In this document: positions 1 through 41,591 of the stretch, piece after piece
How the letters are laid out: every line of letters begins with the position of its first letter
How positions within the stretch are numbered: the stretch's first letter is position 1
Notes under the pieces: model-generated
Database searches by the model: none
Told to the model about the DNA's origin: nothing
What the model saw: the letters and a program-made list of their open reading frames with translations, nothing else
Translations under genes and position numbers: made by a program
NCBI GenBank assembly: GCA_013375485.1
Contig: JABXKB010000002.1
Span: 1-41,591 of the forward strand
Origin: Promethearchaeota archaeon
GTDB lineage: Archaea > Asgardarchaeota > Lokiarchaeia > Sigyniarchaeales > SOKP01
Reading direction: 5' to 3'
Length of the DNA stretch: 41,591 nt

Positions 1-1
1 G

Positions 2-124
2 TTAGAATTTCAAGATAAATTACATTTTTTATTTTATATAAAAAAATTAAAAATCCATGATTTCATTTATGTACAGTCGCAAGTAGAAAAATTATTTAAA
101 GATTCAAGTTTAAGTCTTTTTTAA
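2..124 (+). CDS. 3' end of an unidentified gene (partial)
   Basis: A reading frame is open from base 2 to a TAA at 122-124, giving the last 40 residues of a protein that starts outside the window. The residues are a believable mix of Lys, Leu, Phe and Glu ending in SSLSLF, with no recognisable motif. The other two plus-strand frames close early. It is too short to name, and a chance open frame in AT-rich DNA cannot be excluded. Confidence 0.45.
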   Translation, partial: LEFQDKLHFLFYIKKLKIHDFIYVQSQVEKLFKDSSLSLF

Positions 125-165
125 TAAATAATATAAAAAATACAATTTTAAAATAAGTGAAATTT

Positions 166-831
166 ATGTCACCAACAACAGCTTCATTAGAAGCATTATC
201 TAAACTTCGTGAATTAAATCCAGAAAACGGCTGGTATATCATTCCATTACTCGCTATAGTATTATATATTTATGGTACTGAAATTAAAGCAGCAAGAGAA
301 ACGGGAAATTGGAGTACGATATTTGCAGGCTTAACGGTATTAGGCTTGGATTTGATTAATGAAATATGGAATGGACTTGTGTTTGTTTTTACTAATTACT
401 CTGCCTTTTGGACTACACCTGGAGCAAGCGCTTATATCATTTTGATTGGATGGAATATTGAAATTGCATTTATGTTTTCAATTGCAGGAATAATATTTGC
501 GAAGTTTTTATCAGATGACAAAAGTAAAAAAATTCTCGGACTTTCTAATCGATGGGCTATGGCAATTGGTTTTGCTCTTTTTTGTCTAATAGTTGAAATT
601 TTCTTAAATATTGGTAATTATTTAATCTGGGAGTATTGGTGGTGGCATTGGTATAATCCAATTCTAATCTTTCTGATAGGATATTTTCATTTCTTTGTAG
701 GTGCTTTTTATGTATATGATCTACCCGAAAAAAAGTCAAAGATTAGATTCGTTGGATTGATCTATGCTATAGGTATTGTGCTTTTATGCATATTTTTGCC
801 TCTAGGTATCGCTGGAATAATCCGTTTTTAA
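166..831 (+). CDS. Six-helix membrane protein of unknown function
   Basis: I do not recognise the family. Numbered from an in-frame GTG at 157, the 224-residue product has six probable membrane helices at about 26-45, 52-78, 92-118, 132-158, 165-189 and 198-221. Polar and acidic residues lie inside helices 2, 3 and 4 (LDLINEIWN, GWNIEIAF, LIVEIFLNIGN), followed by a tryptophan-rich stretch, IWEYWWWHWYNP, near 158-168. Buried carboxylates and aromatics of this kind suggest a ligand- or ion-binding integral membrane protein, but no function can be assigned. I prefer the ATG at 166 to the GTG at 157 because a GTGA sequence lies five bases before the ATG. The gene stands alone, followed by a T-rich stretch (842-858). 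Confidence 0.75.
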   Translation: MSPTTASLEALSKLRELNPENGWYIIPLLAIVLYIYGTEIKAARETGNWSTIFAGLTVLGLDLINEIWNGLVFVFTNYSAFWTTPGASAYIILIGWNIEIAFMFSIAGIIFAKFLSDDKSKKILGLSNRWAMAIGFALFCLIVEIFLNIGNYLIWEYWWWHWYNPILIFLIGYFHFFVGAFYVYDLPEKKSKIRFVGLIYAIGIVLLCIFLPLGIAGIIRF

Positions 832-1158
832 TTTATTAAACACTTTTTTTTTATTTTTATTATACTCATATTCAAATTTATTTGAAAAAATAAGAGAAGA
901 GAGCACTATTAGGTTTTAGTTAAACACATTTTTATTTAAATAAATGCATTTAAGTGAATTCTTTACTGTAAGAGTATGCTTAAAATTTCCTAATTATCAT
1001 CCCTTTTCAAGAAAAAACTAAATCTTAAAGTCCAAAAATATATAAATTTTAAGATAGATAAGTATAAATAGATATATTAATATAATAAATATTGAACTTA
1101 TTTTTCAATTAATAAATTCTACAATAAAAAATTCTAAGAATAAGTAGTTGAGACCCCG
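832..1158. other. Intergenic region, no gene seen
   Basis: This 327-base AT-rich stretch has no believable coding frame. It starts with a T-run (842-850) that could end transcription of the membrane-protein gene. A TATA-like stretch, AAATATATAAATTTT, lies at about 1035-1050, some 110 bases before the TPR gene, and is a possible promoter element. Nothing else stands out. Confidence 0.4.
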
Positions 1159-1701
1159 ATGGTCGCATCTATAAATCATACAGAACTTTTTGAAAAATCT
1201 AGAAAGTTTTTTGAAAATGGCGATATCCTTAATACTTTAGAAATCTATGAAAAAGCAATGGAACGCATTGATCGCACCCAGATTAAAAATAAACCAGAAT
1301 ATATTCACTTTCTAGAATCCATTTTAGAACATTGCAGAAATAATAATTTACCCGAAGAAGAAGCACTTGTTTTAAGAGCATTAGGAAGAACATACTCTAT
1401 TTTTAAACAACATGCTGAAAGTATGAGATATCATTACCAATCTTTAAAAATTCAGAAAAAGTTAGGTAAAAAATTAGAAACAGCTGAAGGTTTAGTCTTT
1501 TTAGCTGAAGATCTTGAAGTATCAGGAAACTTTGATAAAAGCATTAAAGTTTTCCAGGAAGCATCAGAAATTTTTCAAGAATTGGGTAAATTAAGAAACA
1601 TTAAGGAAATTAAGAAAGAAATTTCGAGATTACAAGAATTTTCAAAAGAAATGGTTGAAGATGAGTATATGTTGCATAAGTTTAATGTTGATAAATATTA
1701 A
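1159..1701 (+). CDS. TPR-repeat protein
   Basis: This 180-residue, all-helical soluble protein has a run of helix pairs typical of tetratricopeptide repeats. The pairs lie at about 8-38 (FENGDILNTLEIYEKAME), 60-95 (EEEALVLRALGRTYSIF), 96-128 (HAESMRYHYQSLKIQKKLG) and 133-168 (FLAEDLEVSGNFDKSIKVF). The last resembles the canonical pattern of Ala/Gly/Tyr at helix contacts. Such proteins are scaffolds that bind a partner peptide; the partner is not visible here. There is no signal peptide or membrane span, so it should be cytoplasmic. The ATG at 1159 is the first in frame. The gene converges on larC and is probably monocistronic. Confidence 0.75.
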   Translation: MVASINHTELFEKSRKFFENGDILNTLEIYEKAMERIDRTQIKNKPEYIHFLESILEHCRNNNLPEEEALVLRALGRTYSIFKQHAESMRYHYQSLKIQKKLGKKLETAEGLVFLAEDLEVSGNFDKSIKVFQEASEIFQELGKLRNIKEIKKEISRLQEFSKEMVEDEYMLHKFNVDKY

Positions 1702-1712
1702 AAAATACAACA

Positions 1713-1745
1713 TTGGAGCTTATTTTCCAACTCTCTTTTTTTTTA
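1713..1745 (+). terminator. Hairpin plus T-run terminator
   Basis: A short inverted repeat (TTGGA at 1713-1717, TCCAA at 1726-1730) is followed by a T-rich run to 1745, directly after the TPR gene stop and before the convergent larC stop. Oligo-T alone can terminate archaeal transcription, so the hairpin may not matter. Confidence 0.4.
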
Positions 1746-1760
1746 TTTATTATTTTTGAA

Positions 1761-3050
1761 TTATTTCAAAAATTCGTCATAGATCTGTTTAATTTTTGCT
1801 TGAGCCATTAATTGAATTTTTTTAACAGGTACTCCTACTTCTTCACCAATTTTCTTTAAATCATCAAATTCGGGCTTAATATTGACAATTTCTATTCCTT
1901 TAGCTGATTCAATAAATGAAATTTTATAATTTAATTCAAATAGATTTTCATTTATTTCAATATTTTTTCTTTCAATCGTTCTTTTAATACACACTCGGTT
2001 AATTACATGAAATCTTACTCCCAAAGTTCCTAATTCATATAATATCTTTTCAATTAACTTAAAAATCTGATCAGTATAGCATAGAATTTTTACAATATGC
2101 CCAGGTCTGTTTTTTTTTGTTATACTTGGAAAAATTTGAATGTCTAAGATTTCCTCTTTCTCCAGTTTATTAATAAAACTTCCCAGAATTTCTCCCGATA
2201 CATCATCAACATCAGTTTCCAATATAGCAACCTTTTGAATATACTTCTGTAAAGGGTGATTATAATCAGTGTGGTTTAGATCCTCAGTTTCACCGTAAAA
2301 AATTCTTAAGATATTTAAAAAGTTCTTAAACTTCTTTTGCCCTGTACTATAAATTGATTTACTAATTCTCATTTCATTGGGATATTGAAGAAATTTTGGA
2401 TTTAAATTTGTTAATAAAGCGGCTCCCGTGGGTGTCACAAGCTCAGAATCTATAGGGCCTCCAAAAGTAACTAAATTTGATTTCTCTAAGATTTTTAAAG
2501 TAGCAGGGGCAGGAATTGCTAGAGATCCATGTTTTGTATTAACTGTACCACCACCTAAAGGGATTTTACTACAAAAAATTTGTATATTTTTTTCAAAACC
2601 GTTAATTTTATCAAGAACACTAGCAACTCCAATAATATCTATTAAAGTATCAACAGAACTAAGTTCATGTAGATGAATATTCTCGGCTAATTCTCCATGA
2701 ACCTCTGATTCTGCTTGAATTAATGTATTTAAAACACTGTTAGCATAATTCGATGCTTGATTAGAGATTTCTGAATCTATAAGAAAATCATTTAATGATT
2801 TCTTCAATATTTTCGCAGTCCTATGCTCTTTAACTTCTTTTATTTCTATCTTTAATTGATTCAATTGAATTCCGTTATATTCAGTAGGTACTAAATTAAT
2901 CTTTAATTTTAAAACTCCAGGCAAATAATTTTTTAGATCCTTTAATTTTATTAAAATAGTATTATATTCTGGAACTAAATCTAAAAGAGAAGCGAGGAAC
3001 ATATCCCCGGAAATCCCAGAGTTATACATATCGATATATAATATTCTCAT
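1761..3050 (-). CDS. larC: Nickel-pincer cofactor nickel insertase LarC
   Basis: LarC is a CTP-dependent cyclometallase. It inserts nickel into the pyridinium bis-thiocarboxylate mononucleotide to make the nickel-pincer nucleotide, the cofactor of lactate racemase LarA and related isomerases. The 429-residue protein shows family landmarks in order: SGISGDMFLA (11-20), IHLHELSSVDTLIDIIG (125-141), PLGGGTVNTKHGSLAIPAPA (164-183), LVTPTGAALL (204-213), ETDVDDVSGEILG (278-290), KKNRPGHIVKIL (312-323) and KPEFDDLKKIGEEVGVP (392-408). The N- and C-terminal halves are joined in one frame, unlike the frameshifted larC1/larC2 of lactobacilli. It is divergent from an AlkP-like gene and nikR. No larA, larB or larE is visible in the window. 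Confidence 0.93.
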   Translation of the reverse strand: MRILYIDMYNSGISGDMFLASLLDLVPEYNTILIKLKDLKNYLPGVLKLKINLVPTEYNGIQLNQLKIEIKEVKEHRTAKILKKSLNDFLIDSEISNQASNYANSVLNTLIQAESEVHGELAENIHLHELSSVDTLIDIIGVASVLDKINGFEKNIQIFCSKIPLGGGTVNTKHGSLAIPAPATLKILEKSNLVTFGGPIDSELVTPTGAALLTNLNPKFLQYPNEMRISKSIYSTGQKKFKNFLNILRIFYGETEDLNHTDYNHPLQKYIQKVAILETDVDDVSGEILGSFINKLEKEEILDIQIFPSITKKNRPGHIVKILCYTDQIFKLIEKILYELGTLGVRFHVINRVCIKRTIERKNIEINENLFELNYKISFIESAKGIEIVNIKPEFDDLKKIGEEVGVPVKKIQLMAQAKIKQIYDEFLK

Positions 3051-3181
3051 TTTATTATTTTGTAAAAATTGGTATAAAACTCGATAATTAATGTGATAAC
3101 AATTTTATAATTATATTATCTTTTTAATAATATTAAGAATTATTAAAAATAAATTATATTTTCAAATTTAGGGCACATAAT
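3051..3181. promoter_or_regulatory. Divergent promoter region with possible NikR operator
   Basis: This 131-base spacer separates the divergent larC and AlkP-like/nikR genes and must hold the promoters for both. A short dyad, GATAA (3095-3099) and TTATC (3116-3120) with 16 bases between, has the same spacer length as the E. coli NikR operator (two 6-base half-sites, N16), though the half-site sequence differs. Such short dyads arise easily in AT-rich DNA. The operator assignment is a guess from context; the promoter role is more secure. Confidence 0.25.
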
Positions 3182-3916
3182 ATGTCAGAATTGCAAACTT
3201 TAAAATGCTACATGAATCAATTACCCGCAACTATACTTAAATTATTAAATATTGAGCCTCCCCATGGTACCATCCCAGAGGCAGTTCAACAAATTTTAGA
3301 TTTATATCAAGGAATCGAACGTATTAGCATAAATTTAATAGATAATTTTGGTTTATTTGAAATCACATATCTGAAACCACAATTCATGATTACTAATTCT
3401 GAAGTAATGTTATTATTAAGTACTAAAAATCCTTACACATTAGGAGTGCTACATCAATTGATATATGGGGGATTTGAAATTGAGCCCAATGGGTTTCATT
3501 TGTTAAAAGCGTTAAATTCTGGAGGAAAAACATCGTGTTTTATTGGTAGGAAAAAGGACATAGAAAGATATGATGGTGGAACAAATTCTATTCCTAAGGA
3601 TACTGATATGGGAACGTGGGTAGAAAGTGCGAAAGCTATTAATACCCATGAGCTTTCATGGATGCATTATTTAGATTTTGAGAATTTACATAAACAACAA
3701 CAAAGATTAAAACAAAGAACTCCTGAAGATTTGATTGAAAAATTAATAAATAGAACTGATAAATGGATTTTAAGTAATTATAAACAACTCAGATCAAATT
3801 CATTGATGATTATTATTGGAGATCACGGTAGGGTAAAATTAGATCTTGAATATTCAGGTAAAATTGCTCAATGGCGTGAAGCTAGTGTGCCCATTGCCAT
3901 ATTAATAAGAAAATAA
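3182..3916 (+). CDS. Alkaline-phosphatase-superfamily-like protein in the nickel locus
   Basis: This 244-residue cytoplasmic protein keeps several metal-binding signatures of the AlkP superfamily but is much shorter than typical members. The signatures are INLIDNFG (50-57, where the superfamily usually has an Asp after a hydrophobic strand), MHYLDFENLH (161-170, matching the HxxDxxxH-type motif) and IIIGDHGR (210-217, matching the DHG motif). No Ser or Thr nucleophile is obvious just after D54. The order hydrophobic strand-D, D-x4-H, DHG matches the fold, so the fold is likely but catalysis is uncertain. It lies 44 bases before nikR on the same strand and opposite larC. A role in making or turning over the nickel-pincer nucleotide, or in nickel homeostasis, is an inference from position. 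Confidence 0.55.
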   Translation: MSELQTLKCYMNQLPATILKLLNIEPPHGTIPEAVQQILDLYQGIERISINLIDNFGLFEITYLKPQFMITNSEVMLLLSTKNPYTLGVLHQLIYGGFEIEPNGFHLLKALNSGGKTSCFIGRKKDIERYDGGTNSIPKDTDMGTWVESAKAINTHELSWMHYLDFENLHKQQQRLKQRTPEDLIEKLINRTDKWILSNYKQLRSNSLMIIIGDHGRVKLDLEYSGKIAQWREASVPIAILIRK

Positions 3917-3960
3917 TTTTTTTATCATACGTTAATTTTATAATTTCCTAGTTGTTTAAA

Positions 3961-4482
3961 ATGGAAGAATATAAACGCTTTACAATTTCTCTTCCTCAAG
4001 ATCTCTACGAAAAATTTGAGGAATTTAGAAATAAGATAGGTATATCAAGATCTGACGCTATTAGAAAATCAATGCATCTTTTCATGATACAAGAGGAAAA
4101 CATTTCTACGGTATCTGAAAATGTAGTTGGATGCATTACAATAATGATGACTCATGAACATGTTGATTTAAATCATGAGCATTCTCATAGTGATTTACAT
4201 GATTCTGACCATGATCATGATTATAGCTCAAAATCTATATATGCCAGTGTTCAACAGACAGATGAAATCCTCAAAAACGACATTCAACATCATTTTCATG
4301 ATATCATTATTTCTACAATGCATGTTCACTTAGAATATGAAAAGTGTCTTGAAATAATAGCTGTATCTGGTCCCTATGAACGCGTTAAAAAATTGAAAGA
4401 TGATCTTCAAAGGTTAAAAAGCGTTTTGTCCATTGGATTCTTTATTATTGATAAAGAAATTGCTCAAAATGTGAAAAAATGA
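3961..4482 (+). CDS. nikR: Nickel-responsive regulator NikR with histidine-rich insertion
   Basis: NikR is a tetrameric ribbon-helix-helix repressor that binds DNA when nickel occupies its C-terminal ACT-like domain. Residues 3-45 form the ribbon-helix-helix region (YKRFTISLPQDLYEKFEEF, then GISRSDAIRKSM). The high-affinity nickel site is complete: H110, H121, H123 and C129 have the same 11-2-6 spacing as H76, H87, H89 and C95 of E. coli NikR. The protein has 173 residues against about 135-140 usually. The excess is a His/Asp-rich segment near 64-87 with about nine histidines, inserted between the first and second parts of the ACT-like domain. It is a plausible extra nickel-binding loop. The ATG at 3961 is preferred to a TTG at 3952. 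It probably regulates the divergent larC and its own operon. Confidence 0.92.
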   Translation: MEEYKRFTISLPQDLYEKFEEFRNKIGISRSDAIRKSMHLFMIQEENISTVSENVVGCITIMMTHEHVDLNHEHSHSDLHDSDHDHDYSSKSIYASVQQTDEILKNDIQHHFHDIIISTMHVHLEYEKCLEIIAVSGPYERVKKLKDDLQRLKSVLSIGFFIIDKEIAQNVKK

Positions 4483-4716
4483 GGTTTTGAGAAAGTAGTA
4501 AAATAAGAATAAATTATTCCTTTTGCTCTAGAAAGAGAATAAGGTATAAGGCGATTTAGTGTGGAATATTTATTCTTTATTTATTTTTTGTGGGTCGTGT
4601 GTGTTAATTCTATAATCAACATTAATAAATAAAAACATCAAAAGTCTGTAAAATTAGTAATTTTCATATAATAATTTATACCAAAAATAAAAAAAAAAAA
4701 TATACTTGTTTTGAGA

Positions 4717-4914
4717 TTATAAATCTTTCTCTTGAACGGTTTTCCTATTATTAGCTTTGGCTCTTCCGATTGCTTTGTCGAGAACATCAATGATTGCATT
4801 ATTAAGTGCTGGACCATCAATCAAGTCCCCACTAGTGTTACAACCCTTACCTTTAATATATTCTCGAACTTTACTTTTTACAAAAAGAGCCTCTACAGCT
4901 GCTTTTTTAGCCAT
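4717..4914 (-). CDS. Short single-fold histone-like protein (DUF1931 / Bd0055 type)
   Basis: This 65-residue basic protein has a histone-fold pattern: helix VKSKVREYIKGKG (12-24), a long central helix of about 33-54 ending in AIGRAKANNRKTV (48-60), and QEKDL at the end, where core histones have the second L1/L2 Arg-Thr-x-x-x-Asp signature. The final helix of HMf-type histones is nearly absent. The VKSKVREYIK and AKANNRKTV segments fit the short single-fold proteins typified by Bdellovibrio Bd0055 rather than HMfA/B. It should bind DNA as a dimer or higher oligomer. The start is fixed by a GGAGG nine bases upstream. Identification is from motif memory, not alignment. Confidence 0.8.
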   Translation of the reverse strand: MAKKAAVEALFVKSKVREYIKGKGCNTSGDLIDGPALNNAIIDVLDKAIGRAKANNRKTVQEKDL

Positions 4915-4923
4915 TTTTTTATT

Positions 4924-4928
4924 CCTCC
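4924..4928 (-). promoter_or_regulatory. Strong Shine-Dalgarno site of the histone gene
   Basis: On the minus strand the sequence reads TAGGAGGAAT before the ATG at 4914, a near-perfect match to the 16S rRNA anti-SD, nine bases from the start. Few other genes here have one this strong, which fits a highly expressed DNA-binding protein. Confidence 0.7.
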
Positions 4929-5166
4929 TATTATGATTTAAAAATGTTTTAAATAAATTATTTAATTATTATTCCGTCTTCCTTATTTTTAAACTTTAAG
5001 GTTAGATCATCTTAAATGATGAATAACAACCTTCTAAATGCAATTTTTTCAAAATTAAAATTATATAAAAAGTAGGACAGATTTTAAATTAAATGATAAG
5101 TTTAGTAAGATATTATCATTTCCAAATTGGAAATAATTACTTTAATCAGTAAATTCGGGATTTTTG

Positions 5167-6981
5167 ATGAAAACGGTTTCTCTTAATGGAAAATGGAAAT
5201 GCAAAGCTGATGTTAAAAATATCGGAATTAAAAATAAGTGGTATAATTTCAAAAGTTATAATGTAAGTGATAATCATTTAATGGATATTGAAATTCCTAA
5301 AAGTTTTAACCTTCTAAAAGGATTTGAGAATTTTGAAGGTATTTTCTGGCATTTCAATCAATTTGAATTAAACGAGGAAAAAGATATTAATAAGTACGAT
5401 TATCAAATTATGTTTAAAGGTTCCAACTACAATACAAAAATATGGTTGAATGGAGAATTCTTAGGTGAACATAATGGTGGATTTACCCCTTTCTTTTTAG
5501 ACCTCACTAATTTGATTAAGACAAGAAATAATAATCTTGTAGTTCGAACTAAAAATATAAGAGAAAAAGATCAGATCCCTTCTATTTCATTCGATTGGTT
5601 TAATTGGGGCGGAATATATCGAGATGTTGAACTATTAATTTTACATAAAAATAGGGTAAAAGATGTATTCATAAAAACAAAATTAAGAACAAGGCAACAA
5701 AGTAAAATTGAAATATCATATAGCATAATAGGGGAAGTTTCATTGAAATGGCAAATATTAGATTCTTCCAAAACAGATGTTTTATATGAAGGAACGTCTC
5801 CAGAAAGATCTGGAAAAGGAAGTTTTAATCTTACTATAAATGATCCTAAACTATGGTCTCCAAACGTACCTAATCTGTATTATTTAAGAATTTTTAATAA
5901 TTCACAGAAAACTGAAAATTTATTGATTTTTAACACTTATTTTGGAATTAGGCAAATTGAGATCAACGGGATTCATATTTATTTAAATAAAGAAAAAATC
6001 TTTTTGAAAGGTGCTAGTTTACATGAAGAATATATGCCATATGGAAGAACAATTCCATATGAAAAACGAAAAGAAGATGTAATGAATTTTAAATCACTGG
6101 GATTTAATGCTATTCGAACAGCTCACTATTCTCATGATGAGGCTTTAATTGAGATAACAGATAAGATTGGACTACTAGTACTTGAAGAAATCCCCGTTTA
6201 TCAACATTGTGATTTTAAAAATTCTCAAACATATGAAACCGCAAAAAATATGTTAAAAGAACTTATTTATCGTGACATTAATCATCCGTCTGTAATTTGG
6301 TGGAGTGTAGGAAATGAAGTTCCGCTTCATCAAAGAAATTGTGCTAGATTTATTAAAAAATTAATCGATTTCGCTAGAGAATTAGATGAGACCAGGATTA
6401 TTACATGTGTTTCAAGAAAATTAATCCCTGATTTGACAAGAAAGTATGTTAATGTTGCATCGATTAATTCATATTTTGGTTGGTATTATGGTCATGAAAA
6501 AATGATTAGTCTTATTTTAGATATAATTAGAACTCCTGTACATAATAAACCTTGGATTTATACTGAATTTGGAGCAGGAGCAAAATATGGATTCCATGTG
6601 GATTGGAATAAACAGAGAAAATATAGTGAAGAAAAGCAGTTGCAAGTATTAGATTATACTATTAGAACGATTAATTTAAAAGAATTTTTTTCTGGGTGGT
6701 TTATATGGAATTATAGAGATTTTAAATCACCAAAAAGAACAAATAAATTTCAAGAAGGATTTAATAGAAAAGGATTAGTAAGTGGAGAAAAAAATGAGAA
6801 GAAGCTTGCATATTACAGAATTCCTAAGATAATAAATGTAAAAAGGAAGACCTTTAATACTAAAATAGTAGGTATTATTCTGTGGATTATTTTATTTCCA
6901 TTATCATTCTTCTTATTCACTCATATAATTGATTATGTTCTTAAATATTTTGAATCCAAACCAGATTACTTAAATCGATAA
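5167..6981 (+). CDS. GH2 beta-glucuronidase-like enzyme with a C-terminal membrane anchor
   Basis: The 604-residue protein has the GH2 layout: sugar-binding jelly roll (about 1-165, with KIWLNGEFLGEHNGGF and WGGIYRDVEL), an immunoglobulin-like linker (165-262), and a TIM barrel (263-560). The acid/base is E384 in WSVGNEVP and the nucleophile is E467 in YTEFGAG. N533-R534-K535-G gives the N-x-K signature that beta-glucuronidases use to hold the uronate carboxylate, so beta-glucuronidase is more likely than galactosidase. No signal peptide is seen. Residues 567-589 form a strong hydrophobic helix followed by a short tail, so the enzyme looks tail-anchored with its catalytic part in the cytoplasm. 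A GHMP sugar kinase follows 70 bases later. The ATG at 5167 is preferred to the adjacent TTG. Confidence 0.88.
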   Translation: MKTVSLNGKWKCKADVKNIGIKNKWYNFKSYNVSDNHLMDIEIPKSFNLLKGFENFEGIFWHFNQFELNEEKDINKYDYQIMFKGSNYNTKIWLNGEFLGEHNGGFTPFFLDLTNLIKTRNNNLVVRTKNIREKDQIPSISFDWFNWGGIYRDVELLILHKNRVKDVFIKTKLRTRQQSKIEISYSIIGEVSLKWQILDSSKTDVLYEGTSPERSGKGSFNLTINDPKLWSPNVPNLYYLRIFNNSQKTENLLIFNTYFGIRQIEINGIHIYLNKEKIFLKGASLHEEYMPYGRTIPYEKRKEDVMNFKSLGFNAIRTAHYSHDEALIEITDKIGLLVLEEIPVYQHCDFKNSQTYETAKNMLKELIYRDINHPSVIWWSVGNEVPLHQRNCARFIKKLIDFARELDETRIITCVSRKLIPDLTRKYVNVASINSYFGWYYGHEKMISLILDIIRTPVHNKPWIYTEFGAGAKYGFHVDWNKQRKYSEEKQLQVLDYTIRTINLKEFFSGWFIWNYRDFKSPKRTNKFQEGFNRKGLVSGEKNEKKLAYYRIPKIINVKRKTFNTKIVGIILWIILFPLSFFLFTHIIDYVLKYFESKPDYLNR

Positions 6982-7051
6982 ATTCTTATCATCAATATAA
7001 AATCATTTTTAAAAATTAACCAAAATAAATTATATCTAATGTGATATTTCT

Positions 7052-8050
7052 TTGACAGATGTTATTTTTTCAAGAGCTCCTGTTCGAATATGTGATATAG
7101 GTGGTTGGACAGATACGTGGTTTTATCCAAAAGGCGCTGTTTTTAATATTTCCATTGATCTTTATAGTTATATTAGAATTGTTCCAAATAATTTAAAATG
7201 TATAAATATTATATCAGAGAATCTTAATTTACGAGCAGAAATCCAAGATTTACACGAAATAACATATGATGGGAATCTTGATTTACTAAAAGCAGCAGTA
7301 AAACGAATGAATATCGAAAAAGGAATAGATATCTATATCAGAACAGAAGCTCCTCCTGGCTGTGGAACTGGAACAAGTGCTAGTGTAGCAGTGGCATTAA
7401 TTGCCGCATTAGCTCGTTTTTCTCGAAAGAACCTAATTCAACGGGAAATAGCAAAATTGGCTCATGAACTTGAGATTGATGAATTAAAATTAGAAAGTGG
7501 TGTTCAAGATCAATATGCCGCCGCTTTTGGTGGAATAAATTTTATGGAAATTGATTATCCCTCTGTAAAAGCCTCTCAAATAAAACTTGATGACGATAAA
7601 ATATGTAGACTTGAAAACCAATTAATTTTAGTTTATTTGAGTTCAAGAAGTTCTAATGAAATGCATAAAGCGGTAATAACAAATTACAAAAATAATGATG
7701 CTACTACTGTTAATTCTTTGGAACTAATAAAAGATTGTGCTTATGAAATGAAAGAAGCGATAAATTCAGAAAGTTTAGGTTTAATGGGAAAGATTATGAA
7801 TAAAAATTGGAAAGCCCAAAAGAATTTACATCCTTCTATGGTTAATCCAATTATAAAAAAAATTGAAAAATTAGCAGAAAATCATGGAGCAATTGGATTT
7901 AAATTAAATGGTGCTGGAGGTGGGGGGTCTGTTACAATATTGGCTGGTATCGGGTCTGAATATAGGCTAAAAAGGAAATTATACAAAGAAGGATTTCAAA
8001 TTCTTCCTATTAAATTAAACTTGAAAGGAGTTCAAACCTGGACAGCTTAA
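7052..8050 (+). CDS. GHMP-family sugar kinase
   Basis: GHMP kinases phosphorylate small metabolites, often sugars at C1. The 332 residues contain motif 1, RAPVRICDIGGWTD (8-21, the sugar-kinase form); the phosphate-binding loop PPGCGTGTSAS (101-111); D153 in GVQDQYAAAFGG, a likely catalytic base; and motif 3, KLNGAGGGGSV (284-294). The pattern is closest to heptose-7-phosphate, fucose or uronate-type kinases rather than mevalonate or homoserine kinase. Its position after a beta-glucuronidase-like gene suggests it acts on the released sugar, possibly glucuronate, but this is inference. The start is a TTG at 7052, placing the RAP motif at the usual distance; no in-frame ATG precedes that motif. 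Confidence 0.88.
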   Translation: MTDVIFSRAPVRICDIGGWTDTWFYPKGAVFNISIDLYSYIRIVPNNLKCINIISENLNLRAEIQDLHEITYDGNLDLLKAAVKRMNIEKGIDIYIRTEAPPGCGTGTSASVAVALIAALARFSRKNLIQREIAKLAHELEIDELKLESGVQDQYAAAFGGINFMEIDYPSVKASQIKLDDDKICRLENQLILVYLSSRSSNEMHKAVITNYKNNDATTVNSLELIKDCAYEMKEAINSESLGLMGKIMNKNWKAQKNLHPSMVNPIIKKIEKLAENHGAIGFKLNGAGGGGSVTILAGIGSEYRLKRKLYKEGFQILPIKLNLKGVQTWTA

Positions 8051-8126
8051 TATAATCTTTTATTTTTCAAAATCGTTTAATTTTGAAAAGTTTGTGATTT
8101 TTATAGTTCTTTTTCAATTGTTTATC

Positions 8127-8927
8127 ATGGGTATTGAAGATAAATCAGCTATGCATTCAAAGATCAGAAGATCTTATGATAATACGATTATTCACAATCT
8201 ATTTATATTTAATAAATCTGGGATATGTTTTTATGGTAAGAATTTTACCAATCATTTTAATATGGAAAAAAATTTAGTTTCACCTTTCATTACAGCATTA
8301 ATGTCATTTTCCAAAGAAATGATTGGAAAAAAGTTTAAAACAATAGAAATGGGTGATGTCAAATTTGTTATTTTTGAAATGGGATCAATAAATTATAGTA
8401 TTTTGTGCGATTCAATTGAGAATGAAACATTTTTAGGAGAGATCGTTTTACAAATTAATAAACGACTTCGGAGATATATCAATAAAAAGAAAATTAATAT
8501 CAATGCAGAAATTGTATATGATAGCGATTTAATAGAAATTTTAGATAATATAATAGATGACACATTAAGTAGTGAGTTTGATTTAAAGGTTGAAGAGGCT
8601 ATTATTGAGTATATGAAAGAAATTATTTTAATAAATGAAATGGATGGAACTATTCTTTTAACTAATAGAGGAAAAGTTATATATTCATCTTACAACAAAT
8701 TAGATTTAAAAAATTTTCTAAAAGAAGTTGAATTCCGAGTTAAAATTCATAATAATTCAATCCTAAAACTCTTTTATACGTTTAAAGATAAACGTTTCAT
8801 TTTTTCAGAATATGTTCAAAATAAATATTTTATAATTTTAGTTTTTGATTCCCATGTAAAATTTGGGATGGCTGAACATTATTTAACTCGTATTGTAAAT
8901 TCTGTTAAAAAGATTCTTTTAGATTAA
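8127..8927 (+). CDS. Longin/roadblock-type two-domain protein
   Basis: The product has about 266 residues from the ATG at 8127; a GTG at 8094 would add 11 hydrophobic residues. It opens with a strand-turn-strand typical of longin or roadblock domains (HNLFIFNKSGICFYGKNF), then a helix (SPFITALMSFSKEMIG) and strands (FKTIEMGDVKFVIFEM, INYSILCDSI), and a long helix. A second similar unit starts near 167 (ILINEMDGTILLTNRGKVIY) and ends with a helix (HYLTRIVNSVKKILL). Asgard archaea carry many such proteins. In eukaryotes these folds build GTPase regulators and vesicle-trafficking complexes. No partner GTPase gene is in the window. The fold is inferred from pattern, so the longin-versus-roadblock label for each half is uncertain. 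Confidence 0.65.
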   Translation: MGIEDKSAMHSKIRRSYDNTIIHNLFIFNKSGICFYGKNFTNHFNMEKNLVSPFITALMSFSKEMIGKKFKTIEMGDVKFVIFEMGSINYSILCDSIENETFLGEIVLQINKRLRRYINKKKININAEIVYDSDLIEILDNIIDDTLSSEFDLKVEEAIIEYMKEIILINEMDGTILLTNRGKVIYSSYNKLDLKNFLKEVEFRVKIHNNSILKLFYTFKDKRFIFSEYVQNKYFIILVFDSHVKFGMAEHYLTRIVNSVKKILLD

Positions 8928-9021
8928 CGGGGTTTTAATTTTAAAATCGATTGTCTAATTATTTAAGTTTTAAAATCTTTATCACAATTTAGAAATCTTA
9001 GAATAAGATTCAAATTTATGA

Positions 9022-9031
9022 TTTATAAAAA
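9022..9031 (+). promoter_or_regulatory. Possible TATA box of the rubrerythrin gene
   Basis: TTTATAAAAA lies about 57-66 bases upstream of the ATG in a 160-base gap. It is a fair archaeal TATA-box match, but the AT-rich background makes chance matches common. Confidence 0.35.
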
Positions 9032-9087
9032 TTAACTTAAAAAATCTACTAATATAATCATAAAGTAAAATTTAATGTGAATATTAC

Positions 9088-9591
9088 ATGTCAAAAACAG
9101 AAGAAGGATTAAAAGAAGCATTTGCTGGAGAATCACAAGCAAACCGTAAATATTTAGCTTTTGCTCAAAAGGCAGATCAAGAAGGGTTTCCTCAAATAGC
9201 AAAAATCTTTAGAGCTGCTGCTACTGCAGAAACGATTCATGCGCATAATCATCTTAGAGTTCTTGGTGGAATTAAATCAACAAAAGAGAATATAAAAGGT
9301 GCTATAGAAGGTGAGCATCATGAATTTACAAAAATGTATCCTGAGTTTCTTGAAGCAGCTAAAAACGAAGGAAACAAGGATGCAGAAAGAACATTTAATT
9401 ATGCTAATGAAGTAGAAAAAGTTCACCATAAATTGTATTCTACAGCTCTTGAAGCAGTTGAGAATGGCAAAGATTTAGAGAAAAAAGAGGTATACGTTTG
9501 TTCTGTCTGTGGATATACTCATGAAGGAGATCCACCAGATAATTGTCCGGTTTGTGGAGCAGCAAAAAAAGTCTTTAAACAAATTACCTAA
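9088..9591 (+). CDS. rbr: Rubrerythrin
   Basis: Rubrerythrin reduces hydrogen peroxide in anaerobes, using a diiron site and electrons passed through a rubredoxin domain. The 167 residues show an N-terminal four-helix ferritin-like domain (about 1-130) with the expected iron-binding carboxylates and histidines around E15, E48/H51, E75 and E110/H113. The C-terminal rubredoxin-like domain binds one iron through C138, C141, C153 and C156. The length is normal for a small rubrerythrin. The gene appears monocistronic, with its own upstream gap and a T-rich downstream region. It marks an anaerobic, oxygen-sensitive lifestyle. Confidence 0.96.
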   Translation: MSKTEEGLKEAFAGESQANRKYLAFAQKADQEGFPQIAKIFRAAATAETIHAHNHLRVLGGIKSTKENIKGAIEGEHHEFTKMYPEFLEAAKNEGNKDAERTFNYANEVEKVHHKLYSTALEAVENGKDLEKKEVYVCSVCGYTHEGDPPDNCPVCGAAKKVFKQIT

Positions 9592-9610
9592 TTTTTTTTA
9601 ATTTTTTATT
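9592..9610 (+). terminator. T-rich terminator after rubrerythrin
   Basis: Two T-runs (about 9593-9600 and 9603-9608) directly follow the rubrerythrin stop codon, in the gap between convergent genes. This fits archaeal oligo-T termination. Confidence 0.4.
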
Positions 9611-9625
9611 CAGAGTTTTAATATT

Positions 9626-11215
9626 TTAAATGGTCCAAGGACTGTAGCATTCCTTAATTTTTAACAAGTAATCATTTAGAGAGAAATTGAATTCTTTTTC
9701 TGCTTTTTGTAGGGTACTAAAAGTGGCTCCATTATAATAATATTCTAAAAGTAAATCAGAAATCTGTTTATTTCCTAAGGAGATCATAGCTTGAAGTCTA
9801 GCATTTTTAATAATTGATTTGAAATTTTTAAACCTCAACTTTAATGAAGTTATATTTTTAAGTTCCCGCTCTAATTTCTGATATTTCTTTGTTAATTCGG
9901 GTAAATTTTCATCTAAATAGAAGCTTATCTCTTTTTCATAAGGCGTATTAAGTTTTGGAATAAAAGGGTTAATATTTAATCTTAAAGTATTCTTTGTAAA
10001 ACCTAATTGGTCTATTGATTTTAATAAATTAATAATTTCATCGACATCTTTTTCTTCTTCGTTAGGCAATCCAATTAGAAAATAAAATTTTATATTCTTA
10101 ATTTGAGAATCTTTAATTTGAGTTAAAATTGAAATTATTTTTTCATTTGCGATTTTTTTTCCAAGAGAATATCTTAATCTTTCTGAACCAGTTTCTGGTG
10201 CAATTGTGATTGTCTTAATTTCCGCTTTTTCAAACAATTGAATGATGTCTTGAGTTAAATGCTCAACTCGAATTGACGGAACAGATAATCTTTTTTCATT
10301 ACCTATTATATACTCGCAAATTTCTCTAAATTTAGGATGTGATGATACACATGATCCTATAAGACTAATTGTTTCATATTTAGAATATTTTAAACTTTGT
10401 TGAATAGATTTAATTATGTTTTCATAACTTTTGTTCCGGAATGGATAATTATGAAATGAGGAGATGCAAAATTTGCATTGAAATGGACAACCACGGTTTA
10501 CTTCTATAAAAAAATAATTTTCAAATATAGATTTCTTTCTAGGTTGATTAAATATTAATTGAAAAATAGGTGTAGGTGAATCATCAAGATCTTTTAGTAC
10601 AACTCTTTCTGTTTTATTTTTAAGTGCAGGAATAAAAAGCCCTTCTATATTTTTCGCTCTTTCCAAAAATTCTTTAAAAATGATTTCTTGATTATTGTAA
10701 ATCTGATAGAGATCAAAGAATAATTTCAAATTTTGTTCTGAATCACCGATAAATAGAATGTCAAAGAATTTACTCAATGGAATAGGATTTGAAGTGACTG
10801 CTGGACCACCCGCTATTAATAACGGAAACTGAGCGTTATCTTTACTGATCATTTTTTGACGTTCTTGAAAAGTTAATGGAATTTCTGCTTTTTCTAATAT
10901 CCAAAATATATTTTTAAGATCATTTTCAAAATGCAATGAAAAACCTAAAATATCAAATTCTTCTGGTAACACTTTATTTTCAAGAGATCGTAAAATATTC
11001 TTTGAAGAATAGTCTTTAGAAGCGGGAAATTTTAAATATAAATTATCGGGAATAAAAATACGTTCACAGGCAATATTATTAAAAGAATTTATTAAGAAAT
11101 AGAGAAGTCTAATAGAGTATGAAGACATACCAAGTGTAAATTTATTTGGGTAAATTAATCCGAAAGAAAAATCGATTTTACGCCAATCCTTAACTATAAC
11201 ATTATTTGTACTCAT
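9626..11215 (-). CDS. Radical SAM protein with B12-binding-like N-terminal half
   Basis: The 529-residue protein carries the radical SAM cluster motif C243-x3-C247-x2-C250 in EVNRGCPFQCKFCISS. Glycine-rich and substrate-side patterns such as TIAPETGSERLR follow. The N-terminal 240 residues resemble the cobalamin-binding-like region of archaeal B12-radical SAM proteins (LIAGGPAVTSNPIPL, then DILFIGDSE), though no DxHxxG cobalamin motif is evident, so corrinoid may not be bound. The SAM cluster would generate a 5'-deoxyadenosyl radical; the substrate is unknown. It lies 37 bases downstream of sir2 on the same strand and is probably co-transcribed. Reading the pair as a shared pathway would be speculation. 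Confidence 0.85.
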   Translation of the reverse strand: MSTNNVIVKDWRKIDFSFGLIYPNKFTLGMSSYSIRLLYFLINSFNNIACERIFIPDNLYLKFPASKDYSSKNILRSLENKVLPEEFDILGFSLHFENDLKNIFWILEKAEIPLTFQERQKMISKDNAQFPLLIAGGPAVTSNPIPLSKFFDILFIGDSEQNLKLFFDLYQIYNNQEIIFKEFLERAKNIEGLFIPALKNKTERVVLKDLDDSPTPIFQLIFNQPRKKSIFENYFFIEVNRGCPFQCKFCISSFHNYPFRNKSYENIIKSIQQSLKYSKYETISLIGSCVSSHPKFREICEYIIGNEKRLSVPSIRVEHLTQDIIQLFEKAEIKTITIAPETGSERLRYSLGKKIANEKIISILTQIKDSQIKNIKFYFLIGLPNEEEKDVDEIINLLKSIDQLGFTKNTLRLNINPFIPKLNTPYEKEISFYLDENLPELTKKYQKLERELKNITSLKLRFKNFKSIIKNARLQAMISLGNKQISDLLLEYYYNGATFSTLQKAEKEFNFSLNDYLLKIKECYSPWTI

Positions 11216-11252
11216 ATAATAAAACCCTAAACCCTAATTTTTTAAAAAATGA

Positions 11253-12059
11253 TTAATTTTGAGTTTTAGATTCGTACTTTGCTTTGATTTTCTTAATTTC
11301 TTCCACGATTAAGGGTAAAACAGTTCCAGTTTTTTGATTGATCACAATTTCAGCACGTTCATCTAAATATGTTGGTTCATCGTTAATAATTATCAATTTT
11401 CCTCCTTCGCTTAAAGTATTGAGAGGCAAATCACAAATTGGTGCAACTGTGAGGGAAGAACCAGCTATTAACATAACATCTGATTTCTTTGCTAAATCTA
11501 TTGACATATATTTTTCAAAATTAGGTAGATTTTCTCCAAATAAAACTACTGAAGGTTTTAAAGGCGCTGCACAATAATCACAAACAGGGGGTAAGTTTTT
11601 TTCCTTCTTTATTTTACGTAATAATTGCTCTTTATTATAACTCGCACGACAACCTAAACAAGTGAATCTATTAATATTCCCATGTACCTCATACACAATA
11701 ATAGAACCTGCCTTATGATGTAGTTCATCTACGTTTTGTGTAATGACAGCTTTAATAATATTCATTTTTTCAAGAGCAGCAATTGCCAAATGACCCGGAT
11801 TAGGTTTGGCATTGAATAAATTTGGAGCAATGTCTTCTGCCATTTTCCAAAATTTTGAGGGGTCTTTTAGGAACGATTGAATACTTCCATAAATTTCTGG
11901 TTTATATTTCTCCCAAATTCCACTTTCCCCCCGAAAGTCGGGAATTCCTGATTCTGTGGAAATTCCTGCTCCAGTTAAGACGACTGCATTTTTAGAATTT
12001 ATTAGTAACTCAGCAACTTTACTAATCCTCTCTCTTTCTGTTGAGTCTAATGCATCCAT
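11253..12059 (-). CDS. sir2: NAD-dependent protein deacylase, Sir2 family
   Basis: Sirtuins remove acyl groups from lysines, consuming NAD. All core motifs are present in this 268-residue protein: GAGIS (30-34) followed by GIPDFR (38-43), TQNVDELH (107-114), catalytic H126, four zinc cysteines C134, C137, C160 and C163, VVLFGENLP (171-179), AGSSL (199-203), and IIINDEP near 223-229. The size is normal for a single-domain archaeal sirtuin. Acyl preference cannot be read safely from the sequence. One copy of a 58-bp repeat lies from 21 to 78 bases upstream of its ATG, in what should be its promoter region. A radical SAM gene follows. Confidence 0.95.
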   Translation of the reverse strand: MDALDSTERERISKVAELLINSKNAVVLTGAGISTESGIPDFRGESGIWEKYKPEIYGSIQSFLKDPSKFWKMAEDIAPNLFNAKPNPGHLAIAALEKMNIIKAVITQNVDELHHKAGSIIVYEVHGNINRFTCLGCRASYNKEQLLRKIKKEKNLPPVCDYCAAPLKPSVVLFGENLPNFEKYMSIDLAKKSDVMLIAGSSLTVAPICDLPLNTLSEGGKLIIINDEPTYLDERAEIVINQKTGTVLPLIVEEIKKIKAKYESKTQN

Positions 12060-12079
12060 TTTTAATTAGAATGTTGTTG

Positions 12080-12137
12080 TTTAATTTTTTAATGTATTTA
12101 ATTTTAATAAAATTTATACTTATAGATTTAATCATTA
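12080..12137. repeat. 58-bp direct repeat, copy A
   Basis: Bases 12080-12137 are identical at every position to 14296-14353 in the same orientation. Identity stops abruptly at both ends. Copy A lies in the upstream region of sir2, and its minus-strand frame is not joined in frame to sir2. The two copies bound a 2,158-base insert. Confidence 0.95.
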
Positions 12138-12275
12138 AAATCTTGATCATTAGATTATCGAAAGTGAAAATCAAACTTTTTAAATAACTTTTTTAACACT
12201 CTCAAATCGAGAAATCTGTAAGTTCTGCTCTGCTATATCTTCAAGTATAATTTAGAAGTTATCATAACTAAACAA

Positions 12276-14015
12276 TTAATTAATATGAACTAAATCGGAG
12301 TATAGCCCATTACCTAAATAATTAACTAAAACAACTCTATTCTCACATTCTTCAATTATATTCTCCATATTTAATATTTCTTGCCAAAATAAAGTTACTG
12401 AAGAATCATTATTAATTCCAAAGTTTGGAAAAACATAAGGATTATTTGAAAAAATTCGATTATGTTCAATACTGAAATTATTTAATTCAAAAAAATATAT
12501 TTGATAATTTTCATCACAAAAAGTCATAAATCCTTTAGTATTATTGTAATACTTAATAATAGGATTAGAAATAGGAAGGGTTGAATTAAATAATGATATA
12601 GGTGTTTCAAAAATGCCAGTCTTATTAGATGTAACATAAATATTAGTTTCATTTTCTATCCAAGAGAAATAAAATATATTAGAAAAATCACAAAAGACAT
12701 TTAAATTTTCAATATTATCTGGAATATCAACAATATCACTTAGAGCTCGAGGTTTACTAAAATTCTTATTTTTAAATAAAGAATAGTAAAAAGTATTGTT
12801 ACTTTTAAAAAGAAAAAAGATTTCATCTAAATTATTTCTGCAAATCCTATAATTATATGAACTTTGGTTTAGGAAAGTTAATGAATTTGATAAATTATAT
12901 GAAAAAGCAATCTCGGTCATTGCTGAAGTGTCATTTATAATCTCATTTAAATCTATATGACTGATAATAAATATGGGTTCTTGATTTCTATCTAAAGTAA
13001 AATAATATTCATTAATAGATTTATAAATTAAAGGAGGTACTGATACTATATTTGATTGAGAAATTGTTGAGAATTCAGTTTGATTTATCAAAATTTTATC
13101 ATAATAGCTTTCTAGAATACATGTCCAAAAAAAAGTCTTTGAATTTTTTTCATATTCTATATAAGGACTCGAAAATTGTGTATCAGAAATTGCTTCGATT
13201 AGAATTTGACTTTTACTTATTTCATCTGTATATGAATAGCTTGCTAATTTTATATTTTGTTTACTAACCCATATCAAATAAAATGTATTATTTATTTTAG
13301 TATATCTCAGTAATTTAAAAGAATTATGAATATTAATAGAATTAGAATCAGTTGAGATATCTTTATTTACCAAATCATAGATAGGAATAACAAAACATAA
13401 CGAAAATATTCCTAAATATATAAGTGATAACAACTTGATAATTCTTTTTTTGTAGGGGGCTAGATTTATTCGATAAAGATCTCTTGGTTTCTTTAAAGAT
13501 AATCGAAATTGAAATAAATGGGTTAGGTTAAGAGAAGGTCTAAATAAAAGATACGTTGACAAGAGTGTAAAAATAAGAAGATAATATATAATTCCTAGTA
13601 TAATATCATAAAAATAAAGTGAAGTGAAATCAAAGGATAATGTTAAAAGTTCTATAATTCTCAATAAATTTAAAAAAAAATTTATGGGAATAAATATTGC
13701 TATAAGAAGTAATCCTTCTTTCCAATTTATTTTAGTAAAAAAGCAAAAAAATATAATAATAAATACAAAGATAAAACCAGATAATTCATTTGATAATTGA
13801 CTAGAAAAATTTGATGTGATCACCAAATATGTGTTATTATATTTTTCAAATTCAAGATCAAAATTGTATAAGGATGACAAAACCTTAATAAATTCAACTT
13901 GGGGAAAATTGAGAATTTCTGGGGGAATAATAAAATATAATATTGTCGTAATTAAAAAGATAGAAAAAAGAATAAAAACAATATGAGTAAATAATGGTTT
14001 TTTCAAGAAATTCAT
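12276..14015 (-). CDS. Exosortase-like membrane domain fused to a propeller-like ectodomain
   Basis: The 579-residue protein has about five membrane helices in its first 212 residues (8-30, 80-94, 99-125, 134-157, 190-212), then a roughly 365-residue outer region. The membrane part resembles exosortases/archaeosortases in order: a loop ending SNELSG (75-80) where the family has a Cys-Ser/Thr-Gly, IPINFFLNLLRI (109-120) with the conserved Arg (R119), and FYDIILG (135-141) where the family has a His. Cys is replaced by L78 and His by Y136, so it should not act as a normal transpeptidase. The outer part has repeated strands (YLIWVSKQNIKLASY, FYFSWIENETNIYVTS, VTLFWQEI) like beta-propeller blades. 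It directly abuts a small gene ending like a sorting signal. The family call is tentative. Confidence 0.5.
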   Translation of the reverse strand: MNFLKKPLFTHIVFILFSIFLITTILYFIIPPEILNFPQVEFIKVLSSLYNFDLEFEKYNNTYLVITSNFSSQLSNELSGFIFVFIIIFFCFFTKINWKEGLLLIAIFIPINFFLNLLRIIELLTLSFDFTSLYFYDIILGIIYYLLIFTLLSTYLLFRPSLNLTHLFQFRLSLKKPRDLYRINLAPYKKRIIKLLSLIYLGIFSLCFVIPIYDLVNKDISTDSNSINIHNSFKLLRYTKINNTFYLIWVSKQNIKLASYSYTDEISKSQILIEAISDTQFSSPYIEYEKNSKTFFWTCILESYYDKILINQTEFSTISQSNIVSVPPLIYKSINEYYFTLDRNQEPIFIISHIDLNEIINDTSAMTEIAFSYNLSNSLTFLNQSSYNYRICRNNLDEIFFLFKSNNTFYYSLFKNKNFSKPRALSDIVDIPDNIENLNVFCDFSNIFYFSWIENETNIYVTSNKTGIFETPISLFNSTLPISNPIIKYYNNTKGFMTFCDENYQIYFFELNNFSIEHNRIFSNNPYVFPNFGINNDSSVTLFWQEILNMENIIEECENRVVLVNYLGNGLYSDLVHIN

Positions 14016-14351
14016 TTATTTCTCTCTACGAATGGTTTTTATTTTAAATGAGTTTTTGTATTGTTTTTTTATAAGGATGACTCTACTAAATAGAGTTATT
14101 ATAGTTGTAAATAGAAATATTTCTCCAATTCCAACAATAGGTGGTGCTGGTGGTTCAGGAGGTGTAATTCTAACTGTAATTTTATCATCAGGGTCTATTG
14201 AAATCACTTCTATAGTCACTTTTGAATCTGCTCCACCATACCAATTAGAATTTGGATTTGAAGTCGAACTGAATATGTCACCTACATCCCAACAATTTAA
14301 TTTTTTAATGTATTTAATTTTAATAAAATTTATACTTATAGATTTAATCAT
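14016..14351 (-). CDS. Small protein with sorting-signal-like C-terminus (probably truncated gene)
   Basis: From the ATG at 14351 (a TTG at 14363 would add four residues) the product has about 111 residues. The first 19 or so are encoded inside repeat copy B. Then come a short beta-rich segment (CWDVGDIFSS, SNWYGGADSKVTIEVISI), a proline-rich hinge TPPEPPAPP, one hydrophobic helix (about 20 residues) and a basic tail ending IRREK. Hinge, helix and basic tail in this order are what archaeosortase and exosortase substrates show at their C-termini. There is no N-terminal signal peptide, so it looks like the end of a larger surface protein cut off at the repeat. Its stop codon abuts the start of the exosortase-like gene. 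Confidence 0.5.
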   Translation of the reverse strand: MIKSISINFIKIKYIKKLNCWDVGDIFSSTSNPNSNWYGGADSKVTIEVISIDPDDKITVRITPPEPPAPPIVGIGEIFLFTTIITLFSRVILIKKQYKNSFKIKTIRREK

Positions 14352-14353
14352 TA
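14296..14353. repeat. 58-bp direct repeat, copy B
   Basis: A perfect copy of 12080-12137 in direct orientation. Here it supplies the start codon and first residues of the small minus-strand gene. Beyond the repeat the two flanks are unrelated. Confidence 0.95.
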
Positions 14354-14476
14354 TTATCTTCAAGAGTTTTTACATTTTTTTTTAACCGTGAAATCAAAAA
14401 AAATTAATATATTCAATAATTCTTTCAATCATAAAAGCTAACTAATAACTTTTTACTTCCTAAAAGGCTTGTAGAT

Positions 14477-15373
14477 TTGATTTCTGGTTTTACGATTATT
14501 TTAGAAGATGATATATTGTATTGTTCTGATGAAAATAAATACAATGCTTTTGAAATAGTGTTATTTGTCGAAAAGCTGATGAAATTTTTTCAGTGGCGTT
14601 TAAAAAACATATGTTTAAAAAGTAAAAAAATTGGCAGAGAAAGGATTATTGTTGAGCACATCATTACAAATGCAGGTCAGAATTTATTCTTTTGTTGTGT
14701 AGGTAATTTTAGTGTAGGATCACAGGAAGCATTTAAAATGTTAAAAGAATTCTGTAATCAAGTTAAAACCCAATATAAAGATCTTGCTCGATTAAAATTT
14801 GCTTCAGAAGAACCTACATTTATTCAAGTGATTAATTTAATAATAGATTATTTACACGATAAATATTTAGAACCATTAGAAGAAGAAGTAATCTATGAAA
14901 AAACAGATAATAATAGAAAAAATAATATATTATATGCGGGAATCTCTGCTCAGGGATTACCAATTATTTCTCAATTATATGATAAAAATCTTTTAATGAA
15001 TTTTGAAAAAGATAAAACTAATGAAAATATTGAATTATTTACTTCGGATTTATCTGCAAAATTAGCAACAATTTCTATGAATACCCAAATTCGTGCTAAA
15101 AAAAAAATTAAAGAAATTCATTTGGATGATACTAAAAGCCATCAAAATATTAATAATAAAAAAGTTATATTATTTGGAAATATTAATGGTTATTCAATAG
15201 ATTTCATAGCAACAGGCAATTTTTATAAAATAAAGTCGGTTTTTAAACAATTAAAATCAAAAATGGCTTTAGATTCCGCTTTTAAAAATGATTTTTCGGG
15301 AGATTTAAGACCATTTAAACATTTAAAATATTATCTTGATGAAGTTGTAAAAGAATTTGACCCAATATTCTAA
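14477..15373 (+). CDS. Tandem longin/roadblock-like protein
   Basis: The 298-residue soluble protein looks like two copies of a small alpha/beta fold. Unit 1 starts with ISGFTIILEDDILYCS, continues with a helix (FEIVLFVEKLMKFF), strands (RIIVEHIITNAGQNLFFCC) and a helix. Unit 2 starts near 150 (ILYAGISAQGLPIISQLY) and contains KKVILFGNINGYSIDFIATG, then helices. The opening strand-turn-strand and the strand pair before the last helix fit longin or roadblock domains. The start is a TTG at 14477; no ATG is possible without losing the first strand. The glmU-like gene follows after 24 bases, so the two may be co-transcribed. The role is unknown. Confidence 0.55.
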   Translation: MISGFTIILEDDILYCSDENKYNAFEIVLFVEKLMKFFQWRLKNICLKSKKIGRERIIVEHIITNAGQNLFFCCVGNFSVGSQEAFKMLKEFCNQVKTQYKDLARLKFASEEPTFIQVINLIIDYLHDKYLEPLEEEVIYEKTDNNRKNNILYAGISAQGLPIISQLYDKNLLMNFEKDKTNENIELFTSDLSAKLATISMNTQIRAKKKIKEIHLDDTKSHQNINNKKVILFGNINGYSIDFIATGNFYKIKSVFKQLKSKMALDSAFKNDFSGDLRPFKHLKYYLDEVVKEFDPIF

Positions 15374-15397
15374 TTATACATATTGTAAAATAATTTA

Positions 15398-16693
15398 ATG
15401 AAAGCTGTAATATTAGCGGCAGGAGAAGGAAAAAGACTAAGACCCATTACATCCTCTCAACCAAAACCAATGATCCCTTTATTAGGAAAACCCATTTTAG
15501 AACATATTATATTGGGATTAAAAAACATTGGAATAAATCACATCTTAATAATTATTGGTTATAAACAAGAGATAATTAAAGAATGGTTTGAAAAAACTGC
15601 TATATATTTCAATATAAAAATTGATTATATAATTCAAGAAGAATATTTAGGTACTGCTCATGCGGCAGGTTATGCTAAAGATTTTATTAAAGATGAAGCT
15701 TTTTTGATGATGTATGGTGATATATTTGTTGATACCGAAATCTTTAAAGCGCTTTTTCAGAAATACAAACAAGATAAGATTGATGGAATAATAACTTTGA
15801 AGAAAGTAGATAATCCACAAGAGTATGGAATCATAACATTAAATTCTAAAGGATTAGTAGAAAAGATAATAGAAAAACCAAATCTAGAGCAAAAAGCAGG
15901 AAATTTAGCTAATGCGGGGATCTTTATCTTTAACCATTCGATATTTAAAGCTATTGAGAAAACACCGAAATCTATTCGAAATGAGTACGAATTTACTGAT
16001 TCAATGCAGATATTAATTAATGAATTGAATGGAAAAATACTAGGATTCCCTATAAATGACTATTTTTGGAATGATATTGGATTACCATGGCAATTATTTG
16101 AAACTAGTCATTTTCTTTTAGATAAATTAAAAAAAGAAATTAATGGAAATGTAGAAGAAAATGTAAAAATTCAAGGGGAAGTATATATAGGTAAAGGTAC
16201 CAATATAAAATCCGGTTCCTATATTCAAGGTCCATGCTTTATTGGAGAAAATAATCTAATAGGTCCAAATGCGTTTATACGCCCTTATACTTCAATTGAA
16301 AATAATTGCCATATTGGAATGTCTGAAGTTAAAAATTCATTGATTTTCTCTGATACTTCTATCCCACATTTTAATTACGTAGGCGATAGTATTATTTGTT
16401 CAAATGTGAATTTAGGTGCTGGAACAAAATTATCAAACTTACGTTTTGATAATGGAACTATTAAAATGAAGATAAAAGAAAAGTTAATTGATTCAGGTCG
16501 GAGAAAATTAGGTGCAGTTATGGGTCCTAATTCTCAAACAGGAATCAACGCTAGTGTTATGTGTGGAAAAAAAATAGGTCAAAATTCTATTATAGGAGCA
16601 CATACAATAGTTAATGAAGATGTTGCTCCTAATACTTTATATTATCAAAATTCAAAAGGAGAGATAGTAAAAAAATCAATCCAGATTAAATGA
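15398..16693 (+). CDS. glmU: Bifunctional sugar-1-phosphate nucleotidyltransferase / acetyltransferase
   Basis: The 431-residue protein couples a nucleotidyltransferase domain (1 to about 240) to a left-handed beta-helix. The NTP-binding loop LAAGEGKRLRP (6-16) is followed by K24, the GTAHA motif at 85-89, YGD (106-108) and NAGIFIF. From about 255 there are hexapeptide repeats (VYIGKGTNIKSGSYIQG and others). The C-terminal HFNYVGDS, NLGAGTKLSN and RRKLGAVMG segments match GlmU-type acetyltransferases. In archaea such enzymes make UDP-GlcNAc or related sugars from the sugar-1-phosphate. Specificity between glucose-, glucosamine- and GlcNAc-1-phosphate cannot be decided from the sequence. It may supply donors for surface glycosylation. 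Confidence 0.88.
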   Translation: MKAVILAAGEGKRLRPITSSQPKPMIPLLGKPILEHIILGLKNIGINHILIIIGYKQEIIKEWFEKTAIYFNIKIDYIIQEEYLGTAHAAGYAKDFIKDEAFLMMYGDIFVDTEIFKALFQKYKQDKIDGIITLKKVDNPQEYGIITLNSKGLVEKIIEKPNLEQKAGNLANAGIFIFNHSIFKAIEKTPKSIRNEYEFTDSMQILINELNGKILGFPINDYFWNDIGLPWQLFETSHFLLDKLKKEINGNVEENVKIQGEVYIGKGTNIKSGSYIQGPCFIGENNLIGPNAFIRPYTSIENNCHIGMSEVKNSLIFSDTSIPHFNYVGDSIICSNVNLGAGTKLSNLRFDNGTIKMKIKEKLIDSGRRKLGAVMGPNSQTGINASVMCGKKIGQNSIIGAHTIVNEDVAPNTLYYQNSKGEIVKKSIQIK

Positions 16694-16712
16694 TATTATC
16701 TATATAATCTTA

Positions 16713-18470
16713 TCAATGATAAATTGCTTCTAATCTCTTTTTTGGAGCTTTTAATTTTCTAAATTCACGTAATAATCTCGAAAATTTCAAGTTTTTACCT
16801 TTAAAATCAAGTTCACTAAGTGCTTGTTCTTGATAAGCAATAAAGAGTTGCTCGGAAAATGCTTCCCAATCTCGACAAATTGCTAAAGTTTCTTTATCAT
16901 TTCTGAGAAGATTATCATGAGATATTATTCTAGCAAATTCTGCAGCATATCCTTCAACTAGATCTTTACTTGCTCCCCTGAGTAAATCTTTACAAAAATT
17001 ATCTGCAGAATACCATTTTTTTACTCTAGAAAAATCTCTATGAATTTGAGTTAATAGAACATTTCTAGGTCCTTCCCATAATTCCATTATCATAGAATCA
17101 CGATGCAATCGAGGAAATGATAAAAAATCTTCCATTATACCATGCCCTCCGAAGAATGAAATTGCTTTTCTTATCATTTTAGGAGACTCATCAGCTACTA
17201 CGATTTTTTGTAACATAATTAGTTCCCTTAATCTAAATCGACGTTTCTTTTCTTCAATATCTTCAATATTTTCTAAATCTCTTATTCCACTAATTAGTTC
17301 TTCACTGTAATGAATAAATTCAGAATATATTTTGAATGCCCCTGCTGCAGTTCTTTTTGAAAAGTGATCCAACTCGTTTATTTGATTCATCATCATTGGA
17401 AATGAAGATACAGATACACCAAATGCAGATCTAAATTGCGAATATAATATCGCTTCTCTTGCTACTCTTAGTGCTCCAGCAGCCATTCCAAACGCAACAT
17501 GCAACCTTGAAAGAGAAAGTACAATACCAACAACATCTGCGAGTCCCTTTTCTAGCGGACCTATAGGGTATGCTACCGCTCCATTATACGTAATCTCTGC
17601 TGTAGGTAACTCCGCGGTTCCTAATTTTGGTTTCAACCGGTCAATAGTATAAGAATTTCTTATTTCATGTTCTTTGTTCCCAGGTAACCAAGAAGGAACA
17701 ATAAAAGCAGCTATTCTAGTTGATGATGGTGTATTTTTGGGTTTAGCAGTGACTAACGCATAATCAGTATGAACTGCTGAACAAAAAAATTTCTGACCAT
17801 ATAATCTCCAACAATTTGAAATTCCATCAGATCCTTCCGCTTCTTCAAAAACAGCTTCAACTAGATTAGCTGGGACATCACTTCCTCCCTGAATCTCACT
17901 AACAAATTGAGATCCTCTGCTATACTCACCATTTATTCCATCTCTTAATTTTGTGAGAATCTTGAAAACTTCAGGAGATAAATCTTTCTCATATTTTTTT
18001 AATAACCACACCAAACCATGTGTACAAGCCATAGGACACATTGTACCCGCTTCTCCGTTCTCATATAGCAAAAACATTTTTACAAATCTACTCCATGGAG
18101 TATTTCTTGCGGGATCGAATATACCAAGACTGAAAACTTCACGTTCTAAAATCTCGGTTTCTAAACATCGCTCAATACGATCAATCCTATGATTGTGAGC
18201 ATCAAAATGTTTAACCTTAGTAACTTTTATCCTATTCTCAAGTTCATTTGCTGTGTCAGCAAGATTTCTAAATCTATAGGAGACATAATCAGATAATGCA
18301 TTGAGATCTCTTTCGATCTTATCAAAATCATCTTTAGGAACATATTTGTTAACAAGAGTTTGAAAAAATTCATCATCTTTATAGTAATTGAAATGATCTC
18401 TAACAAATAAAAAATCATCAAAAGTGTACTTATTATTCCGATTTCCTTCTTGAGTTGAAATAGTTTTCAC
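16713..18470 (-). CDS. AidB-like acyl-CoA dehydrogenase
   Basis: This flavoprotein should oxidise an acyl-CoA or related substrate. The 585 residues are longer than typical ACADs (about 380) and nearer AidB-type enzymes (about 540). Motifs include SEIQGGSDVPANLVEA (191-206), the middle-domain WRLYGQKFFCSAVHTDYALV (221-240), the helical domain with FFGGHGIMED (439-448) and the WEGPRNV segment with E466, the usual catalytic base position. The first 120 residues are an extension absent from short ACADs. No electron-transfer flavoprotein or CoA ligase gene is nearby, so partner and substrate are unknown. Physiological DNA protection as in E. coli AidB should not be assumed. Confidence 0.88.
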   Translation of the reverse strand: MKTISTQEGNRNNKYTFDDFLFVRDHFNYYKDDEFFQTLVNKYVPKDDFDKIERDLNALSDYVSYRFRNLADTANELENRIKVTKVKHFDAHNHRIDRIERCLETEILEREVFSLGIFDPARNTPWSRFVKMFLLYENGEAGTMCPMACTHGLVWLLKKYEKDLSPEVFKILTKLRDGINGEYSRGSQFVSEIQGGSDVPANLVEAVFEEAEGSDGISNCWRLYGQKFFCSAVHTDYALVTAKPKNTPSSTRIAAFIVPSWLPGNKEHEIRNSYTIDRLKPKLGTAELPTAEITYNGAVAYPIGPLEKGLADVVGIVLSLSRLHVAFGMAAGALRVAREAILYSQFRSAFGVSVSSFPMMMNQINELDHFSKRTAAGAFKIYSEFIHYSEELISGIRDLENIEDIEEKKRRFRLRELIMLQKIVVADESPKMIRKAISFFGGHGIMEDFLSFPRLHRDSMIMELWEGPRNVLLTQIHRDFSRVKKWYSADNFCKDLLRGASKDLVEGYAAEFARIISHDNLLRNDKETLAICRDWEAFSEQLFIAYQEQALSELDFKGKNLKFSRLLREFRKLKAPKKRLEAIYH

Positions 18471-18589
18471 CTTAAAACCTTTAGATTAATAAATAAATAG
18501 GATTATATAAGAATAATGATCTAAAATTGATTATATGACTAATAAATAAATAACCTCTTTTGGTTTAAAAACAATAAATATTCAATATT

Positions 18590-19393
18590 TTATTCTTCTG
18601 ATTCTTCAGAAGGGTTTTCTTCTGAAGAAGTGGATTCTGTTTTTTTATCAGAGGGTTGAGGAGCACTTCTTGGTTTCCATAGGTTTTTCACATTAATTCT
18701 TTCAGATCTTTTTATCTCTGATTTTCTGGATCTTTTTACATCAACTTCTACAATATCGAATTGATCGTCAGGAACTTCTTTATCCTCTCCTCCTTCAGGA
18801 ATAGAGACTAATTTACTCTTAACTATCACAGAATTTGATAATGGATATATAGTTTTAGCAACTCGTTGAATTTGGTTATCGAGTTCTCGTGAAATCATCG
18901 CTTTAATAAATTTCTCATGATTGTATAAAGAGGCAAATTCACGTAGTACTTCATCCATTATTTTTCGTATTAAATCAATTTGAGAGCTCTGTGCTCTTTT
19001 GATTGTAGTGCAAATTCCAGTTACACGAAATAAATAGCCATCTTTAGTTGTTAAATTTTTTATGGTTTGAATTTTGGAGCTACCTCTTCCAATCAAAGAT
19101 CTTATGTAATCACTTGTATATTGATGACCAAAAAAAAGAGTGTTAGCCCTCCCATTCCCAAAATTCACATTAGTAACTTTAAAAATAAGTTTTAGACTAA
19201 TATCTGAATATTTTCCAGTAAAATCATAGAGAAGATTCTCCACTGTTCTTCCAACAATAGTATCCTCTAACCCTATTATTTCTCCGATTTCCTTATTATT
19301 AAAACTGCGAGGTGCCACGCAAGTTATCCATTTTTTATCTGCCCATTTTATTTTCTTAACTTTTGGTTTTTTTTTTCTGGCTTTTGAACTCAA
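18590..19393 (-). CDS. rps3ae: 30S ribosomal protein S3Ae (eS1)
   Basis: A small-subunit ribosomal protein shared by Archaea and Eukarya near the mRNA exit platform. Key stretches are WITCVAPRSFNNKEIGEI, GRTVENLLYDFTGKYSDI, SLKLIFKVTNV, YTSDYIRSLIGRGSSKI and FRVTGICTTIKRAQSSQ. The 267 residues include an unusually long Ser/Glu-rich tail ending in SSEENPSEESEE. The start is a TTG at 19393, supported by a GGGGG stretch seven bases before it and by the basic N-terminus SSKARKKKPKVKK. It follows rps15 by 13 bases, so the two form one transcript. RecJ-like and Pcc1 genes that often sit between S15 and S3Ae in other archaea are not present. Confidence 0.97.
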   Translation of the reverse strand: MSSKARKKKPKVKKIKWADKKWITCVAPRSFNNKEIGEIIGLEDTIVGRTVENLLYDFTGKYSDISLKLIFKVTNVNFGNGRANTLFFGHQYTSDYIRSLIGRGSSKIQTIKNLTTKDGYLFRVTGICTTIKRAQSSQIDLIRKIMDEVLREFASLYNHEKFIKAMISRELDNQIQRVAKTIYPLSNSVIVKSKLVSIPEGGEDKEVPDDQFDIVEVDVKRSRKSEIKRSERINVKNLWKPRSAPQPSDKKTESTSSEENPSEESEE

Positions 19394-19406
19394 CTAAATA
19401 CCCCCT

Positions 19407-19865
19407 TTATCTCGCGACTAAAGTTCTAATCTTTTCTGGATCATATTTAAAATCAGGAGCTAATACTTTCTTCTTTTTATAATATTTTATAAGTCGATAG
19501 ATTTTTGATTCAGTTCTATTAAGACCTTTTTTGCTCTCTAAGTCTTTGTGATTTTCTTCGAGATGCTTTCTAATACTTAAAGCCTTTTTTACTAAGTTAA
19601 CAAGTTCTTCGGGTAGAGGAGCTTTAATATCATTCTCTGTGAGAATTTGACTGATTTTTTTACCTGCTACAACTCTTACTAGTGGTACTCCTCGAGAATC
19701 TCTCATTATATTGCCGATCATAGATTTTGAGTATCCCTTTCTTGCTAACTTAACAACTTCATTCTCAACTTCTTCGGGTGATAACTCTACCCAAACTGGT
19801 TTTTCCAATCTTGCAGGGCGAGTTGATCCACTTCGTCCTTTTTTTCTACTGTGCATCCGAGCCAT
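19407..19865 (-). CDS. rps15: 30S ribosomal protein S15 (uS15)
   Basis: The 152-residue archaeal form has an N-terminal extension with the signature MARMHSRKKGRSGSTRP and a core containing GYSKSMIGNIMRDSRGVP, RKHLEENHKDLESKKGLNRTESK and IRLIKYYKKKK-like segments, which contact 16S rRNA helices. Length and order match archaeal S15 rather than the shorter bacterial protein. The ATG at 19865 is certain from the family-conserved start. It heads a two-gene ribosomal operon with S3Ae and is divergent from the pyrophosphatase gene. Confidence 0.97.
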   Translation of the reverse strand: MARMHSRKKGRSGSTRPARLEKPVWVELSPEEVENEVVKLARKGYSKSMIGNIMRDSRGVPLVRVVAGKKISQILTENDIKAPLPEELVNLVKKALSIRKHLEENHKDLESKKGLNRTESKIYRLIKYYKKKKVLAPDFKYDPEKIRTLVAR

Positions 19866-20024
19866 AATATCACAAGAAAATACAAATCTTTCTTAATTTA
19901 ATATATTTTTTAATGAACTCTCAAAAATAAAATTTTTGAATTTTGATGCTATAAATGAGAAATTCTGCATAATTTTCTTGGATCAATTAGTTTTGATTAT
20001 TAATTATTTGTAATTATAACAATT

Positions 20025-20615
20025 ATGGAAAAAGAAGAAACTATAATCTATTTCGTAACTGAAAATATTCATAAATTTAATGAGATTTCTGATCTTTTCT
20101 CAAAAACGAAGACTAACTATAATTTAAAAAGAAAAGAAGTTGAAACTGTAGAAATTCAAGCAACTAATCTAAAAGAAGTAGCTTCATTTAAACTGAATAG
20201 TGTAAAAGGGCAAATAAGTGGCTCTTATTTTATAGAAGATGCGGGATTTTTTGTAGATACCCCTCTAAATGGTTTTCCGGGGGTGTATTCTTCATATGTC
20301 ATGAAAACCATTGGTAATAAAGGAATATTAAAATTAATAGATAATTTTGATGAAACTCAAGCTCATTTTACATCAGTAATTGCACTTTACTTTAAACCTC
20401 TTGATGTATCTTTATTTTTTGAAGGAAAAATTTATGGAAAGGTCTCAAAAACTTTAAGGGGTTCAGGTGGCTTTGGATTTGATCCAATCTTTCTTCCTGA
20501 TATTATTCCAAATAAAACATTCGCAGAATTAACAACAGAGGAGAAAAATAAAATTTCTCATAGGGGAAAAGCATGGAGTAACTTTATTAAATTTATTAAA
20601 GAGAATAAATATTAA
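20025..20615 (+). CDS. rdgB: XTP/dITP pyrophosphatase (HAM1/RdgB family)
   Basis: This enzyme removes deaminated purine nucleotides (ITP, dITP, XTP) from the pool, giving the monophosphate and pyrophosphate. The 196-residue protein shows FVTENIHKFNEI (10-21), the active-site EDAGFFVDTPLNGFPGVYSS (71-90), GSGGFGFDPIFLP (147-159) and ISHRGKAW (177-184), all canonical. Length is normal. The ATG at 20025 sits close to the first motif. It is on the plus strand alone, divergent from rps15. Confidence 0.95.
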   Translation: MEKEETIIYFVTENIHKFNEISDLFSKTKTNYNLKRKEVETVEIQATNLKEVASFKLNSVKGQISGSYFIEDAGFFVDTPLNGFPGVYSSYVMKTIGNKGILKLIDNFDETQAHFTSVIALYFKPLDVSLFFEGKIYGKVSKTLRGSGGFGFDPIFLPDIIPNKTFAELTTEEKNKISHRGKAWSNFIKFIKENKY

Positions 20616-20642
20616 AATAGGTTTTAGGTATTAGATTGATTT

Positions 20643-23618
20643 TTAGAATGTTTGCCTGAAAATATCCATAATACTTTTCTTGTAGAAATACTTAATTAAA
20701 ATTACATATGTACCCAAAAATGCGAAGGAAATTGATATAATAAATACTCTGAGTAATACATCAGTAGGAATAGTGAAAACTACCGGCATCTCCGTCATAA
20801 GACCCATTGTGGTTTCTAAAAGGTAAGCTGTAAATGTTCCAATTATGGTCCCCATAATACCTGCAGCAAGCAAAATAATCATGCTTTCTATTAAGAACAT
20901 ATTTCGAACATTCCTCGTTTTCATTCCCATTGATCGAAGTATCCCAATTTCAAATTTTCTCTCTAATATAACTGCGTACATGCTACTAACTAAGCCAAAA
21001 ATACTTATCATTACTGTAAACATTAGAATTAATTCCATTAGGAAACTTTGTCTTTCTGTCATTGCTTCCATGAAATTAATTTTAGAAATCGCATCATCAA
21101 TTATTATATCCTTTTCTTGATACATTTTACGAATTTCATCTTTAGTCTCTTTGATATTTTCTTCCGATTTTTCTATTAAATTTATAAAAACTTTATCTAC
21201 AATCATACTACTCTCTCCAGGGTTATCAATTTTCATCAATCGCATATAATTTTCTAATGACACCATGACACCCCCTCCATTAGCAGACATCTCATTAGTT
21301 CGGAAATTAAAAAATCCGGGAATTCCACCTGAAATTCCTGCAACTCTAAATAATGTTACGTTACCAGGATCATTTTCTATTTGAGGATCAAAGAATGTTA
21401 TTCGTACGTATTCCCCTACTTCTGTGATACCAAGTAAACTCGCGATAGATTTTGCGATTATACATGTATTATTGTGAGTAAATAATTCATTGAAGGAATG
21501 TTCGGTATTGCTACCATCACTTCCCCAGATTAACAAGTCTTCATCAATTAAATCAACGAATTCTTCATTAACACCTATAAATCCAGCATTTACCACATCA
21601 AAATCCATCATATCTCCCACAGTAGTTTGAAATTTTGTTTCTTCTTGATCTGAATAGAATTGAAACATATTCATCATTATTACTTCTGAAGAGTCACCTG
21701 AAAAACCAACTTGCCCCTCACTAACTTCAAAAAGTGTTGCTAAAGTGGCTTGAAAATCGAAGGTATTATGTAATGATATTGCTATTTTATTTAATCCTGC
21801 TAAACTTTCTAACTCTTCCACCATTTCAAGAGTTAGAGCGTCATCAGGATTATATAATTCTTGATTCATTAATACTAAATCTGAGCCATATTGAAACTTT
21901 AAATTTAATGCTGTATTCTCTGACTCCATTTCAGAAACACTTGTAATGAAGAAAATAAACGAAAAGCTAATAGCAAACATAACCACAGTACTGGTATTAC
22001 GCCTTCTATACCTTTTTAATGAAATTCCAATTATAGAACTATATTTTCTTATCCCTGGAGAAATTACTCCTAAAAAGATTTTCTGAATTAGAGGAATAAT
22101 CCCTATTGAAGCAAATACTAAGCCGATTACAATCGCAGCAAGTAAACCAACAAATAATCCTGAAGTCAACATGAAATCACCAGTAACAAAAATATTTGGC
22201 ATTAAGATAAAAACTATCATTCCAATAGTAGCAACTGAAATACCAGTAAGAAAACTTTTTACATTCATACTCCCTTCTTTCTTAACTTCCCACCCTTCTT
22301 CTTTAGTTTGAAATGGAGTGATTGATTTTATAATATTGATCTTTGCAGTTTTAAGAGCAGGTAGTAAAGAAACTGCTAAGGACACTACTGTTCCTATTGT
22401 AAATGTTAATATTAGCGTGTCAGGCTGAATAACCCATTTTACTTCTGCAAAATCAAATTGAAACTCATACATGGGGAATATTATTTGAGATATTGGTCTC
22501 ATTAAAGTTACACCTAATATCATTCCAACAATTGAGCCAATAAGACCTAACATTAAGCCTTCAAAAAGAACCATTTTTATAGGATATGATTTTTTTCCCC
22601 CGACAACTCTAGTAATACCAAATTCTCTCTGGCGCTCTTCCGCTGAAGTAGATAAGATACTATTTATTAATATACCAGTTATTAGTGTGGAAAGGAGTAT
22701 AATAACCCAGAATATTATTGTAACCATCATTAACATGAATTGACCCCCTTCAAGCTCCTCTAATTTCGGAAGATTTACAGAAAATTCGTTAAGATCTAAT
22801 CTTTCTTGTATCCTTGTCCCTATTGCTCGTAGTCTTCTAGTTGTTCTATCTAAATCACTTGCATCATAAACGGATTGTGGATTATTAATAGTCCCGACTA
22901 CAAAATTTATTTGACCTTCTCGCTGTAAGAATGTTTGAGCTTGCTGTATATTAACAAGAATTAAGGCTGTTTCAAATTGCATGAATCTAAGATCTTGAAT
23001 ACAAATTTCAGTAACGGTTAGATTTAATTCATAAGTTTGATATTTCATAAGTACAATATCACCTTTACTAACGTTAAGAATTTCTGCAACATTCCATAGG
23101 ATAACACACTCGCCATTGTTTGGCTCTTTATCATAAATCTCACCTGTTTCTTTCCCTTCGTCATCTATAATAATCAAATTCCCCATATTTCCATTTGTAG
23201 CTTCCTTCATAAAATCGATGCCATATAATTGTAGAGAACCACTTGTGTTAATTTTATTTGATGTTGTTGTTACTAACATTGAAATACGTGGAAATAACTC
23301 CTCAACACTTTCGATATCCTTTAATTTATCATCAATAATATTTTCATCATAGAAGGGATCAAATGTTAAATCAGTTTGAATTGCACGAGTAATCATTATA
23401 TCACTCTTTCCTGTGGTAGAAGTGACATACAATAGGTAATTATAATTTACTGTATCATTTAACATTCCAACAACTGTTAATAGAAATAATGAAATTGCGA
23501 TCCCAGATATCCCAAATAACGCTTTTGTTTTGTCTCGCTTGATATCAAGCCAGGAATGTTTGAAGAATTGAAGATTTATCCTTTTTTTCAGTTTATATAA
23601 AAATCCTCTCAATTCCAT
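20643..23618 (-). CDS. FtsX/MacB-type ABC permease, last gene of the protease operon
   Basis: The 991-residue protein has two FtsX-type membrane domains and large outer domains. A first helix at 33-53 is followed by about 240 outer residues (MacB-like), then helices near 296-320, 348-374 and 402-424. A second half follows with helices near 455-510 and 545-565, another outer domain, and the last FtsX domain ending in YFYKKSIMDIFRQTF. The cytoplasmic loops after helices carry EERQREFGITRVVGG (327-341) and, near the C-terminus, ERKFEIGILRSMGMKTRNV, the usual contact to the ATPase. Such proteins use ATP binding to move the outer domains rather than passing substrate through a pore. It is a paralogue of the 32442-35447 permease, so the two may form a heterodimer. 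Confidence 0.88.
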   Translation of the reverse strand: MELRGFLYKLKKRINLQFFKHSWLDIKRDKTKALFGISGIAISLFLLTVVGMLNDTVNYNYLLYVTSTTGKSDIMITRAIQTDLTFDPFYDENIIDDKLKDIESVEELFPRISMLVTTTSNKINTSGSLQLYGIDFMKEATNGNMGNLIIIDDEGKETGEIYDKEPNNGECVILWNVAEILNVSKGDIVLMKYQTYELNLTVTEICIQDLRFMQFETALILVNIQQAQTFLQREGQINFVVGTINNPQSVYDASDLDRTTRRLRAIGTRIQERLDLNEFSVNLPKLEELEGGQFMLMMVTIIFWVIILLSTLITGILINSILSTSAEERQREFGITRVVGGKKSYPIKMVLFEGLMLGLIGSIVGMILGVTLMRPISQIIFPMYEFQFDFAEVKWVIQPDTLILTFTIGTVVSLAVSLLPALKTAKINIIKSITPFQTKEEGWEVKKEGSMNVKSFLTGISVATIGMIVFILMPNIFVTGDFMLTSGLFVGLLAAIVIGLVFASIGIIPLIQKIFLGVISPGIRKYSSIIGISLKRYRRRNTSTVVMFAISFSFIFFITSVSEMESENTALNLKFQYGSDLVLMNQELYNPDDALTLEMVEELESLAGLNKIAISLHNTFDFQATLATLFEVSEGQVGFSGDSSEVIMMNMFQFYSDQEETKFQTTVGDMMDFDVVNAGFIGVNEEFVDLIDEDLLIWGSDGSNTEHSFNELFTHNNTCIIAKSIASLLGITEVGEYVRITFFDPQIENDPGNVTLFRVAGISGGIPGFFNFRTNEMSANGGGVMVSLENYMRLMKIDNPGESSMIVDKVFINLIEKSEENIKETKDEIRKMYQEKDIIIDDAISKINFMEAMTERQSFLMELILMFTVMISIFGLVSSMYAVILERKFEIGILRSMGMKTRNVRNMFLIESMIILLAAGIMGTIIGTFTAYLLETTMGLMTEMPVVFTIPTDVLLRVFIISISFAFLGTYVILIKYFYKKSIMDIFRQTF

Positions 23619-23648
23619 ATTCTTTATACATCACTTTTTAATTATTCG

Positions 23649-26600
23649 TTATATATCTAAAATACTAAATTTCCTTTTCTTTGTCTTAAACTGCCTTAGT
23701 ACTTTTCCTTCTTTATTTAAAATTTTTTGAATCTCATCTGTTTCGCGTCTAATTAATCTCACTCCTTCGCAGGACTTACTTTTACAATAATAATTTTCTC
23801 CTGGTTCATCGAAAAATTGAAATTTCCCACAATTAGAACAATTATATGCTGCATAAATTTGATCATGCTCACATTCAGGGCAAACCATATCGAATTTCAT
23901 AGCTAAAAACCATGATCTACATGATTTACAATATAAAGTTAAAGGTCGGGTCAATTCTTCTTGGTCTTCAATTAATTCTATATGTTTAATTACTTGATCC
24001 TTATCAATATCTTTTAGTCGAACTTTTTCAACGCGAGCGTTTTTTATATTTTCAATCCATACTTTTCCCTTTTTTTCAGCGAGAATAAATAATACCCCTC
24101 CTATTACGATTGCTATAATAAAAATTATGATATATGGACCCCACATCTGCCACCACCTCATATTATTAACAGTCACGATAATGAATGCTTCTGCTTTATT
24201 TCCTTCTTTATCATATGCTATTACTTTTAATTCATACGTCCCATCATTAAATTTAATAGTATCCCAATTAAAAACTAAAATACTTGTAGTACTATTAAAA
24301 TTGAGCTTACTCATGTCAACACTTTTATTGTTAAGAAGTATGTAAATTCTTGAATTATCTACCTCTACATTATCAAATATAAATGCTTTAACGGTTACTA
24401 ACGATTTAACAGTTATATCAGGTTCAGGATTAAGTATTTGAATTTCAGGAGCTATAAAATCCGCCGATTTATCATAACCAATATAAATATTCGATAATAA
24501 CCATCCATATCCTATACCTGCAACGTTATCATTTGAATATAATGTGAAATTTATCATTATGTCCTCATTGGAATATTGAGAAATATCATATTTTTTACTC
24601 CCAGAAAGATCATCATTTTCATATATAAATTCTCTAAGAATTATCCAAGTTTCCCCAAAATCTTTCGATATTGACACAATACACTTATCTAACTGATCTT
24701 CAGGTACATAAAATTCATTTTGCAATGAAATTTCATAGTCAAATTCAAGATAAACATTGTATTCATCTTCTAAATGTAATGGGTGAGTTATTAATCTTGT
24801 ATTCCAATTTGATCCATATCCTTGATCTGCACTACCATAACTTTGCCCCATCCCTCCATAAAGAAGAGGTGATCCAAACCGAATTATTGGATGCCAGGTA
24901 TTATCTCCCCCAAACCATGCAGTTATTTCTTTTTGTGTTGGTATTCCTGTGACATAATAGTCTAAAAGATTTGAGTTTGAAAAATAATATCCTATGAATT
25001 TATTATCTTTATATACAGTAAATTCTAGAGGATCTGGATTTTTAAATTCAAAAAGTGAGTTATTCGTATTATACCATTGAGATGCAATTATATTTTTTCC
25101 ATCTGAAACATGAAATCTGAATGATTTATTAGAGATTTCTTCTAAAATTAAAGATCTACTAAAATAAATGCCCGTATCTCCTACATCATTCGAGCTAGAT
25201 TTCCAATCACCATAGAGATTATATAAAGTAAAATTGTTATCATCCATCTCTAAATATACAAAACTAGGATAATTATTATCTAAATCAAAATACTCACATG
25301 AAAATGAATATTTCTGATATTTTGAACCCTGTATTGAGGAAATATCATTATTTAGGTTAAATAGAATTGTTGGAATGTTTACATTTGTATAATTTTCAAT
25401 AGCAAAACAATCTAAAATAAATCCTTTATAATTTATCGTATCAATATTATCATCGAGAGATGTTTCAAATCTAAATTGTATAAAATTTCCAATATATTGA
25501 GTCAAATTGATCTCTTCCATAAACCACTCTTGCTCGATATTAGAATATATTCGTAGTGTTATCCACCCGGTCCAATTTAGATTAATTTGTAAATAAAGAG
25601 TGTCTCCTGCATTAAAACTAGCTCTAAATCCAAATTTTACAAATGGCTGAGTAGTATTTTCATTAAGGTTTGTCAAATTAAATAGAGGACTAACTAAAGT
25701 ACCATTTGGAAATGCATCTTCTGAAGTACTAATGGGTTGATATGTATAATTTTTTGGATAATCATAATATATACCAAAATACAACGATTTCCATGAATCT
25801 TGATAAATCCGTGATCTATCATCATTAGTATTATTTTGTTGTAGCATTCCCCACCCAGTTCCCGAATATGTCCAATTTCCGATTCCATCATTAAAATCAT
25901 GACGATTTGGGAATTGTATGCTGTCAGTTGGAAATACGATTGTAATATTAAGATATTCTGTTTCCGGATACAAAACTTTAGATTTTCCATCGCTAGCAAT
26001 AAAGTAGTAATTGTATATACCGGGATTTGGAAATTGAATGTAGTCACTCATGAATAATGCGCCATCTGTGTAATTATTATCTGCTGGATTGAATTGAGTT
26101 AATGTATAGTTTTCAAAGGTTTCTAAAATTGAAACATAAACTTCTTGAGGAGGAACATTTGAAGTATCGTTATCGAAATATTCAATATAAAATCTATAAC
26201 TATCAATACTATAATTTTTCTTTGGTTCATAACCCATAAATTCTTGAAAACTCATGATTGTTGTATTTTTTGAACCACCCAAATAATTGATTTCAGGAAC
26301 TTTTAATTCTGGTTTAAAATTATTCTTAACAGTCGAAATATTCAAGATAAAATCACTTTTTCCCTCAATTGCCTTTACAATGATAACACAATTAGTTTGA
26401 TTATCTTTAGGTGTAAAATAGAAATTATCAAAATCTCCATACCATTTTCTAGAAGATTCTAATAAGAGCGGTTCACCATATTGATTTGACTCATTAGAAA
26501 AAAGGAATATATCAAAATCAGCATTTGAATCTGCTACTGATAAGCTAAAATTATATTGATTATCCTCAATAAGGTCAATTTGACGCGCAAACACATGTGT

Positions 26601-28448
26601 TCCAAGAGGATTTTCCTGAGAACTTGTTAAATTTCCATTTATAGATTTACCGACCCTCATATTTTTAGTTAAAGCATCAATCGCAGCCTCAATGTTTAAT
26701 CTCCCATAGCCTTCATGAATATCCTTTAAACCAGATGTTAACGGAGCTACAGATAAAGAAGGTGAATGATCACTCTCAACAAATGTAGTGGAAGGATCAT
26801 CTTCTCTTTCAAGGTTAGTCTCTGAAGCAGTCATCAATAAACAAGCCTTAATGTACTTCACCCATTTTGTTAAATTTAAATTGCTCCATTGATTCCAATT
26901 ATTCCATTTTGCTTCTATTAATATATTAACAGCAGCTGAAACTATAGCAGTAGCAATCGATGTACCGTATGCTGCAGTAACTTTGTCGAACTCTCCATCA
27001 GCACCTATAACTGAGCGATGACCTGGTAGTTTGCTCCCCCCAGGCGCAACGATGTCTGGTTTGGCAATATTATCGATTTCTTTACCCATACTGCTATAGG
27101 AGGTAACTTGATCCTTATCATTTATCGCACCGACAATAATTGCATTTTTATTTTGAGCTAATCTATTTAATGAATCAGAAAATTCTACACCTTTATTTCC
27201 AGCAGCAATTACCACTAACGTACCATTTTTTATTACCTCATTTATTATAGTATCTACTGCTGATACATCTTCTCCTAATGTACCAACACTTAAGCAAACA
27301 CTAACTATATGGTGCTTACTTTTATTTTGTATTATACTTACTAATGCAGAAATCAAATCAGAAGTATACCCTATTCCGGAATGATTTAAAATCTTATATG
27401 CGACTATTTTAGTAGCATTTGCAATGCCTGTAAAATGATTCCTATCACTAATATATACTTCAGGTAAAAAAGAGATTGCACTATTAAATGAAAATATAGG
27501 ATTACTTTGAAAATCTCTATTATATTTTAGATATATATCATAAATACCTAATTTAGTTTGAGGTACATTATGATCTATGATATAATATTCATTTGGATTT
27601 TTATTATAGGTATAATTCACTAAAGTATTATTATAATACAATTCAAACCATAATTTTAGTATTCCGTCAGTTTTATTATTCCATGTAGAATTAATCATAA
27701 TGCTTGAATCTTCTTTAGAAGCGTTAAAAGAAAACAGTTTTAGAGTGAAATTTTGCATGGCAGACCCCCCCCCAAATAACTCTATATGTGAATAATTGCC
27801 ACGGATCTTAGCGATTGAGGGATTACTCGAATTATATGGTTCTGTACCTGTTCCTGAAATAATTGAACTAATTAAAGTTCCATGACCATTATCATCGGAT
27901 ATCGACTGCATATTTACGAAATTTTCCCAGCCAATAATATCTCCAGTTAAAAAATTGTGACTTGGGTTAACTCCCGAATCCAATACAGCTATAGAAGAAT
28001 TAGTATCACCCTTTAACCCATTCAAATACCATGTAGAATTTACAGCTCCCGATTGAATAGATGCATAATTCATTTGAGCTTCCAAAATTTCGTCAGTTTC
28101 AATTATAGCATCTTGAAAAAGATTATGAAAGGCGATTCTATTTATTTCAAGAGGCATAACACCAGCGAATCCTGAAAAAGCACTAGATTGATTATTCCAT
28201 TCTTTTTTGATAGTTCCTCCATAATATTCAAACCAATAAATAACTGTATTATTATAAGAGGATTTCTTGAAATAGACAATGATATTTTGATTATAATCAC
28301 TTGAGAGTTCAGGATCAAATTCAAATTGATCTTTATTATCTTTTTCATTTGAATAATTATTTAATTTCATACTAGTAAGGAATAAGTTCGTAAATGAAAA
28401 GGTCAGAACCAATATAATAAAAATGGAATATAATTTCTTTTTAATCAC
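23649..28448 (-). CDS. Membrane-anchored subtilisin-like protease with cytoplasmic zinc ribbons
   Basis: This secreted S8 serine protease has 1599 residues. Order: signal helix (about 7-27); an inhibitor-I9-like propeptide (50-125); and a catalytic domain with D157 (AVLDSGV), H189 (DDNGHGT), oxyanion N417 (AAGN) and S497 (YGTSIATA). About 140 residues are inserted between the His motif and the next strand. Then come beta domains: one like the pre-peptidase C-terminal domain near 615-710, two jelly-roll/MAM-like regions near 860-1010 and 1180-1330, and an Ig-like domain near 1340-1425. One helix (1436-1457) follows. The cytoplasmic tail has CxxC pairs at 1507/1510, 1523/1526 and 1537/1540 and a CxxxxC pair at 1555/1560, predicting two zinc ribbons. 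The start is a GTG with a GAGGAG site seven bases ahead. It lies between two ABC-linked genes. Confidence 0.92.
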   Translation of the reverse strand: MIKKKLYSIFIILVLTFSFTNLFLTSMKLNNYSNEKDNKDQFEFDPELSSDYNQNIIVYFKKSSYNNTVIYWFEYYGGTIKKEWNNQSSAFSGFAGVMPLEINRIAFHNLFQDAIIETDEILEAQMNYASIQSGAVNSTWYLNGLKGDTNSSIAVLDSGVNPSHNFLTGDIIGWENFVNMQSISDDNGHGTLISSIISGTGTEPYNSSNPSIAKIRGNYSHIELFGGGSAMQNFTLKLFSFNASKEDSSIMINSTWNNKTDGILKLWFELYYNNTLVNYTYNKNPNEYYIIDHNVPQTKLGIYDIYLKYNRDFQSNPIFSFNSAISFLPEVYISDRNHFTGIANATKIVAYKILNHSGIGYTSDLISALVSIIQNKSKHHIVSVCLSVGTLGEDVSAVDTIINEVIKNGTLVVIAAGNKGVEFSDSLNRLAQNKNAIIVGAINDKDQVTSYSSMGKEIDNIAKPDIVAPGGSKLPGHRSVIGADGEFDKVTAAYGTSIATAIVSAAVNILIEAKWNNWNQWSNLNLTKWVKYIKACLLMTASETNLEREDDPSTTFVESDHSPSLSVAPLTSGLKDIHEGYGRLNIEAAIDALTKNMRVGKSINGNLTSSQENPLGTHVFARQIDLIEDNQYNFSLSVADSNADFDIFLFSNESNQYGEPLLLESSRKWYGDFDNFYFTPKDNQTNCVIIVKAIEGKSDFILNISTVKNNFKPELKVPEINYLGGSKNTTIMSFQEFMGYEPKKNYSIDSYRFYIEYFDNDTSNVPPQEVYVSILETFENYTLTQFNPADNNYTDGALFMSDYIQFPNPGIYNYYFIASDGKSKVLYPETEYLNITIVFPTDSIQFPNRHDFNDGIGNWTYSGTGWGMLQQNNTNDDRSRIYQDSWKSLYFGIYYDYPKNYTYQPISTSEDAFPNGTLVSPLFNLTNLNENTTQPFVKFGFRASFNAGDTLYLQINLNWTGWITLRIYSNIEQEWFMEEINLTQYIGNFIQFRFETSLDDNIDTINYKGFILDCFAIENYTNVNIPTILFNLNNDISSIQGSKYQKYSFSCEYFDLDNNYPSFVYLEMDDNNFTLYNLYGDWKSSSNDVGDTGIYFSRSLILEEISNKSFRFHVSDGKNIIASQWYNTNNSLFEFKNPDPLEFTVYKDNKFIGYYFSNSNLLDYYVTGIPTQKEITAWFGGDNTWHPIIRFGSPLLYGGMGQSYGSADQGYGSNWNTRLITHPLHLEDEYNVYLEFDYEISLQNEFYVPEDQLDKCIVSISKDFGETWIILREFIYENDDLSGSKKYDISQYSNEDIMINFTLYSNDNVAGIGYGWLLSNIYIGYDKSADFIAPEIQILNPEPDITVKSLVTVKAFIFDNVEVDNSRIYILLNNKSVDMSKLNFNSTTSILVFNWDTIKFNDGTYELKVIAYDKEGNKAEAFIIVTVNNMRWWQMWGPYIIIFIIAIVIGGVLFILAEKKGKVWIENIKNARVEKVRLKDIDKDQVIKHIELIEDQEELTRPLTLYCKSCRSWFLAMKFDMVCPECEHDQIYAAYNCSNCGKFQFFDEPGENYYCKSKSCEGVRLIRRETDEIQKILNKEGKVLRQFKTKKRKFSILDI
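27765..27773 (-). repeat. Nine-base G-run inside the protease gene
   Basis: On the coding strand nine consecutive Gs encode part of FGGGSAM (225-231), between the catalytic His and Ser codons. A one-base slip would shift the frame and remove the catalytic Ser. Runs this long of G are conspicuous in an AT-rich sequence. Confidence 0.9.
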
Positions 28449-28455
28449 TCCAAAA

Positions 28456-28461
28456 CTCCTC
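28456..28461 (-). promoter_or_regulatory. Shine-Dalgarno site overlapping an upstream stop codon
   Basis: GAGGAG on the minus strand ends seven bases before the protease GTG start and overlaps the TAG stop of the upstream surface-protein gene at one base. This decides the GTG start and suggests translational coupling of the two products. Confidence 0.65.
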
Positions 28462-31400
28462 TATTTTTTACTCTTCACCAATTTATCTATTTGTTTATCT
28501 TTATTAAATTCAAAACTATTATCCTCGTATTTGTTTTCGTATTTGTTTGAGAGTACGCTTAATCTTTCTCTTAACGTATGTTCAACTTTAAAAATTGTTT
28601 CTCTTGAGCTAAGTTCAAAAATCAGCATTTCAGATCTTTCGAATTCACGCTTTTTCTTTTTATATTTTCTGATTTGCCAATTATATACGACTAAAACTGC
28701 AAATACAATTAAAATTGGTAAAAATACATAATAAAATTGCCTAATTTTTGGTGTAATAACTTTTATTATAATAATGTTTGATGATTCTTCATTTTCTTGT
28801 AGATAATAAAATTTAATACTAGCAGGTTTTAGACTTACTAAAGCTTGTCTTTTCGCTTTAAGTGAGTAATTAATATTAACTTTTTCATTTGGCTCTAAAG
28901 AATCAATTAAATTAACTAATTTTCCCTCTAATAAAGAAAAATCTGACTGGGAATAACTTATTATATCATTTACTTTTATATCTTCTACTACTATTGTTCC
29001 TGTATTTTCTACTTCGATATTCACGATAATCGCATCTCCATTTTCAATTTGATCTCTATTCACAGATTTAATTATCGAAAAGTTAATTTCCCCTAATATT
29101 TTGAATAGGGAATTAGAAATTTGTATACTATTACTTTCGGAACCTTCAATATAATTTATTGAAGGATAGAAATATCCTTTCCATCCAGTTTTTTTTAAAC
29201 TTATATGAAAGGAAATTCTTTCATTATATGCAATATCTTCAAAATATAGTGAGTGATTATCAATTCTCCTTAAATCATAATACTGATCCTGCATTAAAAC
29301 ATTGATATCAGGGATTTTAAATTTATTGGGGCTTGTATTTTTTATGTTTACCGTCAAATTAAAAACATCACCAATAGTAGGTATGTTATTAATTAGATTT
29401 GTATCACTATTATTATAGTAAATTTCAATTGTTCTAACAAATGGGGAAAAATCTTCATAATCTACAGCGGCAGATATATAAACCTCATTAGTTAAACTCA
29501 TTACTTTAGAAGAATTACCTCCTTGAACACTTTCTGGATTATAATAAATAATTGAGATTTCGCTAATTGAAATTGAGTTTGGTACATAAAATGTAAAGTT
29601 CAATGTTTTTTCTTCAGAAGGAGCTAGTTTTTTTAAGAAATATGATAAGTTGCTATTTTGAAGAGTGAAATGATTTTTATTATCTATAATACCTGGTATT
29701 GATAATGAAATGCTCAAATTTTCTGCAAAGTTAGAACCAATGTTCTTAAAATTAATATAATATGCATTTAATTCTCCAGGTTTAGAATTATAATCCACCA
29801 AATATGAATATGCCACAATTGATGCTGCATTAAAAGTATTTAAGGGAATAGAGTTAGATCGCCTTTCAAATTGAACATAGCCCGTTGAAGAGCCATAAAT
29901 AACTCTCGAACCAGAATCTTCATTAAAGTTAAGATCTCTTGTGGAAAATTCAATATCCAAATCATTAACAGAAATATTAAATTGTTCTGAATTTATACAA
30001 ATGATTCTGAATAGAACTGTATAGTTATTATTATCTAGTGGATAAAAAAGCCGATCTAAACTCTCGTTGTTATTAACTATTGAGAAGGTCCAAGTATTAT
30101 TTATAATTGAATCTAAATATGGACTTATATCTTTATATTCCTCAGCATTAAAATCATAAATTTCAAAATTTAAGGACTCTAAATTATCTGGATTCGTTAT
30201 ATTTATTATGATAGAAACTCTTTCTAACGTGTTATTAACGAAATCAATATTTGTGTCATTTTTAAAAATAAATTCAAGCTCTATTCTTTGTTCTAAGAAT
30301 TTTTCAATCGACCCGATTATCCAACTCTCATTGTCGGTCGACAATGCCATTTCTGGAGTTGTTTGGTCCAATTCCACTCCTGAAATAATTTCAGGAGTAG
30401 TAGGTATAGATTCAATTGTAAAATTATTTAAATAAAATGATGAAAATGAATCTAAACTGGAAATAGAATGATTATCAATTTGGTATGATATTGTCTCTGC
30501 GGGTTCCAATTTCCAATTATCATCATTCCAAATACTCTTTTCATTAGTAAATAACTCTTTTACAGTATCAACATCGAAAATTGGGAAATAAAACGGGTTT
30601 TCATCATCTACGATTTGAATAATATCATCCGCATCTTCATTATAGGGCCATAAATTTGACGTATTATAAAAATTTGGATAAAATGTATCATAAAGTCCCG
30701 TACCAAATGAATCAAAATAGAAGATACGAGGATCTTCATCAAAATTAAAAAAATCTTCTAATGATTCATATTGATTTGGATATTCAATATTGATAACTTT
30801 CCACATATCATTCTTAACATTCTCCCATTGAACAGGACTTACTATTTGAAGAAAATAATCAAACTCTATTGGAAGGTGAGTAGGAACACCCCATGCAGTA
30901 ATATCACCAACATTTTCTGCAGAGATATAGTATGAGAAATTACGATATGCTCCGTATGAAGCATTTCCTCCTAATAATTCCTTTTTGATTAATAAATTAG
31001 GTTCTGAATAAGAAACATTGTAAATAACAGAAAGTTCCATAAATGGATTTACAAGTCCTGTTGGAATAGAAGAAAAGCCTTGAAATCCGAATTGTTGTAT
31101 CAGATTAATAACATCATTAGGATCATTTAAGTTAACAGGTTTAACAAAAGATTGTTTAATTCCTCCATCATCTACCCAAAACAATTCAAAGGAATAGTCT
31201 TTAAGAGCTTGAGCATCAAATTCGCTCCCCATAAGATAGAATAGCAATCCTATTTGCTCTAAAAGGTAATCATAAAACTCAAAATTTATTGGAGTTGCAT
31301 CAATGATATCAGTACATAAAATGTTTATTTCAATATTGCTCATAAAAGCACCAGTTAATGCAATATATATTTTTTCACTAGGTGATAGAGGTTCTCCTTC

Positions 31401-32426
31401 ATAACCCAATGATTCCCATAAATTGAAACTATATTGATTCTTTCCTACTTTTTGAATACCTTCACTTAGACCTTCATATTGAATCGATATACTTGTATAA
31501 TGTGAATCATTTGTAAGCGTAAATGCACCAAAGATTTCAATAAACTGTTCTAATTCATTTTCAGATATAGTCGCGTTAAATAAATCTCCATACTCCTCCA
31601 TGATTGTATCGATCTGATCAAACAAATCCTCCATTTCTAAATCTTGTAAGAATGATAGCTCAAGTGATTCTGTATTAAAGTTTATCTGATCTGTTGATAT
31701 ATTGAAATCACCATCAAAGAAATCTAATGAATTCAGAAGCATGAAGGTTGAAGATACATGATAATTTTCTAAATATTCTTTACTTATTAAACGATTTATA
31801 TCTAATGCCTTCCAATATCCATCCATTGGAAAATTACTTGTGAGTTCCTGAAAAAAGCAATCCCAATTTGGATAATATCCAACAAAAGGGAAAAAATTCT
31901 GTTCTGATACATTAACCATTATTAAATCAATCATAAATTTCCTTCTTATAATCTCAAGTGCTCTTTCTGCTTTTAATTTAGCATCTTCAACATCAACCTC
32001 TTTATCATAGTAAAGAAATCCAACAAAATTGTTGAATCCTACAACATATTGAGAAGGGATGTCACTCTCAGTCAATATTGTTGGAAAAATGTCCGGATTA
32101 ATTCCATTTGAAGCACTTATAATTACGTTACATTTAGAGAAAGCGGGATCATTTGAATCAAATTGAGAAAGTATATTTGTATCATTTGTAAAGAGTGATT
32201 GTTTTATTATAGATTTGTTTCCCGCTACAAACGCATTAATATTTTCAGCATATAGATCTGATCCAGCTATATCTGAAGTCTTCATAATGTTCCCCTCCGT
32301 TTCTGTTATACTCTTTTCTTCTTCTGAAAATAACTCATCAATATTTTGAAAGATACTTAAATTGAGGGGACTGAGAAAAACCATTAAGCTTAAAATGAAA
32401 AATACTATGAAATTATTTTTTTTCAA
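28461..32426 (-). CDS. Large single-span surface protein of the ABC-protease operon
   Basis: I do not recognise the N-terminal half. The 1321 residues begin with a signal-peptide-like helix (about 6-25), followed by roughly 1200 extracellular residues rich in Asn, Asp and aromatic residues. Four segments resemble CARDB/DUF11-type surface repeats, with an aliphatic strand then N-x-G: near 507 (SAENVGDITAW), 894 (FKNIGSNFAENLSISL), 1025 (NIKNTSPNKFKIPDI) and 1139 (EVENTGTIVVEDIKV). One helix (about 1230-1252) leads to a 69-residue basic cytoplasmic tail with possible coiled coil. It lies between the permease and the protease, so it could be substrate, scaffold or co-receptor. The start is a TTG at 32426; an ATG upstream is out of frame by one base across an A-run. 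Confidence 0.8.
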   Translation of the reverse strand: MKKNNFIVFFILSLMVFLSPLNLSIFQNIDELFSEEEKSITETEGNIMKTSDIAGSDLYAENINAFVAGNKSIIKQSLFTNDTNILSQFDSNDPAFSKCNVIISASNGINPDIFPTILTESDIPSQYVVGFNNFVGFLYYDKEVDVEDAKLKAERALEIIRRKFMIDLIMVNVSEQNFFPFVGYYPNWDCFFQELTSNFPMDGYWKALDINRLISKEYLENYHVSSTFMLLNSLDFFDGDFNISTDQINFNTESLELSFLQDLEMEDLFDQIDTIMEEYGDLFNATISENELEQFIEIFGAFTLTNDSHYTSISIQYEGLSEGIQKVGKNQYSFNLWESLGYEGEPLSPSEKIYIALTGAFMSNIEINILCTDIIDATPINFEFYDYLLEQIGLLFYLMGSEFDAQALKDYSFELFWVDDGGIKQSFVKPVNLNDPNDVINLIQQFGFQGFSSIPTGLVNPFMELSVIYNVSYSEPNLLIKKELLGGNASYGAYRNFSYYISAENVGDITAWGVPTHLPIEFDYFLQIVSPVQWENVKNDMWKVINIEYPNQYESLEDFFNFDEDPRIFYFDSFGTGLYDTFYPNFYNTSNLWPYNEDADDIIQIVDDENPFYFPIFDVDTVKELFTNEKSIWNDDNWKLEPAETISYQIDNHSISSLDSFSSFYLNNFTIESIPTTPEIISGVELDQTTPEMALSTDNESWIIGSIEKFLEQRIELEFIFKNDTNIDFVNNTLERVSIIINITNPDNLESLNFEIYDFNAEEYKDISPYLDSIINNTWTFSIVNNNESLDRLFYPLDNNNYTVLFRIICINSEQFNISVNDLDIEFSTRDLNFNEDSGSRVIYGSSTGYVQFERRSNSIPLNTFNAASIVAYSYLVDYNSKPGELNAYYINFKNIGSNFAENLSISLSIPGIIDNKNHFTLQNSNLSYFLKKLAPSEEKTLNFTFYVPNSISISEISIIYYNPESVQGGNSSKVMSLTNEVYISAAVDYEDFSPFVRTIEIYYNNSDTNLINNIPTIGDVFNLTVNIKNTSPNKFKIPDINVLMQDQYYDLRRIDNHSLYFEDIAYNERISFHISLKKTGWKGYFYPSINYIEGSESNSIQISNSLFKILGEINFSIIKSVNRDQIENGDAIIVNIEVENTGTIVVEDIKVNDIISYSQSDFSLLEGKLVNLIDSLEPNEKVNINYSLKAKRQALVSLKPASIKFYYLQENEESSNIIIIKVITPKIRQFYYVFLPILIVFAVLVVYNWQIRKYKKKKREFERSEMLIFELSSRETIFKVEHTLRERLSVLSNKYENKYEDNSFEFNKDKQIDKLVKSKK

Positions 32427-32441
32427 TATTCATTAATCCCC

Positions 32442-35400
32442 CTAAAGAGTTTCTCTATATATTTCAACAATTTTTTGCTTTCTTGCTTTTCTTAGCAATA
32501 ATTTCATTCCAAAAAAAATCATTGCTATTGAAAGTGAATAAATTAAGATAATATTAAACCAAGGAACATATAATACATTAGTAGGCATACCCATTAAAGT
32601 GCCTATCAGCTGGCTGGATACAAGCCAGCTAGTAACCCAACCAACTATAATCCCGATAGTTCCACTACTTATCATTATTATTAAAGATTCAAGTATAAAT
32701 AATCGATTAATTTCTCTTCCTTTTAATCCTAATGTTCTAATTATACCAATCTCTTTCTTTCTTTCAATTATTGTAGAATATGATGAGGATAATAATCCAA
32801 AAATGCAAATAAAAACAGTGGTAAGAGATATGAGAGTAAAAAGTGTATCAATTACAAAGAATTGTGCTTTTTGTTGTGCTACCATTCTTGCTAGATTGGA
32901 TATGTCATAATTATAATTCATTTCGTATGTTTCATCAATTAGTTCCTCAATATAACGAGCTTCCGATAATTTATCTTCTCGAAGTTTAATGAAAATTCTA
33001 TCTAAATAAGGTATTGGAGGGATATCCATAATTTCAATATAAGTATCTTGTGAGATTAACACACCACCCATTGATGCGCCCATACTAGATCCTGAAAATT
33101 CTAGGCTAAATCCAGGCATACTTTTAGCGGTACCAATTATAACAAAAGGGTACACTTCCAGTTCATCTCCTCTATAAATTACAATTCTTACTTTGTCTCC
33201 AATTAACAAAGACATAGCTATTGATATAGCCTCAGAAATAATACAAGTATAGGATTGATTGTTTTCAAATAAATTTTGAAAAGAAGTATCTATATTTCCA
33301 GAAGTCATTTCTATTAATTCCCTTCTTACAGTAAAGGGATATTCTTCATCAATTCCAATTAAAGTTATCTCTTGGGTTGTTAATCCTGTATAATCCCCAA
33401 TTTCAGCTATAAATTCCTTATTTTCTTCAGCATAAATTTGAGTTAATTGATATGTTCTAGCTAAAACTGATGATACTTTCTCAATACCATCTATAGCCAT
33501 TAGGTCTTCCTCAAATTCAGTAGTAATGATTTTTGTTGGATTAATAGAAGCATCATAATTTTGCTTCAGGCGTGGTTCTAAACCTTCATTGAAGTTATTT
33601 CCTTCATTAGCAAATAAACCAAAACCACCTCCACCTCCTCCCCCAATAGAATCTTCCCATCCATTAGTTTCAATAAGTAAATCTGAGCCATACCATAATT
33701 TAGTTGAAATAGTTGATTGTGCAGACAATGTATTAATAAGAGACGAGGTGAAAATAACAAACGAAAAAGACAATGCAAATATTATAGATGTGCTTGAATT
33801 CCTCCTTTGATATCGGAACACAAAAATCTTAATTGTTGAGTGCAATCGTCTTGCTAAAGGTCTAAATAATTCTATTACAAGTCTTAAGATTACGGGCATT
33901 AATCCTAGACCTGCTAACGTTAACCCTATATTAAATATTAATAAAATCGCAACTAATGTCCCAGCAAGTAATGCCATATCCACTGAAACCAATATTCTAG
34001 GTATCACATAAAACACAAAACCCCCATTGAAAGCCAGGATAATCCCAACTAAAATCAATTTATAATTGACTGAAGCTTTTTTTTGTAAATGATATAATGT
34101 ATCTTCGTGGCGATAAGGGTGAATAGATTCTATTAATTGAAGACGCATTACCTTTAAGGCAGGAGAGATACTAACTAATAATCCTACGCTAATACCTATT
34201 ATATATGTTATGATAATAGACCACCAAGTAAAGGAGAATGGTATATGACTAAAACCTAATGCACTTTGTGCGATTACAGAATTTGCAAAAGGTATTATAA
34301 CAAATCGAGAAAGTACATAAGCTGTTATTATGCCTGAAAGTGCACCAAAATTACATAATAAGAAACCTTGCATCAAGACAATAGCTAAATTAAATTTTTT
34401 ATTCGAACCTAAAGTTCTAAATATTCCAAATTCCCTAATTCTCTCTTCTACAGATGTTTTTAATATTCCATTAATAAGAACACCTGAAATAAGCATTGCT
34501 ATAATAGAAACAAACACAAACACGATAACTAAAAAAACACTTAAAAGTTCTGCCCATCCTAATATCCTTAGCTTAGGCAGATCAATGTGGTATTCATTAA
34601 TTCCGATTGCAATTTGAATGTCGGTAACGAGATTTTTCACAAGAATATCGGTTCCTTCAAGATCTCTAATATCATACAACGAATTACCTTCTTTGAAAGT
34701 TAAAATTAAATCACTGCATTTTCCTTTAAAATCATCAATACCAAAAATTTGATAAAGTGTATTAATATCAACTACAATTAAATTATCATTACGATATCCT
34801 GCTGGCCATTTTAAGTTAAAATCAAAAATTTGATCTATTATCAAAGTTATTGTGCGATTTAGGGCTTTACCTTCATGAGTTATGTTCACTTTAATATCTA
34901 TTGTATCTCCTTCAGAATATTTTATAAAGTCATTAAATCTATAATAAATTGCACAATGATTTAAGGGTAACTCGTTTAGATCAAGTAACTTATCATATAA
35001 CGGTTCTTTAAAAGCTCCAAAATTAATGTCATTTTCCAAAGAAAAATTAATTGCCGAGATTGTACACCATACTTCTTCATTTGTTAGTTCTATAGTATAA
35101 AAACCCTTAGAAACATTAACTTCTCCATATATATCCATTCGTGGGATATAATCTTCAACAATATCCGTTGTGTTTTCTATTGTTTGAATAAGAGGATCAT
35201 ACTCAAAAAAAGAAGACCTATTTTCAGGTTCTCCATTATAATGTCTTACTGAAATAATTGCATCTTGATTTCCAGAATCTATGGACAAAAAATCCACATA
35301 ACCCACAGAAATAGAATCTGATAAAAATAACACAACTGTAAGAAGACCTATGGAAATAAGCATTCCTAAAACTGCTAAAATCGTTCTTATCTTTTGTTTT

Positions 35401-35447
35401 CGCAAGTCTAAAAATGCATATTTAAAAACCAGCTTGATATGTGTCAT
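32442..35447 (-). CDS. FtsX/MacB-type ABC permease, second gene of the protease operon
   Basis: This 1001-residue paralogue of the 20643-23618 permease has the same plan. An N-terminal helix (about 20-45) is followed by an outer MacB-like domain, then FtsX helices near 300-420 with the cytoplasmic motif VEERIREFGIFRTLG, a second membrane and outer half, and a C-terminal FtsX domain with IERKKEIGIIRTLGLKGREI. It carries a glycine-rich loop (SIGGGGGGGFGLF) in its second outer domain. Sequence between the two permeases is clearly diverged, so they are not a recent duplication. It lies 47 bases after the ATPase gene and 15 before the surface-protein gene. Confidence 0.9.
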   Translation of the reverse strand: MTHIKLVFKYAFLDLRKQKIRTILAVLGMLISIGLLTVVLFLSDSISVGYVDFLSIDSGNQDAIISVRHYNGEPENRSSFFEYDPLIQTIENTTDIVEDYIPRMDIYGEVNVSKGFYTIELTNEEVWCTISAINFSLENDINFGAFKEPLYDKLLDLNELPLNHCAIYYRFNDFIKYSEGDTIDIKVNITHEGKALNRTITLIIDQIFDFNLKWPAGYRNDNLIVVDINTLYQIFGIDDFKGKCSDLILTFKEGNSLYDIRDLEGTDILVKNLVTDIQIAIGINEYHIDLPKLRILGWAELLSVFLVIVFVFVSIIAMLISGVLINGILKTSVEERIREFGIFRTLGSNKKFNLAIVLMQGFLLCNFGALSGIITAYVLSRFVIIPFANSVIAQSALGFSHIPFSFTWWSIIITYIIGISVGLLVSISPALKVMRLQLIESIHPYRHEDTLYHLQKKASVNYKLILVGIILAFNGGFVFYVIPRILVSVDMALLAGTLVAILLIFNIGLTLAGLGLMPVILRLVIELFRPLARRLHSTIKIFVFRYQRRNSSTSIIFALSFSFVIFTSSLINTLSAQSTISTKLWYGSDLLIETNGWEDSIGGGGGGGFGLFANEGNNFNEGLEPRLKQNYDASINPTKIITTEFEEDLMAIDGIEKVSSVLARTYQLTQIYAEENKEFIAEIGDYTGLTTQEITLIGIDEEYPFTVRRELIEMTSGNIDTSFQNLFENNQSYTCIISEAISIAMSLLIGDKVRIVIYRGDELEVYPFVIIGTAKSMPGFSLEFSGSSMGASMGGVLISQDTYIEIMDIPPIPYLDRIFIKLREDKLSEARYIEELIDETYEMNYNYDISNLARMVAQQKAQFFVIDTLFTLISLTTVFICIFGLLSSSYSTIIERKKEIGIIRTLGLKGREINRLFILESLIIMISSGTIGIIVGWVTSWLVSSQLIGTLMGMPTNVLYVPWFNIILIYSLSIAMIFFGMKLLLRKARKQKIVEIYRETL

Positions 35448-35494
35448 ATGGCTAAAAATGATTTAGATTTTAATTTTACACCAATTATAAATTT

Positions 35495-36673
35495 TTAATT
35501 CAAAATTAATAGTTCTCCTTCAATTCTTCCAAAAAAATTGTTTTCTTCTATTAGTTCCTGTAGAATATCATTAAAATGCTCCGGTAAATTCATAATAATA
35601 GAATTTGGAATGTTATTTTTAATATCACTTATTACAATTTCTCTTTTCCCTTGATTCGCATATAGATATTGGATAATCTTACTTTTACATTTCTCTTTAT
35701 TTATTTCGGTTTCTTGTCTCCTCTTTAATTGCATAATCTCAGTCTCTTTTAAACCTCCTATTTTTCCTTCATGAGTAAGTTTTCCATCTCTCATATGAAA
35801 AACTTTAGTAGCAAATTCTGATACAGCAGCATCGTGACTTACTGCTATAAAAGTTGCTCCACGTTTGTTCAAATCCCTAATAAGGTTCAAAACCATAACT
35901 CCTGTTTTTGAATCAAGATCACCCGTTGGTTCATCAAGAACACATATAGCTGGATCATTTGCGAAAGCCCTAGCTATCGCAACTCTCTGCTGTTCGCCTC
36001 CACTCAGTTCAGAGGGCGTATGATGTGCTCTTTCATCTAAACCTACTAACCTTAAAAGATCCATCGCCTTTTTTCTTTTCCCTCGACGACTTAGCTTCCC
36101 TGAAAAATGCAAAGGTACCATAACATTTTCCATAGCAGTCATTTGAGGGAGTAAGTTATAGAATTGAAATACAAACCCTATCCTCTCTCTTCTAATTTCA
36201 GCAAGATCATTGTCAGAAAGCATTGAAATGTTTCTGCCCTCTAAAAATATTTTACCTCTCGTAGGTGTATCAAGTCCTCCAATTAAATTGAGCAATGTTG
36301 TTTTCCCCGATCCTGAAGGTCCCATAATATCAATGAAATCTCCATTATCTATAGTTAAATCAATGCCTCGAAGTGCTGCTACTGCTGTGGTTCCTAATAA
36401 ATATGTCTTATGGAGATTTTCAACAACTATTAAATGTTCATAGTCTTTTCCAGCCCTCCTATCTTCTCTAATTTCCTTTTTCATCTTTTTTTTTTCCATC
36501 TTAGATTGAGTAAGTATTTCCACTTTTTGTTGCTTTATTTCTTCTTGCTTTTTCTTTTTTTTCCATTTTTTAAATTGCTTCGAAACATCGCCTTTCCAAA
36601 TTGCTAACTTACCCGTCTCTTGTTCATATTGCTCCATCAGAGGAGTTTTTTTAATTGTTGGTGATTTAGTCAT
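35495..36673 (-). CDS. ABC ATPase of LolD/MacB type with extra terminal domains
   Basis: The core (about 80-305) is a complete LolD/MacB-class ATPase: Walker A GPSGSGKTT (118-126), Q170, signature LSGGEQQR (223-230), Walker B ICVLDEPTGDLD (243-254) and switch H280. It powers the two FtsX-type permeases downstream. Family members usually have about 220-240 residues; this has 392. The extra N-terminal 78 residues are highly basic and coiled-coil-like (KKWKKKKKQEEIKQQK). The extra C-terminal 65 residues (about 328-392) look like a winged helix (IIQYLYANQGKREIVIS, then FGRIEGELLIL). These could tether regulators. It is first in the operon. Confidence 0.93.
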   Translation of the reverse strand: MTKSPTIKKTPLMEQYEQETGKLAIWKGDVSKQFKKWKKKKKQEEIKQQKVEILTQSKMEKKKMKKEIREDRRAGKDYEHLIVVENLHKTYLLGTTAVAALRGIDLTIDNGDFIDIMGPSGSGKTTLLNLIGGLDTPTRGKIFLEGRNISMLSDNDLAEIRRERIGFVFQFYNLLPQMTAMENVMVPLHFSGKLSRRGKRKKAMDLLRLVGLDERAHHTPSELSGGEQQRVAIARAFANDPAICVLDEPTGDLDSKTGVMVLNLIRDLNKRGATFIAVSHDAAVSEFATKVFHMRDGKLTHEGKIGGLKETEIMQLKRRQETEINKEKCKSKIIQYLYANQGKREIVISDIKNNIPNSIIMNLPEHFNDILQELIEENNFFGRIEGELLILN

Positions 36674-36725
36674 TTTAACTTCTCTTTATTGTAATTGTTT
36701 CTATTTTATGAAATATCTTCTTTCA

Positions 36726-36735
36726 CTTTATAATA
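36726..36735 (-). promoter_or_regulatory. Possible TATA box of the ABC-protease operon
   Basis: On the minus strand ATTATAAAG occurs about 55-60 bases before the ATPase ATG, in a 214-base gap. This is a plausible archaeal TATA element for the five-gene operon; chance matches are likely in such AT-rich sequence. Confidence 0.3.
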
Positions 36736-36887
36736 TCATATCAAAATGCTAAAATAAACTTTTTCAGATGACTCATCTTGTACAGATATGAAAATTATGA
36801 TAATCTTTTAAAAATTGAGATTCTAACTAAATAGAATATTTAATATGCTTTATTTAATAATGAAGAAATTGGAATTTTGAATCTTAT

Positions 36888-37109
36888 TTATTCATTACGA
36901 AATTTTATTACGAGAATTAGCCCTACAATAATAGGAATACTTATTGTTATACTAAATGTCAATGTTATTCTAAAGATTATCGTTAGTCGAGATATTGGAA
37001 GTCCAAGACGTTCATTAATCCAAAGAAATACAAAGAAAGATATAAGACCAGTTATTATTTCCAAACCGGCTATTCCAAATAAGATAAACCCTATATTCTT
37101 TTTTTTCAT
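36888..37109 (-). CDS. Small two-helix membrane protein
   Basis: The 73-residue product has two probable membrane helices (about 5-30 and 46-68) joined by a short polar loop (ERLGLPISRLT), with a positively charged N-terminus (MKKKN). GGGCGA about nine bases before the ATG supports its translation. I do not recognise a family. It lies between the RNase III gene and the ABC ATPase gene on the same strand but with gaps of over 100 bases on each side, so membership of either transcript is unclear. Confidence 0.55.
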   Translation of the reverse strand: MKKKNIGFILFGIAGLEIITGLISFFVFLWINERLGLPISRLTIIFRITLTFSITISIPIIVGLILVIKFRNE

Positions 37110-37216
37110 TTAAATCGCCCTTTATCTTAAAATGATTCATCTTATAATAAGGTCCCATTCTTAAATAATTTCAACATTTTTTTACAATGATGTAATAGCA
37201 AAAATAGTATTTATTT

Positions 37217-37942
37217 TTATTTCGTTTTTAGATATTCTAAGATTTTAGTATAGATGTCTTTTTCCGAATCTCTTTTGTTTTTAAATTTGCATGATTTCAA
37301 GTTTATTGGTATTTTTAGAAGTGTTTTTTTACTAAATTTATCAATAATCCTGGGATTCTTAGCTATCCAGATCAAGTCGTGTTCTTCTCCACTTTTTTCA
37401 TATTCAAGTTCGATAGTTATATTAGTTTTGAATTTTTCTTGTAAGAATTCTAATAATGTATTTTTACTAGAAATCATTGAAGTCTGAATAATTAAATTCA
37501 AATCTTCGTAAAAAGGATTAATCATTTTTTGTTCAACTAAATTCAGATTATACTCAGAATCAAGAAATAAAGCACCACATATCGATTCAAAGATATCAGC
37601 TAGAATACGAGTACCTTTTATTCTTTGTTTTTCTGTCTTTAAAATATATTTTTCTAAGCCAATTTTTTTTGCAATATTTTTTAGGGCATTATCACTTTCT
37701 AGAGTTGCTTTTATTTTTGTAATCTCGCCTGGGTCTTTTACTCCCTTTTTATAAAGTTTTAGAATAAGAACAATTTTAATTACAGCATCTCCCAGTGTTT
37801 CTAAAAATTCATAACTAGGGATTCCAATTTCATTTCCCAATTGGGGGGTAGTTAAGGATTCTAGTAAAAGTTCTTTATTATTAAATTCATAATCTAAAAA
37901 TTCTTGGAATTTCCTTAATTTATCCATCTCGTTTATATACAT
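37217..37942 (-). CDS. rnc: Ribonuclease III with double-stranded-RNA-binding-like domain
   Basis: RNase III cuts double-stranded RNA and is common in bacteria and eukaryotes but scarce in archaea. The 241-residue protein keeps the family signature YEFLETLGDAVIK (44-56) and ILADIFESICGALFLD (113-128). E45, D52, D116 and E119 align with the four catalytic acidic residues of E. coli RNase III (E38, D45, D114, E117). Residues about 160-238 resemble a dsRNA-binding domain (NTLLEFLQEKFKTNITIELEYE, GEEHDLIWIAKN, then a C-terminal helix), although the usual G-x-G-x-SKK loop is not plain. A second ATG five codons in is possible. It stands alone on the minus strand. Confidence 0.9.
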   Translation of the reverse strand: MYINEMDKLRKFQEFLDYEFNNKELLLESLTTPQLGNEIGIPSYEFLETLGDAVIKIVLILKLYKKGVKDPGEITKIKATLESDNALKNIAKKIGLEKYILKTEKQRIKGTRILADIFESICGALFLDSEYNLNLVEQKMINPFYEDLNLIIQTSMISSKNTLLEFLQEKFKTNITIELEYEKSGEEHDLIWIAKNPRIIDKFSKKTLLKIPINLKSCKFKNKRDSEKDIYTKILEYLKTK

Positions 37943-38001
37943 TATTTAATTACTATCATTTTCAGTTAAATTTAAAAATTTAGACAAAACTTTAATATAA
38001 T

Positions 38002-38433
38002 ATGGAAAGAGGAAATAAGGAAAAAATTATAGAAATGATTAAAGCAATTGAAAACAAGAATTCAGAAATGGAAGAATACATCTCAAATTTATCAATATTA
38101 TCAAGAAATGATACGTTAAAAAAAATTACACAGGATATTATTAATAATAATTCATTATTACAAGAACTTATTGGAGCTGAAACCCAAGTTATCTCAAGTA
38201 AAGAAATTGAGAAGAACTCTTCTGAATTTATAATAGAGTGCTATATTGATAAAATCCAAGAAGATCCTTATAAAAAAGTTATTTTTTTAAGAGAGTTCCT
38301 TGGATTATTCCAAGAACGAATATCCGAGATAGATAAAGAGGTTATACTGAAGTCCTTGAAAGATGAAAAAAATGAAGAAAAGTTAAGAGAAGAAATGATA
38401 TCCTTAGCGAATATTTTCAGGCTTAACTTATAA
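38002..38433 (+). CDS. Helical protein of unknown function
   Basis: The 143-residue protein is almost all helix, rich in Lys, Glu and Ile, with heptad-like stretches (IIEMIKAIENKNSEMEEYI and KVIFLREFLGLFQERISEI). No known domain is recognised. It starts at an ATG 60 bases from the divergent RNase III gene, and its last six bases overlap the convergent SCP2-like gene. A shared promoter region with RNase III is possible. Confidence 0.55.
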   Translation: MERGNKEKIIEMIKAIENKNSEMEEYISNLSILSRNDTLKKITQDIINNNSLLQELIGAETQVISSKEIEKNSSEFIIECYIDKIQEDPYKKVIFLREFLGLFQERISEIDKEVILKSLKDEKNEEKLREEMISLANIFRLNL

Positions 38434-38820
38434 ATTAAATAATTCAAGTAATACTAATACGTGTTTTATTCCCCTAATTTTTATTTTTCCTATAAAAATC
38501 TTACGAATAACTTTTCCCATTGAAACTGAATCACTACCAAGAAGTTCCATGAACATGGGTGTCGTAGTTTGCAATAAACCATCCCATCCTGCATTTTTCT
38601 TTTTTAGATTCTCTTTTGGTTGGTTTTTAATACCTTCCACATATATTTTTCCTTTATCTATTATAAGCAATGCTGCCCATTTTCCATCTTTTGCATTTAA
38701 AAGAACTTTAACTTCAGTATCTTTAAATTTTTGTTTAAATTCTTCCATTTCATTTAAAGGTTCAACTTGTTTGGAAACTATTCCAGCAAAACCACGCAGT
38801 TTTTTTTTCTCTTCTACCAT
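38428..38820 (-). CDS. SCP2-like lipid-carrier domain protein
   Basis: The 130-residue protein (from ATG 38820; a TTG three codons earlier is less likely) resembles the sterol-carrier-protein-2 fold: strands VKVLLNAKDGKWAALLII and KIYVEGIK, a loop WDGLLQTTTPMFMELLGSDS, and the final MGKVIRKIFIGKIKIRGIKH where SCP2 proteins have a G-K-hydrophobic-K-hydrophobic-x-G ending. It would bind a hydrophobic ligand such as a lipid or acyl-CoA. No ligand can be predicted. It is the sole gene of its strand here, convergent with the helical protein. Confidence 0.6.
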   Translation of the reverse strand: MVEEKKKLRGFAGIVSKQVEPLNEMEEFKQKFKDTEVKVLLNAKDGKWAALLIIDKGKIYVEGIKNQPKENLKKKNAGWDGLLQTTTPMFMELLGSDSVSMGKVIRKIFIGKIKIRGIKHVLVLLELFNL

Positions 38821-38996
38821 ATGAATCAATACTTGGACATGTTAATTATATATATAATGAAATTTTTTTTTAAATTATAATTTAATTACTCCTTAAATAA
38901 TTTAAAGGTTTAAACTATTCAAGGATAAAAATTTATATATCAGATAAACTAAGGAAGAATAAGTGATCTAACTCTAGATCTCAAAAAAAGTCATAA

Positions 38997-39251
38997 TTAA
39001 TACGCATCGCCATCAGCTATATCAAATAGATCTTCATATGCTTTACGATCCTCTCCAGAAATTCTCTCTCCTTTAAGACCCTCTTTAATTATAATAGGAG
39101 CACTTTCCTTTTCATCATGCTTAATCGTTTTTACTATTTTATAATTATCTGTTTGTGATATATCTAAATCGAATTCTTCTTCACATGCCTTACAGAGTAG
39201 TTTGCCGTTTTTTGGGACTAGCATATTTCCACAATTGTCGCAAAATTTCAT
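38997..39251 (-). CDS. Half-length TFS/RpoM-like zinc-ribbon protein
   Basis: The 84-residue protein starts with MKFCDNCGNM and has C4, C7, C20 and C23, matching the N-terminal zinc ribbon of archaeal TFS and eukaryotic RPA12/RPB9-type subunits. TFS (about 105-110 residues) has a second C-terminal ribbon with an acidic tip that stimulates RNA polymerase cleavage. This is absent, replaced by an acidic tail (about 55-84, ending EDLFDIADGDAY). It could compete with TFS for the polymerase or act as an isolated adaptor. The ATG at 39251 follows an AGGTGAT site by about ten bases, better than a GTG at 39266. Confidence 0.75.
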   Translation of the reverse strand: MKFCDNCGNMLVPKNGKLLCKACEEEFDLDISQTDNYKIVKTIKHDEKESAPIIIKEGLKGERISGEDRKAYEDLFDIADGDAY

Positions 39252-39639
39252 AATTTTTAAGATCACCTGTGATATCTTTTATTTCAAATATTTAAACTTA
39301 TCGGTTTATTAGGTTAGTTCCTATCTATTATTACCTTATCAGAAGTATAAAAAATAAAATAACCTTATAAATTTAACTTTTTCTTTGTATTATGTGTTGC
39401 CATTTCACACATATAAATCTAATGTTTTAGTGTTAATAAAATTTTAACAGAGTAGATGATCCTATGGATTAAATAAATCCATAGAATTTGTGATCAAATG
39501 TTTATTTGAATAAAAAGATCTTCTAAGAAAGTGTTAAATCTGAATAATTAAAAAATGCAAAAAAAGATAATTAATTATTTAATTTTAGTACTAACAACAA
39601 ATTTTTAATAAGGGATATAAAGAAATATCTGTAAAAAAA
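39252..39639. other. Intergenic region upstream of the GDPD genes
   Basis: This 388-base spacer separates the zinc-ribbon gene from three tandem GDPD genes. No coding frame is convincing. A six-base dyad, TATGTG (39391-39396) and CACATA (39408-39413) with an 11-base spacer, overlaps a TATA-like CATATAAATC (39410-39419), and could be an operator over a promoter, though it lies about 220 bases from the first GDPD start. The rest is AT-rich with no feature seen. Confidence 0.35.
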
Positions 39640-40371
39640 ATGAATAATAAAGAGAAAATTTTGATATTTGCCCATAGAGGAGCAAGTAATTTAACACCTG
39701 AAAATACACTAAAAGCATTTAAGAAAGCAATTGAATTAAATGCCGATTATATTGAATTTGATGTCCATCGATCTAAAGATGGGGAAATCGTAATAATACA
39801 TGATGCTAACACATTTCGGACAACAGGCCACTTTGGATTAATAAAAAACATGACTCTTGAAGAGTTAAAGGAGCTTGATTGCGGAGATGGTGAAAGAATA
39901 CCAACATTGCGAGAACTAATTAAATTAGCAAAGAACAAGATTGGCTTGAATTGCGAAGTAAAAGCCAGAGGTCTTGCTGAACAAATTGTAAATATTATCA
40001 ATGAAGAGGAGATGATTGAATCAACTATAATTAGTTCATTCAAACACGATGTTCTGATGAGAATTCAGAAATTAGATCCACGAATTAAATTAGCATCATT
40101 AGAACCCTCTCGAACGGGATGGATAAAAAGTTGGTTATCTCGGAAAAAATTAATTAAGGTAGCAATTAATAATAAGCTTTATGCTATTAATCCTTTCTTT
40201 AGACTTGTAAATGAAAATTTTATAGATAAAGCTCATAATAATAATCTCAAAATCTTTCCTTGGACTGTGAATTCTGATTCTGCTATAAAGAAACTGATTA
40301 ATAATGGCGTTGATGGAATTATTACCAATGATGTTGAAAGAGTTAGAGAGTTATTGAATCGAAAAAAATAA
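39640..40371 (+). CDS. Glycerophosphodiester phosphodiesterase, copy 1
   Basis: The enzyme hydrolyses glycerophosphodiesters to glycerol phosphate and an alcohol. The 243-residue cytoplasmic protein has FAHRGASNLTPENTL (10-24), EFDVHRSKDGEIVIIHD (39-55), EVKARG and a C-terminal NNGVDGIITND segment, all typical of the GDPD TIM barrel, with the first catalytic His-Arg pair intact. No signal peptide is seen. It is first of three tandem paralogues on the same strand with gaps of 33 and 44 bases, probably one transcript. Confidence 0.92.
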   Translation: MNNKEKILIFAHRGASNLTPENTLKAFKKAIELNADYIEFDVHRSKDGEIVIIHDANTFRTTGHFGLIKNMTLEELKELDCGDGERIPTLRELIKLAKNKIGLNCEVKARGLAEQIVNIINEEEMIESTIISSFKHDVLMRIQKLDPRIKLASLEPSRTGWIKSWLSRKKLIKVAINNKLYAINPFFRLVNENFIDKAHNNNLKIFPWTVNSDSAIKKLINNGVDGIITNDVERVRELLNRKK

Positions 40372-40404
40372 ATTTCTATTTATAACACAATAATTGAAAT
40401 AATT

Positions 40405-41139
40405 ATGAATGAAAATAAAAGTCAACCTTTAATAATTGGCCATAGAGGGGCCTTCGATGAGGCTCCTGAAAACACATTAAAAGGATTTAAAAAAGCAATT
40501 GAATTGGGGGCTGATTATATTGAATTTGATGTTCACCAATCTCAAGATGGAGCACTTGTAGTAATCCATGATAATGATATCCTCAGAAGAATGGGGTATA
40601 ATAATTCAATAAATCAAATGACATTAAAGGAATTACAAAAATTAGATCTTGGAGAAGGTGAAAGAATTCCTGAATTATGGGAAGTTCTAAAACTTGCTAA
40701 GGGAAATATAAATTTGGTCTGTGAAATAAAAGCAAAGGGGATTTCTGATAAAGTAATTACTCTTTTAAGAGAAGAAGAAGTAATAGATTCTACAATAATT
40801 CAATCATTTTATGTTAATATTTTATTAGAAGTTAGGAAACTTGAACCAAAATTAGAATTAGCAGCTATTGTTCCAATTACCGAAGAATATATCCCTGAAT
40901 GGCATAAAAAAAAAAACCTCATTGAAAATGTAATTGATTTAGATTTTCCTATTCTTGAAACTAGGCACAAGAATGTAGATGAGGAATTTTTACGTTATTC
41001 TCATAAACACAATTTAAAGGTATTTGCTTATACAATTAATACAAAAAAGACAATGAAAAGAATGGTTAAGATGGGTGTTGATGGAATTATTGTAAATAGT
41101 ATTTCAAAAGCAAAAAGAGTCCTTGAGCAAAAAAATTAA
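40405..41139 (+). CDS. Glycerophosphodiester phosphodiesterase, copy 2
   Basis: The 244-residue paralogue of copy 1 keeps GHRGAFDEAPENTL, EFDVHQSQDGALVVIHD, CEIKAKG and GVDGIIVNSISKAK. The His-Arg pair and the second His are intact, so it should be active. Identity to copy 1 is visible throughout but far from complete, showing an old duplication. Confidence 0.92.
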   Translation: MNENKSQPLIIGHRGAFDEAPENTLKGFKKAIELGADYIEFDVHQSQDGALVVIHDNDILRRMGYNNSINQMTLKELQKLDLGEGERIPELWEVLKLAKGNINLVCEIKAKGISDKVITLLREEEVIDSTIIQSFYVNILLEVRKLEPKLELAAIVPITEEYIPEWHKKKNLIENVIDLDFPILETRHKNVDEEFLRYSHKHNLKVFAYTINTKKTMKRMVKMGVDGIIVNSISKAKRVLEQKN

Positions 41140-41183
41140 GAATATTTCAGATCGAAAAAAAAAACTACTATTTATAAACTCTT

Positions 41184-41591
41184 ATGAATGTTAATAACGA
41201 TATTTTGGTTATAGGTCATACAGGAGCCAAATCTATGACTCCAGAGAATTCTTTAAAGTCTTTTCAAAAAGCTATCGAGTTAAAAGCAGATTTCATTGAA
41301 TTTGATCTTCGTTTATCTAAGGATGGTGAATTCATTATCATGCATGATGAAAATCTCCTAGATATAACTGGCCATAATGCTTTAGTATATGAAATGACAT
41401 TGAGAGAATTAAAACAATTAGATATTGGAGAAGGTGAAAAAATACCTACACTCACAGAATTAATAAAAATCACGAAGGGAAAGATAAAACTGCTAACAGA
41501 TATTAAAGTATGGGGATTCACTCAGGATTTAGTAAATATCTTAAGAAAGAATGATCTTATTGAAAGTTCAATAGTTAGTTGTTTTGAAATC
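41184..41591 (+). CDS. Glycerophosphodiester phosphodiesterase-like, copy 3 (cut by window end)
   Basis: An open frame from the ATG at 41184 runs off the window after 136 codons. It matches copies 1 and 2 (TPENSLKSFQKAIELKADF, FDLRLSKDGEFIIMHDENL). The first motif reads GHTGAK instead of HRG, so the Arg next to the first catalytic His is replaced by Thr. It may be inactive or altered in substrate. The C-terminal half is not visible. Confidence 0.85.
   Translation, partial: MNVNNDILVIGHTGAKSMTPENSLKSFQKAIELKADFIEFDLRLSKDGEFIIMHDENLLDITGHNALVYEMTLRELKQLDIGEGEKIPTLTELIKITKGKIKLLTDIKVWGFTQDLVNILRKNDLIESSIVSCFEI

Follow-up and report, generated by a model that had tools for sequence, protein, structure and literature searches.

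In the LolCDE system, two different permeases operate with a single ATPase gene, and its permeases LolC and LolE are single units of four helices that pair. A duplicated architecture has been described for YbbP of E. coli, whose 10 helices (12 in one figure legend of the same paper) carry outer domains between helices 1-2 and 7-8 and coupling helices between 2-3 and 8-9, and which, according to the report, forms a complex of 2:1:1 ratio where YbbAP bears a hydrolase on its outer side that was little stimulated by ATP (PMC12646458). In Streptococcus agalactiae, another study describes the nisin-resistance operon NsrFP/NSR, in which NsrFP, a transporter of the BceAB type for which 10 helices are predicted, is encoded together with the membrane-associated serine protease NSR (PMC5583591). 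A subtilisin is coupled to a membrane machine in ESX secretion, which requires the mycosin MycP but not the protease activity of this protein (PMC5082899). In two papers on Type VII and MacB systems that were checked for it, the word 'archaea' was not found.

An archaeal locus of five genes

We have analyzed a window of 41,591 nucleotides, the whole stretch of DNA under study, from a Promethearchaeota archaeon (Lokiarchaeia; Sigyniarchaeales). An original prediction had proposed that it contains an operon of five minus-strand genes separated by 12-47 bases. This arrangement is confirmed by the ORF coordinates within positions 20643-36673, where the genes follow the order ATPase-perm1-surface protein-subtilisin-perm2 with intergenic gaps of 47, 15, 12 and 30 bases. 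The features of the locus and its flanks are:

37217..37942, minus strand: rnc, RNase III-domain protein, flank (Pfam)
35495..36673, minus strand: ABC ATPase, 392 aa (ORF and Pfam ABC_tran)
32442..35447, minus strand: perm1, duplicated FtsX-type permease, 1001 aa (ORF and Pfam FtsX, MacB_PCD)
28461..32426, minus strand: giant surface protein, 1321 aa, TTG start (Pfam TRAP_beta, DUF11)
23649..28448, minus strand: membrane-anchored subtilisin, 1599 aa, GTG start (Pfam Peptidase_S8 and Big_7)
20643..23618, minus strand: perm2, second duplicated FtsX-type permease, 991 aa (ORF and Pfam FtsX)
20025..20615, plus strand: Ham1-family protein, flank (Pfam)

A description of such a gene set was not found in the open PMC literature, in line with the initial statement that no archaeal system of this composition is known to be described. 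Three features extend beyond that first account, namely the internal duplication of the permeases, a zinc ribbon with eight cysteines in the subtilisin and a C-terminal tail of the ATPase.

Conservation of the gene set

We have searched for perm1, the surface protein, the subtilisin and perm2, scoring the best 2-3 candidates per genome in most genomes, and refer to families of the order as f1-f4, to genomes by G numbers and to mapped loci by L numbers. All four genes are found in the order perm1-surface protein-subtilisin-perm2 on a single contig in 38 of the 79 genomes of the order and, because of this retention, the conserved gene set is real and beyond chance. The lack of a conserved neighbourhood in relatives, which the original prediction had named as an outcome that would speak against it, was thus not seen. 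At least one of the four genes is present in 64 of the 79 genomes and none was found in the other 15, ten of which are at least 91% complete, so the gene set is dispensable. Both permeases are present in all 38 complete blocks, and only one of them was found in 8 of the 64 genomes, to which contig ends may contribute. G121, where the set is divided between two far-apart places on one contig, was scored as split. Frame breaks are present in perm1 of G084, in the surface protein gene of G092 and in some others. The ORF maps of the loci retain the longest ORFs and may hide real genes; the ATPase of G157 (L042) is absent from its map and was recovered by tblastn only.

In f1, the ATPase is adjoined by rnc, directly or with one small ORF in between, in mapped loci of genera g1, g8 and g9, and perm2 by the Ham1 gene in those of g1, g2, g3, g5 and g8. 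In some genomes lacking the set, the empty site is bounded by rnc on one edge and Ham1 on the other. Horizontal transfer as cause of the patchy pattern is not favoured, since the perm1 clades largely match those of perm2 in their grouping by family, and it is further weakened by the rnc or Ham1 edge that is common to most mapped f1 loci, an argument drawn from perm1/perm2 trees and mapped loci. In a search for perm1 beyond the Asgard genome set, whose reach is confined to close relatives, seven of 25 pattern matches were confirmed, all of them in Lokiarchaeota or Lokiarchaeia records. Pairing of the permeases with unrelated ATPases had also been listed as evidence against a common system; in other Asgard families, permease relatives occur together with ATPases of their own, with neither protease nor surface protein.

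Two sister permeases with internal duplication

As originally claimed, the locus contains ABC components of the FtsX/MacB type with two different permeases. Pfam FtsX (PF02687) is matched twice within either permease (E 2.9e-28 and 5.3e-31) and MacB_PCD matches perm1 only; by sequence, each permease is an internal duplication. Hydropathy profiles grouped by eye display about 10 hydrophobic spans and two large outer domains in either protein, the latter following spans 1 and 7. Together with motif alignments, they agree with the Type VII layout, in which a large outer domain follows helix 1 and a coupling helix lies between helix 2 and helix 3. The coupling motifs are located at residues 333 and 893 in perm1 and 326 and 884 in perm2 and can be aligned in either half of the protein in all 16 perm1 rows and in 18 of 19 perm2 rows, with the remaining perm2 row being incomplete. 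In f4 the second motif is altered, with its Arg replaced by Glu in perm1 and by Lys in perm2.

In a phylogenetic tree, perm1 (15 rows) and perm2 (17 rows) each form one clade (supports 100/99 and 99/96), and both are joined at 100/100 against eight outgroup rows with long branches. On sequence grounds the two permeases are therefore sister paralogues, whose duplication preceded the split of f1-f4. Family f3 forms a single clade in perm2 and is unresolved in perm1. An AlphaFold model of perm1, based on an alignment of eight sequences, has a mean pLDDT of 31.8, which is too low for reading a Porter/Sabre fold of the outer domains.

Going by hydropathy for the operon and by the published description for YbbAP-TesA, each system has a duplicated permease organization of 10 helices with a pair of outer domains and coupling helices behind helices 2 and 8, and each includes an outer hydrolase. 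The operon differs in encoding two permeases instead of one, in its companion, which is a membrane-anchored S8 subtilisin and not a GDSL esterase, and in the 1321-residue surface protein as its constant companion. The YbbP model NF041854 matches perm2 only, with 19.7 bits far below the equivalog cut-off of 999. As two coupling motifs per permease and the YbbP-like plan suggest an own ATPase dimer for each permease, the proposal that one ATPase dimer serves both permeases appears doubtful. Most likely, as judged from the four coupling motifs, each permease could bind its own dimer with a 2:1 ratio of ATPase to permease.

An ATPase with a C-terminal tail

The ATPase combines a charged N-terminal extension, a LolD/MacB-type ATPase and a C-terminal tail (about residues 310-392) that is winged-helix-like by a weak Pfam match (E 0.023). 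Its best NCBIfam model is LolD (238.7 bits, below the cut-off of 307.75), a point in common with LolCDE and MacAB, as is, for LolCDE, the presence of two distinct permeases per ATPase gene; unlike LolC and LolE, each operon permease is already a double unit. The FtsE model is matched with 204.2 bits, again below its cut-off (264.85). The likeness to FtsEX extends to the FtsX domain and to an outer hydrolase as possible target, whereas the operon permeases, duplicated and 991-1001 residues long, score 21.6 (perm1) and 28.4 bits (perm2) against a cut-off of 255 for FtsX_Gneg, and archaea, to our knowledge, offer no peptidoglycan target as in the FtsEX setting.

The tail was detected in 53 of the 227 genomes, each of which belongs to f1-f3, and in 51 of these 53 it is encoded at most 125 bases upstream of a perm1 match, adding to the synteny across Asgard genomes that had been suggested as a check. 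In the other two (G148 and G091) the tail and the perm1 match are on different contigs. Two scanned ATPases of f4 contain a longer, PCI-like tail with weak Pfam matches below the cut-off (E 0.0004 and 0.003). In G100, whose operon is devoid of a subtilisin, the same tail is kept at 62% identity, which weakens the idea that it communicates with the zinc ribbon of the protease.

A giant surface protein as constant component

The surface protein starts with a signal peptide-like sequence followed by an outer part of about 1200 residues, with 31 N-glycosylation sequons over its whole length and a TRAP-beta/DUF11-like Ig domain near the C-terminal end (residues 1117-1214). A membrane span (1227-1253) and a short cytoplasmic tail complete the protein. 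By hydropathy, surface protein and subtilisin each contain one hydrophobic span at the N-terminus and another near the C-terminus. The surface protein was found in f1-f4, including the f4 genomes whose operon has no protease. The fold of its outer part is unreadable in an AlphaFold model from an alignment of six sequences (mean pLDDT 30.7).

Active, inactivated and missing subtilisins

The S8 domain of the subtilisin contains the catalytic residues Asp157, His189, Asn418 (oxyanion) and Ser497, and is part of a long outer region with an Ig-like domain. A membrane span (1432-1461) leads to a cytoplasmic double zinc ribbon at the C-terminal end, with eight cysteines within residues 1507-1560 and weak Pfam matches only. 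All four catalytic residues are retained in 18 of 21 operon subtilisins (the window protein and 17 of 20 others) and the eight cysteines in all 21. The three exceptions G085, G086 and G092 from f3 encode a full-length protein with Asp, His and oxyanion Asn replaced. Between G085 and G086 the whole frame is kept, with a pN of 0.213 compared to a pS of 0.708 at saturated dS.

In five genomes, G100 of f1 and G157, G158, G160 and G161 of f4, surface protein and perm2 are adjacent with no protease in between, a statement that refers to the operon subtilisin among the matches listed and, in most genomes, to the best 2-3 candidates scored; f4 or G100 may have a protease of another kind. Genomes of f4 carry subtilases elsewhere that could act in trans, such as one at 33% identity in G158. 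Within f1-f3, the subtilisin is located between surface protein and perm2 in 41 of 42 genomes that contain both close together on one contig (G121 excluded). As far as sequences can tell, the subtilisin thus looks optional within the operon: some relatives lack it there, and others have it in an inactivated form.

The zinc-ribbon tail was detected in 55 of 227 genomes, with 52 in f1-f3. Outside these families the matches are faint (G080, G081 and G034), as are additional ones in G092, G135 and G137 (E 7.8e-6 to 7.4e-4 for the six), and no strong match was found outside the gene set. The tail was not found in G100, where all candidates were scored, and f4 genomes are not among the matches. Seven stretches with non-operon subtilisins (L068-L074) contain no ORF matching the ATPase or the permeases of the operon. 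In the six that were aligned (the incomplete L068 was left out), the triads are intact and the set of zinc cysteines is missing, with a single aligned Cys in one of them. A protease standing alone had been named as a further sign against a functional connection; untailed subtilases do stand alone, and an operon-type subtilisin with zinc tail was not seen in this situation.

The best NCBIfam match of the subtilisin is the mycosin model TIGR03921, at 65.6 bits far below the cut-off of 278.75. With the ESX mycosin it shares the membrane anchor and a putative tie to a membrane machine in which catalysis may be dispensable. Its large outer part and its cytoplasmic zinc ribbon are different, and there is no ESX gene among the five.

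Discussion

The five-gene block probably encodes an ATP-driven machine that works outside the cell. We give about an even chance to a composite Type VII mechanotransmission ABC machine of the MacB/YbbP type, with twin permeases, that acts through the giant surface protein and has the subtilisin as an optional addition. In this machine, one ATPase gene would serve both sister permeases, each constituting a fused pseudo-dimer that most likely binds two ATPases and is composed of some 10 spans plus a pair of outer domains. Binding and hydrolysis of ATP would close and open the outer domains, and nothing would need to pass through the membrane. As constant outer partner, the surface protein would take up the motion of the permeases, and the subtilisin would be anchored next to them as an additional subunit. 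The protease of most lineages may cut something that the machine presents, either membrane-anchored surface proteins or peptides. Its lasting role would be structural or regulatory, mediated by fold and zinc ribbon, by analogy to the mycosin, which functions in ESX secretion without catalysis. We infer a single complex of all proteins that operates by mechanotransmission, with the surface protein as partner and some role for the subtilisin; that both permeases reside in one complex rather than in two is our guess.

The original prediction placed an ATP-gated surface protease at the core, with the motion of the permeases switching on the subtilisin as in FtsEX. The position of its gene in f1-f3 and the catalytic residues intact in 18 proteins are consistent with this function, and the activation of cell-wall hydrolases by FtsEX and the outer hydrolase of YbbAP provide precedents. 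Yet the hydrolase of YbbAP responds little to ATP (PMC12646458), three genomes keep a catalytically broken subtilisin and five have none between surface protein and perm2, and in all of these the machine would still require a task. Gating as core function is thus not well supported and we consider it unlikely. The second suggestion of the original prediction, that the operon loads surface proteins or processes them, may apply. It is somewhat less probable that the operon encodes two independent transporters sharing an ATPase gene, for example perm1 with the surface protein and perm2 with the subtilisin. The gene order, the two coupling motifs of each permease and the eight genomes with a single detected permease would agree with such a division, but both permeases accompany each other in every complete block, and the retention of perm2 in the five genomes without subtilisin indicates that it has a job independent of the protease. 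Equally improbable is a defence against antimicrobial peptides, in which toxic peptides would be extracted from the membrane by the permeases and destroyed by the protease. The operon of NsrFP/NSR likewise joins a permease of 10 helices to a serine protease on the outer side (PMC5583591), and the empty site in some genomes is what a conditional trait might leave. But that system comprises a two-component system, one permease whose single outer domain separates helices 7 and 8, and a known peptide target, whereas the operon has two permeases, each with a further large domain outside between its first two spans, an optional protease, a constant surface protein and no two-component system among its five genes or the further window proteins scanned (part of the window's ORFs). 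The broad agreement of perm1 and perm2 trees across families speaks for descent rather than for the patchy transfer that resistance genes should show. The proteases themselves belong to different families, with NSR being a member of S41 and the operon subtilisin of S8.

Returning to the composite machine, we tentatively entertain, as possible but rather doubtful, a more specific version. It would be a Type VII ABC machine of previously undescribed composition, in which twin duplicated permeases share one ATPase around a giant surface protein whose TRAP-beta-like domain adjoins the membrane, with a subtilisin that is structural in some lineages and dropped in others. Surface glycoproteins of Lokiarchaea fresh from export may be what this machine handles, in their maturation or quality control. 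The natural versions with a missing or dead protease offer ready-made tests for the role of each part. So far, the surface of Asgard cells has been charted only sparsely. If our proposal is true, the Type VII principle of ATP-driven work outside the cell would extend to a giant archaeal surface protein.

Organization of the gene set

The segment between positions 20643 and 36673 is filled by five open reading frames on the minus strand, separated by gaps of 47, 15, 12 and 30 bases, which confirms the operon described in the original prediction. In gene order, these are:

ATPase: first gene, minus strand, 392 residues
perm1: second gene, minus strand, FtsX-type permease, 1001 residues, two FtsX stretches
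surface protein: third gene, minus strand, 1321 residues
subtilisin: fourth gene, minus strand, S8, 1599 residues
perm2: fifth gene, minus strand, FtsX-type permease, 991 residues, two FtsX stretches

At its edges the set is bordered by rnc, which encodes an RNase III-domain protein, and by a gene of the Ham1 family. Judged by its sequence, the ATPase is not LolD itself, since the score against this closest NCBIfam model (238.7 bits) falls below the cut-off of 307.75. Its sequences place the set as a whole among Type VII ABC systems, as a form with a new composition. By eye, a short hydrophobic minus-strand frame of some 73 codons (36888-37109) was read in the rnc-ATPase gap; in certain relatives (such as the stretch L034) the two genes lie closer together, with no space for such a frame.

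Conservation and history

The four proteins perm1, surface protein, subtilisin and perm2 were used as queries against 227 genomes of the phylum, including 79 from the order of the window, whose families f1 to f4 carry labels of the tool. At least one of the four was identified at operon level in 64 of these 79 genomes and none in 15. In line with the synteny across Asgard genomes considered in the original prediction, all four genes are found together in the same order and strand on a single contig in 38/79 (31 from f1, one from f2 and six from f3). The surface protein adjoins perm2 with no subtilisin in between in five of the 79, and the set is partial or split in 21, a count that takes in possible contig-end cases. 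In G089, both permeases are present and neither surface protein nor subtilisin was found. The seven loci from named relatives belong to Lokiarchaeota/Lokiarchaeia MAGs.

The winged-helix-like C-terminal tail of the ATPase was detected in 53/227 genomes, every one from f1-f3. In 51 of these it sits upstream of perm1 at a distance of at most 125 bases; G148 and G091 carry it on a different contig. In f4, an ATPase precedes perm1 in G158, G161 and G157, and the contig of G160 begins within perm1. Outside the order, an ATPase adjoins a duplicated permease in seven mapped stretches (families f26, f15, f17 and f9), in which no match to surface protein or protease was found.

Three further arrangements were observed. 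In the single-contig genome G121, the set is broken across two distant places (L084, L085) with both ends within genes, reflecting either an assembly error or a rearrangement. In the f26 genome G176 (L050:1284-12471), two paralogous gene pairs, one member of which (L050:6404-7015) carries an ArsR-type helix-turn-helix, are flanked by two ATPase-permease pairs. In three genera of f3, the ATPase is directly preceded on the same strand by a gene for a Rag/Gtr1-like GTPase protein (about 500 residues), identified by Pfam in two cases and by BLAST in the third:

L046:2592-4184, Rag/Gtr1-like GTPase
L047:2049-3563, Rag/Gtr1-like GTPase
L048:16392-17873, Rag/Gtr1-like GTPase

The genes rnc and Ham1 were sought in 12 genomes lacking the set and in G134, which holds a fragment of it, and were located close together on one contig in 6 of the 13. 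In G126 and G115, from the genus of the window, they are spaced by 19 and 107 bases with otherwise matching neighbours; in G101 and G102 a single 121-residue frame separates rnc from Ham1, and in G106 and G107 frames of 460 and 117 residues do so. Judged by these empty sites, the set can be lost, or was gained, as a whole; loss is favoured, since the two permease clades agree family by family.

The twin permeases

A 40-row tree resolves every perm1 sequence (15) and every perm2 sequence (17) into two sister clades, with f4 as first branch in both when rooted on the eight outgroup rows, some of which are long-branched. The pair thus most likely originates from one duplication before the spread of the order and would have travelled together since. 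Hydropathy profiles, grouped by eye, show some ten spans, with an outer domain following span 1 and another following span 7, the same plan as described for YbbP (PMC12646458).

A coupling motif is alignable in both halves of 16/16 perm1 and 18/19 perm2 rows, the one remaining row being truncated. The second motif differs in f4, where its Arg is replaced by Glu in perm1 and by Lys in perm2, and one f1 perm1 row carries Ala in place of Gly; a stricter pattern overlooked these changes and one first half. The presence of the motif in both halves suggests that one permease should hold two ATPases. A single ATPase dimer serving both permeases simultaneously, as in the complex that the original prediction suggested modelling, would then be unlikely.

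The surface protein

The surface protein accompanies the permeases in f1-f4, with identities as low as 23-24% in f4. Its membrane-proximal domain (residues 1117-1214) matches Pfam TRAP_beta in every one of the 11 scanned members, at a best E of 2.2e-21; DUF11 (8/11) and CARDB (7/11) give overlapping matches, and TRAP-beta chains in the PDB match at E 0.00026. Asgard TRAP subunits have already been described, and the retrieved portions of both reports treat them as translocon parts and mention no such giant protein (PMC11417166, PMC10307638). Because the TRAP_beta model matches 11/11 members, a count of Asgard TRAP-beta proteins based on Pfam could take in the giant surface protein (28461-32426). 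Small open frames matching the same region, of 190 residues in G177 and 176 in G163, were observed on L086 and L087.

A protease optional in the operon

The eight cysteines of the cytoplasmic zinc ribbon are present in 21/21 aligned operon subtilisins and were not found as a set in any of six aligned stand-alone subtilases, one of which has a single cysteine at one of the eight columns. This zinc tail was found in 55/227 genomes, 52 of them in f1-f3.

The protease is optional within the operon. In f4, the surface protein adjoins perm2 in G158 and G161 and likewise, across contig breaks, in G157 and G160. In the f1 genome G100, 3 bases separate the two frames, with Ham1 and S3Ae as usual neighbours; no subtilisin match was obtained there at E 0.001 among two candidates scored, and the zinc tail was not found. 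Other subtilases are present in f4 genomes (e.g. in G158, 33% identity) and could act in trans. In three f4 genomes, the gene following perm2 codes for a VWA protein that contains RING-like zinc motifs (assigned by Pfam in two cases and by BLAST in the third), with partial matches including TFIIH Ssl1/Tfb4; in the absence of the zinc-tailed protease, this protein might serve as a partner in the cytoplasm:

L040:5707-6984, VWA protein
L041:4842-6191, VWA protein
L043:1007-2302, VWA protein

All four catalytic residues are retained in 18/21 aligned operon subtilisins, and catalysis therefore clearly matters in most lineages. In the f3 genomes G085, G086 and G092, the full-length protein retains the Ser and carries Gly for Asp157, Asp for Asn418 and, respectively, Leu, Leu and Gln for His189. 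As the three cluster together in both permease clades, a single inactivation before their split would be the simplest reading. The frames are whole, with pS 0.708 and pN 0.213 for G085/G086 and pS 0.685 and pN 0.423 for G086/G092, where dS is saturated and ratios serve as guide only.

Implications

The genomes show the anatomy of the set and its history; the proteins may form one complex, with a presumed 2:1 ratio of ATPase to permease and a presumed motion. The original interpretation, an ATP-gated surface protease or a machine loading or processing surface proteins, is partly supported. The gene set is conserved, but the gated protease loses ground, as the enzyme is optional in the operon and, in G085, G086 and G092, dead. 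In a rival reading, protease and ABC transporter might act on one outer peptide, for which NsrFP/NSR provides a precedent of a protease and a related transporter sharing such a target (PMC5583591). In MycP, a subtilisin anchored in the membrane is important to its machine even when catalysis is dispensable (PMC5082899). It is the existence of natural versions without protease and with a dead protease that gives the set its interest.
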